Source of the DNA: Glaciihabitans sp.
Lineage (GTDB): Bacteria > Actinomycetota > Actinomycetes > Actinomycetales > Microbacteriaceae
Assembly (NCBI GenBank): GCA_025463465.1
Contig: JAODAO010000193.1
Span: 1 to 56,199, forward strand
Reading direction: 5' to 3'
DNA: 56,199 nt
The position numbers were made by a program, and so were the translations under genes. This document shows, piece after piece, positions 1 to 56,199 of the stretch (within the stretch, counting starts at the first letter, position 1; every line of letters starts with the position of its first letter). The notes under the pieces were generated by a model. That model was not told the DNA's origin and ran no database searches. It saw only the letters and a program-made list of their open reading frames with translations.

Positions 1-489
1 GATGTAACGACGGCGCACGCCCTCGTAGCGGAAACCGAGATTCTCCACCACCCGCAGTGACGGTGCGTATTCCGCCCGGATGCAGATTTCCATGCGGTGC
101 AGTCCCAGCCCGAAGAAGCAGTGGTCGGTGGCGAGGGCGACGGCGGTGGGGGTGACGCCCAGCCCGGCGAACCGTTCGGATACCCAGTATCCGATGGTCG
201 CCGAGCTGAGCGAGCCGTAGCTGATCGACGAGACATTCAGCTGGCCGGCGAACTTACCCTCGTATTCGATCGCGTACGGCAGGCCAAGGCCAGCACGTGC
301 GTTTGATTGGAGGCTGCGGATGCTGCCCCGCACGTCGAAGCTCAGCGGACCGTGCGGGTTAGTCGCCTCCCACTGGCGCAACCATCCCCGATTTTCCACC
401 AGCTCGGTCTCCAGCGCCCGGGTGTCTCGCAACCTGATGGGCCTGATAACGACGGAGCCCTCGCTGAGGGCCGGAATGGTTGTTGCCAT
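1..489 (-). CDS. GNAT family N-acetyltransferase, RimJ/RimL-like (3' end outside window)
   Basis: The protein probably transfers an acetyl group from acetyl-CoA to a protein N-terminus or small-molecule amine. The frame is open from an ATG at 489 to the window edge (163 codons, no stop), so the C-terminus is missing. The region translated near base 50-100 reads LHRMEICIRAEYAPSLRVV followed by ENLGFRYEG, the classic RimJ/RimL C-terminal block in which the N-SLRV-x-LGF segment lines the CoA site. The gene starts only two bases after the galU stop and is certainly cotranscribed with it; galU followed by a rimJ-like gene is a common actinobacterial order, usually with moeA between them, which is absent here. 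The exact acetyl acceptor cannot be inferred. Confidence 0.88.
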   Translation of the reverse strand, partial: MATTIPALSEGSVVIRPIRLRDTRALETELVENRGWLRQWEATNPHGPLSFDVRGSIRSLQSNARAGLGLPYAIEYEGKFAGQLNVSSISYGSLSSATIGYWVSERFAGLGVTPTAVALATDHCFFGLGLHRMEICIRAEYAPSLRVVENLGFRYEGVRRRYI

Positions 490-491
490 TG

Positions 492-1382
492 TTACTCCAG
501 TGTGCCGACGAAGTCCTTCAGCCACGGGCGCAGGTCCGGACCGAGGTCTTCGCGTTCGACCGCCAGTTGGACGATCGCCTTAATGTAGTCAAGCCGATCC
601 CCGGTGTCATAGCGACGCCCACGGAAAACTACCCCGTAGACACCCCCGGCAATGTTGCCCTCGGCGAGGGTCTGCAGCGCGTCCGTGAGCTGGATCTCTC
701 CACCCTTGCCTGGAGCGGTGTGCTCGAGGACCTCGAACACCTCCGGCTGCAGGACGTAACGGCCGATGATGGCGAAGTTTGACGGCTGCGTTCCCGGAGC
801 CGGCTTCTCCACCAGCCCGGTGATACGCACAACGTCGTCGTCTTCGGTCGCCTCGATGGTCGCGACGCCATACATGTGGGCGTTGGCTGGGTCGACCTCG
901 AGCAGGGCGACAACGGTGGCGTTGTGGGAGCCCTGGACCTCGATCATGCGCGAAAGCAGCACGTCACGCTCGTCGATGATGTCGTCGCCGAGCAGCACGG
1001 CGAAGGGCTCGTGCCCGACGTGCATCTTCGCACGAAGCACCGCGTGTCCGAGTCCCTTGGGGTCCCCCTGGCGTACGTAGTGCATGTCGGCGAGCTCTGT
1101 GGAGAAGTTCACCTTGGCGAGCTTCTCTTTGTCGCCCTTCGCCAGGAGGGTTGCCTCCAGCTCTCCCACCCGGTCGAAGTGGTTCTCGAGAGCATTTTTG
1201 TTCCGCCCCGTGATCATCAGGACGTCGGTGAGGCCGGCGGTGACCGCTTCCTCAACGACGTACTGGATCGCGGGCTTGTCTACGACGGGGAGCATTTCCT
1301 TCGGCATCGCTTTGGTCGCAGGAAGAAATCGCGTCCCAAGCCCAGCTGCAGGAATGACTGCCTTGGTGATGTGAGTGGCCAT
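492..1382 (-). CDS. galU: UTP--glucose-1-phosphate uridylyltransferase
   Basis: GalU makes UDP-glucose from UTP and glucose-1-phosphate, a cytosolic precursor for glycans and glycolipids. The 296-residue protein starts with the nucleotidyltransferase signature AAGLGTRFLPATKAMPKEM and also shows the VEKP and LTDAL segments typical of the family. The open frame extends upstream to about 1640, but the ATG at 1382 is chosen because the conserved beta-strand plus GLGTR loop begins about 10 residues after it, and the longer form would overrun the divergent cyclo-ligase gene. It is divergent from the gene at 1422, with about 40 bp for both promoters. Its product would supply the many glycosyltransferases in this window; that link is inference. 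Confidence 0.96.
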   Translation of the reverse strand: MATHITKAVIPAAGLGTRFLPATKAMPKEMLPVVDKPAIQYVVEEAVTAGLTDVLMITGRNKNALENHFDRVGELEATLLAKGDKEKLAKVNFSTELADMHYVRQGDPKGLGHAVLRAKMHVGHEPFAVLLGDDIIDERDVLLSRMIEVQGSHNATVVALLEVDPANAHMYGVATIEATEDDDVVRITGLVEKPAPGTQPSNFAIIGRYVLQPEVFEVLEHTAPGKGGEIQLTDALQTLAEGNIAGGVYGVVFRGRRYDTGDRLDYIKAIVQLAVEREDLGPDLRPWLKDFVGTLE

Positions 1383-1421
1383 TACAACAGGGTAGTGGTC
1401 CGTAGCTCGTAAGATGTCGGA

Positions 1422-2012
1422 ATGAACGACGAGGTCGGTCACCAAAAAAGGGCACTGCGAGCCGAGCTTCGCGAGCGCCGCCGAACAATGACTGCGACAG
1501 AGCGCGACGCCACGGCGGCCGCGCTCACACGCAACCTTATTTCCCTGGTGCAGGAGCACAAGGCCGGATACATCTCCGCCTATCTCTCCACCCCGGACGA
1601 GCCGCCCACCCGCGATTTTCTCCACTGGGCCGCGGAGCACGGCGTTCGGATCCTCCTGCCCATCTCACGCCAGGACGGGCTGCTGGACTGGGCCCCCTAC
1701 GTTGCCGGCGAAGCGGCGATCAACGAGGGTGTTGACGACTTTGGGATGCCCACTCCTCCGAGCGACCCCCTGGCCCCCATGGCAATCAACGATGTGGACT
1801 TGATAATCGTGCCAGCAGCGTCGATCGATCGCTCCGGGATGCGGATGGGCTGGGGCCGCGGTTACTTCGACAAAACACTCGGATCGATGGAGCGCTGCCC
1901 GCCCGTCTATGCTGTGATATTCGACGGTGAGCTTGTTGACTCGGTGCCCAGCGAGGTGCACGACCAAAAAGTCGACGGTGTTGTCACCCCGAGCGGCGTT
2001 GTCACGTTCTGA
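1422..2012 (+). CDS. 5-formyltetrahydrofolate cyclo-ligase
   Basis: This cytosolic enzyme converts 5-formyl-THF to 5,10-methenyl-THF using ATP, salvaging folate. The 196-residue product has the expected length. The N-terminus (KRALRAELRERRR) is the substrate-binding helix, and the C-terminal loop RSGMRMGWGRGYFDK is the family's ATP/Mg-binding GxRxGxGxGYFD signature. The start at 1422 directly faces galU across a short divergent promoter region. The FmdB and mscL genes follow on the same strand, as in many actinobacteria. The stop is at 2010-2012. Confidence 0.94.
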   Translation: MNDEVGHQKRALRAELRERRRTMTATERDATAAALTRNLISLVQEHKAGYISAYLSTPDEPPTRDFLHWAAEHGVRILLPISRQDGLLDWAPYVAGEAAINEGVDDFGMPTPPSDPLAPMAINDVDLIIVPAASIDRSGMRMGWGRGYFDKTLGSMERCPPVYAVIFDGELVDSVPSEVHDQKVDGVVTPSGVVTF

Positions 2013-2114
2013 TCGTTTGCGTTTTTCTGGTCTGAACCCACCGCCCTCACCGTCACCCACCGCGCGGTCCCACAGCGCCGCGGACCTCTTTACGCGCATT
2101 TCTAAGGACTCGTT

Positions 2115-2462
2115 TTGCCCACCTATTCCTACCGCTGCACCGAGTGCTCGACCGCTTTCGACATCCAGCAGGCCTTCACGGATGACTCACTGACCGAATG
2201 CCCCAAATGTGGGGGCAAACTGCGCAAGCTGTTCAGCGCCGTCGGTGTGACCTTCAAGGGCAGTGGCTTCTACCGCAACGACTCCCGCTCGACCAAGTCC
2301 TCCTCGGACCGCCCGTCGTCGTCTTCGTCGGATTCGAAGAGCTCGTCCGAGTCGGGTTCCTCCAGCTCATCCAGCGGCTCGTCGGACTCCAAGCCGGCCA
2401 GCGCTCCCGCCGCGGCGCCGTCAGCCCCGGCAGCTAAGCCTGCTGCCAGCACCGCCTCCTGA
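2115..2462 (+). CDS. FmdB family zinc-ribbon regulatory-like protein
   Basis: A small protein of 115 residues whose first 55 residues match the FmdB/CxxC_CXXC_SSSS family: MPTYSYRCTEC, then CPKCGGKLRKLF and a GSGFYRND segment. The two CxxC pairs probably bind one zinc. Residues from about 60 onward are a low-complexity Ser-rich then Ala/Pro-rich tail, presumably disordered. The start is a TTG at 2115, chosen because the family always begins MPxYxYxC. The molecular role of the family is poorly defined despite the regulatory name. It lies between the folate gene and mscL, a frequently conserved actinobacterial order. Confidence 0.9.
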   Translation: MPTYSYRCTECSTAFDIQQAFTDDSLTECPKCGGKLRKLFSAVGVTFKGSGFYRNDSRSTKSSSDRPSSSSSDSKSSSESGSSSSSSGSSDSKPASAPAAAPSAPAAKPAASTAS

Positions 2463-2541
2463 TCCACAAGCCCTCCCCGCAGCACCACCTCATCGCCGAG
2501 TCCCGGCGAACGGCTGGGACCGCATACCCCAAGGAGTTTCC

Positions 2542-3027
2542 ATGTTGAAGGGTTTCAAGGAGTTCATCCTCCGCGGAAACGTCATCGACCTCGCCGTCGC
2601 CGTGGTGATCGGCGCGGCCTTCTCGGCCATCGTCACCTCGATCGTCGGCGGTGTACTCAACCCCGCAATCGGTGCGCTGTTCAACGCGGAGTCACTATCC
2701 GAGGCGCTCGTCGTCAAGATCCCCACCATGGTGGACGGAGCGGAAGGCGAGCCGGCCCGGCTCCTGTTCGGGTCGGTGATCGCCGCGGTGATCCAGTTCC
2801 TGATCGTCGCCGTTGTTGTCTACTTCGCCCTCATCGTGCCGATCAACTACCTGAAAAAGCGTGCCTTCCAGAAAAAGGAATCCGGCGTTCCCGCCGTTCA
2901 CGTCGACACACCGCCGACCGACCTCGAGCTGCTCACCGAGATCCGCGACCTGCTGGCCAAAGCCAACACGGGCACCTCACCGGCATTCAACTCCGGTGAC
3001 CCGCAGTCCGGTGGCACCAGGCCATAA
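2542..3027 (+). CDS. mscL: Large-conductance mechanosensitive channel
   Basis: MscL opens under membrane tension and releases solutes during hypo-osmotic shock. The 161-residue product begins MLKGFKEFILRGNVIDLAVA, the amphipathic N-helix and pore-lining TM1 of the family. A second transmembrane helix lies around residues 70-95 (VIAAVIQFLIVAVVVYFALI) and is followed by a basic KKR turn and a C-terminal helical bundle. The ATG at 2542 has a strong AAGGAG ribosome site at 2531-2536; an in-frame upstream extension from 2263 is not conserved-looking and is rejected. An intrinsic terminator follows at about 3065-3094. It is the last gene of this block. Confidence 0.96.
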   Translation: MLKGFKEFILRGNVIDLAVAVVIGAAFSAIVTSIVGGVLNPAIGALFNAESLSEALVVKIPTMVDGAEGEPARLLFGSVIAAVIQFLIVAVVVYFALIVPINYLKKRAFQKKESGVPAVHVDTPPTDLELLTEIRDLLAKANTGTSPAFNSGDPQSGGTRP

Positions 3028-3062
3028 CCTGCGAAGGCACGGAATCCGTGCCGGGCAGACGG

Positions 3063-3094
3063 AAAGGCGGACCGCACAACGGTCCGCCTTTTTT
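3063..3094 (+). terminator. Rho-independent terminator after mscL
   Basis: The sequence has perfect arms GGCGGACC and GGTCCGCC separated by GCACAAC and followed by six T residues. It ends the folate-fmdB-mscL transcript. Confidence 0.9.
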
Positions 3095-3147
3095 GTGCAC
3101 CAGACACAGCCCGTCGTGATGGCGGGCAGCGCCTGACCGCGCCACCG

Positions 3148-3348
3148 TCAGTAGTGCGGCGGCTTCTCGGCCTTCAGCCGGTCGTCGTTCTCGGTCAGCG
3201 TGTGCCGTGGTGCCTCTGGCACGGGGCTCGGGTCGGAACCGGCAACCGGCTCGGTGGTGGCGCGCCTACTCCTCCGCCGGATCACCGGCACCGCGGTCGC
3301 GGGCGCCGGAACCAGCATGGAAGTTATGGACTCGGGGCCGTCAGGCAT
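3148..3348 (-). CDS. Small hypothetical protein with C-terminal PPHY
   Basis: A 66-residue, proline- and arginine-rich frame that starts 18 bp after the stop of the large DUF4011 gene on the same strand, so it could be cotranscribed. No clear Shine-Dalgarno site precedes the ATG at 3348. The C-terminus (DDRLKAEKPPHY) resembles a short D-x-R-x(4)-P-P-H-W/Y ending that I recall from other small actinobacterial proteins; that recollection is the main support for coding. No function can be proposed. Confidence 0.45.
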   Translation of the reverse strand: MPDGPESITSMLVPAPATAVPVIRRRSRRATTEPVAGSDPSPVPEAPRHTLTENDDRLKAEKPPHY

Positions 3349-3366
3349 TGATATCAGTCATTGCCG

Positions 3367-6300
3367 TCAGCCGCTGCTGGGATCCGGGCCGGGCACGATG
3401 GGGATCGGTTCCGTGATGGGGTCTTTGTCGGCCCCCAGCATCGTGACGATGCGCATCGCCACGGCATCGGGGTCGCTGAAGAGCTCGAAGGCATGCACCC
3501 TCAGGTAGTGCCAGCCGAGGCGGCGCAGAAGTTCCGGGCGCAGGCGGAGCGACTCCCGCAGGGTCGAACGGTGCAGCACAGCGTCGGTCTCGATGGTGAC
3601 GCAGGTTCCGAGGTGCGCTGCGACGAGGCCGAGCTTTCCGCGGTGACCGAGGGCAACCTTGAGGCCGCGGCGCTCGAGTCGGCGGGCCAGGTCCACCAGC
3701 ATCGGGTCGCTGTCGTCCGGCACGGGAACCTGGGAGGAACGGGCGCCGACCTCCGCGAGGATCTCGGCGAGGGCGACGGCGCCGTAACGCATCCGGCCGT
3801 CCTCGATGTCCGACGGTTCGAAGCAGCTGACGATGACCATGGAGCGGCGGGCGCGGGTCATCGCGACGGCCAGCAGGCGATCGCCACCCGGCTCCCCGAG
3901 GGCGCCGAAGTTCGACAGCACCCGACCGTGCGGGGTGCGTCCGAACCCGATCGAGAAGATCACCCGGTCGCGGCTCTGCGCGACGGCGTGCTCGATGGTT
4001 GAGACGGTGAACGGTTCTGCGCGGTCGCCGATGATGAACTCGGTGAGCTTTGCGTTGCCGGTGACCGCGGTCAGCACGGCCTGCTCGACGCGGACGGCGT
4101 GGCGCTCGCTGGCGGTGATCACCATCAGCGACTCGTGGGGACGGCGTTGCGCGTGCTCGAGCACCAGGTCGACAACACGGCTGACCTCGGCGTCCGGGCT
4201 CTCGACAGCACCGGAGTGCGGGTCGGGCATGCCGTGGCCGTCGACGACGTAGTCGAGCGCGAGGCTGCCGTGGCCGAGGAAGCTTCCCGCCCAGGGCAGG
4301 GAGTCGATGCGGCCGCCGTAGAAGCGGCGGTTGACGAGCTCGGCGAGGTCTTCGCCGCCGGCCCGGTAACTGCGGGTGAGTGAGAGGGTCGGCAGTACCT
4401 GCGACAACTGGGCCAGCGCTGAGCGCTCGTGCAGTTCGTCCGGGCCTTCAAGTGCGCCCTCGGCCGGGTCGTCGCCCTGGGCGCCGTCCGCGCTATCCCT
4501 GGCGGCACCGGTCTCGTCGATGGTGATCGTGGACTTCGACTGCCCGCCGGCCGGGCCGGTGGAGAAGGTGAGGGATGCCCGGGGGGATGCCGACTGGGCC
4601 TGGTACAGCTCCGGGTCGGTGATCGCCACGGTGAATGGTGCCGGGGTCTGCGTGACGGGGTCACCGAAGGCGACGACCTGGCGGGCGCGGCGGATGGCTC
4701 CGACATTCTCGGCGAGGGTGGTCGCCCCGGCATCCACCAGGATCACGGTGTCGAACGGCAGGCTGTCGGCGATCTCGTGCACCTCGTACGGGGAGGACAA
4801 CCAGACGGGCGCAACGGTGCGGGAGAGGTGCGGTGCGGTGGCCTGCAGGTCACCGGCGACAATCTTCTCCTGCATCAGCAGCTTTTTGAGCGCCGTGGCC
4901 TCGTCGGGCCAGTCGACGAGTCCAATCTTCCAGTTCTCAGCGACCTGCCATGCCAACAGCTGCGCGCTGCCGGCGGCGTGGGCGTCGTCGACGAGGCGGA
5001 AGTCGGCTTCGAGGCGGTCGAGCACGGGGGTGTTCGCACCGAGCAGTGCGCGGTCGGCGGCGAGCAGGGACTCCAGGGCGGACTGCCACCAGGCCAGCTC
5101 CAGCTCCGCCTCGACCTGGGCCTCCGGCACGTGCCGCGAGGCGAGGTCCGCCGTCAGCGGGCCAAGCTCAAGGTCGCGCAGCGTCGCCATCAGGGCCATC
5201 CGGTCCTGCAGGTTGTTCAGCACGTCGGACTCGGCGGCCAGCGCCGTGATCCGTTCACGCAGCGCGGGGATGCTGAGATACGCCAGCTGGGCGTCACGGG
5301 TGTACGCGCCGAGGGGTTCGTCGAGGCTCGCCAGGTCCTGCGCGACGTCCTGGTAGGCAGCCTGCACGTCGGCGATGCCAACAGGCACCACCGGGGGGAC
5401 ACCTTCCGCGGCGAAACGCTGCCAGAGCACACGCTGCTGCTGGATGCGCACAAGGGCCTCGTGCAGGTCGTGCACGTGGGCGCCGGGGCGCACGTACTCG
5501 CGGGCCAGCTTCTTGAGGCGGCGGCGGTTGGCTCCGGACATGTCCGGGGCTTCCTTCCGCGACGCTGTCGCCACAATCAGTTCGCTCAGCGAGCGGTCGA
5601 ACACCACCGGCTGGAACTTGTCGAGGGTGTCGCGCAGGTCGACGAGCAGGCGCAGGTAGATGCCGAGTTCGTTGATCGAGCTGAACGCGCGAAGGTGGGT
5701 GTTGTGGATCAGGTCACCCGCACGTTCGAGCAGGCGCGGCAGCGACTCGGTGTCGAGGCGGCGGGCCACGTCGTGGGCCCGCGCCGCGGCCTGGCCGGTG
5801 GTGAACTGGGCGCCGTACCAGGGCGAATCGTCCGGGCCGTAACGGAACTCGCCGAGGCGGGCCGCGCTGACCATCGTCTCCGCGGTGCGGTGGCGGTCGG
5901 TGGCGAGGGTCTCGACGGTGGAGCGGGCGAGCCGGGCGGTGGTCGACGGCGGCGACGGCAACAGGGCGAGGCGGCTCAGTTCGGTGACGCAGTCGAGGAC
6001 GCTGATCCCGAGGATCGGGTCGGGTTTGGCGAGGGCGCCGCGGTAGTCGAGCAGAACCTTGCGAAGGCGGACGAGGGCCTCGTCGACCTCGGCGATCTGC
6101 GGCTGGACGGCCTTCTCGCTGCGGGAGATCGACCGCACCACGTCACGGCGGAGGGTGCGGGTAGAGACGGCGAGGCCCGCGAGGCCAACGTCGCCGAAGC
6201 GCTGGGCGATGCCGAGCAGGCTCGCTCGGCGCGCGCTGACGACCAGCACACGCTTGTTCTGCCCGACCAGGCTGCCAATGACGTTCACCACGGTCTGGGT

Positions 6301-7263
6301 GCCGCCGGTGCCCGGCAGGGTTTTCACCACAACGGAGTTACCCGCTGCGATCTGCGCCACCACGTTCTCCTGCTCGGCGTCCGCGTCGAGCAGCAGGGTG
6401 TCGGTCTGCGGCGGGCGCTCGTCCGAACTGAGCTGCTCCACCGGCGTGTACGCCTCGTCGAGGCTCCACCGGGCGGCCGAGTTTCCCCCGAGCGCGTCGA
6501 GCACGGTGTGCCGAAGGTCGACCGAGTCGTCGGCCAGGGCCCGGGCGACGTCGATGAACGACGAGACCACAAGCCGGGGCTGCACGCTGAACCGCTCCAG
6601 GTGGTCGGTCAGGCCGCGCAGGCGGTCGATGACCTGGTTGGGTTTGAAGGTGCCGTCCTCGTCGGCCAGCGCAGCGAAGGCCGCAGCGTCGAGGTCGAGG
6701 TCGAACTGTTCGTGCAGGGCACGCTGCAGCGCGGGGTTCAAAAAGGCGTTGCCCCGCAGCTTGACCTCGAAGTCGCGGCCGTGGCGACGGATGGCAAGGG
6801 GGCGCAGCAAAAGCGGCGCACGGTAGCTGACGTGGTCGTTGCGCCACTCCACCATCCCAATGCCGAGGTGGATGGCGTCGATGCCTCGCGCGGTGGCCAG
6901 CTCGAGGCCCTTCGCGGCGATGGCGCCGGCGGCGAGGCGGGCGGCACGCAGCGCGACCTCGTCGCGGATGAGGTTAGACAGCAGGGTCGTTTTGCCGGTG
7001 ATGAACTGCGCGAGGCCGCCGGGGTGGGTCGCGCTCAGTTCGATGCGGGTGCGCGGTGAGTCCACAAAATGCAGAAGGGGGGAGACACCGCCGACGGCAG
7101 AGAGCTCTGCACGCCAGTGTGCCCAGGTCGGTTCAGCCACGTTTCCCGCCTCAAATGTCGGGTCGCCCAGGGTCAGCGCATGGGGCACCGGGGAGCGACG
7201 GTCGGTGCGAGCGCGTTCGTCGGTCACGAACGTCTCTTCGTCAGTTTTCTCAGCACGCCACAC
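3367..7263 (-). CDS. DUF4011 superfamily I helicase/nuclease-like protein with degenerate ATPase motifs
   Basis: A 1298-residue protein with the layout of DUF4011-type SF1 helicases: an N-terminal DUF4011-like region (about 50-250), an AAA_11/12-type helicase core, and a C-terminal Vsr/DUF559-like nuclease fold (about 1190-1290). Key residues are lost. The expected GPPGTGKS/TQT Walker A reads LPGTGGTQT (residues 316-324), with Gly at the invariant Lys position; the expected DEAS Walker B reads VILVDAGATT. Motif VI is kept as AMTRAR. In the nuclease domain the usual LDLAV acidic strand reads LGLVA, although IETD is present. It may be catalytically dead and structural, or use an unusual mechanism. 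The GTG at 7263 has a ribosome site very close; a GTG at 7227 is an alternative start. The gene at 7314 is divergent. Confidence 0.85.
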   Translation of the reverse strand: MWRAEKTDEETFVTDERARTDRRSPVPHALTLGDPTFEAGNVAEPTWAHWRAELSAVGGVSPLLHFVDSPRTRIELSATHPGGLAQFITGKTTLLSNLIRDEVALRAARLAAGAIAAKGLELATARGIDAIHLGIGMVEWRNDHVSYRAPLLLRPLAIRRHGRDFEVKLRGNAFLNPALQRALHEQFDLDLDAAAFAALADEDGTFKPNQVIDRLRGLTDHLERFSVQPRLVVSSFIDVARALADDSVDLRHTVLDALGGNSAARWSLDEAYTPVEQLSSDERPPQTDTLLLDADAEQENVVAQIAAGNSVVVKTLPGTGGTQTVVNVIGSLVGQNKRVLVVSARRASLLGIAQRFGDVGLAGLAVSTRTLRRDVVRSISRSEKAVQPQIAEVDEALVRLRKVLLDYRGALAKPDPILGISVLDCVTELSRLALLPSPPSTTARLARSTVETLATDRHRTAETMVSAARLGEFRYGPDDSPWYGAQFTTGQAAARAHDVARRLDTESLPRLLERAGDLIHNTHLRAFSSINELGIYLRLLVDLRDTLDKFQPVVFDRSLSELIVATASRKEAPDMSGANRRRLKKLAREYVRPGAHVHDLHEALVRIQQQRVLWQRFAAEGVPPVVPVGIADVQAAYQDVAQDLASLDEPLGAYTRDAQLAYLSIPALRERITALAAESDVLNNLQDRMALMATLRDLELGPLTADLASRHVPEAQVEAELELAWWQSALESLLAADRALLGANTPVLDRLEADFRLVDDAHAAGSAQLLAWQVAENWKIGLVDWPDEATALKKLLMQEKIVAGDLQATAPHLSRTVAPVWLSSPYEVHEIADSLPFDTVILVDAGATTLAENVGAIRRARQVVAFGDPVTQTPAPFTVAITDPELYQAQSASPRASLTFSTGPAGGQSKSTITIDETGAARDSADGAQGDDPAEGALEGPDELHERSALAQLSQVLPTLSLTRSYRAGGEDLAELVNRRFYGGRIDSLPWAGSFLGHGSLALDYVVDGHGMPDPHSGAVESPDAEVSRVVDLVLEHAQRRPHESLMVITASERHAVRVEQAVLTAVTGNAKLTEFIIGDRAEPFTVSTIEHAVAQSRDRVIFSIGFGRTPHGRVLSNFGALGEPGGDRLLAVAMTRARRSMVIVSCFEPSDIEDGRMRYGAVALAEILAEVGARSSQVPVPDDSDPMLVDLARRLERRGLKVALGHRGKLGLVAAHLGTCVTIETDAVLHRSTLRESLRLRPELLRRLGWHYLRVHAFELFSDPDAVAMRIVTMLGADKDPITEPIPIVPGPDPSSG

Positions 7264-7313
7264 CCCTCCACGATAAGCGTGAATACTGGCAATGTCTGGG
7301 AGGATTGCCGGGT

Positions 7314-8744
7314 ATGGCCGACTTTGGGCCCCGTAAAATTGGGGATATGTCCATTCCTGCGACGATTTCCACCCTGGGCGGCGACGCGCTCGACCCGGTT
7401 CGCGCGACCGTGATCGCCGTTGTCACCGTTGTTGTCATTGTGGGGGCCGCCCTTGTCCTCGGGATCGTGCTGCTCTTCCGCCGCCGCAGTTCAGCTGGGC
7501 GGCGCGACAGCTCCCGCTCCGGCGCCTCCGCACCATCCCGTGGTTCTTTCCCGCCGCCGTCCGCGCAGCGCCCCCTGCAGTCGCTCCCCACCCCCGAGTT
7601 GTCGCTGCTGGCCGGCACAACACTGGTGCAGGTGGATGATGCGGTCGAGGCAGCCGAGAACGAGTTGGGATTTGCGATCGCCCAGTTCGGCGGGGAGGCC
7701 ACGCGGGGTTATGGCGCCGCCGTCCGGCAGGCCCGCGCGTCCGTCGCCGAGGCCTTCCGCATCCAGCAGCAGCTGGATGACGCCTTCCCCGAGAGTGACC
7801 AGCAGCGCCGCGAGCTGACCCGCCGGGTGATCTCCCTTGGCCAGATGGCCCAACGGGCCCTGGACGAGCAGGACGAGGCCTTCCGGCGCCTGCGGCGCTC
7901 CGAGGCTGACTCCCCCGCCAGGCTGGCGGCCCTGCGACAGGCGATCGCCGCGGGCGAGTCCGCGCTCACGGTGTCCCGGGCCGAGCTCGATCGGCTCACC
8001 GCCAAGTACGCCGCCCACGTCACTGCAACCGTGCTGGACAACCCCGCCAGCGCGGCCGCGCTGCTAGCCAAGGCGACAACCACCGCCGACGAGGTGGACG
8101 CCCGGCTATCGTCCGCCTCCCCCGTAAGCACCGGCGGGGTCTCCGGTGACCTCGCCAGCGCGGAGGCATTCCTGCATAAGGCCACAGCCCAGCTCGACGC
8201 CATCGCAACCCTGGGTTCCGCGCTCCAGCAGGCGGAAGCCGCGCTGGCACATCTCGCCGCCTCCACCAGGGCTGACCTGCCGGAAGCCCGAGCCCTGCGG
8301 GACAACCCGCCCGACCCGCAGAGTGGTGCAGAGCTGGTCGCGGCGATCACCGCCGTGGATGCCGCCCTTGTGTCCGCCGACGCCGCAACCCGGCCAGCTG
8401 GACCGGGCGACCGGGACCCCATCACCACGCTGGGGCGGCTGTCTGAGACGCTGAATCGTTTGGATGCGGCACTCGCGGTCGCCCGCAACCAACAGCAGCG
8501 CCTCGAGCACGCGGCCACTGCCCTGGTGGGCGCGTTGGTCGCCGCGAGAAGCCAGATCTCGGTTACCCGGTCGTTTATGGCCGGGGCACGCTCCGGCGCC
8601 GACGCCCGCACCCGGTTGGCGGAGGCAGAACGGCAGCTGATGCTCGCCGAGTCGGAGAGCGACCCGGTGGAGGCCCTCGACGCCGCCCGCCGGTCGGCCA
8701 GCGCCGCGCGAGATGCCGACGCCCTCGCCCGCTACCGCGGTTAA
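7314..8744 (+). CDS. Membrane-anchored coiled-coil protein resembling the C-terminal half of TPM-domain proteins
   Basis: A 476-residue product with one transmembrane helix near residues 31-53 (ATVIAVVTVVVIVGAALVLG) followed by RRR and a long Ala/Glu/Arg-rich helical region. The segment DDAVEAAENELGFAIAQFG resembles the coiled-coil region that follows the TPM phosphatase-like domain in actinobacterial TPM proteins, but the extracytoplasmic TPM domain is absent. The basic RRR after the helix suggests the long C-terminal part is cytoplasmic. The ATG at 7314 is preferred for its GGGAGGA site; the ATG at 7347 gives a 465-residue alternative. It is divergent from the DUF4011 gene, about 50 bp apart. 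The function is unknown. Confidence 0.75.
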   Translation: MADFGPRKIGDMSIPATISTLGGDALDPVRATVIAVVTVVVIVGAALVLGIVLLFRRRSSAGRRDSSRSGASAPSRGSFPPPSAQRPLQSLPTPELSLLAGTTLVQVDDAVEAAENELGFAIAQFGGEATRGYGAAVRQARASVAEAFRIQQQLDDAFPESDQQRRELTRRVISLGQMAQRALDEQDEAFRRLRRSEADSPARLAALRQAIAAGESALTVSRAELDRLTAKYAAHVTATVLDNPASAAALLAKATTTADEVDARLSSASPVSTGGVSGDLASAEAFLHKATAQLDAIATLGSALQQAEAALAHLAASTRADLPEARALRDNPPDPQSGAELVAAITAVDAALVSADAATRPAGPGDRDPITTLGRLSETLNRLDAALAVARNQQQRLEHAATALVGALVAARSQISVTRSFMAGARSGADARTRLAEAERQLMLAESESDPVEALDAARRSASAARDADALARYRG

Positions 8745-8747
8745 CGA

Positions 8748-8780
8748 CCAACGCGCCGCTGGTAACCAGCGGCGCGTTGG
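8748..8780. terminator. Strong hairpin between convergent genes
   Basis: Perfect 15-bp arms (CCAACGCGCCGCTGG and its complement) flank a 3-nt loop, three bases after the stop of the 7314-8744 gene and before the convergent CHAP gene. There is no T-run on either side, so it probably acts as a bidirectional stem-loop terminator typical of high-GC actinobacteria. Confidence 0.75.
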
Positions 8781-8804
8781 CGTCGAACAATAAGACGATA
8801 AAAC

Positions 8805-9914
8805 TTAGCGGGGCGGCGGGTAGAGGAACTTCGGTACGGAGCTCGACGGGATAGTGCGGATCGCGTACCCCAGCTTGACCATGCCGTTGTATTCCTCGAT
8901 GATCACGTTCGCGCCAACAACCTCTTTGACGTACGCCACGTGGTTGCCGTTGAACCAGGCGACCGAGCCAACAACGGGCGTTGTGCTGGTGGTCCAGCCG
9001 TGCGACTCCCAGGCCCGCTTCCACTCGGATGCGTTTCCGCCTCCGGGGGTGAGGTTCGACCAGACGTACTTCCACGGGGCGCTGTAAACGCCGGCGTCGC
9101 GGTTCAGTCGGTAGGCGACAAAGTCGACACACTGCCGGTAGTAGTAGTTCAGCGGCGACAGCGTGTTGCCCGCGCTCGGCCACGGGTAGTCGTCGCCGGC
9201 AACGCGTGCCGTGGTGACGGTTCCCGATGACGTGCCGGTGCTGGTTCCCGCTGCTGCGGCGGCTGCGTCGGCAGCTACCGCGGCGTTGTATGCGGCAAGT
9301 GCGGCCGCGGCGACCTGCTGGGCCAGCAGTTCGTCTTCCGAGGTCGCGGTGATGGCGTCGCGGGTGATCGCGGCACTGGCAACCGTGCTGTCCACCGACA
9401 ATTCCTGCGAGGGAACCTCGGTGTCGGCGAGTTCGTCAGCGTGTTGCGCGATCTCGGCCTGGTGCTCGGCGCCGGCCGGGACAAAGGCGTATGCGGGCAG
9501 GCTGGCCGAGGCGATGAAGCCGGGGACGATGAGGATGGTGAAAAGAACAACAACGGGGTTGTTTTTCTTCTTTTTGCTGGCGAAAGTCGGCGGAACCACG
9601 TGGGCCGACTTCGCGGCGGGTTCTGCGGCGTTCAGGCGCCGGGCTGCTGCACGGTCAGCTCGCGACAGCTTGGTAGCCGTTGCGGGACCGGTGGTGCTGG
9701 TGTTACGGGCATTGCTGCTGACAGCTGACGTCTTAACGTTCGTGGTGCGCGCACCACGTTGTTGACCCTTGTCGCGTTCGTCCGCAGCACGCAGGGCGCG
9801 CCGCGACGAATACTGAACAGACGAATTGTCGAGCGCATTCTGAACGGGACTAGGGGTCGCGTTACTGGCAGCGGAGAGGGCGTTCGACGAATCGGACGTT
9901 ATCTCTTCGGGCAC
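8805..9914 (-). CDS. Membrane-anchored CHAP-domain peptidoglycan hydrolase
   Basis: A 369-residue protein with a disordered N-terminus (1-112), a KKKK stop signal and one transmembrane helix (about 120-142), an Ala-rich helical stalk (about 150-225), and a C-terminal CHAP domain (about 240-365). The catalytic Cys262 lies in YYRQCVDFVAYRL and the His325 in GNHVAYV, followed by the acidic EEYN segment at 340-343. CHAP enzymes cut peptidoglycan amide or cross-bridge bonds, so a role in wall remodelling outside the membrane is likely. The GTG at 9914 is supported by GGAGG nine bases upstream. A long upstream region (9915-10050) carries a partly palindromic TTAC-AATT-GTAA site. Confidence 0.9.
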   Translation of the reverse strand: MPEEITSDSSNALSAASNATPSPVQNALDNSSVQYSSRRALRAADERDKGQQRGARTTNVKTSAVSSNARNTSTTGPATATKLSRADRAAARRLNAAEPAAKSAHVVPPTFASKKKKNNPVVVLFTILIVPGFIASASLPAYAFVPAGAEHQAEIAQHADELADTEVPSQELSVDSTVASAAITRDAITATSEDELLAQQVAAAALAAYNAAVAADAAAAAAGTSTGTSSGTVTTARVAGDDYPWPSAGNTLSPLNYYYRQCVDFVAYRLNRDAGVYSAPWKYVWSNLTPGGGNASEWKRAWESHGWTTSTTPVVGSVAWFNGNHVAYVKEVVGANVIIEEYNGMVKLGYAIRTIPSSSVPKFLYPPPR

Positions 9915-10029
9915 AGGCGTGTACCTCCGGGCGATCTAGGTTCCTGGTGGTTCGGGACAAATTTCCCCACGGGGCCAGCCAGGCAATGCACCTACGTTAC
10001 GCGACAACTGCCGATGTGTCACGGCAACC

Positions 10030-10043
10030 TTACGAATTGGTAA
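10030..10043. promoter_or_regulatory. Candidate operator upstream of the CHAP hydrolase
   Basis: TTACGAATTGGTAA is a palindrome apart from one central mismatch pair (TTAC-S-AATT-S-GTAA). It lies in the 136-bp leader of the CHAP gene. The GTTAC/GTAA half-sites are reminiscent of MtrA-type sites that control actinobacterial wall hydrolases, but the spacing does not clearly match, so the regulator is a guess. Confidence 0.3.
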
Positions 10044-10050
10044 CGAACCG

Positions 10051-10503
10051 CTAATATCCCGCGAGGGGGTCGCGCGGACAGATTTGTCGAATCCGTGCAA
10101 CCTCGATGTGACTGGCGCTGGATTCCACGGTATTCCACGGCGACCACGCAAGCCGAGGTCCTTGCCTGAGAAATTCCTCCAAATCTGGCACCGTGTCCAC
10201 CGGAAAGTTGAGGCTGGCAATGCAGGGCCGCAACTCGAAGGCGTAGTACGCATACTGCAATTGCCGCTGGCCCTCGGTCGCCTCCCGCTGTTCACCGCTC
10301 GCCACGGACGTGTGCTGGGCGGGGATATGTCCGCCGACGACCACCCCAACACAGGCGCAGAGACAACCGAGCGCCAGGCACAGCCACGCGCCGGTTCGGT
10401 GGTGGACACGGTGGATGTCGTGATGGGGCGCGGTGACGCCGGGCCCCGTCCGGCCAGCGCTGAGCGCGGCCCGTCGTCCGGGCGCCTGCGCCTCATCGCT
10501 CAC
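10051..10503 (-). CDS. Small single-pass membrane protein of unknown function
   Basis: A 150-residue product with one hydrophobic Cys-rich helix at about residues 42-64 (GAWLCLALGCLCACVGVVVG) and a 75-residue C-terminal domain, probably extracytoplasmic, containing RQLQYAYYAFELRPC. The start is placed at the GTG at 10503, which has GGAGG seven bases upstream; a GTG at 10509 and a frame extending to 10632 are less likely. It sits between the nucleoside deoxyribosyltransferase (67 bp upstream) and the CHAP hydrolase on the same strand. I recognise no family. The codon pattern is GC-rich in third positions and looks coding. Confidence 0.55.
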   Translation of the reverse strand: MSDEAQAPGRRAALSAGRTGPGVTAPHHDIHRVHHRTGAWLCLALGCLCACVGVVVGGHIPAQHTSVASGEQREATEGQRQLQYAYYAFELRPCIASLNFPVDTVPDLEEFLRQGPRLAWSPWNTVESSASHIEVARIRQICPRDPLAGY

Positions 10504-10570
10504 CGCCACACCTCCAGTGTGCACGCGGAAGTATGCGGCGACAATGCCGCCGGCCGCACCAATACCGCCG

Positions 10571-11101
10571 TTACGTGGCGGCTGCGCCGTTCTCGTCACG
10601 GCGGATCTGGCGCAGGCAGTCCTCGAACCCACCGGCGACGATGGTCGATGGCACCGAGATCATCAGGTTCACCGCCGAGCCGAAGTTCTCCACGGTCATT
10701 CCCTGCGCATCAACGACTGTGCCGTTGTCCCCCACCGTCACGGGCGCGTGGTGTTCGCTGATCCGATCGGCCATGGTGCCGCCGGGGGCGTAGCCGTACA
10801 TCTTTTTACCGAGGCCGTACGCCAGGCCGAGTTCGAAGCAGGTGCCGGAGTCCGGCTCGGCACCGCGGAACGGGTGCAGGTTGGCGGCGATGATGTCGCA
10901 TTCCGCAACGAGGGCGGCATCACGCCGGAAAATGGCAGCGGCAACCTGCTTCGGGCTGAGCCCCGTTGGGTCGATACTGACGTCCGCTGGAAAACGGCCG
11001 ATGAATCCGTACGACGCACACAGCGCCTTCATCGTCTCCGCGCGTTCCACGGCATGCGGATAAAAAACGTCGAAACCGGCGAGGTAGATCGTGGAGGGCA
11101 T
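10571..11101 (-). CDS. Nucleoside 2-deoxyribosyltransferase family protein
   Basis: A 176-residue cytosolic protein that starts with the family's Rossmann-like MPSTIYLAGFDVFYPHA strand-loop. It carries the active-site segment AEPDSGTCFELGLAYGLGK, in which Glu90 is the expected nucleophile that forms the deoxyribosyl-enzyme. Such enzymes exchange the base of 2-deoxynucleosides; related proteins hydrolyse nucleotides, and the sequence alone does not distinguish these. It starts 29 bp after the stop of the large beta-helix gene on the same strand, so it may be cotranscribed with it, although no functional link is apparent. Confidence 0.88.
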   Translation of the reverse strand: MPSTIYLAGFDVFYPHAVERAETMKALCASYGFIGRFPADVSIDPTGLSPKQVAAAIFRRDAALVAECDIIAANLHPFRGAEPDSGTCFELGLAYGLGKKMYGYAPGGTMADRISEHHAPVTVGDNGTVVDAQGMTVENFGSAVNLMISVPSTIVAGGFEDCLRQIRRDENGAAAT

Positions 11102-11130
11102 ACCGAAATTCTAGGGGCGGGGGATGTCGA

Positions 11131-13998
11131 TCAGCGTCGCCCGGAGCGGGAGACCCAGTACGCCACAACAGACGCGGACACCCGCAGGGTTGCCGCCACC
11201 TCGCTGATGGTGCGCCCGTTGTCGACAACGGCGGCTACTGCAAGCTCCTCCACGGTGGGAAATTTAGCCGGCGTTGTTGCTCCGGAAGTCGCGGGTTGGG
11301 CGGCGGAGGTGCGGCCCGTCCCATCCCCATTCCGGGGTCCGGCGGCGGCCGCGCGTCCCGCATTTTTGGGGGCCGGGCGCGGCGTCCCGGTGGACGACGG
11401 GGAGCGGGGTGGCGCGGCGGGGCTGCGCTGGCCGGGACCGGAGTGTGAACCGGGAGGGGAGGTGGGTGTTGGGCGGGCGCCGGCGGCGGGGACACCCGAG
11501 GCGGTCCAGCGACCGGGGTGGCGCATGGGCACCTCACGGGACACGAAGCGGGGTGGGGCATCGAGGTCGGCTTCGGCCTTTTCGACGGGTCCCGCTGGTT
11601 CCGCCGGTTCGGACACGGTGGATTCAGCGGACGCGGATGCCTCGCGGATCACCACCGGGGTGACTGGGGGAACAGCGCGCCCTCGCCCGAACCGGCTGGG
11701 CGTGCGTGACTCCGGCGGTGCTGCCTTCGGCAGCGGCGTGATGTCCTCGGCGGAGACGGAGTTGTCACCGGGTCGCGCTCGCGCGACAAAGCGGCGGGTG
11801 GGTACCTCGGCTTCGTCGTCAGCGTCGCCATCCTTGTCAGCGCCGTCAGCGCCGTGTACCCCGTCTGCCGTCGGCGAGCTCGGGCTCGGGCCCGCCGGTG
11901 CGTTGTCGTTACGGTCCGGGATCTCCGCCAGGGCGAGTCGGCGGCGGATGTAGAGCACCGCCGCGAGGGCGGGGATGAGCAGCAGTGCGAGCAGCCAGGT
12001 AAGGGGGTGGTTGTCAAGCCAGAGGAGCGCGGTGGGGCGGGTTGACCAGTCCGCCTCGACGGTGCCGCTGATCTTCACGGCCGTGCCGGCATCCACCTGG
12101 GTGATCGCGGACGGCCCAACGCCGCTGATGGTGTTCTTTTTCAGCGTCGCCGAAATACCGGGGCCCGCCAGCGAGATTCCGGTGCCGATGTCCACGGCGA
12201 CCGTGTTGCCGGTGAGGGTGGCGTCGGAGCCGGAGATCACGATGCCGGTGTCGTTTCCGGCGATGACGTTGTTCGACACCGTGACGTCGCTGGCCCCGTC
12301 GGTGATGCTGAGACCGCTTGACCGCTCGGAGGTGAGGGTCGAGTCGTTGATGGTGATGGCGCTGGAGGTTCCGCTGACCAGCATGGCGGCACTGCGCTGG
12401 TTGACGATCGAGTCGGTGACGTCAACATTCGAAGCGGAGAGCACCACAACGCCTCCGGAGGTGTTTTTCGTCACAAAGGCGCGACTGACGTGCAGTCCCC
12501 CGGCGTTGACAACGCTGAAGCCGTCGGCGGAGGGACCGTCGGCCCGGGCGGCACCGTCGAAGCGGAGGCCGAAGCCGCCGTTGTTGGAGAGGGTGACGTC
12601 GTCGATGGTCACGTCGGCGCTGCCGGTGTCGACGTTGATTCCGCTTCGACCCGCGCCGTCGACGAGGGCCTCCGTGATGGTCAGGTTCCGGCTACCGTCG
12701 GCGACCGCGATGCCCTGCTCTGCCGAGTCGCGCACCGTTATACCGGACATGGCGACATTGCTGGTGGCGGACAGGTAGGCGCCGATGTGCAGGCCGGTCA
12801 TCGTGGTGTTCATCACGCTGCCGGTGCCCGGGCCGTCGGATGATCCGGTGATGGCGAAGCCGCCGGTGCGTCCGCTCCAGAAGCCGAGGTTGCTGAGGGA
12901 GACGTTGTCGGTGGCGATGGTGCCGCCGTTGGCGCGGATGTAGGCGCGGCCGTCGTCGAGTTCGGTATCGACGGTGTTGGTGTCGGGGTCCCAGCCGACG
13001 ATGCCGAGGGGTTCCCCGACGGCGCCGGCGAGTACCAGGTTGCCGCCGGTCGATACGATGCTGGCGAAACCGCCGGCCGCGCTGTAGAGGCGGAGGGTCT
13101 GCCCGGGGGCCGTGAGGTTCAACGTGGCGCCGCGCTGCAGCACAACGCGTTGCTGCAGCAGCAGGGTTGATTCATCGACGCGCACCACCGCGCCGAGTGT
13201 GATTAAGGAGTCGAGGGTGTATTCGGTTCCGACGCCGAGGCCCGATCTGGCCAGCACGGTGGCGGACAGGCCAGGGGCGAGACCGGCGACGTCGTCCTGC
13301 GCGATGGTTGAGAGGATGGCGTCCTCGTTGGCGACGAGCTCGCCCTGGGCGATGTAGGAGCCGCGGGAGCCCTGCACCGACGCGGCTTTGTCCGTGAATT
13401 GTCCCGGGCCTGCCGCCGCCGTGGCTTCCGCATTCTCCGACGGTGCGGTGGTCTCGGACGGTGCGGTGGTGTCAAGCGGGGCGGTGGTGGATGTCGCGGT
13501 GCCGGTGGGGGTGGATGCGGGGGCGTTCGTGCCGGTGCGCGCGCTGGTTGTGGTTCCTGCCGCGCGGGGTGCGTCGCTGGCGTCCCCGGATGCGGAATCG
13601 CCGATCACCCCGGTGCTCGCGAGGACGATCGCGGTGATGCCGGCGAGAGCGACGGCGACCATCGCGATCCGCCCGAGCAGGGGAACCGTCGAGCGCGACC
13701 GTCGACGTCGATCACCGGTGACGGTTGGAGCGGCGGGAGCCTCCGCGGTGTTCACGGGCTCGGCGGTGGTGCCGATGTCTTCGGCGAATCTCTCGTCGCT
13801 CTCGGCGACAGTCCCCGTGTCGGGCTTGTCGGGCTTGTTGAGCTTGTTGGGCTTGTCGGGCGGGACGGTAGCGTCCGGTTCCGGCGGTGCGGGCGGGTTC
13901 GTCGGGGCTGCGCTGTCCCTGGCCGCGAGGTGCGCCCAGAGGTCGTTGTCGCCGTTGCTATCAGCGGGAACGCCGCCCCGCGGTGTGCGCACCATCAC
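11131..13998 (-). CDS. Membrane-spanning right-handed beta-helix protein with C-terminal HTH
   Basis: A 955-residue protein with five regions. Residues 1-108 are a disordered tail with a PDKPNKLNKPDKP repeat. Transmembrane helix 1 is at about 109-131. A Thr/Ser/Pro/Ala linker runs to about 200. A long NosD/pectate-lyase-like parallel beta-helix (about 210-650) is rich in repeats such as GLSITDGASDVTVSNNVIAG. Transmembrane helix 2 (about 664-683) ends in YIRRR and is followed by a proline-rich cytoplasmic tail. The last 40 residues (VEELAVAAVVDNGRTISEV then LRVSASVVAYW) look like a helix-turn-helix. The predicted topology is N-in, beta-helix outside, C-in. It could bind or modify an extracellular polysaccharide and signal inward. 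The start is a GTG at 13998 with ATG at 13995 as alternative. Confidence 0.8.
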   Translation of the reverse strand: MMVRTPRGGVPADSNGDNDLWAHLAARDSAAPTNPPAPPEPDATVPPDKPNKLNKPDKPDTGTVAESDERFAEDIGTTAEPVNTAEAPAAPTVTGDRRRRSRSTVPLLGRIAMVAVALAGITAIVLASTGVIGDSASGDASDAPRAAGTTTSARTGTNAPASTPTGTATSTTAPLDTTAPSETTAPSENAEATAAAGPGQFTDKAASVQGSRGSYIAQGELVANEDAILSTIAQDDVAGLAPGLSATVLARSGLGVGTEYTLDSLITLGAVVRVDESTLLLQQRVVLQRGATLNLTAPGQTLRLYSAAGGFASIVSTGGNLVLAGAVGEPLGIVGWDPDTNTVDTELDDGRAYIRANGGTIATDNVSLSNLGFWSGRTGGFAITGSSDGPGTGSVMNTTMTGLHIGAYLSATSNVAMSGITVRDSAEQGIAVADGSRNLTITEALVDGAGRSGINVDTGSADVTIDDVTLSNNGGFGLRFDGAARADGPSADGFSVVNAGGLHVSRAFVTKNTSGGVVVLSASNVDVTDSIVNQRSAAMLVSGTSSAITINDSTLTSERSSGLSITDGASDVTVSNNVIAGNDTGIVISGSDATLTGNTVAVDIGTGISLAGPGISATLKKNTISGVGPSAITQVDAGTAVKISGTVEADWSTRPTALLWLDNHPLTWLLALLLIPALAAVLYIRRRLALAEIPDRNDNAPAGPSPSSPTADGVHGADGADKDGDADDEAEVPTRRFVARARPGDNSVSAEDITPLPKAAPPESRTPSRFGRGRAVPPVTPVVIREASASAESTVSEPAEPAGPVEKAEADLDAPPRFVSREVPMRHPGRWTASGVPAAGARPTPTSPPGSHSGPGQRSPAAPPRSPSSTGTPRPAPKNAGRAAAAGPRNGDGTGRTSAAQPATSGATTPAKFPTVEELAVAAVVDNGRTISEVAATLRVSASVVAYWVSRSGRR
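13821..13856. repeat. 9-bp tandem repeat inside the beta-helix gene
   Basis: Four copies of a 9-bp unit close to CGGGCTTGT encode the Pro-Asp/Asn-Lys repeats of the cytoplasmic N-terminus. Copy-number change would stay in frame. Confidence 0.8.
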
Positions 13999-14297
13999 GC
14001 GACCACAGTGATGAGGGTGTGCTGGGCATCACCGAACGCGACAGCTGAATTCACTTGCGCCGACCCCCCTGGCCCACCATTTTCCACGGAGTGTTGCCAC
14101 GCACCGCCGAGAGTCCTTGCGATACTGAACTGGCTGTGCGGTGCCTGCGCGTTCGCCGGGTCGAACCGAAGCGCGCCTCATTTTACACAGAGTCAAGGAT
14201 TCTTCTACTTAATCAGCGGAACTTGGGTATTTTAGGACGTGGATCCGCAGGCAGCCCGAGCTCGCGTACCTCGAGGCGCAGGGGAAGGCGATTCACG
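13999..14297. other. Divergent intergenic region between two beta-helix genes
   Basis: About 300 bp without a convincing gene separate the beta-helix membrane protein (minus) and the beta-helix lipoprotein (plus). The stretch around 14175-14235 is AT-rich for this genome and includes TATTTT at 14228-14233, a possible -10 box for the lipoprotein gene, but no good -35 box is seen. No riboswitch-like structure was recognised. Confidence 0.4.
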
Positions 14298-15374
14298 GTG
14301 GCAACGACCAGGCTCCCCCTGACACGTCTCGCGCTGGTGCTGGCCGTCGTGTGCGCACTGCTGGCGGGCTGCACCGCCGGCACATCGGGCGAGCAGCCAT
14401 CCCCCTCGTCGTCCCAACTGCCCGCCGAACCCGAATTCTCCGGCGAGCTCGGCGCCACGGCAGAATCCTGCGACGGCGCTCCTTCCGTATCAACAGCTGA
14501 TGAGTTGGCCGCAGCCGTCGCCGCCGCCCAGCCCGGCGGGATCATCGCGCTCGCCGACGGAATCTACCCCGGCTCTTTGGTGCTGCAGGCCGTCGGAGCC
14601 GCGGAGGCTCCGATCACCCTCTGCGGCTCCCGCGATGCGGTCCTCGACGGCGGCCCAACGGACAACGGCTACGCGCTGCACCTGCAGGGGGCGTCGTATT
14701 GGAATCTGGTCGGGTTCACCGTCACGGGCGGCAAAAAGACCGTCATGCTCGATGCCGCGAGCAACAACACCCTGTCCGGTCTTGCCATTAGCGGTAGTGG
14801 CGACGAGGGACTGCACCTGCGATCCGCCAGCAGCGGCAACCTGGTGCAGGGTAACGAGATCAGCCAGACCGGGCTGGTCAATGCCGAATACGGCGAGGGA
14901 ATCTACGTCGGCACGGCGCAGTCGAACTGGTGCAGATACACGGGTTGCGAGCCTGACCGCAGCGACGGCAACCGCATCATCGGCAACACGATCTTCGGCA
15001 CCAGCTCCGAAAACATCGACGTTAAAGAGGGCACAACCGGCGGCGAGATCAGCGGCAATTCCCTCGACGGCGGTGCAACGAAGCAGGCCGATTCACTGGT
15101 AGACGTGAAGGGCAGCGGCTGGACCGTCACCGGCAACACCGGCAATAACGCCCCGCAGGACGGCATTCAGGTGCACGTGATTGCGGAGGCTCCCGGCAGC
15201 GACAACACCTTCGGCGACAATTCAATGGTCGTGTCCGGCGTTGGTGTCGCTATCAACATCGTCGGCGATGCCAGGCACGCCGGCAACATCGTGCTCTGCG
15301 ACAACACCGTGGTCAAGGCGAGCCAGATCGGTTCGGCCGCCAACCTCAGCAACCTGGCCTGCAGCACCTCCTGA
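14298..15374 (+). CDS. Secreted beta-helix lipoprotein
   Basis: A 358-residue product starting with a basic/hydrophobic signal and the lipobox LLAGC, so it is probably lipid-anchored on the outer face of the membrane. The body is a right-handed parallel beta-helix with NosD/Chondroitinase-B-like coils (DGIYPGSLVLQAVG, NTLSGLAISGSGDEGLHLRS, GNRIIGNTIFG). This fold is typical of polysaccharide lyases, epimerases and binding proteins. The GTG at 14298 is preferred because GGGGAAGG lies nine bases upstream and the signal peptide then begins at once; the open frame to 14055 is rejected. It is divergent from one beta-helix gene and converges on the Clp gene. No catalytic residues can be named with confidence. 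Confidence 0.85.
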   Translation: MATTRLPLTRLALVLAVVCALLAGCTAGTSGEQPSPSSSQLPAEPEFSGELGATAESCDGAPSVSTADELAAAVAAAQPGGIIALADGIYPGSLVLQAVGAAEAPITLCGSRDAVLDGGPTDNGYALHLQGASYWNLVGFTVTGGKKTVMLDAASNNTLSGLAISGSGDEGLHLRSASSGNLVQGNEISQTGLVNAEYGEGIYVGTAQSNWCRYTGCEPDRSDGNRIIGNTIFGTSSENIDVKEGTTGGEISGNSLDGGATKQADSLVDVKGSGWTVTGNTGNNAPQDGIQVHVIAEAPGSDNTFGDNSMVVSGVGVAINIVGDARHAGNIVLCDNTVVKASQIGSAANLSNLACSTS

Positions 15375-15467
15375 CCGCCGAACACCCATCGCGGCGCGCC
15401 CCAGGAACAGCAGAGGGTTGGGCAGCAGCGCTGCCCATCCCCGGGCCCTTCGGCCTCTTACTTCCGC

Positions 15468-15508
15468 GGTTGTGTTCTGCGGTTATGCCGTGTGGTTATG
15501 CCATTCGG

Positions 15509-15519
<11 letters not shown>
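15468..15519. repeat. 13-bp tandem repeat at the 3' end of the Clp gene
   Basis: There are three clear 13-bp units starting GGTTATGCC (at 15481, 15494 and 15507) and a weaker copy GGTTGTGTTCTGC at 15468. The last copy contains the Clp stop codon (15509-15511). Confidence 0.75.
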
Positions 15520-18055
<2,536 letters not shown>

Positions 18056-18073
18056 GTGGACCTCCTGGGAAAA

Positions 18074-18094
18074 CTTGAGTGCCTTCGACTCAAG
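18074..18094. promoter_or_regulatory. HAIR operator (HspR-binding inverted repeat)
   Basis: The sequence CTTGAGT-N7-ACTCAAG matches the HspR-associated inverted repeat exactly. It lies between the Clp start codon (18055) and the next upstream gene, and so should repress Clp expression until heat shock titrates HspR away. Confidence 0.93.
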
Positions 18095-18132
18095 TTAACG
18101 CTGGGGGATCCGTTTCATTCCCAAATCGGTAA

Positions 18133-19812
18133 TCAACTTCTTTCGCTGTCGTCCACCCCGGCCCGGCGGCGGCGCTCGCGCAGTTTTCGGTTCACTCGCA
18201 TCCGCCTTGCGCTGCTGCGCTCGGAACGGGGGACGTGACCGCTGCCAAAACGCGCGTCCCGGATCGTCCCTCCGGGAACCTGCCGGCGGGGCAGCGCCAG
18301 CCTGGCGATCCCCAGCAGGATGGGCACCCCCAGGATCGCCGCCCACAACACCAGCAGCGGGTTCCAGCGGAACAGTCGCCCGACCGCCGTGAGCACGTCA
18401 TCGCTGCGAACGGCGATGCCCCCGATCGCCAAGGGGGTCGATGCGCCGCCCAGGGTGTTGTCCGTCAGCTGTGCCGCGCCCGATTCCCCGATGGCGACGC
18501 TCGCCCATCCCCCGCTCACCGTGTTCTTCGTAATCTGCACGTCGCCAGCTCCGCTCAGCACGTCCACCCCCGCCAATGCGCTGTCGGAGATCGTGTTGCC
18601 GCTCACCAGCGCGGAGGCGAGGTTTTTCACCCGGATGCCCACGTGGTTTCGCTCAAGCCGGTTGCCGGAGATCACCGTGCCGGTGCCGCCCTCCACCTCA
18701 ATGCCGCTTCCGTCGTTGTTGTAGGCGTGGTTGTCGAGCAGCTGGTTGTCGTTGGAATCGAGACGCCTGGCCTTGGCATCCGATGAGTCAGAGGAGCGGC
18801 CGTCGTCAATCATAAATCCGTGGCCGCGGTTGTTGTAGGCGATGTTGTCGCGCATGATGTTGCGGTCGCAGCCGCGGGAGAAGATAAAACCGTGCCTGCC
18901 GTTACCCCTGGCGATGTTGTCGGCCACCAAAAAATCGTTACTGAGGTCGTGTGGATCGAAGCCGTAACCGAGGTTGTCCTCGAACGTGTTGCGCAGCCAC
19001 TGCATACCCTGTGCCTCAAACGTGTATGCACCAAACCAGTTGTTATGCATCACGGTGTCGGTCACGTTGCCGCGGGAGGGGTTCAGCCTCGGCACCTGCT
19101 GCGTGCCCTGCACCTGGTCGGTGCCGCGCCAGGCGAGTCCGGAGCTGGCTCCGGTGCCGAACCCGAGATAACCGATATCGGCGTTGGCGATGTCCATCCG
19201 GCCGCCGAGGTTGAGGATGAACGCCCGCCCGTCGGGGGTTTCCTCGTCAGCGGCTCCCTTGGCCGGATCCCAGGACGAGAGGTGCACGGGGGTCTGCGCG
19301 GTGCCGCGGATGTCGACGTCGCCGCCGCGGGAGATGATGGTCGCGAAAGCGCCCGGTTCGCTCAGCAGGTACACGTTGGGAGTGGTGGCCGAATGGATGT
19401 TGAGATGCGCACCGGCCGGGATTTCGATGCTGGCGCGCAACAGCACCGCATCCCCCACCGTCTCGAACGCCTGCGGAAGCAACTCCCGCACCTCGGCAAA
19501 GTCGTACGGCTTCTCCCGCGGCGGCAGCAGGAGGGTGGGAAGCGGCTCGGGAAAGGTGGCGTCGACGAATTGTGGCGCCGCGATAGTCGCGGCGATCGTC
19601 GTGAACTTGCGACTGCGCTGCAACTCCCGGTTGAGCATCGCAGCGTCGACGTCGACCAGCGGCAGCGGCACGGGGTTGTATGCGGGCGGGCCAGGAGGCG
19701 CGGCCGGCCGGCTGTAGGCGATCGCCGCGCAGGCGAGGAGTCCGGGCAGGATGGCAACAAGCAGAACGGCGATCAACAACCGTCGTCGGCTGAGTTCAGC
19801 CCTGACTGGCAT
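18133..19812 (-). CDS. Membrane-tethered right-handed beta-helix protein
   Basis: A 559-residue protein with an N-terminal membrane segment (about 12-33, ending near a Cys that is only a weak lipobox), a parallel beta-helix with short coils (about 130-480) and a C-terminal helix (NPLLVLWAAILGVPILLG, about 487-507) followed by a very basic tail. The coils repeat patterns such as NNWFGAYTFEAQ, DNIARGNGRHGF and GNRLERNHVGIRV, like Mannuronan-epimerase and NosD-type proteins. The architecture (membrane helix, beta-helix, membrane helix) matches the 11131-13998 protein. Its ATG lies inside the end of the TIG-glycosyltransferase gene (17-bp overlap), so the two are translationally coupled and probably work on the same polysaccharide. 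The catalytic activity is not provable from sequence. Confidence 0.85.
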   Translation of the reverse strand: MPVRAELSRRRLLIAVLLVAILPGLLACAAIAYSRPAAPPGPPAYNPVPLPLVDVDAAMLNRELQRSRKFTTIAATIAAPQFVDATFPEPLPTLLLPPREKPYDFAEVRELLPQAFETVGDAVLLRASIEIPAGAHLNIHSATTPNVYLLSEPGAFATIISRGGDVDIRGTAQTPVHLSSWDPAKGAADEETPDGRAFILNLGGRMDIANADIGYLGFGTGASSGLAWRGTDQVQGTQQVPRLNPSRGNVTDTVMHNNWFGAYTFEAQGMQWLRNTFEDNLGYGFDPHDLSNDFLVADNIARGNGRHGFIFSRGCDRNIMRDNIAYNNRGHGFMIDDGRSSDSSDAKARRLDSNDNQLLDNHAYNNDGSGIEVEGGTGTVISGNRLERNHVGIRVKNLASALVSGNTISDSALAGVDVLSGAGDVQITKNTVSGGWASVAIGESGAAQLTDNTLGGASTPLAIGGIAVRSDDVLTAVGRLFRWNPLLVLWAAILGVPILLGIARLALPRRQVPGGTIRDARFGSGHVPRSERSSARRMRVNRKLRERRRRAGVDDSERS

Positions 19813-21967
19813 GTGCCACCACCTCGATCTCTTGCTGGCCCTGCACGCGCTGGCCCTCCTGACGGGTGAGCCAGCCCTGTTTGTTCATCGTCAGCGCCGC
19901 CCAGAACTTAATGGGGAGCGCGATCGCCGCGATCACCACGGCGATCAGCGGAGCCATCACAATGTCTTTCGGGTTCTCCGACAGGTGCGACAGGCCACGC
20001 AGTGCCCGTCCCACTACGGCCCAGCCGAGCACGATTGACACCGCGATCCAGCCGCCCTCACGAATCCAGCCGAGGCCGTACCAGATCGCCGCCCCCATCG
20101 ACACGGGGGTGAGCAGGATCTGCAGCACCGTCACCTGGGTGATCAGGGGCTGATGCCACAACCAGCCCTGCGATAGGGCGGTGAGGTAGCAGCGGTAGGA
20201 GTTGCGGCTCCAGCGGATGCGCTGGCGGACAAATGCTGTCAGCTCTGCAGGGAACATGGAATCGGCCTCGGCGGTGTCCTGGTGCACTGTGCGGAAACCG
20301 GAGGCAAGCACCAGCCAGGTCAGCCGGCCGTCGTCGCCGGCCACACACTCCCGGCCGAGGAATATCTCCTTCTCCAGCGCCGGCATCAGCGGAAGGATGA
20401 CCTCGCGCCGGTAAGCCGCGGTCCGCCCGGACAGGCAGGCCACTCCACCGCGGCGGGACATCGCCGGCACGTAGTCGAGGTAGCGGGTGTTCAGCATCCA
20501 GTACGCCACCCGACGCCACACATTGGTGCGCGGAAGGTAAACGTGCTGGCGGGAGCCCACACCGCCCACCTTCGGGTCGACGAACGGCATCTGCATCGAG
20601 GCGAGCAAGCCGGGACGCCACTGGGTGTCGGAGTCGGCGAACACCACAATCTCGCCGCGGGCCTCGCGCACCCCGGCGCCGAGCGCCCCACGCTTGCCGG
20701 TGTGCCGCCATTCCAGCACCTTCACCCGATCCAGGTCGAGGCCACGGATGTGGGAGAGCAACGCGTCGTCGGTGTCGTCGACCACGAGGATCACCTCGGT
20801 CGGATCCTCCGCCAACCAGGTGTACAAACACCTCTCCAGCACTTTCGCGTCTTCCCGGTAGACGGGAACAACCACGGAGGTGGTGGTGCGGAAATCGTTG
20901 ACCACCGGGCGGTAGCGGTGCCGCGACAGGAAACGGCGAATGAACCAGATCGACCACGACAGGACGCCGATTAAGCCGAGGGGGATGTAGCTGTGCCGAA
21001 CCGGTTTCTCCTGGAACGCCGCCGCGGGGGCGACATAGCTGTAGTCCATCCAGTCCTGGATCTGGGTTGTGGTGCCAGCGGACGTCGTGACGCTCAGGGT
21101 GACATCGCCGACGGCGGTACGAGCGGGGGTGGTGACGCGCACCTCGGAGTCGGACAGCACCCGCACATTGGTGGCGGCCACCCGACCGAAGGTTGCAGCC
21201 GAGACATCCGCCAGATGGGCTCCACGCAGCGTCACCTCCGTACCACCCTCAAGGGTTCCCGTGTGGGGAGACAGCGCGGTGACGGAGGGGGTTTCGGCGT
21301 AGGTGAAGGCGGTGGCGGGGTCGACCGCTGATGTACCACCCGGCGTGCTGAGGGTGATGGCGATTTCTTCACTGCCCCTGTGGGTGGGCGAGATGACCCG
21401 CACCGTGCTGTATGAGACCGTGACAACGCTGGCCGGGGTCTGCCCGAAAAGCACCTCGGTTGTGCCGTTGAGGTGCGTGCCCGTGATGGTAACCAGGTTG
21501 CCGCCCGCGTCCGAACTCGAGGCAGGGTCAACGGCGGTGATAGCCGGCGGGGTGACAAAGCGGTAGTGGACCGGGGAGTCGCTGGCGCTCCGCTGGGACG
21601 GGCTGAACACCCGCACGTTGACAGAACCCTGGGTCGCCCTTGCCGGAGTGGTGGCATAAAGCTCCGTGTCGGAGACGACAAGGACGTTGGTGCCCTCAAG
21701 CCCCCCGAACAATACCCGCACCGCTCCAATGAACCCGCTGCCGGTCACTTTGACGCGGGCACCACCCTGGGTACTTCCAGCGGAGGGGGTCACCGTCGAC
21801 AGTGCGGGATACGGCACAACGGGTGGCGCCCCCGCTGACGGAGCGTTCAGCACGCTAAGAACCGGGACAGCCCCAGCGAAGGTGGGCGAGCCGAGAACAA
21901 CCGCGCCGGCGGCCAAGAGGACAACACCGACCAGTGCGACGGAACGTGCGGTTTGCCGCAGAGTCAT
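19796..21967 (-). CDS. Processive GT2 polysaccharide synthase with three N-terminal IPT/TIG domains
   Basis: A 723-residue membrane protein. It has a signal-like hydrophobic helix (about 8-32), three IPT/TIG beta-sandwich domains (about 53-137, 139-223 and 226-311) predicted outside, a transmembrane helix (about 327-346), a cytosolic GT2 domain (about 360-600), and several C-terminal helices ending in NKQGWLTR. The GT2 domain has the VVDD motif (395-398), ADSD (444-447), GDD (544-546) and QRIRW (582-586, the QxxRW motif) of processive synthases such as hyaluronan and cellulose synthases. It should polymerise a nucleotide sugar while extruding the chain. TIG domains on such an enzyme are unusual. 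The frame is open up to a GTG at 22126; the ATG at 21967 is chosen because the signal helix follows directly. Confidence 0.88.
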   Translation of the reverse strand: MTLRQTARSVALVGVVLLAAGAVVLGSPTFAGAVPVLSVLNAPSAGAPPVVPYPALSTVTPSAGSTQGGARVKVTGSGFIGAVRVLFGGLEGTNVLVVSDTELYATTPARATQGSVNVRVFSPSQRSASDSPVHYRFVTPPAITAVDPASSSDAGGNLVTITGTHLNGTTEVLFGQTPASVVTVSYSTVRVISPTHRGSEEIAITLSTPGGTSAVDPATAFTYAETPSVTALSPHTGTLEGGTEVTLRGAHLADVSAATFGRVAATNVRVLSDSEVRVTTPARTAVGDVTLSVTTSAGTTTQIQDWMDYSYVAPAAAFQEKPVRHSYIPLGLIGVLSWSIWFIRRFLSRHRYRPVVNDFRTTTSVVVPVYREDAKVLERCLYTWLAEDPTEVILVVDDTDDALLSHIRGLDLDRVKVLEWRHTGKRGALGAGVREARGEIVVFADSDTQWRPGLLASMQMPFVDPKVGGVGSRQHVYLPRTNVWRRVAYWMLNTRYLDYVPAMSRRGGVACLSGRTAAYRREVILPLMPALEKEIFLGRECVAGDDGRLTWLVLASGFRTVHQDTAEADSMFPAELTAFVRQRIRWSRNSYRCYLTALSQGWLWHQPLITQVTVLQILLTPVSMGAAIWYGLGWIREGGWIAVSIVLGWAVVGRALRGLSHLSENPKDIVMAPLIAVVIAAIALPIKFWAALTMNKQGWLTRQEGQRVQGQQEIEVVAHASQG

Positions 21968-22422
21968 TCCGAGTGACGGGTGAGCGGACGTTCGCCGAGG
22001 CGATGACGGGGTCTCCGCAATGCCCCTGCACTGGGAGGCCTTCCTGGCAGAACTGTTTTCGCGGTGCACTGGATCGCTTTCATCGTCGAGAGCATCGGTG
22101 ACTGGGCGACCACCGATGTTGAGCACGTCGAGGCAGCAACGCTGGTGCCGGCGGCAGGTAGGCGCTGAGATAGGAGATCTTCGACCGGGGGCCGACGCTC
22201 AGCGCGCCGCTGCACTAAAGACGCACAAAAGATTTCCCACGTTAAAGAACGGCGACCTGTGGGGTGCGTCTTGGCTCCCGGCCACGGTTGGGACGAAGGG
22301 AGTTAAGTAATCCTCGCAGTGCAATATCGGCTGCGGCACCCCTTTATCGACACGCGTTGCGGTGTTAGAAGCTCATTCACAAGGACGTGCACAGAAACGA
22401 GATTATCTCGATAAAACCGTCG
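21968..22422. other. Intergenic region upstream of the TIG-synthase
   Basis: About 455 bp with no convincing gene; the first 160 bp could be an N-terminal extension of the synthase if the GTG at 22126 is used. An 8-bp inverted repeat (AGACGCAC at 22219-22226 and GTGCGTCT at 22264-22271) surrounds an AT-richer stretch and may be a leader structure or regulator site. A weak hairpin lies just after the permease stop (around 22400). Confidence 0.4.
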
Positions 22423-23685
22423 CTATCGGGACTTTTCCACTCGAAGCCTCAGCAGCCGGTAGACCATCCCCGCGGCAAGCACCGCGACACCAACGAGGAT
22501 CGACTGCGGCGGCAGTGTGGCAACAAGAACGAGGCACCCAAGCACTCCAACGACCTGGAGCAGTCGCGGATAACGACGCTCGCCGGCGTCCTGGGTGAAG
22601 GCGGCGGCGTTCGCGACGACGTAGTAGAGCAGCACCCCGAACGAGGAAAATCCGATCGCGTCGCGCAGGTCGACGGTCAACACCAGTACACAGACGACAA
22701 CCGCCAGTGCGGTCTCAGCGTGGTGGGGAACCCGGTATTTGGGGTGGACGACGGCGAGCCAGCCCGGCAAGTCGCCGGTTCGGCCCATCGCGAGGCTGGT
22801 GCGACCTACACCGGCGATCAGGGCAAGCAACGCACCGAGCGCTGCCACGGCCGCGCCGGCCTGCACCAGGGGTGCCAACGCCGGAAAGGGGCCACCGGTC
22901 ACCACATCCACCAATGGTGTTGACGATTCGGCCAACCGCCCTGGCCCGAGAACCAGGAGGGCGGTCACCGCGACCAGGACATAAACAACAACGGCGATGC
23001 CCAGGGCGAGCACAATGGCCCGGGGAATGGTGCGCCGCGGGTTGGTCACCTCTTCCCCCATTGTGGCGATGCGGGCGTAGCCGGCGAAGGCGAAGAAGAG
23101 GAGGCCGCCGGACTGGAGAATGCCGTACCAGCCGCCCTCGGCGATGATCTGCGCCGGGTCGATCCCGCGGGGCTTGCCCCCTTCGCTGACAAGCCCGGGG
23201 ATCACCACAACCGCGAGCACCAGCAGCACAAACACCACGATGAGGCGGGTCAGCCGCGCCGTGCGGGTCACACCGACATAGTTGATACCGGCGAGCAGCA
23301 GGACCGCCGCCACGGCGACGGGTTTTTCCCAGCCGGCGGGTGCCGCGTAGGCGGCGAAGGTCAACGCCATCGCCGCGCAACTCGCCGTTTTGCCGATGAC
23401 AAAACTCCACCCCGCGAAAAAGCCCGGCCATTCGCCGAGCCGCTCGCGGCCGTAGAGGTAGCTGCCGCCGGAGCTGGGGTACTGTGCGGCGAGCTGGGCC
23501 GATGACGTGGCGTTACAGAACGCGATCACGGCGGCGATGAGGAGGCCGATCAGAAGCCCCGATCCCGCCGCGGCCGCGGCGGGGGCAAAGGACGCGAAGA
23601 TACCGGCGCCGATCATCGATCCGAGGCCGATCATCACGGCGTCGGTGGTGCCAAGGCGCCTGGCGAGAGCCGGTTCCGACGCCAT
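22423..23685 (-). CDS. APC superfamily amino acid/polyamine permease
   Basis: A 420-residue integral membrane protein with about 12 hydrophobic segments. The conserved N-terminal APC block TTDAVMIGLGSMIGAGIFAS forms the unwound TM1 substrate site, and GFVAFSF-like helices follow. Such proteins import amino acids or amines with protons or by exchange; the substrate is unknown. The ATG at 23685 is chosen because TM1 begins about 12 residues later; the frame extends to 23907 without conserved features. It is divergent from the glycosyltransferase at 24007, and the 320-bp gap contains a 12-bp palindrome. Downstream lies the long leader of the TIG-synthase gene, so it is probably a separate transcript. 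Confidence 0.9.
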   Translation of the reverse strand: MASEPALARRLGTTDAVMIGLGSMIGAGIFASFAPAAAAAGSGLLIGLLIAAVIAFCNATSSAQLAAQYPSSGGSYLYGRERLGEWPGFFAGWSFVIGKTASCAAMALTFAAYAAPAGWEKPVAVAAVLLLAGINYVGVTRTARLTRLIVVFVLLVLAVVVIPGLVSEGGKPRGIDPAQIIAEGGWYGILQSGGLLFFAFAGYARIATMGEEVTNPRRTIPRAIVLALGIAVVVYVLVAVTALLVLGPGRLAESSTPLVDVVTGGPFPALAPLVQAGAAVAALGALLALIAGVGRTSLAMGRTGDLPGWLAVVHPKYRVPHHAETALAVVVCVLVLTVDLRDAIGFSSFGVLLYYVVANAAAFTQDAGERRYPRLLQVVGVLGCLVLVATLPPQSILVGVAVLAAGMVYRLLRLRVEKSR

Positions 23686-24006
23686 TACCGGCCCCGTCGG
23701 CGCGGGGATCGTGTCGCGCAGACACCGACTGACTCGCCCACCCCACACCGCCTCTGCTTCTGAAAAATCGACATTCCCAGCCAGATTATTGCGAGCCGCC
23801 CGCGACCGGAGCCGTGCCCGGTGCACATTGGGTGAACTTTTCCCCTGCGCACGACTCCCCCGCGGCGATGCGATGACTCGAGTCAGGTTGTGGCGGATGT
23901 TTCGCACAATTCATTAGGGCCTGCCTCTAACCAATGTAGGATCCGGAGCGGGACACTCCACCCGCCCGACCCCTCGAGCGCATCTTCCCCGTGAAACGGA
24001 CACACC
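23686..24006. other. Divergent intergenic region, permease / GT1
   Basis: About 320 bp without a convincing gene between divergent transcripts. Its one notable element is the palindrome at 23874-23885. The segment near 23905-23940 is AT-richer and could hold the plus-strand promoter, but no clear -35/-10 pair is visible. Confidence 0.45.
23874..23885. promoter_or_regulatory. 12-bp palindrome, candidate operator
   Basis: TGACTCGAGTCA is a perfect palindrome about 120 bp upstream of the GT1 gene and 190 bp upstream of the permease. The TetR protein at 25284 is a candidate ligand; this is inference. Confidence 0.35.
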
Positions 24007-25287
24007 ATGGCCAGCTACCTCCTGTGCAGTACCCCGGCGGTGGGACATGTCACCCCGCTCATCGCGATCGGCGCCTACCTGGTCGAGCACGGCCACCGGG
24101 TGCTGATGCTCACCGGCAGCCGCTTCGAGCAGGCCATCACCGCCGCGGGGATGGAATTCCAGCCCCTCACGGGGATCGCGGACTTCGACGACCGGGACAC
24201 CGACAGCTACCTTCCGGATCGCGACCGCTACACGGGCCTCGCCCGCGCCCAGTACGACATCCAGACCATGTTCGTCAAAACGATTCCCGCGCAAAACACC
24301 GTGGTGACAGCCCTGCTCGCCGACAACCAATTTGACGCGGTACTGGTGGACAACCTGTTCGCCGGGATCGCACCGCAGTTACTTGACCGGACAACACCGC
24401 GCCCACCCATCCTCGCCGCTGGGGTGACGCCGCTCGCCCAACTCAGCGTCGACGCTGCACCGAGCGGGATGGGACTTCCGCCCGCGACTAATGCCCTGCA
24501 TCGGGTGCGCAACCGGGGCCTCAACCTCCTGGCGCGGAAAGTGCTCTTTCGGGACACCCAACGCACCGCCGAGCGAATGTTCGAGGAACTCGGCGCCGCC
24601 CCACTGACAAACTTTGTGATGGACGTGTCGCGCCTGTTCGACCGGTTCCTGCAACTCAGCCCGGCGGCGTTTGAATATCCTCGCCGCGACCTCTCTCCCA
24701 ACGTCGCGTTCGTTGGCCCGGCGCCCATGCGCACCGGTGAAATCGCGCTGCCCGAATGGTGGTCCGACCTCGACGAGAGCCGCCCGGTTGTCCACGTCAC
24801 CCAGGGCACCATCGACAACCACAACCTCGACCGGCTTCTTCGGCCCACCCTCGACGCCCTCGCCGACGTCGACGTGACCGTTGTGGTGACCATGGGCGGG
24901 CGGAACGTTTCGGAGCTCGGCCCCGTGCCCGCCAACGCGCGGGTCGCGTCATTCCTTCCCTACAACGAGTTGCTACCCCTCACCGACGTGTTCGTCACCA
25001 ACGGCGGTTTTGGTGGAGTACAGCAGGCCCTGCGCCACGGCATCCCCCTCGTTATTGCCGGGGACACGGAGGACAAGCCCGAGGTCGCCGCCCGGGTGGC
25101 GTGGTCGGGGGTGGGAGTGAATCTGAAAACAGGAAGCCCCACCGCCCAGGCTGTGCGCGGAGCCGTCGAAACCATACTGGGCGGCTCGGCCCACCGAACC
25201 GCGGCGAAAAGGATGGCGGACAGCATCAGCACATTCAACACCTGTGAGTTGATCGCCGAGGAACTGGCCGCGATGGCGCGCAGATGA
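24007..25287 (+). CDS. GT1 family (MGT-like) glycosyltransferase
   Basis: A 426-residue GT-B enzyme that probably transfers a sugar from a UDP-sugar to a hydrophobic small molecule. The N-terminus (YLLCSTPAVGHVTPLIAIG) is the acceptor-domain opening with the GHV/P motif. The C-terminal domain carries TNGGFGGVQQALRHGIPLV and GDTEDKPEVAARV, which correspond to the sugar-nucleotide binding region of macrolide and sterol glucosyltransferases. The start ATG at 24007 fits the family. The stop overlaps the next start by four bases, so the TetR protein at 25284 is cotranscribed and may sense the glycosylated compound. The most likely role is xenobiotic or antibiotic inactivation, but this is inferred from context. 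Confidence 0.9.
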   Translation: MASYLLCSTPAVGHVTPLIAIGAYLVEHGHRVLMLTGSRFEQAITAAGMEFQPLTGIADFDDRDTDSYLPDRDRYTGLARAQYDIQTMFVKTIPAQNTVVTALLADNQFDAVLVDNLFAGIAPQLLDRTTPRPPILAAGVTPLAQLSVDAAPSGMGLPPATNALHRVRNRGLNLLARKVLFRDTQRTAERMFEELGAAPLTNFVMDVSRLFDRFLQLSPAAFEYPRRDLSPNVAFVGPAPMRTGEIALPEWWSDLDESRPVVHVTQGTIDNHNLDRLLRPTLDALADVDVTVVVTMGGRNVSELGPVPANARVASFLPYNELLPLTDVFVTNGGFGGVQQALRHGIPLVIAGDTEDKPEVAARVAWSGVGVNLKTGSPTAQAVRGAVETILGGSAHRTAAKRMADSISTFNTCELIAEELAAMARR

Positions 25288-25934
25288 CGCCTCGGCGAGC
25301 GCCCGTGTCCCGGCACTACTCGTCGCTGGCGCGTGCCGAGGCGATGGCAGCAACCCGGCGGCGGATAGTGAGGGCCGCCGCACGGCTGTTCGACGAGCGG
25401 GGTTATCGAGCTACCACCATGCAGGCCATCGCGGTGGAGGCGGCCGTGTCCGTGCAGAGTGTGGCGCTGGCCGGCTCGAAGAGTGCGCTGCTGATTGCAG
25501 CGTTCGAGCAGGGTTTCGCGGGTGACGAGGGACGACAACCGCTGGCGGAGCGACCCGCGATGCAGACGATCATGAGCCTGCCGCCACAGGAGGCACTGCC
25601 GCGTTACAGCGAGTTTCTCGCGGCAGCCAACGCCAAGTCCGCCGGCGTCTGGATCGCCCTGCGGGTGGCAGCGGAAACGGATGAGGGTGTGGCACTGGTT
25701 CTCGCCGACCTGCTGGAGCGGCGCCACCGCGACATGCTCATCGCCGTCGGGTGGGCGCACTCTCGCGGTCTCATCCGCGGGGATGCGACCAACGACGAAC
25801 GGGCCCAGATGCTCGCGCACCTCGCCTCGGCGGAAACGTACCGCTATTACACCGTCGACTGCGACTGGTCCGCTTTGCGCTACAGCGTGTGGTTGGCAAC
25901 CGCGATCGAGCGGGTGGTCTTCTCGGGCTTCTGA
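25284..25934 (+). CDS. TetR/AcrR family transcriptional regulator
   Basis: A 216-residue regulator with an N-terminal TetR HTH at about residues 22-65 (TRRRIVRAAARLFDERGYRA then TMQAIAVEAAVSVQSVALAG), where the usual recognition helix signature is slightly altered. The rest is a helical ligand-binding domain. ATGA overlap with the upstream glycosyltransferase indicates translational coupling, so autoregulation of the operon is plausible. A possible operator is the palindrome at 23874-23885. It converges on dps. Confidence 0.88.
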   Translation: MTPRRAPVSRHYSSLARAEAMAATRRRIVRAAARLFDERGYRATTMQAIAVEAAVSVQSVALAGSKSALLIAAFEQGFAGDEGRQPLAERPAMQTIMSLPPQEALPRYSEFLAAANAKSAGVWIALRVAAETDEGVALVLADLLERRHRDMLIAVGWAHSRGLIRGDATNDERAQMLAHLASAETYRYYTVDCDWSALRYSVWLATAIERVVFSGF

Positions 25935-25950
25935 GCCTCGGAAGACCACC
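25913..25950. terminator. Hairpin spanning the TetR stop codon
   Basis: Ten-base perfect arms GGTGGTCTTC (25913-25922) and GAAGACCACC (25941-25950) flank the TetR stop, between convergent TetR and dps genes. There is no T-run; it probably works as a bidirectional terminator. Confidence 0.6.
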
Positions 25951-25984
25951 GCTCGGCGGTCGGTACTGAGCTAGAGCGAACTGC

Positions 25985-26467
25985 TTACATGGTTGATTCG
26001 GTGCGGGTGCCACGCTTGCGCGGCTTCTGGTTCTCGGCGTTGACCATCCAGGCGTACTGCTCAAGCTTGAGGATCATGGCGTGCAGCAGGTCGGCGCTGG
26101 TGGGGTCTTCCTCGTCGACCTCGTCGTGCACGTCACGCATCGTGGCGACGGTCGATTCGAGGCGCTCGGTGACAAGATTCACCACGTCGGCGGTGTCCAC
26201 CTCGTCCTCGGGGTATTCCTTGAGGCTGGTGGTTTTGGTCACGGTACTGCTGCGGCCGTCCGGCATCCCATGCAGTGCGCGCATACGCTCAGCGATGTCG
26301 TCGGAGAACTCGCGGGCGGAGTCGATGATCTCGTCCAGCTGCAGATGCAGGTCGCGGAAGTTTTTGCCCACCACCGACCAGTGCGCTTGCTTGCCCTGGA
26401 CATGGAGTTCGATCAGGTCAACCAGGACCTTCTGCAGGTTATCTTCGAGAGTCTGTGTGGCTTTCAT
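25985..26467 (-). CDS. dps: Dps-family DNA-protecting ferritin-like protein
   Basis: A 160-residue dodecamer-forming protein that stores iron and protects DNA under starvation or oxidative stress. The inter-subunit ferroxidase ligands are all present with exact Dps spacing: His29, His41, Asp45, Asp56 and Glu60 (HWSVVGKNFRDLHLQLDE). A basic KPRKRGTR motif near the C-terminus could bind DNA. The ATG at 26467 is chosen for the GGAAGGAAG site just upstream; the frame extends to 26593 but lacks support. It is divergent from the stress-type SDR genes at 26641 and 27520, consistent with a small stress-response cluster. Confidence 0.94.
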   Translation of the reverse strand: MKATQTLEDNLQKVLVDLIELHVQGKQAHWSVVGKNFRDLHLQLDEIIDSAREFSDDIAERMRALHGMPDGRSSTVTKTTSLKEYPEDEVDTADVVNLVTERLESTVATMRDVHDEVDEEDPTSADLLHAMILKLEQYAWMVNAENQKPRKRGTRTESTM

Positions 26468-26640
26468 AAATCTTCCTTCCGTAGAGCTCTCATAGAAACA
26501 GCAGAGTTTGTGAAGAAACCGTGCATTTCGCTCCCAGCCTGCGCGTATCCGCAGAATTGGCGCGAGCACCCCGAATTCTGAGGAAATTGTCAATTTGGCT
26601 CCCTAACGTTTTGTCCCGTACACATCGCGAAGGAGTAATG

Positions 26641-27441
26641 ATGGACCTCGGAATCACTGGACGCACCGCACTCGTAAGCGGGGCGGATTCCGGAATCGGC
26701 TGGCATACCGCCCGGATCCTGCTGGCGGCCGGAGCACGTGTTGTGATCACCGACCTTGACCAGGACAAGCTGGATGAGGCGGCAGAGAAACTTGACGCCG
26801 CCGATGGCACCCTGTTCGCCTTCGCCGCCGACGTCACCAAGGTCGATACGCTCGAAGAGTTGCGTAAAAAAACGGTCGAGGCCGTAGGTGACATCGACAT
26901 CCTTGTCCAGTCCGCCGGTATCACCGGGGCACAAGGGCTGTTCCACGAGATCGACGATGCGGGTTGGACCAACACCATTGAGGTTGATCTGATGGGCCCG
27001 GTTCGCTTGGTGAGCGCCTTCCTGCCCAGCCTGCGCAAGGGCGGTTGGGGACGCATCGTGTTCGTCGCCTCCGAGGACGCCATGCAGCCTTATGACGACG
27101 AGATCCCCTACTGCTCCGCCAAGGCCGGGGTATTGGCGCTCATGAAGGGCCTCTCCCGCAGCTACGCCAAGGAGGGCTTGCTGGTCAACGCCGTTTCCCC
27201 GGCGTTCATCCACACCCCGATGACCGACGCGATGATGGAGAAGCGCGCCGAAAAGATCGGCAGCAGCGTTGACGAAGCGATCGAATCCTTCCTCGACGAG
27301 GAGCGCCCCTACATGGAACTCAAGCGACGCGGCGAGCCAGACGAGGTTGCCAACGTGATCGCGTTTCTCTGCTCGGACCTGGCCAGCTTCGTCAACGGCT
27401 CCAACTACCGGGTCGACTCCGGCTCCGTCGCGACTATCTAA
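26641..27441 (+). CDS. SDR family NAD(P)-dependent oxidoreductase
   Basis: A 266-residue short-chain dehydrogenase. It has the cofactor motif GADSGIG near the N-terminus, an Asn-Ala-Gly-equivalent reading QSAGI, and the catalytic Tyr-x3-Lys as PYCSAK. The substrate is unknown. Two ATG codons lie in tandem at 26638 and 26641; the second is preferred because AAGGAG (26630-26635) is then at workable distance. It is divergent from dps, and another SDR follows 78 bp downstream, so both may be stress-linked. Confidence 0.92.
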   Translation: MDLGITGRTALVSGADSGIGWHTARILLAAGARVVITDLDQDKLDEAAEKLDAADGTLFAFAADVTKVDTLEELRKKTVEAVGDIDILVQSAGITGAQGLFHEIDDAGWTNTIEVDLMGPVRLVSAFLPSLRKGGWGRIVFVASEDAMQPYDDEIPYCSAKAGVLALMKGLSRSYAKEGLLVNAVSPAFIHTPMTDAMMEKRAEKIGSSVDEAIESFLDEERPYMELKRRGEPDEVANVIAFLCSDLASFVNGSNYRVDSGSVATI

Positions 27442-27519
27442 TAATCCGCACCACCGGCGGCACGGATTCCCCCCGCGCCGTCGTGCACGTCACTCGAATC
27501 GAACCAGAAAGAGAATTAC

Positions 27520-28416
27520 ATGTCTTCTGACCAGTACACCCTTCAGGACCCGACCAAGATGTTCGAGAACATCGACCCGTCCGCGCAGTACCAGGAAGGC
27601 TCAGGGCTCGACAAGGAGCTCGACGACAAGGCGGACCGTGGTGAGGACAGCTACCGCGGCACGGGCCGTCTCACCGGGCGCAAGGCCCTGGTCACCGGTG
27701 CCGACTCCGGCATCGGCGCCGCTGTCGCCATCGCGTACGCCCGTGAGGGTGCAGACGTGGCGATTTCCTACCTCCCCGAGGAGGAAGAGGACGCGCAACT
27801 GATCGTCAAGCTGATTGAGAAGGCCGGCCAGAAGGCCGTCGCCATTCCCGGTGACATCACCGATTCGCAGCATTGCCGTGACCTCGTCGCCACCGCCGTC
27901 GAGGGCCTCGACGGCCTTGACATCCTGGTGAACAACGCCGGCAAGCAGCAGCACGTCGAAGACTTTCTCGAGCTCACCGACGAGCAGTTCGACGAGACCT
28001 TCAAAACCAATGTCTACGCGATGTTCTGGATCACCAAGGCGGCTCTCCCTCACCTGAAGCCTGGCTCGACGATCATCAACACGTCCTCGATCCAGGGGTA
28101 CTCGCCGTCGGAGAACCTCGTGGACTACGCCTCAACCAAATCGACCATCAACACCTTCTCTAAGGCCCTCGCGCAGCAGCTCGCACCGAAGGGAATCCGA
28201 GTCAACGTGGTGGCACCCGGCCCGATCTGGACCCCGCTGCAGACCGCCGGCGGCCAGCCCACCGAATCCCTCCCCGACGTCGGGAGCGAGACCCCGCTCG
28301 GTCGCTGGGGCCAGCCCGCCGAGCTTGCCCCGGCGTACGTCTTCCTCGCCTCGCCTGAGTCGAGCTACGTCATTGGCGAGACGCTCAACGTCAATGGTGG
28401 GATGCCGACCCCGTAA
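27520..28416 (+). CDS. SDR family oxidoreductase (general-stress type)
   Basis: A 298-residue short-chain dehydrogenase of the extended-N-terminus class often found with stress genes (YhxC/YhdF-like). About 45 residues precede the Rossmann motif TGADSGIGAAVA; NNAGKQQ marks the active-site region, and the catalytic pair is DYASTK. The class has been called glucose or general stress dehydrogenase, but the physiological substrate here is not known. AGAAAGAG upstream of the ATG provides a plausible ribosome site. A terminator follows at about 28464. It sits downstream of the 26641 SDR with no visible separate promoter. Confidence 0.92.
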   Translation: MSSDQYTLQDPTKMFENIDPSAQYQEGSGLDKELDDKADRGEDSYRGTGRLTGRKALVTGADSGIGAAVAIAYAREGADVAISYLPEEEEDAQLIVKLIEKAGQKAVAIPGDITDSQHCRDLVATAVEGLDGLDILVNNAGKQQHVEDFLELTDEQFDETFKTNVYAMFWITKAALPHLKPGSTIINTSSIQGYSPSENLVDYASTKSTINTFSKALAQQLAPKGIRVNVVAPGPIWTPLQTAGGQPTESLPDVGSETPLGRWGQPAELAPAYVFLASPESSYVIGETLNVNGGMPTP

Positions 28417-28463
28417 GGTCCATCACCCGTCGACCTAGAAGGGTCGATACAGCAGGGTTCATA

Positions 28464-28507
28464 CAGCAGGAGCAGTGTCCGTCTGGGCGCTGCTCCTGCT
28501 GCGTTTT
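28464..28507 (+). terminator. Rho-independent terminator after the SDR genes
   Basis: Perfect 12-bp arms CAGCAGGAGCAG and CTGCTCCTGCTG are followed by CGTTTT. It lies 47 bp after the SDR stop. The remaining sequence up to 28664 shows no gene. Confidence 0.85.
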
Positions 28508-28664
28508 CGGCCCCGCCGCTCAGCGGTCGGGCACTGGGGTGGTGCGAGCTGCAGCTATCGAGACGCCCGCACAGTGTCGTCGACCGGCATCGGTGTAGCA
28601 CCGGCGCGGTCGTGCCCTGCGGATAGTTGTGCTCGCGAAAAGCCGGACGGAGCGGTCGCCGCCG

Positions 28665-29048
28665 TCAATCGGAGCTACGGGGAGCCACTCGCAGCGTCAC
28701 GCCGCGGGCGGCCGGCCCCACAACAGAGCCAACGATGCGGGGGCCGTAGCGGTCGTATTTTTGGTGATATTCAGCGTCGATATCGGCGTGGACGTTCGCG
28801 TCGGGCTGCGAGAATTCGACATCCGCCTCCACCCCGCCCGCCCGGATGCGCCCGGTACCGCTGGCCAGCGCCCGCCGGAACCAGGGGTTGGTCGAGCCGT
28901 AGGCGGAGCGGATGTAGATGTCATCTCCGGCACGCACGCACCAGATGGTGACAAAGGGGCGGATGGAACCATCTGGGCGGTTCGACGCGACCTGCAGTTC
29001 CTCGGCCGAGCCGATCCGGGTGAGTTGCTCTGCTGTCCAGTTGGTCAT
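28665..29048 (-). CDS. DUF2255 family protein
   Basis: A 127-residue protein recognised as DUF2255, a family with a flavin-reductase-like split-barrel fold. It starts MTNWTAEQLTRIGSAEELQVAS and contains the IRPFVTIWCVRAGDDIYIRS and GSTNPWFRRAL segments characteristic of the family. The function is unknown; related split-barrel proteins bind flavin or F420. It is divergent from the MmyB-type regulator at 29209 and is probably its target. GGAGACC precedes the ATG. Confidence 0.88.
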   Translation of the reverse strand: MTNWTAEQLTRIGSAEELQVASNRPDGSIRPFVTIWCVRAGDDIYIRSAYGSTNPWFRRALASGTGRIRAGGVEADVEFSQPDANVHADIDAEYHQKYDRYGPRIVGSVVGPAARGVTLRVAPRSSD

Positions 29049-29208
29049 CGAGGGTCTCCTTGGTCGGGTGCAGATCGTTCCGGTCGTAACACCGATGGGT
29101 GGGGTTGGTACCAGCTAATCGGCTTCGCGGGCTCGCATACAGGGCCTGTTGGGAGAGGTAATGGCAGGGCCTCTCTCGGCAGAGGGGTACGGCGTAAGGT
29201 TCCGTTCT

Positions 29209-30117
29209 ATGGACAACCACGCCGAGATTCGCGAATTCCTGGTCTCCCGCCGCGCCAAGATCACGCCGGCGCAGGCCAAACTGCCCGCCTACGGTGGCAA
29301 CCGCCGCGTAGCTGGATTGCGCCGGGAAGAGGTTGCCATGCTTGCCGGGGTCAGCGTGGATTACTACACCAAGCTTGAGCGTGGCAATTTCGGCACCGTC
29401 TCTGAAAGCGTTCTCGACGCGGTCGCCCGCGCGTTGCAGCTGCCGGAGGCGGAACGGGAACACCTTTTCCACCTTGCCAACGCCAGTGCCATCGTCCGCC
29501 CGGCGCGCACCCGCCCCGCTCCCCGCGCGGTGCGCCCTGGAGTGCAGCGGGTACTTGACGGGATAACTGACGCTCCCGCGTTCATCCGCAACGACCGTCG
29601 CGACCTGCTCGCCAGCAACGTCCTTGGCCGGGCCCTGTATTCGGAAATTTATGCGGGCGTTGACGCAGCCCGGCCGGCGAACACCGCGACGTTCCTATTT
29701 CTCAATCCACGCGCGCACGATTTTTTCCCCGACTGGAACAAGGCCACCGCAGACATCGTGGCCAACCTCCGCTCGGAGGTGGGCCGCAGCCCCCACGATC
29801 GCGGGCTGCAGGACCTGATCGGCGAGCTCTCCGCGCGCAGCGATGTGTTCGGCACCCTCTGGGCCTCCCGCGACGTGCGTTATCACGACAGCGGGTTCAA
29901 ACGCCTCCACCATCCGGTTGTTGGGAATCTCGACCTCACCTACGAGGTGATGGAGTTACCCGCCGACCCCGGCCAGTCGCTGGTTGTGTACGGCACCGAA
30001 CCGGGTTCCGCCAGTGAAACGGCGATGCGCCTGCTCGCGAGCTGGGCCGCGACCTACGATTCTGTCGCCGCCCACGCACCTGCGGCTAATGCCGCCGGGA
30101 GCGCCAGCGCGCCCTAG
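29209..30117 (+). CDS. XRE-family regulator with MmyB-type ligand domain
   Basis: A 302-residue regulator with an N-terminal HTH (about 15-75, including RREEVAMLAGVSVDYYTKLE) and a C-terminal MmyB-like domain (about 105-280) that in relatives binds a fatty-acid-like ligand. The ATG at 29209 fits the family start; the frame upstream to 29149 is not conserved. It is divergent from the DUF2255 gene, and the SDR-like gene follows. It is paralogous to the regulator at 33689 (SRRAKITPA/SRRARISPA, GLRREEVAMLAGVS/GLRRTEVAMLAGVS). The intergenic region shares GGTGGGGTT with that of the paralogue. Confidence 0.9.
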   Translation: MDNHAEIREFLVSRRAKITPAQAKLPAYGGNRRVAGLRREEVAMLAGVSVDYYTKLERGNFGTVSESVLDAVARALQLPEAEREHLFHLANASAIVRPARTRPAPRAVRPGVQRVLDGITDAPAFIRNDRRDLLASNVLGRALYSEIYAGVDAARPANTATFLFLNPRAHDFFPDWNKATADIVANLRSEVGRSPHDRGLQDLIGELSARSDVFGTLWASRDVRYHDSGFKRLHHPVVGNLDLTYEVMELPADPGQSLVVYGTEPGSASETAMRLLASWAATYDSVAAHAPAANAAGSASAP

Positions 30118-30177
30118 GCAACTCGCGCGGTTCACGCCATACGTTCTCCCGCTGCAGCCAACCGCGGCGGTACCGTG

Positions 30178-30855
30178 ATGAGTATGGATATTCAGCTGCA
30201 GGGTCGGGTTGTTTTGGTGGTCGGCGGGACGGGGTTCATCGGTTCGGCCATCGCTCAACGGGCCAGCGCCGAGGGAGCAACCGTGGTGGTTGCCTCGCGC
30301 AGCGCCGATGCCGGCGTCACCCTCGACGCGGGTGACGAGCGTTCGGTTGCCGCCGGCATCGAGCAGGTTCTGCGGGAGCACGGCAGGCTCGATGCCGTCG
30401 TAGTCACCGCCGCTCCCTCAGCGCAGACCCTCGACCAGGCGCGCAATGGCGACCCCGCCCAGGTCGCAGAGGCCTTCGACGGAAAGGCCCTGGCCTTCCT
30501 CCGGGTCGCCAACGCTGCCCTGCCGGTGATGCTGGCCGCCGGTTACGGCCGCATTGTGGGTATAAGCGGCCAGAACGGATTTGTCACCGGCAATATCACC
30601 GGCGCCGTGCGCAATGCCGCCCTCAACATCATTGGTAAAAACCTTGCCGACCAGCTCGCGGGAACAGGGGTAACGGTCAATACCGTCAACCCGGCGACGG
30701 TGAAGGTGGAGCCGGCAGCCGCGGTGGCTGCCGGTCAAGGCGGGGAGTCGTCGCCGGCCCAGATCGCCGACCTCGTCGCCTTCCTCATCTCGCCGCTGTC
30801 CGCCCTGTCCGGCGAATCGATTGCCGTGGGCCACCGGGTGCTCGGCGTGATTTAG
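30178..30855 (+). CDS. SDR-like protein lacking the catalytic Tyr and Lys
   Basis: A 225-residue Rossmann-fold protein of the SDR superfamily. The cofactor loop is normal (VVGGTGFIGSAIA) and a Ser occurs in GRIVGISG. The region expected to read YxxxK (as YSASKAAL) reads GAVRNAAL, with Gly and Asn in place of Tyr and Lys. It may therefore bind NAD(P) without acting as a typical dehydrogenase, or use another mechanism. GTG 30175, ATG 30178 and ATG 30184 are all possible starts. It lies just downstream of the MmyB-type regulator on the same strand. A strong hairpin follows before the convergent alcohol dehydrogenase. Confidence 0.85.
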   Translation: MSMDIQLQGRVVLVVGGTGFIGSAIAQRASAEGATVVVASRSADAGVTLDAGDERSVAAGIEQVLREHGRLDAVVVTAAPSAQTLDQARNGDPAQVAEAFDGKALAFLRVANAALPVMLAAGYGRIVGISGQNGFVTGNITGAVRNAALNIIGKNLADQLAGTGVTVNTVNPATVKVEPAAAVAAGQGGESSPAQIADLVAFLISPLSALSGESIAVGHRVLGVI

Positions 30856-30905
30856 GCAGGATGCGTTGGGCGACGCACGGGGCAATCCGCGGAGGCAACG
30901 CAGAA

Positions 30906-30932
30906 GGAGGTGGACCGGCCTGATCCACCTCC
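30906..30932. terminator. Hairpin between convergent SDR-like and ADH genes
   Basis: Nine-base perfect arms GGAGGTGGA and TCCACCTCC; the plus-strand side is followed within 11 bases by CGTTTTC. Probably a bidirectional terminator. Confidence 0.7.
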
Positions 30933-30953
30933 CTCGTATTCGTTTTCTCCCGG

Positions 30954-31991
30954 TTACGGCGTGACGAGTACCTTGAGTGCGCTGCGGTTATCCATCGCGG
31001 CGTAGCCGGCGGGAACCTCGTCGAGGCTGATGACGCTGTCGAAAACCTTGCCGGGGTTGATGGTGCCGCTCAGCACATCCGGCATTAGTTCTTCGATGTA
31101 GGCGCGCACGGGTGCCGGGCCACCGGTCAGGGTGATGTTGGGCCCGAAGAGACTGCCGAAGCCGATGGGTGCGTCCTCGTACTGGGGAACACCCACACGA
31201 CTGATCACACCGCCGGGCCGGACAACACCGAGGGCCTGGTTGTAGGCCTCACGATAGCCAACGGCCTCCAGCACCTTGTGGGCGCCGTGGCCGCCGGTCA
31301 ACTCACGAACCGCATTGACGCCCTCTTCGCCGCGCTGGGCGACAACATCGGTCGCGCCGAACTCGATACCGAGGTCGGTGCGCGCCTGGTGGCGACCCAT
31401 CAGGATGATGCGTTCTGCCCCGAGGCGTTTGGCAGAAAGCACCGCCATCAGGCCAACGGCACCGTCCCCGATGACCGTCACGATGTCGCCGGGTGTCACC
31501 CGTGCCTGCTTGGCGGCGTGGTACCCGGTACCGAACACGTCGGCGAGGGTCAACAGCGAGGGAAGCAGTTCGGAATCCTCGGAGACCGGGGCCTTCACCA
31601 GGGTGCCGTCGGCGAAGGGAACGCGGATCGCCTCGGCTTGGGCACCACCGATGTCACCGGCAGCCCAAAAACCACCGTGTTCGCATGAGGTCTGAAGGCC
31701 CTCCTGACAGAACACGCACGTGCCGTCCGACCACGCAAACGGGGCGACGACGAAGTCGCCCTTTTTCAGGGTGGCGACGTCGTTGCCGATCTCTTCAACA
31801 ACACCGATGAACTCATGGCCCATCTGGGCGCCGCCGGGAGTGTCCGGCATCGAGTGGTAAGGATGCAGGTCGCTGCCACAGATGCAGGAACGCACAATGC
31901 GCACGATCGCGTCGGTGGGCAACTGCAGGACCGGGTCGGCCACGTTCTCGATGCGCACGTCGCCGGCGCCGTACATAACTGTTACCTTCAT
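30954..31991 (-). CDS. Zinc-dependent alcohol dehydrogenase
   Basis: A 345-residue MDR-family enzyme that oxidises an alcohol or reduces an aldehyde with NAD(P). The catalytic zinc ligands appear in CGSD and GHEFIG. The structural-zinc lobe DGTCVFCQEGLQTSC has three Cys, with Asp in place of the first Cys, a variant seen in this subgroup. The cofactor loop is GDGAVGLMAV. The substrate is unknown. No other gene overlaps it; the DHA2 transporter lies 155 bp upstream on the same strand. Confidence 0.93.
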   Translation of the reverse strand: MKVTVMYGAGDVRIENVADPVLQLPTDAIVRIVRSCICGSDLHPYHSMPDTPGGAQMGHEFIGVVEEIGNDVATLKKGDFVVAPFAWSDGTCVFCQEGLQTSCEHGGFWAAGDIGGAQAEAIRVPFADGTLVKAPVSEDSELLPSLLTLADVFGTGYHAAKQARVTPGDIVTVIGDGAVGLMAVLSAKRLGAERIILMGRHQARTDLGIEFGATDVVAQRGEEGVNAVRELTGGHGAHKVLEAVGYREAYNQALGVVRPGGVISRVGVPQYEDAPIGFGSLFGPNITLTGGPAPVRAYIEELMPDVLSGTINPGKVFDSVISLDEVPAGYAAMDNRSALKVLVTP

Positions 31992-32146
31992 TTATTTTCT
32001 TCCGCTTCTTACTGGTTGTGTTGCAGCTGGTCGTGTTGTGGTCTTTGATGTGGGGCACGTCCGCTCCGCGTCAGCGGGTTCCGCCATGCCAAGGCAACCC
32101 CGGATCTGCCCAGGGGTGAGAGTCCCCGCTGGAAGGAGTACCGGCG

Positions 32147-33595
32147 TTAACTCCCAGCGCGGCGCCCGGCGGCGAGCGTCGCCGGCAGCACCAGGGCGAG
32201 CACTGTCGCCAGGCACAGGGCGAGGAAGATGCTGCCGGTGCCGAGGGCGGTGGCAACCTGGGCGGTGAGTGCGGCGGATACGCTGGCACCCGCCGGTGCC
32301 GCCGACGCGGAGACGGCGACGAGGATTCCGAGTCCGAGCGCCATTCCCAGCTGGTGGGCGGTGTTGACGAGGCCGGAGGCAGCCCCGGCATCGGAGGTGC
32401 TCACCCCGGAAATACCGGCGGCTGTCAGCGGCGCAAAAGCCAATCCCTGGCCGATGCCGATCAGCACCATCGGAAGGGCGACCGCCGACAGGTAGCCGCT
32501 GTCCACCGTAAGCGAACTCAACCACAGCATCCCCCCGAGCGTGAACAGCACCCCGCCGATCAGCGGAAGGGTGTTGCCGAAGCGGTTCACGAGGCGCGGG
32601 TTGGCCAGGGCGACCACAAAGTTCACGGCGGTCATAGGCAGAAAGGCGAGGCCGGCCTGCAGTGGTGAGAAGCCGAGCACCCCCTGCATAAATTGGGTGG
32701 TGAAGTAGAAGAACCCGATCATCGCGCCGAGGTAGAGCATGCGGGCGGCGTATGCTCCGCTGCGCTCGCGGCTTCTGAACAGCCGCAGTGGCATGATCGG
32801 CTGCTCCGCTCGCCACTCAATGACGACGAACAGGGCGAGCAGCACAACACCGATGATGATGGTGCTGATGGTGACCGACGCACCCCAGCCGGCTTCTGCG
32901 GAGTTGACGATGCCGAAGACCAGCGAGCCCATGCCAAGGGTGGCGCTGATGGCACCGAGGAAGTCGAAACGGCCGGCGCTGCGAGCGGTGGCAGGCAGGT
33001 AGCGGGGGGCCAGCGCGATCATCAGTATTCCGATGGGCAGGTTCACCCAGAAGCCGGCGCGCCAGGAGAGTGTGTCGGCGAAGGCGCCACCGATTACCAT
33101 TCCGAGGCTGGAGCCGATCCCGGCGGTTGCGGCGTACCAGGCGACGGCTCGGTTGCGGGAGGCTCCCGCGGCGAAGCTCGCCGTCAGCAGTGACAGCGAT
33201 GCGGGGGCCACCACGGCGGCGCCGAGTCCCTGCAGGGCGCGGGATCCGATCAGCCACCAGTCGGTGGGGGCGAGGGCGACCAGCACCGATGCGAGGGTGA
33301 AGATGACCAGGCCAGTGATAAAAACGCGGCGGCGGCCGAGGATGTCGCCGGCTCGGGCGCCGAGCAGCAGGAAGCCGCCGAAGACGAGAACGTACGCGTC
33401 CTGCACCCAGGGGAGTTCCGTGGTGGACAGGCCGAGGTCGCGCTGGATGCTGGGCAGGCCGGTGAAAACGATTGACGCGTCGAGCAGGATCATAAAGTAG
33501 CTGACCAGGATGATGGCCAGGATCGCGGTCGGGTGCGCCGGGCCGGTGGTGGGGCCCGTCTGCGTCGGGGTGATGGTGGATTGCATGATTACCAT
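32147..33595 (-). CDS. MFS transporter, DHA2 (14-TM) drug-efflux type
   Basis: A 482-residue membrane protein with about 14 hydrophobic segments. It has DHA2 hallmarks: ASIVFTGLPSIQRDLGLS in TM1, then motif A GARAGDILGRRRV between TM2 and TM3, and motif C GSSLGMVIGG. It probably extrudes hydrophobic or cationic compounds with proton exchange. The start is uncertain between ATG 33595 and ATG 33586. It is divergent from the MmyB-type regulator at 33689, 93 bp away, which likely controls it. A weak hairpin (about 32110-32133) sits before the ADH gene. Confidence 0.92.
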   Translation of the reverse strand: MVIMQSTITPTQTGPTTGPAHPTAILAIILVSYFMILLDASIVFTGLPSIQRDLGLSTTELPWVQDAYVLVFGGFLLLGARAGDILGRRRVFITGLVIFTLASVLVALAPTDWWLIGSRALQGLGAAVVAPASLSLLTASFAAGASRNRAVAWYAATAGIGSSLGMVIGGAFADTLSWRAGFWVNLPIGILMIALAPRYLPATARSAGRFDFLGAISATLGMGSLVFGIVNSAEAGWGASVTISTIIIGVVLLALFVVIEWRAEQPIMPLRLFRSRERSGAYAARMLYLGAMIGFFYFTTQFMQGVLGFSPLQAGLAFLPMTAVNFVVALANPRLVNRFGNTLPLIGGVLFTLGGMLWLSSLTVDSGYLSAVALPMVLIGIGQGLAFAPLTAAGISGVSTSDAGAASGLVNTAHQLGMALGLGILVAVSASAAPAGASVSAALTAQVATALGTGSIFLALCLATVLALVLPATLAAGRRAGS

Positions 33596-33688
33596 GCAAC
33601 CGTCCGGGCAACCGTTAAGGGAGTCCGTGCTGGTGGGGTTAACAGCAGTACCTCTCAGCGCGGCCAGTCGGGGCGTACCGTGGGGGCC

Positions 33689-34570
33689 GTGAGTAACCAA
33701 ACCGACGTCCGTGAGTTCCTCGAGTCCCGGCGGGCGCGCATCTCCCCGGCGGAGGCGGGCATTCCAGACTTCGGCGGCAAACGTCGTGTGCCGGGGCTCC
33801 GCCGCACCGAGGTAGCCATGCTGGCCGGAGTCAGCGCGGAGTATTACACCCGCCTGGAACGCGGCAACCTCAGTGGCGTCTCGGAGACCGTCCTTGAGGC
33901 ACTCGGCAGGGCGCTCAATCTGGATGACGCCGAACGTGCCCATCTCTTTGACCTCGCCAGGGCCGCCACCGTTGGTCCGGGTCGCACTCGCCGCCGTAAC
34001 ACCCATGCCGTGCGCCCCAGCGTGCAGCGCATCCTCGACGCGATGACCGGCGCGCCAGCCTTTGTCCGCAACGGCCGCCTCGACGTGCTGGCGACCAACA
34101 CCCTCGGCCGAGCCCTGTACTCCCCCATGTATTCGCGTTGGGACGAGCAGGTCAACCACGCCCGCTTCCTGTTCCTGAACCCCGCGTCGAAAGACTTCTG
34201 GCTCGATTGGGACAAGGCCGCGTTCGACACCGTCGCCATCCTGCGCCAGGAGGCGGGACGTGACCCGTTCGACCGTGCCCTGTCCGACCTGATCGGCGAA
34301 CTGTCCACCCAAAGCGATGTGTTCCGCACCCTGTGGGCAGCACACAACGTGCGTTTCCACCGCTCCGGTGTGAAGAAATTCCATCACCCCGTCGTCGGTG
34401 ATATCGAATTGTCGTTCGAGGGCCTGGAGCTCCCCGGTGACACCGGCCTCACCCTGCTCGCCTACAGTGCCGAACCGGGCAGCGCCTCAGAGGACGCCCT
34501 CACCCTGCTCGCGAGTTGGGCCGCCACGCTGCAGCGCGAGGACCAGCCCGTCCCCGCCGAAGAACACTGA
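33689..34570 (+). CDS. XRE-family regulator with MmyB-type ligand domain
   Basis: A 293-residue paralogue of the 29209 regulator: N-terminal HTH (VREFLESRRARISPA, then LRRTEVAMLAGVSAEYYTR) and C-terminal MmyB domain with FLFLNPASKDFWLDWD. The GTG at 33689 fits the family start; GGGGG lies just upstream. It is divergent from the DHA2 efflux gene, suggesting local control of efflux in response to a small ligand. A terminator follows. Confidence 0.9.
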   Translation: MSNQTDVREFLESRRARISPAEAGIPDFGGKRRVPGLRRTEVAMLAGVSAEYYTRLERGNLSGVSETVLEALGRALNLDDAERAHLFDLARAATVGPGRTRRRNTHAVRPSVQRILDAMTGAPAFVRNGRLDVLATNTLGRALYSPMYSRWDEQVNHARFLFLNPASKDFWLDWDKAAFDTVAILRQEAGRDPFDRALSDLIGELSTQSDVFRTLWAAHNVRFHRSGVKKFHHPVVGDIELSFEGLELPGDTGLTLLAYSAEPGSASEDALTLLASWAATLQREDQPVPAEEH

Positions 34571-34595
34571 AACGCGGAGGCCAGCACCCCCGAAA

Positions 34596-34638
34596 GCCAC
34601 TGGCACCCGCGGCACCCGCCGCTGTAGCCGGTGGTTTT
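34596..34638 (+). terminator. Terminator after the MmyB-type regulator
   Basis: Arms GCCACTGGC and GCCGGTGG with a 22-base loop containing a GC-rich inner hairpin, followed by TTTT. Confidence 0.6.
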
Positions 34639-34739
34639 CGTTATTCCTCGCGGGATGAGCACGGCGCCTATTGCGCAACCCAATCTTGACACGTAAACCT
34701 GTGCTTGACACATTGTCGCATCCTATTTAGGTTGGAAGC

Positions 34740-35369
34740 GTGAACCAGTCGGGAGCTTTCCTCACCGCATTCCTCGCGGCGGTCCAATCGCTGTCCGGGC
34801 GGGCGGCCCTCGCCGCGAATCGCCCGGCAGCCCTCGACACCGTCGCTCGTGCGGCAGCGTTGCGAACCGATCTTGACGCCGTACTCGCAGCACTCGTCGA
34901 CGATGCCCGTGCATCCGGCGCCACCTGGCAGGAACTCGGAACGATCTTCGGCATCAGCCGACAGGCCGCATTCCAGCGTTTTGGCCATCCCGTTGACCCC
35001 AGGACCGGAGAACCCATGAACACCACCCCGCTCGACGAAGCCCCCACGATCGCCACCGCCGTCTTCCAGGACCTCGCCGAGGCCAAGTGGCAGGCTGTCA
35101 CCGCCCGGTTCGATGAACGTATGACGGCGGGCCTCGACGCCGATGCACTCGCCGCGGCGTGGGCGCAGGTCATCGGCACCGTGGGTGCCTTCGATGAAGC
35201 GAAGGCACCTGTCGCCACCCGCGCAGCCGATGTCACCGTGGTGGATGTCCCGCTGAGGTTCGAAGCGGGCGAGATGGTGGGACGTCTCGCGGTGCGAGAC
35301 GACGGCACAATCGCCGGGCTGTTTATCCTCGACCCCGCGGCCGCCACCGGGTCGGAGGCCACAAAATGA
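34740..35369 (+). CDS. HTH protein with DUF3887 domain
   Basis: A 209-residue protein. The N-terminal 85 residues include a helix-turn-helix (TWQELGTIFGISRQAAFQRF, about 62-81). The C-terminal half, from about 105, is a DUF3887/NTF2-like domain (LAEAKWQAVTARFDERM) known from secreted or ligand-binding proteins of unknown function. The stop overlaps the CPBP protease start by four bases, so the pair is translationally coupled. It could sense a ligand and regulate itself and the protease; this is inference. The GTG at 34740 starts about 170 bp after the regulator stop. Confidence 0.85.
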   Translation: MNQSGAFLTAFLAAVQSLSGRAALAANRPAALDTVARAAALRTDLDAVLAALVDDARASGATWQELGTIFGISRQAAFQRFGHPVDPRTGEPMNTTPLDEAPTIATAVFQDLAEAKWQAVTARFDERMTAGLDADALAAAWAQVIGTVGAFDEAKAPVATRAADVTVVDVPLRFEAGEMVGRLAVRDDGTIAGLFILDPAAATGSEATK

Positions 35370-36385
35370 CCGAGCCAGCACCGCAGCCGGTACCGCAGCC
35401 AGCGACCGAGCAAGTCCCCGAACCGGAGAATCGACCGGCCAGCGTTCCCTGGGTCGCGGTCACCGTTTTTGTGATCATCTCGTTCGGCCTGGCCTGGCTG
35501 TGCTCGCTGCCCCTCTGGCTGGACGGCGGGCTCGGCAACCCCCTCGTTCCCGTGCTGCTCCCGCTGACGATGTTCACCCCGGCCGTGGCAGCCCTCATTG
35601 TGGTGCTTTTTGTGCAGCGCCCCCGACCGCGCTCGATCGCCCAGTACCTCGGTGTGAGCCCGTTCCGGCCGGCACGACGCATCATCTACATCGCCCTCAT
35701 CGGCCTGTTCGGCAGTGTTCTTGTGTCGGTGCTCTCCGTTTTCCTCGCCGCCGCCACCGGGGCGATCCAACTCGACCTGGTCAATTTCTCCAGTTTCGCG
35801 CAGACGATTAACGAGCAGCTCACTGCGGCCGGTGTCGGCAGCCTGCCGATCCCCATCGGTGCGCTCGTCGCCATCCAGCTCGTCTCCATCCCGTTCGCCG
35901 CCTTTATCAATTCCCTCCTGTCGGTGGGCGAAGAGATTGGCTGGCGCGGCTGGTTGCTGCCCAGCCTGCTACCGCTCGGCACCTGGCCGGCCCTGCTGGC
36001 CAGCGGTGCGCTCTGGGGACTCTGGCACTCCCCACTCATCCTGCTCGGCTACAACTTCAATCAGCCGAACCTGCTCGGCGTGCTGATGATGACCGTCGGC
36101 TGCACCGCGTACGGAGTGCTGATCGGCTGGCTCCGGCTGCGCTCCGGATCGGTCTGGCCGTCGGTGCTCGCGCACGGCGCCTTCAACGCCTCCGCCGGCA
36201 TTGGACTGCTGCTGCTGGCCGCCGGCAGCACCCCGACGGCGTTCTCCCTTCTCCCGCTGGGCTGGCCGGGATGGGTGGTCTGCGCCGTGCTGGCAATTGT
36301 GCTCGTGCTAACCGGCCAGTTCAGGAAGCAGCCGTCGCTCGTCCGTAAAACCGCACCGAAGACGCCGGCGGCAACCCCGCAGTAG
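35366..36385 (+). CDS. CPBP family intramembrane metalloprotease
   Basis: A 339-residue membrane protein of the CPBP/CaaX protease-like family, with a disordered Pro/Gln N-terminus and about eight hydrophobic helices. The active-site motif EEIGWRGWL and the paired GLWHSP His motif are present, followed by a third block GVLIGWLRLRSGSVWPSVLAHGAFN. These proteases cut membrane or prenylated proteins, or act in bacteriocin immunity; the substrate here is unknown. It is coupled to the HTH-DUF3887 gene and converges on the M20 gene with only 9 bp between stops. Confidence 0.92.
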   Translation: MTEPAPQPVPQPATEQVPEPENRPASVPWVAVTVFVIISFGLAWLCSLPLWLDGGLGNPLVPVLLPLTMFTPAVAALIVVLFVQRPRPRSIAQYLGVSPFRPARRIIYIALIGLFGSVLVSVLSVFLAAATGAIQLDLVNFSSFAQTINEQLTAAGVGSLPIPIGALVAIQLVSIPFAAFINSLLSVGEEIGWRGWLLPSLLPLGTWPALLASGALWGLWHSPLILLGYNFNQPNLLGVLMMTVGCTAYGVLIGWLRLRSGSVWPSVLAHGAFNASAGIGLLLLAAGSTPTAFSLLPLGWPGWVVCAVLAIVLVLTGQFRKQPSLVRKTAPKTPAATPQ

Positions 36386-36394
36386 CCCGGGCGT

Positions 36395-37756
36395 CTACGG
36401 CTGCCGGCCGAGAAACTCCCGCACCACGTAGTCGAGCGCCGTCACCGTCAGGTCGATCGACTCGAGATCGATGCGCTCGTTGTGGCCATGGAACAGCTGG
36501 CGAAACATTCCGTAGTTCCAGCGTTCGCTGAGCACCCCGAAGCCATACGCCGGCACCCCGCGCCGCCGGTAGAACCGGCCGTCGGTACCACCAACACCCA
36601 TCATCGGCAGCAGGTCTCCATCCGGGTAGGCGCGTTTCACCGCGCCGCGGAGCACGTCGAACAGCGGGGTGTCCGTTGGGGAGACGGTTGACTCGCCCAA
36701 CTGGTCGCCCTCGATGCTGATGTTCTCCATCAGGTCTCCCAGGGCCTCGCGCAGGTAGCCTTCCACGTCCGCCGCCGACACGTCGGGGAGGATACGGATG
36801 TCGAGAACGACGGATGCTTCGCCGGGGATCACATTGGACTTCTCGCCCGCGTGCACCATGTTCGGCGAGATGGTGGTGTGGGCAGAGGCGTGGGCGAAAC
36901 CCGCCAGCGCCCCCACACCGGGGAGGCCGTCATAAAACCGGTCGGCGTCGACGAGGTCGGCCTGGGTACGCTGGTCCAGTTCGAGGGCCTCGACGTAACG
37001 GCGCCACTGCGGGGTGATCACCGTCGGCGCCCGGAACAGCGAGATGCGGCGGACCGCCTCTGCGGCGATCACCGCGGCGTTGTGTGCACCCCACGGCGCC
37101 GATCCGTGGCCGGGCGTTCCGGTGACGCGCAGGGTCCGGCCGGCGGCACCCTTCTCACCGATCATCACGCTGATGCCGGGGGCCGAGCCCGCTGGGGCGC
37201 CACCGGATTCGGTGAGCACGTAGTCGGCATCGATGAGGTCGAGCCGGTTCCTGGTCAGCCAGTCCACCCCGAGCGAGCTGCCGTTCTCCTCGTCGGCGAC
37301 GGCGGCGAAGATGAGGTCACCGCGCGGCCGGAACGACCCGGGGCCGGCGGTGCCCTGCGCGATGGCGCGGGTCACCACGGCGTACGAGGCGGTGAGGTTC
37401 AGCATGTCGATGGCGCCGCGGCCCCAGAGGACACCGTCGGTGACGTCGGCGGCGAAGGGGTCGTGCTCCCAGCCGGCGGGTTCCACCGGGACAACATCCG
37501 TGTGGCCAACGAGTGCCAGCGACGGCGCGGTGGGGTCGGTGCCCTCGATGCGCACGATCAGCGACGCCCGCTCCGGATGGGGTTCCACCACAACGCCCTC
37601 AACCCCGGAGCCTTCGAAGAAGCTCTGCAGGGTTCTCACGGTACGTATCTCATGGCCGGAGTCCGGCGAGCCGTCGTTCACACACCGGTTGCGGATAAGG
37701 GCCTGCAAAAGTTCGGTCGTCTGGCCCGCCAGCGAACCCCCGTGGTGTGTACTCAT
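36395..37756 (-). CDS. M20/M25/M40 family metallopeptidase
   Basis: A 453-residue cytosolic di-zinc hydrolase, probably a dipeptidase, deacylase or succinyl-diaminopimelate-desuccinylase-like enzyme. Motifs: GHTDVVPV (His85, Asp87), GRGAIDM (Asp117) and DEENGSS (Glu156 as base, Glu157 as ligand), then GGTDGRFYRRRG near the C-terminus. A dimerisation domain sits between about 200 and 330. The exact substrate cannot be read from sequence. The ATG at 37756 lies about 100 bp downstream of a small upstream gene, with a long inverted repeat in the gap. Confidence 0.92.
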   Translation of the reverse strand: MSTHHGGSLAGQTTELLQALIRNRCVNDGSPDSGHEIRTVRTLQSFFEGSGVEGVVVEPHPERASLIVRIEGTDPTAPSLALVGHTDVVPVEPAGWEHDPFAADVTDGVLWGRGAIDMLNLTASYAVVTRAIAQGTAGPGSFRPRGDLIFAAVADEENGSSLGVDWLTRNRLDLIDADYVLTESGGAPAGSAPGISVMIGEKGAAGRTLRVTGTPGHGSAPWGAHNAAVIAAEAVRRISLFRAPTVITPQWRRYVEALELDQRTQADLVDADRFYDGLPGVGALAGFAHASAHTTISPNMVHAGEKSNVIPGEASVVLDIRILPDVSAADVEGYLREALGDLMENISIEGDQLGESTVSPTDTPLFDVLRGAVKRAYPDGDLLPMMGVGGTDGRFYRRRGVPAYGFGVLSERWNYGMFRQLFHGHNERIDLESIDLTVTALDYVVREFLGRQP

Positions 37757-37794
37757 TGTCCAAGCTAGTCACAACGTGCGCCGAAAACGAAGTC

Positions 37795-37858
37795 GAGCGA
37801 GACATCCCCCAGCTCTGCGCTCTCGCACGTATCCCGGCATGCCGGGGGATGTTCGCTC
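37795..37858. terminator. Long inverted repeat with a competing inner hairpin
   Basis: On the minus strand GAGCGAACATCCCCC at the stop codon of the small upstream gene pairs with GGGGGATGTCTCGCTC with one bulge. An inner palindrome CCCGGCATGCCGGG (37833-37846) shares bases with the outer stem, so the two pairings compete. GTTTTC lies about 8 bases further. It may terminate the GT/small-gene transcript or attenuate the M20 gene. Confidence 0.6.
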
Positions 37859-38030
37859 AGGAGGACGGGTTCTGCCTGGTGGCGTATTCCATGATCGCGG
37901 CTGCGACGGAACGCAGCGGTTCATTGCGGGCGAGGGCGCCGGAGAGCATGGTCTGCAGTTGCCGGTTCTGCTCCGCGGTGAGTTCGGGGCTGCTGATCGA
38001 GTCGGTGACGGTGTCGTAGGTTATGCGCAT
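37857..38030 (-). CDS. Small protein of unknown function
   Basis: A 57-residue frame starting MRITYDTVTDSISSPELTAEQ and ending YATRQNPSS. It appears helical and acidic. It is placed 26 bp downstream of the GT2 gene at 38057 on the same strand, so it would be the last gene of the WcbI-GT operon. There is no strong ribosome site before the ATG at 38030. The ordered sequence and codon use support coding moderately; no family is recognised. Confidence 0.5.
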   Translation of the reverse strand: MRITYDTVTDSISSPELTAEQNRQLQTMLSGALARNEPLRSVAAAIMEYATRQNPSS

Positions 38031-38056
38031 AACGCGACCATACGTGCACCCGCGTT

Positions 38057-39394
38057 TTAGTCCCAGCCCCCCAGGTAGGCGGCGAGGGGCGGTTCGGCGG
38101 GCAGCTCCTGCACCCACGGTGCGGTTACCGTGTCGGTGCGGAAGAGGTCGTCGCGGTTCCAGCGCCGTGCCCGTGCCGCCGCGCGGCTCGATTCCACCCT
38201 GACCTGGGTGCTGTCTGGGGTGAACACGATGGCGCCGAGGCCATTGTTTCCCACCCGGTCGACGGCCGAGCGCAGGGTCTCGCCCGGGCCCTGACTCCCG
38301 GGCTCGTCGCGCACGCGAACGGCCGTGTTCACCCGCACCAGCACCCGCGCCGCGCCGCGGGCGTTCTGCGCGACGGCGGTCCCGGCGGGCACGATGCGCG
38401 CATCGGCGGCGAACGCGGAGACGACCTCCTCAGGCACCACCACGGTCGCCTGCGGCAGCACACGCAGGATCGAATCAACGCTGAGGAATGCCGCGGCGAC
38501 ACTGTGGGCGGATTCCAGGAGAACCACCACGTCGGCCACCCTCCCGCGAACGGCGAGGCCACTGGAGCCGGGCACCGCTATCCGGTCGGCCAGAGCCAGG
38601 GTCTCTCGGTTTTTCGCCGCCGCCCTTGCGCTGTTCCCACTGTCGCGGCCGGCCCAGTCCGGCCCGTTGTGCCAGGCGACCGCGCTGGGAACGTGGGCGA
38701 AGACCGCGCCGGCCAGCCATGCCCGGTTGGCCCAGTCCCAGTCCTCCCCGCCGTATTCAGCGAAGGTCTCGTCGAACCCACCGAGCTCGTCGAAGAAAGA
38801 TCGACTGCAGGCCAGCACCGCGCCGATGAGGTACCGGTAGGAGCGGCTGTCGGCCTCCAGCAGGTTGCCGCTGCGCTCGTAGGCTTCGTCCAGCCAGGCC
38901 GGGGCAGGAAGCGCCAGCGCTTCGGCATCCACGATGCCGGGCTTGTCGCTTCGGGAGAAGTCGGCGTGCCGGCGGCGCCCGACGGTCACCGCGTCCGCGG
39001 CGAGCGCTGGCAGGCGCGTCAAGTTGCGCACGTAATCCGGTTCCGGCGAGGTGTCGGCGTCGAGAAAACAGAGCAACTCCCCGACGGAGTGGGCGACCCC
39101 GAGATTGCGGGCCGCCGAGAGCCGGAAGCCGAGATCCTCCTGCTGCACCAGCAGGACACCGGCCGGAACCGTTGGGGTGACGGCGGACCCGTCATCCACC
39201 ACCACCACCTGCAGGCGGTCCCGTGGATAGTCCTGCTGCAGCAACGCGAGTAGCGTGCGGTCGAGTTCGAGCTGCTGGTTGTAGTGCACCACAATCACCG
39301 ACACCGTGGGTGCCTCGCTCGGCCACTGCCCGTCAAGCAGGTCCCAGCGGTTGCCGGGAATGCCGGCGCCGTTCAGCCCTGCACCGTTCACCAT
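38057..39394 (-). CDS. GT2 family glycosyltransferase
   Basis: A 445-residue GT-A enzyme. The N-terminal domain (TVSVIVVHYNQQLELDRTL) is followed by VVVDDGS, FLDADTSPEPDYV (the DXD metal site) and GYGGEDWDWANRAW-like text reading EYGGEDWDWANRAW, the galactosyltransferase-type C-terminal block. The C-terminal 150 residues have no clear family. The ATG at 39394 overlaps the stop of the next upstream gene, so translation is coupled. It is the third gene in the minus-strand operon after WcbI and a GT4-like gene. The sugar and acceptor are unknown. Confidence 0.9.
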   Translation of the reverse strand: MVNGAGLNGAGIPGNRWDLLDGQWPSEAPTVSVIVVHYNQQLELDRTLLALLQQDYPRDRLQVVVVDDGSAVTPTVPAGVLLVQQEDLGFRLSAARNLGVAHSVGELLCFLDADTSPEPDYVRNLTRLPALAADAVTVGRRRHADFSRSDKPGIVDAEALALPAPAWLDEAYERSGNLLEADSRSYRYLIGAVLACSRSFFDELGGFDETFAEYGGEDWDWANRAWLAGAVFAHVPSAVAWHNGPDWAGRDSGNSARAAAKNRETLALADRIAVPGSSGLAVRGRVADVVVLLESAHSVAAAFLSVDSILRVLPQATVVVPEEVVSAFAADARIVPAGTAVAQNARGAARVLVRVNTAVRVRDEPGSQGPGETLRSAVDRVGNNGLGAIVFTPDSTQVRVESSRAAARARRWNRDDLFRTDTVTAPWVQELPAEPPLAAYLGGWD

Positions 39395-40401
39395 GCGAGG
39401 GTGCCCCACCAGCGCAGGTACCTTTCTGCGACCTCGGGGGTGTTGGGGCCGGTGCTGGCATTGGCGTCGAGCCACGTCGAGGCGGGGTCCGCCAGCGCGG
39501 TCGCGATCGATTCGGCGAGGGTGGATGTGTCATACAGGGTGACGGTGCCGGGCCGCAGCGTCGACATCTCGCGGGAGTAGCGGGTGTTGGGTACCAGCGG
39601 GCGGCGGCCGGCGGAGATCCAGGTCGCCAGCGAACCGGACGCTGAGACGTGCTGGTGGGCGGCGAGGGGAACCCCGGCGCGGCGGCAGCGTTCCACCAGT
39701 TCTGCGTCATCGAGGAACCCCGTTGCGCTGAAGAGCACGCCCCGCGATTCGGCATAGTTGTGCAGGTCGACGAGGTCGCCCTCGTGGCCGGGCGACGCCC
39801 TGCCGAGGGCAACAACGGCGGGCCGCTGCCCGGTGATCACCGCCACGGCGTCGAGGGCGTCGCTGTGCCCCTTGCCGGGATAAACGAATCCGACCAGCGC
39901 GACGGCGCCGTCGAGTTGCCCGGCCGGCCCGTGCGTGTCTGACGAGTTGTGCCCATCGTGGATGTCCACGGGAAGGGGGATGACTTCGACCGTCACGGTT
40001 TCGCTGACGTATTCGGCGAGCAACTGGGCCTCGTGTTCGCTGTTGCAGGCCACCCCGGTGGACGCCGCCACCACCCGGGCGTAACAGTCGATGCGCCTGG
40101 CGAGATTTCTAGCGCCGTCGGAGGCCTGCGGCAGGTCGTGCAGGGTGACGGACACGGAGGTGACCCCGGCGAGGCGGGTGAACGTGTCGGCGGCGTCCTC
40201 CGGGCTGCTCCCCCACATCCGATCGGTGAAGTGGACGTGCACCCGGGCGGGAGGATCAGCCAGGCATTCTGCGAGGCTCAGCTGGACGGTCACGCCGGTC
40301 GCCCGGTCAACCGCGTCGGCTACCTGCCTGGCGTAGCGGGCGACACCGTGCTGGGGGTCGCCGAGTTGCACCTGCGCCGGCGGGGCGCTCGCGGCCGTCA
40401 C
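39388..40401 (-). CDS. GT4-like glycosyltransferase
   Basis: A 337-residue putative GT-B enzyme. The N-terminal part contains HGVARYARQVADAV, recalling GT4 nucleotide-sugar glycosyltransferases, and the C-terminal half shows GFVYPGKGHSDAL and AAHQHVSASGSLATWISAG, in place of the usual E-x7-E motif. The divergent motif means donor specificity cannot be guessed. It overlaps the WcbI gene by four bases upstream and the GT2 gene by seven bases downstream, so it is part of one tight operon. Confidence 0.8.
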   Translation of the reverse strand: MTAASAPPAQVQLGDPQHGVARYARQVADAVDRATGVTVQLSLAECLADPPARVHVHFTDRMWGSSPEDAADTFTRLAGVTSVSVTLHDLPQASDGARNLARRIDCYARVVAASTGVACNSEHEAQLLAEYVSETVTVEVIPLPVDIHDGHNSSDTHGPAGQLDGAVALVGFVYPGKGHSDALDAVAVITGQRPAVVALGRASPGHEGDLVDLHNYAESRGVLFSATGFLDDAELVERCRRAGVPLAAHQHVSASGSLATWISAGRRPLVPNTRYSREMSTLRPGTVTLYDTSTLAESIATALADPASTWLDANASTGPNTPEVAERYLRWWGTLAW

Positions 40402-41330
40402 GGCAGCAGCCCCAGCACGTCGAGCGCGGCCCGGTGCCTGGTGATGCCGGCCTCAACCACCTCGGGGTTGTCCGCGTACCACCGCAGATGTGCGTCCCGC
40501 ACCTCGGCCGTCGACACCGTGCTCTCACCGACTAGCCACTCGCCGACGGCTGCGGTGTCCAGGTTGTACGCGTCCACGACGGCCTGCTCCCGGGGAGCGT
40601 GGATCGAGTTGAGCAGCTCGCGACCGGGATCAACAGAGTGGTCTCCAAGATCGAGCATCCCGCGCAGCCGCGCCGCAATTGCGCTCCAGACGGCGTTGCC
40701 AGGATGGTTGATAGTGCGCATCAGGCTGAACGTGGGTGCCTCGAACAGGTCGGACACGGTCACGGTGGTTGCACCCTGCTCCCGCTTGCGCAGCTCATTG
40801 ACCGACATGTCCCCGATCCTACGGACGATCTCGCGGGTGAGTGTCGGCTGGCTTCGGGTGACGCCGGCCAGGCGGTCGGCGGCCTCGGCCACGATCCGCA
40901 GGTCGTGGTACGGCACCACCGGGGGCACCAGTGACAGGTCACTCGGGGGTCGGATGATGGCCTGGGTCGGATAGAGCCCGGCGAAGCGCACCACCGGCAC
41001 CAGCGCGGTGCGGCCGGTGGGATGCAGGCGGGCCGCCAGCTCACTGCTGCCGAGCGGCAGGCCATGGTAGCCGTCGCGGATGGGCTGGGAGATGAGGGTG
41101 GTCACCCGGGGAAGCAGCCGCTCGAGGTGGGGCATGTCCTCCGCCGTGATTTCGTGCACCGGCGGGATACGCACGGTGAAGAAATCGGGCCCGTGGAGCA
41201 TGATCCTGAGGCTCTCTGCCTGACAGTTTCCTACAACAATGCCGAGATTTCCCGATGGGGTTTCTGACAGCCCGTAGAAATGTGCAAAATGAATCATACG
41301 ACCGGTTGCTGGGGATGATGTGCCGGTCAT
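40398..41330 (-). CDS. WcbI family polysaccharide biosynthesis protein
   Basis: A 310-residue protein with the WcbI signature GIVVGNCQAESLRIML near residue 29. WcbI from Burkholderia capsule loci resembles an SGNH-like fold that binds coenzyme A and is thought to act on capsule glycans, perhaps as an acetyltransferase; the exact reaction is not settled. The ATG at 41330 has an AAAGG site upstream. It is the first gene of the minus operon and is divergent from the glycosyltransferase operon starting at 41415, with a shared promoter region of 84 bp. Confidence 0.82.
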   Translation of the reverse strand: MTGTSSPATGRMIHFAHFYGLSETPSGNLGIVVGNCQAESLRIMLHGPDFFTVRIPPVHEITAEDMPHLERLLPRVTTLISQPIRDGYHGLPLGSSELAARLHPTGRTALVPVVRFAGLYPTQAIIRPPSDLSLVPPVVPYHDLRIVAEAADRLAGVTRSQPTLTREIVRRIGDMSVNELRKREQGATTVTVSDLFEAPTFSLMRTINHPGNAVWSAIAARLRGMLDLGDHSVDPGRELLNSIHAPREQAVVDAYNLDTAAVGEWLVGESTVSTAEVRDAHLRWYADNPEVVEAGITRHRAALDVLGLLP

Positions 41331-41349
41331 ATCCACCTTTCTTTCTTCA

Positions 41350-41355
41350 TACAAT
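41350..41355 (+). promoter_or_regulatory. Possible -10 box for the plus-strand glycosyltransferase operon
   Basis: TACAAT lies 60 bp before the start at 41415 in an AT-rich patch of the divergent region, but no matching -35 element is seen at 17-18 bp. The reverse complement also offers TATTGT for the minus operon. Confidence 0.3.
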
Positions 41356-41414
41356 AAACCTGACGCGGCCCAGGGGCAGAGCACGCTTCGCAAACTAGAC
41401 GGAGGGCACCTGCC

Positions 41415-43721
41415 ATGGCTACAGAGCGTCCAGCCGCAATCCGGGTCGCCTCGATTCCCGCAGGCCACCCCTACATTCGTCATCTGCTTCCGGTGAATGA
41501 TTCCGCAACCGCGGGTGATTCCGCGAGCGTTGTGTACCTCGCCGACCCGCTGCCCGACCCCGCAGAACCCGCGCGCTGGTGGCCGCCGGTGATGCTCGAT
41601 GCCGCGTGGGTTCGTGCGAACGCGGACCGCTTCGACGTTATGCACCTGCATTTTGGGGCAGAGTCCTACTCGATCGCCCACCTGCGTGAACTCCTCGACG
41701 CGCTCGAGGAGGTGCGCCGCCCGTTCGTCTACACCGTGCACGACCTGGCCAACCCGCAGCTGGCCGACCAGGCAGCGCACGAGGCCCAGCTGGATCTTCT
41801 GGTGCCCCGCGCCGCGGCCGTGATCACCCTCACCGAGGGCGCCGCCGCCGAGATCAACACCCGCTGGAACCGGCGGGCCACGGTGATCGGCCACCCCCAC
41901 CTGTTGCCCCTTGACGCCGACTTTCCCGAGGTGGCAGAGATCACCGCCGGGTCGCCCCGGGTGGTTGGAATGCACCTGCGCGACCTTCGCCCGAACATCG
42001 ACGCCGTGCGAGCGACAGCGACCCTGCTGGCTGCCGTCACCCTGCTGCGCACCGCCGGCAGCAATGTCATCGCCCGCATCGACGTCAACGCCTCCGTGAG
42101 AGACACCGCCGTGCGTGACCGGGTGCGCGAGCTGTGTGCCGCTGATCCGAGCGCGCAGCTGGTGGAACACCCGCGCTACAGCGATGACGAACTCGCCGAC
42201 TCCCTCGCCGCCCTCGACGTTGCCGTTCTGCCCTACCTGCACGGCACCCATTCCGGCTGGGTGGAGCTGTGCTTCGACCTCGCGGTCAACGTGGTGGGCC
42301 CCCGCGTCGGTTACGCCGCCGAGCAGCACACCGACCCCGGATTCTTCACCCCGTTCGACGCGGGCGACGCCCCGTCCCTCGCGCGCGCGCTCGCGCACGC
42401 GCTCGAGCTGGCAAACGACGGAGCACCCGGGCAGGCTCCCCTGGTGTCCCCCGACCGCCGCAGCATACAAATTTCCCGACGTGCCGGGCGCATCACCCAG
42501 CGCAACGCGATCGCCGCTGCCCACCTGGCCGTGTACCGGGCGGTACGCGAGGCCACCCCGCCGGCGCTGCGCATCGCGGTAATTGCCCCACTGCGTTACC
42601 CCATCGCGGAGCCGCACGCCGGTGGCCTGGAATCGTCCGTCTGGAACCAGGTGCTGTCGCTGCGCCAGCGCGGCCATGAGGTGGTGCTCTGCGCCCCGGA
42701 CGGCTCCGACTTCCTCGACACGAGCCCGGAACAGTTTGTGCTCCCGTCCCTGGCCTGGCAGCCAGGAGAGTATGCCACAGACAGCAGTTACCCGGCCGGT
42801 TACCTCGACCACGCGCTACCCGCCCTCGAACGCGCCCTCGCCTTCATCTCCGACTCCCCCGGACGCTTCGACATCGTGGACAACCACTCCCTGAACGGTG
42901 AGCCACTGGCCTGGGCGGACCGGGTCGGGGTTCCGATGATCTCGACCCTGCACACCCCCACCCTCCCGGCACTGCTTGACGCCCACGACCTCACCTCCAG
43001 CCCACGCAGCCACTTCCTGGCCGTGAGCGAGCACACCGCCTCGGAGTGGGCCGCCGAGGGAATCCACTCCACCGTCCTGCCCAATGCCATCAACACCGAC
43101 CGCTGGAGTTATGGTCCCGGCGGCGACGACCTCGTCTGGTTCGGACGCATCGTCCCGGAAAAGGGCGCCCACCTCGCCCTCGAAGCGGCACGCCTCGCGG
43201 GGATGCGCATCGTGCTGGCCGGCCGCGTCGGCGACGCCAGCTACTTCGCCGAGGAAATTGAACCGCTGCTCGGCCCCACCGCCGAGTACATCGGCCCGCT
43301 CGACCAGTCCGAACTGACCGCACTCGTCGGACGCAGCGCCTGCGCGCTCGTCACCCCGGTCTGGGAAGAACCCTTCGGGCTGGTCATCGCCGAGGCCATG
43401 GCCACCGGCACCCCCGTCGCCGCGTTCAACTCCGGTGGGGTCGCCGAGGTCGTCGGCTCCTCCCCCGGCACCGCCCTGGTCGCCCCGGGGGACGCCGCGG
43501 CACTCGCCGCCGCGGTGCTCGGGCTGGTCGCCGCGACCGGCGCCGACCCCACGCTGCGCGAGCGTATCCGCGCCTCCGCGGTGGAACGGTTCTCCCTGGG
43601 CACCCGTGCCCGCAACCTCGAGACCATCTACCGCACCCTCATCGCCAACGCCACATCCACCAGCACCGCCACCGGCACATCCACCAGCCCCTCAGCCAGC
43701 ACAGCGGACTCCCGCCGGTGA
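41415..43721 (+). CDS. Tandem glycosyltransferase (two GT-B units)
   Basis: A 768-residue protein that contains two GT4/GT-B-like units. The first (about 1-370) includes DVMHLHFGAESYSIAHLREL and TVHDLANPQLADQ, then GMHLRDLRPN. The second (about 385-735) begins RIAVIAPLRYPIAEPHAGG and has SEHTASEW and GRIVPEKGAHLAL, with WEEPFGLVIAEAMATG as the E-x7-E block. The first unit lacks an equally clear acidic block and may be non-catalytic. The C-terminus is a Thr/Ser-rich tail (about 745-768). The ATG has GGAGGG nine bases upstream. It overlaps the next gene by four bases. Confidence 0.87.
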   Translation: MATERPAAIRVASIPAGHPYIRHLLPVNDSATAGDSASVVYLADPLPDPAEPARWWPPVMLDAAWVRANADRFDVMHLHFGAESYSIAHLRELLDALEEVRRPFVYTVHDLANPQLADQAAHEAQLDLLVPRAAAVITLTEGAAAEINTRWNRRATVIGHPHLLPLDADFPEVAEITAGSPRVVGMHLRDLRPNIDAVRATATLLAAVTLLRTAGSNVIARIDVNASVRDTAVRDRVRELCAADPSAQLVEHPRYSDDELADSLAALDVAVLPYLHGTHSGWVELCFDLAVNVVGPRVGYAAEQHTDPGFFTPFDAGDAPSLARALAHALELANDGAPGQAPLVSPDRRSIQISRRAGRITQRNAIAAAHLAVYRAVREATPPALRIAVIAPLRYPIAEPHAGGLESSVWNQVLSLRQRGHEVVLCAPDGSDFLDTSPEQFVLPSLAWQPGEYATDSSYPAGYLDHALPALERALAFISDSPGRFDIVDNHSLNGEPLAWADRVGVPMISTLHTPTLPALLDAHDLTSSPRSHFLAVSEHTASEWAAEGIHSTVLPNAINTDRWSYGPGGDDLVWFGRIVPEKGAHLALEAARLAGMRIVLAGRVGDASYFAEEIEPLLGPTAEYIGPLDQSELTALVGRSACALVTPVWEEPFGLVIAEAMATGTPVAAFNSGGVAEVVGSSPGTALVAPGDAAALAAAVLGLVAATGADPTLRERIRASAVERFSLGTRARNLETIYRTLIANATSTSTATGTSTSPSASTADSRR

Positions 43722-44758
43722 GGCCGCTCGTCGGTTGGTACATCCACCATCACGGCGCCGGCCACCTCACCCGGTTCCTCGCCGTGCGCCCGCACCTGGA
43801 CGCCGACGTTGTGGTGTTCAGCTCGATGGCCGAGCCGAGCAGCCTGCCGGCATCCACCACGTGGGTTTCGCTCCCCCGCGACGACGAGCCGACGGAGCAG
43901 CCGGACGGCACACTGCTGCACCCCCGCGACGCCTCCCCCACGATGCGCGGCCTGCTGCACTGGGCGCCTCTTCGCCACCCCGGCCACACCAACCGGCTCG
44001 CCCAGATCGCCACCCACATCGGCGCCCACACGTTCGCCGCGTTTGTGGTGGATGTCTCCGCCGAGGTCGCTGTGCTTGTAAGACTGCTCGGTGTTCCGCC
44101 CATCCTGATGGCGCAGCCCGGGGAACGCACAGACGAGCCCCATCGCCTCGCCTACACGGCGGCCGAGCTCGTCATCGCCCCGTGGCCGGAGGGCGCGCAT
44201 TCCTCCCGCGAGCTGAGGCAGCTCGCCGACCGGGTGACCTACGTCGGCGGCATCAGCCGGTTCGAAGGCCGGGCGACGCCCACAGCGGACCGCAGTGGTG
44301 TCCTGTTCCTCGGCGGTGGCGGGGCCGTGGATACGGCGAGGATCAGCGCGTCGCTCGACGACGCCGCCCTGGCCGTGCCGAACACCCCGTGGACGGCGCT
44401 CGGCATCAGCGGCACCGACCACTTCGACGGCACCCCGTGGACCGCTGACCCGTGGCCGCAGCTCACCGCCGCGGAGATCGTGGTGTCCTGGGCCGGCCAG
44501 AACAGCATCGCCGACCTCGCCGCCGCCGGGGCACGCGCCGTGATCATCCCGCAGTCCCGCCCGTTCCAGGAACAGGTCGCCACCGGCCGCACCCTGTCCA
44601 GGATCGGACTGGCGACCGTGCTCACCAGCTGGCCGGCGGCCTCGGAATGGCCATCGGTGATCGAACGTGCCCGCGGCCTGACACCGCGGTGGGGCCAGTG
44701 GGAGGTCGATGGCGCGGCCGCGCGGGCGGCCGCCGCGATAGAGGAGGTAGCCCGGTGA
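43718..44758 (+). CDS. MurG-like GT-B glycosyltransferase
   Basis: A 346-residue protein beginning LVGWYIHHHGAGHLTRFLAV, a GHxxR-type acceptor/nucleotide loop, and having SWAGQNSIADLAAAGARAV then IPQSRPFQEQ near the C-terminus, like MurG/GT28 family members. The GTG at 43718 overlaps the previous stop by four bases, and its stop overlaps the next GTG. A soluble or peripheral enzyme is expected. The donor is unknown. Confidence 0.85.
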   Translation: MRPLVGWYIHHHGAGHLTRFLAVRPHLDADVVVFSSMAEPSSLPASTTWVSLPRDDEPTEQPDGTLLHPRDASPTMRGLLHWAPLRHPGHTNRLAQIATHIGAHTFAAFVVDVSAEVAVLVRLLGVPPILMAQPGERTDEPHRLAYTAAELVIAPWPEGAHSSRELRQLADRVTYVGGISRFEGRATPTADRSGVLFLGGGGAVDTARISASLDDAALAVPNTPWTALGISGTDHFDGTPWTADPWPQLTAAEIVVSWAGQNSIADLAAAGARAVIIPQSRPFQEQVATGRTLSRIGLATVLTSWPAASEWPSVIERARGLTPRWGQWEVDGAAARAAAAIEEVAR

Positions 44759-45600
44759 CCGCACAAACCACGCGGCCACGCACCGCCGTAATCTCGCTGT
44801 GCTCAACCGCACGGCTGCCGCACCTGCTGAACCAGGTGAACAGCGTCCGCCGCATCGATGCTGAGCTGCCTTACGTGGTGGTGTGGCTCGACGACAACCC
44901 CTCGCCACAGCTCGACGGTGTGCACGTTGTGCGGGTGCCACCCACCTCCTCCGGCTGGCAGCTGGCGCGCGGCCGCAACGTGGGCGCCAACGCCGCGATC
45001 GACCTCGGCGCCGAGCAGCTCGTCTTCCTGGATGCCGACTGCGTGGCCGGGCCGGAACTGCTGGCCCGTTACAACGATGCCGCGATTGCCCACCCCGGAT
45101 CGATCCTCTGTGGGCCGGTGACCTACCTGCCCGAGGACACCCCGGCGGGCAGCATCGTCGACTTCGAGGCCGTCACCCGGCCACACGCCGCCCGTCCAGC
45201 ACCACCGGCCGGCGCGACCGAGGTGGCGGACGCAGACCAGTACCCGCTGTTCTGGTCGCTGTCGTTCGCCCTGTCCGCCGACACCTGGCGACGGCTCGGC
45301 GGGTTCCACGAGGAGTACCTGGGTTACGGTGGCGAGGACACCGACTTCGCCTTCTCGGCCCGGCAGCTCAACATCCCCCTGGTATGGGTGGGCGGTGCCC
45401 ACGCCTATCACCAGTACCACCCGACCAGCTCGCCACCGTGGCAGCACCTCGACGACATCCTGCGCAATGGTGCGCTGTTCGCCGGCCGCTGGGGGCAGTG
45501 GCCGATGCTCGGCTGGCTGCAGGCGTTCGAGGCGGCGGGCGCCGTCACCCAGAGCGGCGACGGCTGGGTGCGCACTGCCACCTCCGACGCGGCGCTCTAA
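44755..45600 (+). CDS. GT2 family glycosyltransferase
   Basis: A 281-residue GT-A enzyme with ARGRNVGANAAIDLG, VFLDADCVAGPEL (the DXD site) and GYGGEDTDFAFSARQ, a galactosyltransferase-type C-terminal block as in the 38057 gene. There is no transmembrane segment. The GTG at 44755 overlaps the preceding stop, so it is chosen over the upstream frame. A terminator follows at about 45620. It is the last gene of the three-gene plus operon. Confidence 0.9.
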   Translation: MTAQTTRPRTAVISLCSTARLPHLLNQVNSVRRIDAELPYVVVWLDDNPSPQLDGVHVVRVPPTSSGWQLARGRNVGANAAIDLGAEQLVFLDADCVAGPELLARYNDAAIAHPGSILCGPVTYLPEDTPAGSIVDFEAVTRPHAARPAPPAGATEVADADQYPLFWSLSFALSADTWRRLGGFHEEYLGYGGEDTDFAFSARQLNIPLVWVGGAHAYHQYHPTSSPPWQHLDDILRNGALFAGRWGQWPMLGWLQAFEAAGAVTQSGDGWVRTATSDAAL

Positions 45601-45619
45601 CCAGCCAGCGCACAAAAAA

Positions 45620-45645
45620 GACCCAGCCGGTCACCCGGCTGGGTC
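45620..45645. terminator. Bidirectional Rho-independent terminator
   Basis: Eleven-base perfect arms GACCCAGCCGG and CCGGCTGGGTC. The minus-strand side is followed by a run of six T residues and the plus-strand side by AATTT. It separates the glycosyltransferase operon and the convergent hxlA gene. Confidence 0.88.
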
Positions 45646-45675
45646 AATTTGTGTGGTGCTGGTGTGTGTTGCTGG

Positions 45676-46299
45676 TTAGACGATCGCGGCGCGCAGCTCT
45701 GCGGCGGCGGCGGCGGGGTCAGCGGCGCTGTAGATGGCGCCACCGGCAACGGCGACGGCCGCGCCCGACTTCTGCACGTCCGCGATGGTGGCGATCTTGA
45801 CACCACCGGCGACGGAGAACATAACACCGGACTCGGTGCCGGCGGTCAACAGCGTGCCGAAAGTGAAGCCTTCTTCAACCTGCTCGTCGAGACCGGCGTG
45901 CATCTCGACGAACTCGGCGCCGAGTGCGATAACTTCCTTGGCACGGGCGGCCTTGTCGGAGACACCGATCAGGTCAACAACGATTCCCTTGCCGTGGGCC
46001 TTGGCGGCCTTGACGGCTCCGGCGATGGTGCTGTCACCGGCGGTGCCGAGGACGGTGACGAGGTCGGCGCCTGCCTTGAACGCGATGTCGGCTTCGAGCT
46101 CGCCGGCGTCCATGGTCTTGAGGTCGGCGAAAACGATCTTGTCGGGGTGCGCGTTTTTGATCGCGGTGACGGCGCGGAGGCCCTCTGCCTTGATCAGGGG
46201 GGTGCCGAGCTCGATGATGTCGACGTACTGGGCGACCTTGCCGGCCAGGGCGAGGGCGTCTTCGGTGGTCAGTACGTCCATGGCTACCTGGAGCTTCAT
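45676..46299 (-). CDS. hxlA: 3-hexulose-6-phosphate synthase
   Basis: The enzyme condenses formaldehyde with ribulose 5-phosphate in the ribulose monophosphate pathway, serving formaldehyde detoxification or C1 assimilation. The 207-residue protein has the OMP-decarboxylase-like barrel with MKLQVAMDVLTTEDALAL, then IVFADLKTMDAGELEAD (catalytic D-x-K-x2-D) and SVAGGVKIATI (phosphate site). The ATG at 46299 is the family start; the frame extends further without conservation. It is 70 bp downstream of the isomerase gene and is probably cotranscribed. The terminator at 45620-45645 ends the operon. Confidence 0.95.
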   Translation of the reverse strand: MKLQVAMDVLTTEDALALAGKVAQYVDIIELGTPLIKAEGLRAVTAIKNAHPDKIVFADLKTMDAGELEADIAFKAGADLVTVLGTAGDSTIAGAVKAAKAHGKGIVVDLIGVSDKAARAKEVIALGAEFVEMHAGLDEQVEEGFTFGTLLTAGTESGVMFSVAGGVKIATIADVQKSGAAVAVAGGAIYSAADPAAAAAELRAAIV

Positions 46300-46369
46300 G
46301 ATTTCTGCTTTCTTTTGGGGTGTGGTGACGAGGAGATGAGAGAAGGAGTTGAGGGGGATGCCGGCTGAC

Positions 46370-46999
46370 TCACTCGATGTTCGAGTGGCGGGGCCAGAGG
46401 TCGTCGGCGCTTTGGCCCGACCGCTTCCAGAGGCTGTGAAACAGGGCGTCGCCGATGAGGACAACGGCCTGTTCGAACAGTCCGCCGGCGTACTGCTGCG
46501 AGACGGTGCTGTCGCGTTCCAGTTTTTTGGCCGCTGGAACCACAATCGTGTGGGTCGCGAGGCGACCGAGGGTCGAGTCGGGGTCGGTGGTGATGGCGAC
46601 GATCACACCGCCCACCTCCACGGTCTTCTCGGCGGCGCTGACGATGCTCGACGTGGTGCCGGATCCGCTCGCGACGAGGAGCAGGTCGCCTTCCCCGATG
46701 GCCGGGGTGGTGGCGTCTCCCACGATGTGGGCTTCGAGCCCCAGGTGCATCAGCCGCATGGCCGTCATTCTGAGGGCGAGGCCGGACCTGCCGGCACCGA
46801 GGACAAAAACGCGGCGTGCTCCGGAGATCTCCTGGGCGGATGCCTCGAGGGCCTCTGCGCTCACATCGGAAACCGCTGCAGCGGCGATGGTGAGCTCGGT
46901 GGTCATCATCGTCAGGGCGTCGGTGACGGTCGCGGCAGTGTCGGCGGAGTGGGCGGAGTCGGCGGAGTCGGCGGTATCGGTGGAAACGGCGGTGGGCAT
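46370..46999 (-). CDS. hxlB: 6-phospho-3-hexuloisomerase
   Basis: A 209-residue SIS-domain protein that converts hexulose 6-phosphate to fructose 6-phosphate, the second step of the ribulose monophosphate pathway. It has the SIS signature VFVLGAGRSGLALRMTAMRL, then VASGSGTTSSIV and a conserved QYAGGLFEQA segment. The N-terminal 30 residues encode a repetitive TADSADSAHSADT stretch from a 9-bp DNA repeat; an ATG at 46909 (residue 31) could be the true start. It comes first in the operon; its upstream region carries two 21-bp-phased direct repeats shared with the divergent regulator. Confidence 0.92.
   Translation of the reverse strand: MPTAVSTDTADSADSAHSADTAATVTDALTMMTTELTIAAAAVSDVSAEALEASAQEISGARRVFVLGAGRSGLALRMTAMRLMHLGLEAHIVGDATTPAIGEGDLLLVASGSGTTSSIVSAAEKTVEVGGVIVAITTDPDSTLGRLATHTIVVPAAKKLERDSTVSQQYAGGLFEQAVVLIGDALFHSLWKRSGQSADDLWPRHSNIE
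46942..46977. repeat. 9-bp tandem repeat at the 5' end of hxlB
   Basis: Four copies of a unit close to CGGCGGAGT encode Ser-Ala-Asp-like triplets near the N-terminus. Copy-number changes would stay in frame. Confidence 0.7.
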
Positions 47000-47032
47000 A
47001 CCTCTATGTTCCCCGCCCGTCCCGTCGGGTGG

Positions 47033-47070
47033 TGCCCACCCAATGGACGGGATTGCCTACCCGAACGGAT
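47033..47070. promoter_or_regulatory. Two direct repeats, candidate operator for the hxl operon and its regulator
   Basis: TGCCCACCCAATGGAC (47033-47048) and TGCCTACCCGAACGGAT (47054-47070) match at most positions, with one inserted base, and start exactly 21 bp apart, two helical turns. They lie between the divergent hxlB and LuxR-type genes, so the LuxR-type protein is the likely binder. Confidence 0.5.
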
Positions 47071-47100
47071 GGGACGACAGCGAAAGAGTAGCGTGGGGGC

Positions 47101-48375
47101 ATGACCTCTGCGGTGCTTTCCCCCTCAAACGAACTACTGTCCGCCGTTCGACGGGTGATGTCGCAGCCGCTGCTCGGAATCGCCGAGGCCCTGTCGGAGC
47201 TGCTACGCCCCCTCATCCCCCACACCGCCCTTGTCATCTTCACCGAGGACTGCACGGGCCGCCCGCAGAAGAAGGCCGGGCTGGCCGAGATCATCGACAA
47301 CGTCACGATCGCCGAGCTCGACGTGATCCGCGGCACCGCCGCCGGCCGGGAATCGGTCGAGCTCGATGACACCGTGATCGGGGGCAGCCGCCGCCGCACC
47401 CTCGTCTGGTCGGCTGACACCACCGCGATCCTGGTGCTGGTGGATGTCGACGCCGGCGCCTCTCCCGCCGGGGTGCTCGCCGATGTCGCCGCGATCTGGC
47501 AGCTCATCGCCCTGTCCATCCGGCAGCAGGTGGTGACAGCGTCACCGTCATACCTGGCGGAGTCCCGGGCCCTGTCCAGCGACCGCGCGAGCCTCGTCGC
47601 CGACCTCACCGACACCCACGCCACCGACCTCGAGTCCATCCTGGTGACCCTGCGTTCGCAAAAACACGGTGACGCCGCCGCCCGGCAGGGTGCGGTCGAA
47701 CTCGCCTCGGCCGCGATGGTGCGCCTGCGGGCGGTGTCGGACCGGCACCGGGCGCTGGCAGAGGAGCCCGTCCACAGCGCATTCGAACGCCTCCGCGACG
47801 ACCTCGCACCGCTCGTGCGCTACGGCGACCTCGCGGTGGAATTCATCGCACCGCCTGCAGCAGGGCGGCCCCTGCCCGGCGAGGTCGCGCACGCGGCTCG
47901 TGCGATTGTGCGCGGCGCCGTGCTCGCCCTCGTTGACAACGCGGAAGTCAACCGGGTGCGCATCCAGTGGGACTGCGACGGCGCCAACCTGCTGATCGCC
48001 ATCCGTGACAACGGCGCCGGCGACCTGCACACCGACCTTCCGGCGCTCAAGCAATTGTCCGCGCGGGTCGCCGTGCTCGACGGCAGCTTTGTGGTCGACT
48101 CCACCGACGGCTGGGGGTCCGAGATGCACATCGTCCTGCCGCTCGACGTCGCACCGCCGGCGGTGAACATTTCCGACGCCGGTGGCCTCACTCCGAGGGA
48201 AAAGGATGTCCTCGCCCACGTCGCGGAGGGCCGGCGAAACCGGATAATCGCGGGCGAGCTGTCGATCAGCGAGAACACGGTCAAATTCCACGTCGCCAAC
48301 ATTCTGCACAAAATGGGCGTCACCTCCCGCGCCGAGCTGGTGGCGCTGGTGCGCAGCCAACCCGCCGGCGACTGA
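47101..48375 (+). CDS. One-component regulator: HATPase-like domain fused to a LuxR HTH
   Basis: A 424-residue protein with an N-terminal GAF-like region (about 20-145), a DHp-like helix with His173 in DTHATDLESI, a histidine-kinase-like ATPase fold (N-box LVDNAE near 280, G1 DNGAGD at 303-308, G2 GWGSEMHIVLPL at 337-348), and a C-terminal LuxR HTH (about 362-420; LTPREKDVLAHVAEG, then NTVKFHVANILHKM). There is no receiver domain, so ATP binding or phosphorylation may act directly on DNA binding. It is divergent from hxlBA and probably controls formaldehyde response. The start ATG at 47101 lies close to the repeats at 47033-47070. Confidence 0.88.
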   Translation: MTSAVLSPSNELLSAVRRVMSQPLLGIAEALSELLRPLIPHTALVIFTEDCTGRPQKKAGLAEIIDNVTIAELDVIRGTAAGRESVELDDTVIGGSRRRTLVWSADTTAILVLVDVDAGASPAGVLADVAAIWQLIALSIRQQVVTASPSYLAESRALSSDRASLVADLTDTHATDLESILVTLRSQKHGDAAARQGAVELASAAMVRLRAVSDRHRALAEEPVHSAFERLRDDLAPLVRYGDLAVEFIAPPAAGRPLPGEVAHAARAIVRGAVLALVDNAEVNRVRIQWDCDGANLLIAIRDNGAGDLHTDLPALKQLSARVAVLDGSFVVDSTDGWGSEMHIVLPLDVAPPAVNISDAGGLTPREKDVLAHVAEGRRNRIIAGELSISENTVKFHVANILHKMGVTSRAELVALVRSQPAGD

Positions 48376-48424
48376 CCGGTGCCTCCCCGGCCCTGGCGTC
48401 AGGCAACAGCGTCGGGCAACGGAG

Positions 48425-49216
48425 TCAGGCGACGGTGACGGCCAGGTCCCGGTGCAGGAAGGTGCCGATGATGGTGGCCGCCTCGGTGCGGGCAACGTCG
48501 ATCTGCGCGCTGGTCAGGCCGAGCACCCGCAGGCAGGAGGCCGCGATGGTCTCGTCGTCGCTGATCACCGGGCTGGCCACCGGGCTGGTCACCGTGCCGA
48601 TCACCGTGCTGCCGCCGGCACCGGTGTCCGCGCCGTCATTGCGGCGCAGCTGGATCACTATCTCCGCCAGCTGGATGAGGACAACCCCGATGCGCTCCTG
48701 GCCGAGGGCTGCGATGACGTCCGGGTGGGCGCAGGCCGCCCCGAGGCGCCCGTAGATGGCACGCAGCTGCACCCGCTGGTCGCGGAACGCCTTGTAGCGG
48801 GGATCCTGGATCTCGGGCAGCAGGTACAGGGTGCCGATGTTGTGCGGGGTCCGGCGCAGGGTTCCCGCGTCGATGCTGGCGAGGGCGAAGAGCGCGCCCG
48901 CCGGGGTCACCTCACCAGGCACCTGCGCCTCGATGCTCTCCACGAACTCGATGCTGGGACGCACCGATGAGCTGAGCAGCTCGGCGAGGATCTCGTCCTT
49001 GCCGGCGAAGTGGTAGTACAGCGACTGCTGGCGGATACCCACCCGGTCCGCGATCGCACGGGTGGAGGTGCCTGAGAATCCCGCCTCGGAGAACAGGGCG
49101 GCAGCGGCGTCAAGAATCTGCTCCCGCCCGGACAGCGCCGACGCGGCGCTGCTGGTGCTGTCGGCGCTGGCGCGCGGCCGACCCGCCCTTCCGGTGGTTG
49201 ATGCGGTGGAACTCAT
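48425..49216 (-). CDS. TetR family regulator
   Basis: A 263-residue regulator. After a disordered Ser/Ala/Arg-rich N-terminus, the HTH lies at about 32-75 (REQILDAAAALFSEAGFSG then STRAIADRVGIRQQSLYYHF, then AGKDEIL). The C-terminal ligand domain has no recognised specificity. The ATG at 49216 has GGGGG close upstream; an ATG at 49225 is an alternative. It follows the allophanate hydrolase gene by 62 bp on the same strand, so it may be the regulator of the guanidine/urea operon. It converges on the LuxR-type gene. Confidence 0.87.
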   Translation of the reverse strand: MSSTASTTGRAGRPRASADSTSSAASALSGREQILDAAAALFSEAGFSGTSTRAIADRVGIRQQSLYYHFAGKDEILAELLSSSVRPSIEFVESIEAQVPGEVTPAGALFALASIDAGTLRRTPHNIGTLYLLPEIQDPRYKAFRDQRVQLRAIYGRLGAACAHPDVIAALGQERIGVVLIQLAEIVIQLRRNDGADTGAGGSTVIGTVTSPVASPVISDDETIAASCLRVLGLTSAQIDVARTEAATIIGTFLHRDLAVTVA

Positions 49217-49278
49217 AACCCCCATGCTCCCACTACCGTGTTGGTCTCGTGCTGCGCTGGTTTCGTTGCTCGCTGGTC

Positions 49279-50973
49279 TCAGTGCTGGCTGGCCCGCCAC
49301 GCGAGCCAGCCACCGTGCTCGCTGATGTTCTCGGCGCCGTCCGTGGCAACGGCCTCGCAGAGGAACCCGGCGACACGGCGCCCGTCGGCCAGCGACACCT
49401 GCCCGATGGTCATCGGCTGGGGCAGCGCGGCGACGAAAGTGCCGAAACCGGCCGCGGGCAGGGTCCAGATCTCCCCCGTGATGGCTGTCCCGGCCTCGGC
49501 GACCCGCAGCAGTCCCGGCTTCGGCGGGGTGGTTGCCAGGCCGAACATGGCGTAGTCGGCGCTGGTGTCGACGGTCTCCGAGTATGAACCACCGGCGGAG
49601 ACGAGCTGCCAGTTCAGCGGCTGGCCGTTCAGGTGCGCCCCGACCACAAGGATGTCGATCGTGGGCTCGAGCAGCTTCTCGGCGAGCTGGGCGACGGCGA
49701 GGTCGTGGAAGGCCGGCGCGGTGAACATCACACCGAACGGCAGCCCCGCAACGGTGCCGGCCGGCACGACGATGGAGGTCATGTCGAAAAGGTTGGCGAA
49801 GTTGGTGAACCGGCCAAGGCGACTGTTTCCCCCGATCGGGTCGACGGCGAGCTCGTCGAGGGTCGGATGCCAGGTGGTGGTGGGGGTCAGCAGGGCGTCG
49901 CAGCCGGCCAGCAACCGGCGCGAGTCGGCCGCGAGGCGCTCGAGTTTCTCCTGGTCGTGGAACAGCTCGACGGCGGTGCGGCTCGCACCCCCGAGCACGA
50001 TGCTGGCGACGGACGGGTCGAGGTCGGTGCCGATCAGGTCGCGGTGCGCATCGATGTGGGCGCCGACCGCGGCGTAGCGTTCGGCGACGAAGGCACCGTT
50101 GTAGAGCATCTGCGATGCCTCAAGCAGCGGGGCGATGTCGACCTCGACGATCTCGACGCCTGACCGGCGCAAGCGGGAGACGGTCGACTGGAAGGCCTCG
50201 GCCCAGCCATCGGCCATCTGCTCGAGGTGCGTGGCGGTGGGGACCGCCACGCGTGGTCGCGCGGGAAGCGCCGTGTCGCCGTGCGCGGCCCTCTCGGCGT
50301 CACTGCGGGCGAGGGTGTCGATGCCATCGTCGCCGGCGAGCAACCCGGCGGTGCGCCGGGCGAGCCCGATCTCACGGGCGAAAACGGTGACGCAGTCGAG
50401 GCTGCGGCAGGCCGGAACCACACCGGTCGCGGGGATACGACCGCGGGTGAGTTTCACCCCGATGATGCTGTTAAGCGCGGCGGGCACCCGGCCGGAGCCC
50501 GCGGTGTCCGTGCCAAGGGAGACGTCGACGATGCCGAGCGCCACCGCGACGGCGGAGCCGGAGCTGGAACCGCCGGAGATGTGGGCGGGGTTCCAGGCGT
50601 TGCGCACGGCACCGTATGGGCTGCGCGCACCAACGAGCCCGGTCGCGAACTGGTCGAGGTTGGTTTTCCCAAGCACAATCGCGCCAGCCTCGCGCAGGCG
50701 GCGGACGGCGGTCGCGTCGACGTCCGGTCGGTAGGAGAAGCTGGGGGCCGCCGCCGTGGTGTTGAACCCTTCTGCGTCAATGTTGTCCTTAATTCCGGCG
50801 ATCACCCCCGCCAGTGGCAGCGTCTCGCCGGCGGCGACGCGGGCGTCGATGGCTGTCGCCTCGGCGATGGCATCATTCTCCTCGCGCAGGCTGATCCAGA
50901 TCTCCGGGCGGTCAACTGCGCGGATCCGGTCGTAGGCGGCGCGAACACGGGCGACCGCTGTGGGGAACGTCAT
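49279..50973 (-). CDS. atzF: Allophanate hydrolase
   Basis: The enzyme hydrolyses allophanate to ammonia and CO2. The 564-residue protein is an amidase-signature enzyme: Lys62 (GIKDNID), cis-Ser136 (GGSSSGS) and nucleophile Ser160 (GTDTAGS) form the Ser-cis-Ser-Lys triad. A C-terminal domain (about 450-560) with the GxLxxGxxxG-like text VVGAHLNGQPLNWQL matches the AtzF C-terminal domain. It overlaps the carboxylase gene by four bases. With the DUF1989 proteins and carboxylase upstream it completes a pathway from guanidine or urea to ammonia. Confidence 0.94.
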   Translation of the reverse strand: MTFPTAVARVRAAYDRIRAVDRPEIWISLREENDAIAEATAIDARVAAGETLPLAGVIAGIKDNIDAEGFNTTAAAPSFSYRPDVDATAVRRLREAGAIVLGKTNLDQFATGLVGARSPYGAVRNAWNPAHISGGSSSGSAVAVALGIVDVSLGTDTAGSGRVPAALNSIIGVKLTRGRIPATGVVPACRSLDCVTVFAREIGLARRTAGLLAGDDGIDTLARSDAERAAHGDTALPARPRVAVPTATHLEQMADGWAEAFQSTVSRLRRSGVEIVEVDIAPLLEASQMLYNGAFVAERYAAVGAHIDAHRDLIGTDLDPSVASIVLGGASRTAVELFHDQEKLERLAADSRRLLAGCDALLTPTTTWHPTLDELAVDPIGGNSRLGRFTNFANLFDMTSIVVPAGTVAGLPFGVMFTAPAFHDLAVAQLAEKLLEPTIDILVVGAHLNGQPLNWQLVSAGGSYSETVDTSADYAMFGLATTPPKPGLLRVAEAGTAITGEIWTLPAAGFGTFVAALPQPMTIGQVSLADGRRVAGFLCEAVATDGAENISEHGGWLAWRASQH

Positions 50974-53900
50974 CTGTTATCTCCGATTATCGAAAGCAGG
51001 ATCTGGCCGGGGGCGACCTGGTCGCCCGGGCGGGTGTAAATCTCGGCGACGACACCGGCCGTGGGAGCGATCACCGCTGATTCCATCTTCATGGCCTCAA
51101 GAGCCAGCAGCTTCTCGCCGGCGGCGACACGTTGGCCGGGGACAACATTCAGCTGCCAGACGGTCGAGATGAACGGGGCGGACACCGCGAGGGCCCCGGC
51201 GGGCAGGACCACCTCATCGGCGGCGGCAGCCGCGGCCACGTCCGGTCGCACGTCGAATTCGCCCGAGGCGTGCCAGCGATCCTTCTCCTCCGCGAACGCC
51301 CGCGCCTGAACGGAGCGGAAGTCGGCGATCGAGCCGGCGTTGTCTGCAAGAAAACGCTGGTAGTCGGCGATGGCGAAACTGCCCTCGACGGTCTCGAAGT
51401 TGCCGCGGCCTGCGTCGGTTTCCGCCCGCAGCTCGAGCAGTTCCTCCGCCCCGACCGGGTACCACTCGATGCGGTCGAAGAAACGCAGCGCCCAGGGGTT
51501 GTCCGCGAACAGGCCGCCACGGCGGAAGCGGTTCCACACCTGCACGGTGCGGCCGACGAACTGGTAACCGCCCGGCCCCTCCATGCCATAGATGCAGAGG
51601 TAGGCGCCGCCGATGCCGACCGAGTTTTCCGCCGTCCAGGTGCGGGCCGGGTTGTATTTGGTGGTGACAAGCCGGTGGCGTGGGTCGAGCGGGGTGGCGA
51701 CGGGGGCGCCGAGGTAAACATCCCCCAGCCCCAGCACAAGGTAGGTGGCGTCGAACACGGTTTTGAGGACGTCGTCGACCGAGTCGAGGCCGTTGATGCG
51801 GCGGATGAAGTCGATGTTCGACGGGGTCCACGGGGCGTCGCTGCGCACCCCGTTCATGTAACGCTCGATGGCGAGGTGGGTGGCTGGGTCGTCCCAGGAC
51901 AGGGGCAGCCGCACCGTGCGGGACGGCACCACCAGCTCGTTGGTGGCGGGAATCTCCGCTTCCAGCTCGCGCAGCAGCCCGGCCAGCCTGGTGGCCTTCA
52001 GCTGCGACGAGTCGGTGTGGATCTGCAGCGACCTGATGCCGGGGGTGAGCTCGATAACGCCTTTCGGGGCCTCCTCCTTCAGCTTCGACATCAGGGCGTG
52101 CACCCGCATCCGCAGGCCGAGGTCGAGGGTGAGGTCGCCGTATTCGACCAGCAGGTTGTCGTCGCCATCACGCCGGTAGGTGACGGACGGGCGGTCGTCG
52201 TTCTCGGCCAGTCGGCTGATCACACCATCGTCTCCGTCACCGCCGCTGCCCGGCACGGTGAGCGAGGCGCGGTGGTGGATGAGTTCAGCAGCCTCCGCCT
52301 CGCGCACGGGAACGAAGCGGATGGTGTCACCGGGGCGCAGCTGGCCGAGTTTCCAGAGCTCGCCGCTGCCGACCACGGCGGGGCAGACGAAGCCGCCGAG
52401 GCTGGGGCCGTCCGGGCCGAGGATGATCGGGGTGTCCCCGGTGAAGTCGATGGCACCGACCGCATAAGGGTTGTCGTGGATGTTCGACGGGTGCAGGCCC
52501 GCCTCGCCCCCGTCGCTGCGCGCCCACTCCGGGCGGGGGCCGTTCAGGCGCACGCCGGTGCGGGCGGAGTTGTAGTGCACCTCGTAGTCGGTGCTGTAGA
52601 ACACGTCCATGTCGGCGCGGGTGAAGAACTCGGGGGCGCCGTGGGGGCCCTCGGTGACGCCGATCTGCCAGCTGTTGGTGAGGGCGGGTCGGCGGTCGGC
52701 CGGGGTGGGCCCGCCGGGTGTGCCAAGGCGGCCGCCGGCGGCGAAGGCGGGGTGGGGGATGTCCGAATCCGGCGACCCGAGCCGCAGCACGTCGCCGGGC
52801 AGCAGGGCGCGGCCGGCGTGGCCGCCGAACTTGCCGAGGGTGAAGGTGGAGGCGCTGCCGAGGTAGAGGGGAACGTCGAAGCCGCCGCGCACGGCGAGGT
52901 AGGAGCGCTGCCCCGGGCCGTGCAGGGTGCCGATGGTGAGTACCGCCCCGGCGGCGATGCTGAACGGTTCCCACATCGGCACGGCGTCACCGTCCACCGT
53001 CGCGGCCACGGGGGCGCCGGTGATGGCGACGAGGGCGGCCGCGCTGAAGCGCAGCGTGGGGCCGGTTGCGGTGATCTCCAGGCCCGGTGCACCCTCGGGG
53101 TTGCCAACGGCGATATTCGCCTCGGTCAGCGACACGGCGTCCATGGGGCCGCTCGGCGGAACACCGACCTGCCAGTAACCGATGCGGCCGGGGATGTCCT
53201 GCACGGTGGTCATCGCCCCGGCGTCGATGACATCGATGCGTGGGTCTGGGTCGGTGGTGACGTCGAGGGTGGAGGTGGAGTGGGTGCTGGCACGCAGGCT
53301 GGTGTCGTCAGTGAGGAACCGCAGCAGCCCCAGGTTGGTGACGACCCCGTCAACGCGGCTGGAGTCGAGCCCCTCGCCCAGCAGGTCGAGGGCGGCGTCG
53401 CGGGTGGGGGCGGACGCGATCACCTTGGCGAGCATCGGGTCGTAGTACGGGGAGACTTCCAGGCCCGTTTCGATCCAACCGTCGACGCGGATGCCGCCGA
53501 GAGCGGGGCCGCCGAAGCCGGGGAACACGGCCTGGGTGACGAGGCCAGAGCTGGGCAGGCCGTTTTTGGCGGGGTCCTCGGCGTAGACGCGCGCCTCGAA
53601 AGCGTGTCCGGTCGGTTCGAACCGCTCCTCGAACACGGATGTGTTGATGCCATCCGCGCCGTCGCGGGCGAGGGCGAGCATCATCGCGACGAGGTCAACA
53701 CCGTAGACCTCCTCGGTGACGGGGTGTTCGACCTGCAGGCGGGTGTTGACCTCGAGGAAGGAGGCTTCCTCGCGGATGGGGTCGTAGACGAACTCGACGG
53801 TGCCGGCGGAGCGGTAGTTCACCGAGGCGGCCAGCGCCCGCGCGGAGTCGTGCAGCTGCTGGCGGACGGTGTCGGGCAGCGCGGGGGCCGGGGCCTCCTC

Positions 53901-54623
53901 GATAACCTTCTGGTTGCGGCGTTGCAGCGAGCAGTCGCGGTCGCCGATCACGGCGACGCGGCCGTCGCCGGCGCCGAACAGCTGAACCTCGACGTGCCGG
54001 GCGGGGCGAACCAGGCGTTCGAGGAACACCCCGGCCGAGCCGAAGTTCTTCTCCCCGAGGCGGGCGACCCGCTCGAACGCTTCGCGTACCTCCTCGATGG
54101 TGGCGCAGGCCTGCATTCCGATGCCACCACCACCACCGGTGGCCTTGAGCATCACGGGCAGGCCGATGCATTCGGCCTCCGAGACGGCTTCGTCGGCCGA
54201 GGCGAGCAGCCCGGTGCCGGCGAGCATCGGCACCCCGGCGAGCGCGGCGAGCGCCCTGGCGGTGTGCTTCTCGCCGAAGGAGGCAATCTGCTCGACGGTG
54301 GGCCCGATGAAGCTGATGCCCTCCGCCTCAATGCGGCGGGCGAATTCGAGATTCTCCGACAGGAAGCCGTAGCCAGGGTGGATGGCGCCGACGCCGTACT
54401 GGCGGGAGACGTCGAGGATCGTGTCGATGTCGAGATAGGACTCCCGGGCGGGCGCTGGTCCGAGCCGCACGGCCTCGTCGGCCTCCCGCACGTGCGGGGC
54501 GGCGCGGTCGGCGTCGGAGTACACCGCGATGGTGCGCAACCCCATGGTGCGGGCGGAGCGGATGATGCGGCGGGCGATCTCGCCGCGGTTGGCGATGAGC
54601 AGGGTGTCGAAAGCGGGGGTCAC
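50970..54623 (-). CDS. Urea/guanidine carboxylase (biotin-dependent)
   Basis: A 1217-residue multidomain enzyme. Order: biotin carboxylase (about 1-450, glycine-rich loop ATGGGGGIGMQ), KipA-like/AHS2 domain (about 475-780), KipI-like/AHS1 domain (about 810-1050), then biotinyl domain with biotin on Lys1179 (EAMKME). It uses ATP and bicarbonate to carboxylate urea or guanidine. The two DUF1989 genes upstream match the carboxyguanidine deiminase subunits of the known guanidine pathway, so guanidine is the more likely substrate. It overlaps its neighbours by four bases on both sides. Confidence 0.93.
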   Translation of the reverse strand: MTPAFDTLLIANRGEIARRIIRSARTMGLRTIAVYSDADRAAPHVREADEAVRLGPAPARESYLDIDTILDVSRQYGVGAIHPGYGFLSENLEFARRIEAEGISFIGPTVEQIASFGEKHTARALAALAGVPMLAGTGLLASADEAVSEAECIGLPVMLKATGGGGGIGMQACATIEEVREAFERVARLGEKNFGSAGVFLERLVRPARHVEVQLFGAGDGRVAVIGDRDCSLQRRNQKVIEEAPAPALPDTVRQQLHDSARALAASVNYRSAGTVEFVYDPIREEASFLEVNTRLQVEHPVTEEVYGVDLVAMMLALARDGADGINTSVFEERFEPTGHAFEARVYAEDPAKNGLPSSGLVTQAVFPGFGGPALGGIRVDGWIETGLEVSPYYDPMLAKVIASAPTRDAALDLLGEGLDSSRVDGVVTNLGLLRFLTDDTSLRASTHSTSTLDVTTDPDPRIDVIDAGAMTTVQDIPGRIGYWQVGVPPSGPMDAVSLTEANIAVGNPEGAPGLEITATGPTLRFSAAALVAITGAPVAATVDGDAVPMWEPFSIAAGAVLTIGTLHGPGQRSYLAVRGGFDVPLYLGSASTFTLGKFGGHAGRALLPGDVLRLGSPDSDIPHPAFAAGGRLGTPGGPTPADRRPALTNSWQIGVTEGPHGAPEFFTRADMDVFYSTDYEVHYNSARTGVRLNGPRPEWARSDGGEAGLHPSNIHDNPYAVGAIDFTGDTPIILGPDGPSLGGFVCPAVVGSGELWKLGQLRPGDTIRFVPVREAEAAELIHHRASLTVPGSGGDGDDGVISRLAENDDRPSVTYRRDGDDNLLVEYGDLTLDLGLRMRVHALMSKLKEEAPKGVIELTPGIRSLQIHTDSSQLKATRLAGLLRELEAEIPATNELVVPSRTVRLPLSWDDPATHLAIERYMNGVRSDAPWTPSNIDFIRRINGLDSVDDVLKTVFDATYLVLGLGDVYLGAPVATPLDPRHRLVTTKYNPARTWTAENSVGIGGAYLCIYGMEGPGGYQFVGRTVQVWNRFRRGGLFADNPWALRFFDRIEWYPVGAEELLELRAETDAGRGNFETVEGSFAIADYQRFLADNAGSIADFRSVQARAFAEEKDRWHASGEFDVRPDVAAAAAADEVVLPAGALAVSAPFISTVWQLNVVPGQRVAAGEKLLALEAMKMESAVIAPTAGVVAEIYTRPGDQVAPGQILLSIIGDNR

Positions 54624-55372
54624 GCGGTGGCCGTCCCGTCGGCCTCGGTGATGATCGCGCGCAGCGGAGTGCAGTTGAAGTCGTTGCAGGGGTTGTTCAT
54701 CTGCGGGCAGTTGGAGATCAGCACAAGCACGTCCATATCGGCGCGGATGGCGACGCGTTTTCCGGGGCCGGAGATGCCGTCGACGATGCCGAGGGCGCCG
54801 TCCTGCTCAACGGGAACGTTCATAAACCAGTTGATGTTGGAGACCAGGTCGCGGGCGCCGAGGCCGTGCCGGGCGGCCTCGGCGAGGAAGTTCTCGCGGC
54901 AGCCGTGCTGGTGTTCCGTGTGGAAGCCGTAGCGCAGGGTGTTGGATTCCTTCGAGCAGGCGCCGCCGATGGTGTCCTGGCGGTCGATCTCATTGCCAAC
55001 GACGGTCATCAGGGCCCTGCCGGTGTTGGAGCGCAGCACCGATCCGTCACGCAGGTAGGCGTTGCCCTGCCAGGCGAGGGTGTCCGGCACGGAGTAGCGC
55101 TCGTCGGTGTCGTCGGCGTTGTAGACGAGGAAGTCGGCGGACTGATTACCCCCGACGTCGACGATGGTGAGCACCTGCCCGGCGCGTAGGCGCGCTGACC
55201 AGGGCGCAAGGGGCGCGATGGTGTCGTCCTGCACGATGACGCCGCCGGCAAGCGGGCCAGAGAGGTCAAGCACGGTGCCCGGCGCGAAGATGGCACCAAC
55301 GGGAATGGTGCTCTCCACGCTGCGGGTCGCGGTGGTATGGGTGGTGGTCGTCATCTCGCTGTTGATGCTCAC
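54620..55372 (-). CDS. DUF1989 protein, urea amidolyase-associated protein 2 / carboxyguanidine deiminase subunit
   Basis: A 250-residue protein of the UAAP2 group of DUF1989. It contains GNQSADFLVYNADDTDERYS, then SNTGRALMTVVGNEIDRQDT, GGACSKESN, HTEHQHGC and NPCNDFNCTPLRAI, with clustered Cys/His that may bind zinc. UAAP1/UAAP2 pairs were shown to act together as carboxyguanidine deiminase (CgdAB), giving allophanate and ammonia; which one here is CgdA or CgdB is not assigned. The GTG at 55372 is chosen because it overlaps the UAAP1 stop (GTGA). Confidence 0.85.
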   Translation of the reverse strand: MSINSEMTTTTHTTATRSVESTIPVGAIFAPGTVLDLSGPLAGGVIVQDDTIAPLAPWSARLRAGQVLTIVDVGGNQSADFLVYNADDTDERYSVPDTLAWQGNAYLRDGSVLRSNTGRALMTVVGNEIDRQDTIGGACSKESNTLRYGFHTEHQHGCRENFLAEAARHGLGARDLVSNINWFMNVPVEQDGALGIVDGISGPGKRVAIRADMDVLVLISNCPQMNNPCNDFNCTPLRAIITEADGTATA

Positions 55373-56199
55373 AGTCCTCGTGCCTCCGCGTAGTCGATCG
55401 AGTTGAGATAGGCCCGGTTGGTTTCGGGGGTGACGGTGAAACGTTCGTCGTCCGGCCCGGTCGGCTGCCCGCGCCACGCATGAATCCGCAGCGGCCCCAC
55501 GAGGTAGTCGTCGGCGGGGTCGAGCGGGTGGGGCACGTTGACCACAAGGATCAGCATCGGCAGTTCCGCAACGATGTCGACGTGGGTGCCGGCGCCAGCG
55601 CTTCCGGTGAAGGTGAGGGCGCCGTCCTCTTCAACGTGCACACCCTGGAAAAAGGAGATGCTCGGCGGCAGGTCGCGGCCGGTGAGCCCGTGCTTCGAGG
55701 CGGCGAGCAGAAAGCGTGAGCGTCCGGACGGGGTGGGTCCCTGAGGGGCGGCGTCACCGAATTTGTGGATGTTGAAGGCGTCGGTGGAGGTGCCGCAGAA
55801 GGCATCGTGCTGCCCGGAGCTGTCGTCGACGATGGTGGCGAGCGCGCGGCCGTCGCCGGAGAGCAGCGGGTGGCCGGTGCCGAGGTAGGCCTGCCAGGGG
55901 ATTTTGACGGTGTCGGCCACGTTCAGCCGTTCCCCCGTCGCGAGCGCGTTGAACAGCACGATGTTGGCGCAGGCGCGGCCGGTGGGGTCGTCGAAGCGGA
56001 TCCGTGTTCCCCGCGCCACCACCCGGTGGCTGTAACCGCCGGGGGCGACCGTTTCCGCCCAGACCAGCGCGCCAGCGTCAACACCCTCAGGAATGAAGGG
56101 GGATGTCGACGCTGGCCGGTACGGCATGTAGTCGGCGGTCAGGCTGCCCTGGGCACGGGCGTCGGCCCGGGAGGCCAGCACACTGTCGGTCTGGTGGTT
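55369..56199 (-). CDS. DUF1989 protein, urea amidolyase-associated protein 1 (5' end outside window)
   Basis: The frame is open to the window edge, so the N-terminus is missing; an in-window GTG at 56181 gives 270 residues but reading continues upstream. It shows PGGYSHRVVARGTRIRFDD, ACANIVLFNA, HDAFCGTSTDAFNIHKFGD and PISFFQGVHVEEDG-like text (PSISFFQGVHVEEDGAL), typical of UAAP1-type DUF1989. It is the first complete-looking gene of the operon in this window and is coupled to the UAAP2 gene. A guanidine riboswitch, if present, would lie beyond the window. Confidence 0.85.
   Translation of the reverse strand, partial: NHQTDSVLASRADARAQGSLTADYMPYRPASTSPFIPEGVDAGALVWAETVAPGGYSHRVVARGTRIRFDDPTGRACANIVLFNALATGERLNVADTVKIPWQAYLGTGHPLLSGDGRALATIVDDSSGQHDAFCGTSTDAFNIHKFGDAAPQGPTPSGRSRFLLAASKHGLTGRDLPPSISFFQGVHVEEDGALTFTGSAGAGTHVDIVAELPMLILVVNVPHPLDPADDYLVGPLRIHAWRGQPTGPDDERFTVTPETNRAYLNSIDYAEARGL

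What the first reader, a model, noticed from the sequence alone, without database searches (positions are those of the whole stretch)
11131..22126. Candidate polysaccharide system: TIG-armed GT2 synthase with three beta-helix partners
Seen: within 11 kb there are one processive GT2 synthase with QxxRW and DXD motifs and three extracellular TIG domains, and three beta-helix proteins (two with membrane helices at both ends, one lipoprotein); one beta-helix gene overlaps the synthase gene. Known: beta-helix proteins often cleave, epimerise or bind polysaccharides, and GT2 synthases with QxxRW extrude them (compare Alg8/AlgG in alginate). Inference: this could be a monoderm synthesis-secretion-modification machine not matching a named EPS locus. 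I cannot tell which step each beta-helix performs.
Basis: partly seen in the sequence, partly recalled or inferred. Interest (0 to 1): 0.7.

Follow-up and report, generated by a model that had tools for sequence, protein, structure and literature searches.

The report
Actinobacterial polyuronate synthase with alginate-type epimerase
This stretch of an actinobacterial genome looks like a machine that makes an acidic sugar chain and then edits it outside the cell with an enzyme related to those that shape alginate; it is conserved in several actinobacterial families but, as far as our searches showed, has not been described.

Summary
The four genes are real, but not one operon; a ClpC-like gene (15509-18055) lies among them. 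The three beta-helices differ. P0002 (18133-19812), with a membrane helix at each end, is an AlgG-like uronan C5-epimerase: phmmer 1.6e-19 to AlgG, model-to-AlgG Z 39, catalytic YGFDPHD and Arg kept. P0003 (14055-15374) matches the PL31 alginate lyase PsAly (6.9e-42). P0004 (11131-13998) is a paralogue without the catalytic His and Arg. P0001 is a NodC/hyaluronan-synthase-like GT2 with three TIG domains.

Of 394 genomes of the class, 30 hold a close relative of this synthase; all 30 hold PL31, 28 within 6 kb (four weaker synthase matches lack PL31). The synthase tree divides by epimerase motif; the TIG fusion is one clade of 8. Three linked dehydrogenases tested resemble UDP-glucose dehydrogenase; a rhizobial AlgG operon, as control, gives GDP-mannose dehydrogenase. 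Best reading: a monoderm synthase-epimerase-lyase system for a glucuronate-based polymer, probably edited toward iduronate; the product is inferred. Nine searches of open-licence papers listed no description of it; one 2023 paper calls glucuronan genes unknown. New variant of a known kind.

The parts
19796..22126 (-). P0001: membrane GT2 processive synthase with signal/anchor, three TIG domains, GT2 core, C-terminal membrane helices
   Evidence: Pfam TIG 3.5e-35, Glyco_tranf_2_3 2.1e-30; NCBIfam best NodC 7.1e-32, under its cut-off; PDB best hyaluronan synthase 3.5e-17
21029..21817 (-). three TIG domains (about residues 104-366), predicted outside the membrane
   Evidence: TIG part at block pLDDT about 66-91 although the whole model is poor
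20201..20881 (-). GT2 catalytic core (residues 416-642) with DSD, GDD and QRIRW
   Evidence: key residues invariant in 20-sequence alignment A1
18133..19812 (-). P0002: AlgG-like C5-epimerase, beta-helix with a membrane helix at each end
   Evidence: phmmer 1.6e-19 to AlgG 4nk6; NF038177 7.3e-25 at 87.6 bits, cut-off 700; Foldseek 3.9e-14; VIA Z 39.1
18946..18957 (-). codons of the DPHD catalytic motif (residues 286-289); catalytic Arg equivalent is residue 313
   Evidence: aligned with AlgG DPHD and the Arg of ISR; D286, H288, D289 and R313 invariant in the 11-sequence alignment A2
19796..19812 (-). 17-nt overlap of synthase and epimerase genes
14055..15374 (+). P0003: lipoprotein PL31-type uronan lyase (true start probably downstream of the listed TTG)
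   Evidence: phmmer 6.9e-42 to 6kfn alginate lyase, residues 144-408; PsAly of Paenibacillus FPU-7 named PL31 in PMC8286568 (passages)
11131..13998 (-). P0004: membrane-anchored beta-helix paralogue lacking the catalytic His and Arg; HTH-like cytoplasmic tail
   Evidence: 26% to P0002, E 8.7e-21; 'neither' class; tail shared with L070 and L072
15509..18055 (-). ClpC-like AAA+ protein lying between the lyase and the epimerase; not judged part of the system
   Evidence: Pfam Clp_N, AAA_2, ClpB_D2-small

Best explanation
A synthase-dependent polyuronate system of monoderm bacteria. UDP-glucose dehydrogenase supplies UDP-glucuronate. The GT2 enzyme polymerises it and threads the chain out through its own membrane helices. 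The adjacent beta-helix enzyme P0002, tethered to the membrane at both ends, epimerises C5 of residues in the emerging chain (D-GlcA to L-IdoA if the chain is glucuronan). The surface lipoprotein P0003 cuts the chain to set its length or clear misplaced polymer. P0004 is a non-catalytic paralogue that may bind the polymer. The TIG domains form an extracellular extension of the synthase. Shown here: homology, catalytic residues, fold, conserved linkage, dehydrogenase type in tested loci. Inferred: polymer identity, direction of epimerisation, lyase role, P0004 role, TIG role.
For: P0002 to AlgG: phmmer 1.6e-19, Foldseek 3.9e-14 with AlgG in ranks 1-4, VIA Z 39 against 33 for AlgE; D-P-H-D and Arg aligned and invariant in A2; role of the DPHD His and of Arg per PMC4444821 (passages). 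P0003 to PsAly 6.9e-42; a GH5+PL31 enzyme is reported to have glucuronan lyase as well as alginate lyase activity (ClGP, in PMC13235733, passages). Co-occurrence: close synthase relatives in 30, PL31 in 38, both in 30 of 394 genomes, Fisher 5.5e-38 (relatedness not corrected); 28 of 30 linked within 6 kb. Synthase tree: 14 DPHx against 90 other needs 2 changes, shuffle mean 13.3, 0 of 500 as low; TIG needs 1 change. A hit to the UGD model lies within 8 kb in 65 of 90 'other' and 6 of 14 DPHD-clade loci. Three linked dehydrogenases have UGD or UGD-family PDB entries as best relatives, while the rhizobial AlgG operon gives GDP-mannose dehydrogenase 6.5e-129. The window's own genome has a UGD-type gene on C24 (L176), up to 78% identical to locus-linked ones.
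Against: No UGD lies in the window, and none within 8 kb in 7 of the 8 TIG loci (4 of the 8 have full flanks, and all 4 lack it); 25 of 90 'other' loci lack it too. NCBIfam does not separate UGD from GMD: the GMD-like control also has UDP-glucose dehydrogenase models as its best equivalogs, so the case rests on PDB rankings and the tree. Some linked dehydrogenases are atypical (L117 276 bits, Pseudonocardia loci 374-395 bits; L087 far from all references). P0002 is far under the curated AlgG cut-off (87.6 of 700 bits). PL31 enzymes are best known on alginate. A GT2 of NodC/HAS type could use GlcNAc as well. The TIG-synthase model was too poor to use (pLDDT 52). The own genome's second copy (L071) has no linked lyase over threshold. 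No biochemistry.
Confidence: 0.52

Rival explanations
1. True alginate: the synthase polymerises GDP-mannuronate from an unlinked GDP-mannose dehydrogenase, and P0002 makes guluronate.
For: DPHD/AlgG-type epimerase and PL31 lyase related to an alginate lyase. Published view that brown-algal alginate steps came from an actinobacterium (PMC8307928, passages). The assembly is 86.6% complete, so a GMD could be missing.
Against: Three locus-linked dehydrogenases tested, two of them in DPHD-type loci, are UGD-like. The rhizobial AlgG-operon control shows GMD, a mannose-1-phosphate guanylyltransferase (TIGR01479) and a GT2 that scores only 51-58 bits against the actinobacterial GT2 model, whose accepted members score 589-700 apart from L084/L085 at about 500. 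In the window's genome three of the four over-cut-off PF03721 proteins lie near locus UGDs in the tree, and the fourth is far from both references.
Confidence: 0.13
2. A GlcA-containing heteropolymer (hyaluronan- or heparosan-like) made by one GT2, with P0002 turning GlcA into IdoA, as in animal glycosaminoglycans.
For: Best-characterised relatives of the GT2 are NodC and hyaluronan synthases; UGD linkage.
Against: PL31 and the accessory PL14 are known from homouronans (recall; both listed as alginate-lyase families in PMC8286568, passages). None of the ten neighbourhood representatives scanned was an amino-sugar gene, but clusters C4, C6 and C8 were not scanned.
Confidence: 0.2
3. P0002 is a lyase or a polymer-binding scaffold rather than an epimerase.
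For: Epimerases and lyases have related catalytic sites, and AlgE7 does both (PMC4444821, passages); beta-helices are a common fold.
Against: The seven best fold matches are all epimerases (Z 39 to 32.7), above the other beta-helices (29.7 and below, among them an epimerase/lyase at 29.4). The window already has a PL31 lyase.
Confidence: 0.12

Closest known systems
Bacterial alginate system (alg; Pseudomonas, Azotobacter; rhizobial plasmid operons L177 and L178)
   Same: GT2 synthase and DPHD beta-helix C5-epimerase acting after polymerisation; a lyase in the classical alg locus and in most loci here
   Different: UGD-type instead of GDP-mannose dehydrogenase in the loci tested, NodC/HAS-like GT2, PL31/PL14 lyases, epimerase with two membrane helices instead of free in a periplasm, TIG domains on the synthase in one clade, no ManC/AlgA among the neighbour representatives scanned
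AlgG mannuronan C5-epimerase (NF038177; PDB 4nk6)
   Same: right-handed beta-helix, Tyr-Gly-x-Asp-Pro-His-Asp motif, Arg for the carboxylate
   Different: about 22% identity over 350 aligned residues; far below the equivalog cut-off; membrane helix at each end; probable GlcA substrate (inferred)
PL31 lyase PsAly (PDB 6kfn)
   Same: homologous along 265 residues with the conserved blocks kept
   Different: surface lipoprotein beside biosynthetic genes
Hyaluronan synthase / NodC GT2
   Same: processive GT2 with DxD, GDD, QxxRW and membrane helices
   Different: paired with an epimerase gene; TIG fusion; specificity untested
Glucuronan of Sinorhizobium/Peteryoungia
   Same: predicted polymer backbone (beta-1,4-GlcA)
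   Different: its biosynthetic genes were stated unknown in 2023 (PMC10180729, passages); no epimerised form was described in the passages seen

Membership tests
AlgG mannuronan C5-epimerase (NCBIfam NF038177) | score over curated cut-off (700 bits) | tested here: not met
   87.6 bits
AlgG mannuronan C5-epimerase (NCBIfam NF038177) | DPHD motif with catalytic His, and Arg neutralising the carboxylate | tested here: met
   roles from PMC4444821 passages
AlgG mannuronan C5-epimerase (NCBIfam NF038177) | AlgG-type long beta-helix fold | tested here: met
   Foldseek 3.9e-14, VIA Z 39.1, rmsd 2.5 over 353 residues; model pLDDT 79.6
AlgG mannuronan C5-epimerase (NCBIfam NF038177) | activity on polymannuronate | not testable with these tools
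   needs enzyme assay
Alginate biosynthesis system | GDP-mannose dehydrogenase in the locus | tested here: not met
   none in the window ORFs scanned; three dehydrogenases linked in relatives are UGD-type; positive control finds GMD
Alginate biosynthesis system | Alg8-type GT2 with Alg44 PilZ partner | tested here: inconclusive
   the rhizobial operons' GT2s score 51-58 bits against the actinobacterial GT2 model; no PilZ in the 33 window ORFs scanned; no Alg8 reference was held
Alginate biosynthesis system | polymer of ManA/GulA | not testable with these tools
   no chemistry
PL31 lyases | homology to PsAly over the catalytic beta-helix | tested here: met
   E 6.9e-42, residues 144-408
PL31 lyases | catalytic residues of PsAly | not tested
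   conserved blocks seen but individual residues not checked against the enzyme paper
Processive GT2 synthases | DxD, GDD, QxxRW and C-terminal membrane helices | tested here: met
NodC (TIGR04242) | score over curated cut-off (550) | tested here: not met
   110.8 bits
Glucuronan synthesis system | UDP-GlcA supply linked to the synthase | tested here: inconclusive
   UGD-model hit within 8 kb in 54 of 67 'other' loci with full flanks, but in only 2 of 6 DPHD-clade loci with full flanks (6 of 14 in all) and not in the window
Glucuronan synthesis system | polyglucuronate product | not testable with these tools
   no chemistry

The most novel reading that the evidence does not exclude
The clade encodes a glucuronan C5-epimerase of the AlgG fold, a kind not described in the sources searched: a membrane-tethered enzyme working beside its synthase to make a mixed GlcA/IdoA homopolymer, an alginate analogue built on glucuronate. 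The much larger sister class, whose beta-helix keeps G-x-x-x-His-Arg plus the second Arg (99 of 138 sequences keep His and the second Arg), would be a second, undescribed kind of uronan-modifying enzyme. Together they would be the actinobacterial source lineage proposed for the brown-algal alginate-editing enzymes.
Probability: 0.3. Interest if true: 0.82.

Novelty: new variant of a known kind. Interest (0 to 1): 0.62.

Why it matters
Three open points meet here. (1) The genes for bacterial glucuronan were stated unknown in 2023 (PMC10180729, passages); these loci are concrete candidates in culturable strains. (2) PMC8307928 reports the view that the alginate-specific steps of brown algae came from an ancestral actinobacterium (passages). 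PMC11468063 finds the closest bacterial C5-epimerases in Actinobacteria (about 30% identity), calls the actinobacterial origin of the dehydrogenase not strongly supported, and says that the bacteria, mainly Streptomyces, with homologues of another alginate lyase (PL41) are not known to have an alginate pathway (passages). A synthase-epimerase-lyase locus in actinobacteria makes the question testable: what polymer did the donor enzymes edit? (3) Alginate is edited in a periplasm; an epimerase with two membrane anchors beside a TIG-bearing synthase would be a monoderm solution, and an IdoA-rich homopolymer would be a new material. The DPHD clade includes strains named lapidis and deserti, which hints at a desiccation role, but that is only suggestive.

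Tried and rejected
Considered and rejected: a degradation (uptake) locus, because a processive synthase is the anchor and a UGD is often linked; one MFS-transporter cluster does recur, in 4 of the 39 sources (C12). NosD-like copper maturation (Pfam NosD matches), because NosD fold matches are weaker (Z 27.8 against 39); nitrous-oxide genes were not searched for. The ClpC gene as a partner, because it stayed unclustered among the 15 other loci; it recurs beside L084 and L085 only.

Led nowhere: the TIG-synthase model (pLDDT 52) was too poor for a fold search; representatives of clusters C9 and C10 had no Pfam hit; P0004 found no PDB sequence relative; its HTH-like tail gave no Pfam hit in the whole-protein scan; the two plasmid stretches fetched carried no annotation and were read with our own ORF calls. 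PL14 was not found in the own genome, but the control genomes were silent too, so absence is not shown. NCBIfam could not tell UGD from GMD.

Weak points: ORF calls and score thresholds are ours; the HMMs were built from the window and loci L052-L089 and then applied to these and to L090-L169. The 80 named loci are the best 80 of 245, so they over-represent the window's own clade. The co-occurrence test treats related genomes as independent. Its 30 synthase genomes are those at 1e-200 or better; I dropped four between 1e-90 and 1e-102 (G243, G332, G461, G480), none of which has a PL31 match. The motif survey rests on an alignment at about 26% identity; one of the 138 rows (an L125 piece) is a gap there.
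Full report
What is there. The four proteins exist at the stated places. P0001 has three TIG domains and a GT2 domain with DSD, GDD and QRIRW. P0002 and P0004 are beta-helices with a hydrophobic segment on each side. P0003 is a lipoprotein-like beta-helix on the opposite strand.

What each beta-helix is. P0002: the best PDB sequence relatives are AlgG mannuronan C5-epimerases (1.6e-19), then AlgE epimerases. The AlgG motif Y-G-x-D-P-H-D and the Arg of S-R align and are invariant in the 11-sequence alignment A2. A review assigns proton abstraction to the DPHD histidine and charge neutralisation to an arginine (PMC4444821, passages). An AlphaFold2 model from A2 (pLDDT 79.6) finds AlgG first with Foldseek (3.9e-14) and with VIA-align 2 (Z 39.1, 353 residues, rmsd 2.5; AlgE about 33; next a phage tailspike 29.7). 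It misses the curated AlgG cut-off by far (87.6 of 700 bits), so it is AlgG-like, not filed as AlgG. P0003: the single strong PDB relative is the alginate lyase of Paenibacillus FPU-7 (6.9e-42), which a review places in PL31 (PMC8286568, passages); another paper mentions a GH5+PL31 enzyme with glucuronan lyase activity (PMC13235733, passages). P0004: a paralogue of P0002 (26%) without the His and the Arg.

Conservation. P0002 relatives are found in 33 of 394 genomes of the class (own included) at 1e-10, and in 9 of 149 nearer relatives, own included, at 1e-5; the two same-genus genomes have none at that level. On what appears to be the same draw of 394 genomes, the synthase model matches 34 at 1e-90, of which 30 at 1e-200 or better. 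I used those 30 and dropped G243, G332, G461 and G480, none of which has PL31. PL31 matches 38 at 1e-20. All 30 synthase genomes have PL31, against 8 of the other 364 (Fisher 5.5e-38, relatedness not corrected). In 28 of 30 a PL31 gene is within 6 kb of the synthase; the exceptions are G192 (PL31 on other contigs) and G396 (different contigs of a fragmented assembly).

A named search gave 245 relatives of the synthase, 80 kept, by title actinobacteria with one Chloroflexi MAG. Mapping the window and 118 loci shows GT2, beta-helix and PL31 together in most, often with a UDPG/GDP-Man-type dehydrogenase and sometimes PL14 (Pfam PF21294 on a representative). Within 8 kb of the synthase, PL31 lies in 81 of 90 loci of the larger class and 6 of 14 of the DPHD class; a UGD-model hit in 65 of 90 and 6 of 14. 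So the DPHD class is less regularly linked to either, in part because its contigs are short (6 of 14 have full flanks).

Two classes. Of 138 distinct beta-helices over threshold, 15 have D-x-H plus Arg (14 DPHD, 1 DPHT), 99 keep His and Arg, mostly in the form G-x-x-x-H-R, 14 keep His only (among them the DPHS proteins of L084 and L085), 5 Arg only, 5 neither (one of these is an alignment gap). On a synthase tree of 107 rows, 14 rows beside DPHx epimerases and 90 beside others need 2 changes (shuffle mean 13.3, 0 of 500 as low); 3 rows had no beta-helix call. The tree is a quick one with long branches (L052, L117 among them), so the exact root of the DPHD group is unsure; 12 of the 14 form a starred clade. 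The TIG fusion is one change: 8 rows in one starred clade (window, L071, L090-L094, L104). Synthase and epimerase types thus travel together, as expected if the enzymes share a polymer.

Which sugar. Dehydrogenases from L065, L096 and L117 have UDP-glucose dehydrogenases, or for L065 the mixed-name family entry 3gg2, as best PDB relatives, with GDP-mannose dehydrogenase much weaker (L096: 1.6e-98 against 4.2e-51). Positive control: a DPHD operon on a Rhizobium plasmid (found, read) has a dehydrogenase whose best PDB relative is GDP-mannose dehydrogenase (6.5e-129) and a mannose-1-phosphate guanylyltransferase (TIGR01479). So the PDB ranking can tell the two, and the actinobacterial loci tested come out on the UDP-glucuronate side (L117 is from a Chloroflexi MAG). 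NCBIfam cannot: UDP-glucose dehydrogenase models are the best equivalogs of the GMD-like control too. No UGD is in the window; the own genome has UGD-type genes elsewhere, one (C24) up to 78% identical to locus-linked ones. Not all linked dehydrogenases are typical: Pseudonocardia loci score 374-395 bits and include the locus row nearest the rhizobial ones, and that of L087 is far from every reference, so the rule may not hold for every locus.

The genome's second copy. Contig C103 (L071) carries another TIG-GT2/DPHD pair, 95% identical in the GT2 core and 62% in the epimerase. The genome is a 485-contig assembly with 6% contamination, but purQ beside that copy is single, which favours a true second copy. 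PL31 occurs three times (C398, C117, C51).

How it probably works. Inference from the parts: the synthase extrudes the chain; the epimerase gene overlaps the synthase gene and the enzyme has a membrane helix at each end, so editing happens at the exit; the lipoprotein lyase trims. P0004 has kept the fold but lost the two residues, so a binding or sensing role is likelier; its HTH-like tail is shared with two homologues of the same family, L070 and L072. In those relatives the P0004-type gene adjoins a TIG-less synthase and a divergent PL31 gene, so in the window the P0004/P0003 pair looks like a remnant of that older locus beside a TIG-type operon. TIG domains in several members follow a proline-rich stretch (10-31% Pro in the N-terminal part of the seven TIG synthases listed); a scaffold through the wall is a guess.

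Against print. Nine paper searches listed no paper that described this locus in its title or abstract start; I did not read every listed paper, and the library holds open-licence papers only. I opened nine papers, all as passages: PMC7112194 finds alginate operons largely in Pseudomonas; PMC10180729 says glucuronan genes are unknown; PMC8307928 and PMC11468063 discuss an actinobacterial origin of brown-algal alginate steps, the second doubting it for the dehydrogenase; PMC4432689 (2015) names one bacterial glucuronyl C5-epimerase as the only identified epimerase acting on bacterial polysaccharides after polymerisation besides AlgG and AlgE1-7; PMC4444821, PMC8286568 and PMC13235733 as above; PMC13118837 mentions beta-helix proteins in Streptomyces without this context.

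Verdict. The finding is real, better than chance, and most likely a new variant of the synthase-dependent polyuronate systems. Interest 0.62: the parts are of known families, but the combination, its spread, the UGD link and the bearing on glucuronan genes and on the origin of alginate editing are new to the sources searched.

Noticed in passing
L084:11512-17848 and L085 (G243, G480; family f36): A different cluster: DPHS beta-helix, a second GT2, an acyltransferase-SGNH protein, PL14 and a short dehydrogenase far from both UGD and GMD references; might be another uronan system with O-acylation.
   Followed up: partly
window 11131-11280 (C-terminal tail of P0004); L070, L072: An HTH-like tail of about 43 residues on a beta-helix membrane protein, predicted cytoplasmic, 53-56% identical in two relatives: possibly a polysaccharide sensor.
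   Followed up: partly
L177 and L178 (Rhizobium megaplasmids NZ_CP121642.1, NZ_CP149878.1): Alginate-type operons with a GMD-like dehydrogenase, GT2 and a long DPHD AlgG-like protein (about 1250 aa), plus a ManC-type guanylyltransferase in L177.
   Followed up: partly
window 38057-42812: A second polysaccharide-like region: GT2 (38057-39475, -) and a WcbI-domain protein (40398-42812, -).
   Followed up: no
window 49279-56181: Allophanate hydrolase-like, urea carboxylase-like and two DUF1989 proteins in a row, a urea-degradation set.
   Followed up: no
window 3367-7263: A 1298-aa protein with weak DUF4011, AAA_12 and MTES_1575 matches, possibly a nuclease-helicase; a relative lies near the synthase locus of L070.
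   Followed up: no
G000 C103 (L071:1829-5936): A second TIG-synthase/DPHD-epimerase pair beside purQ in the same assembly.
   Followed up: yes
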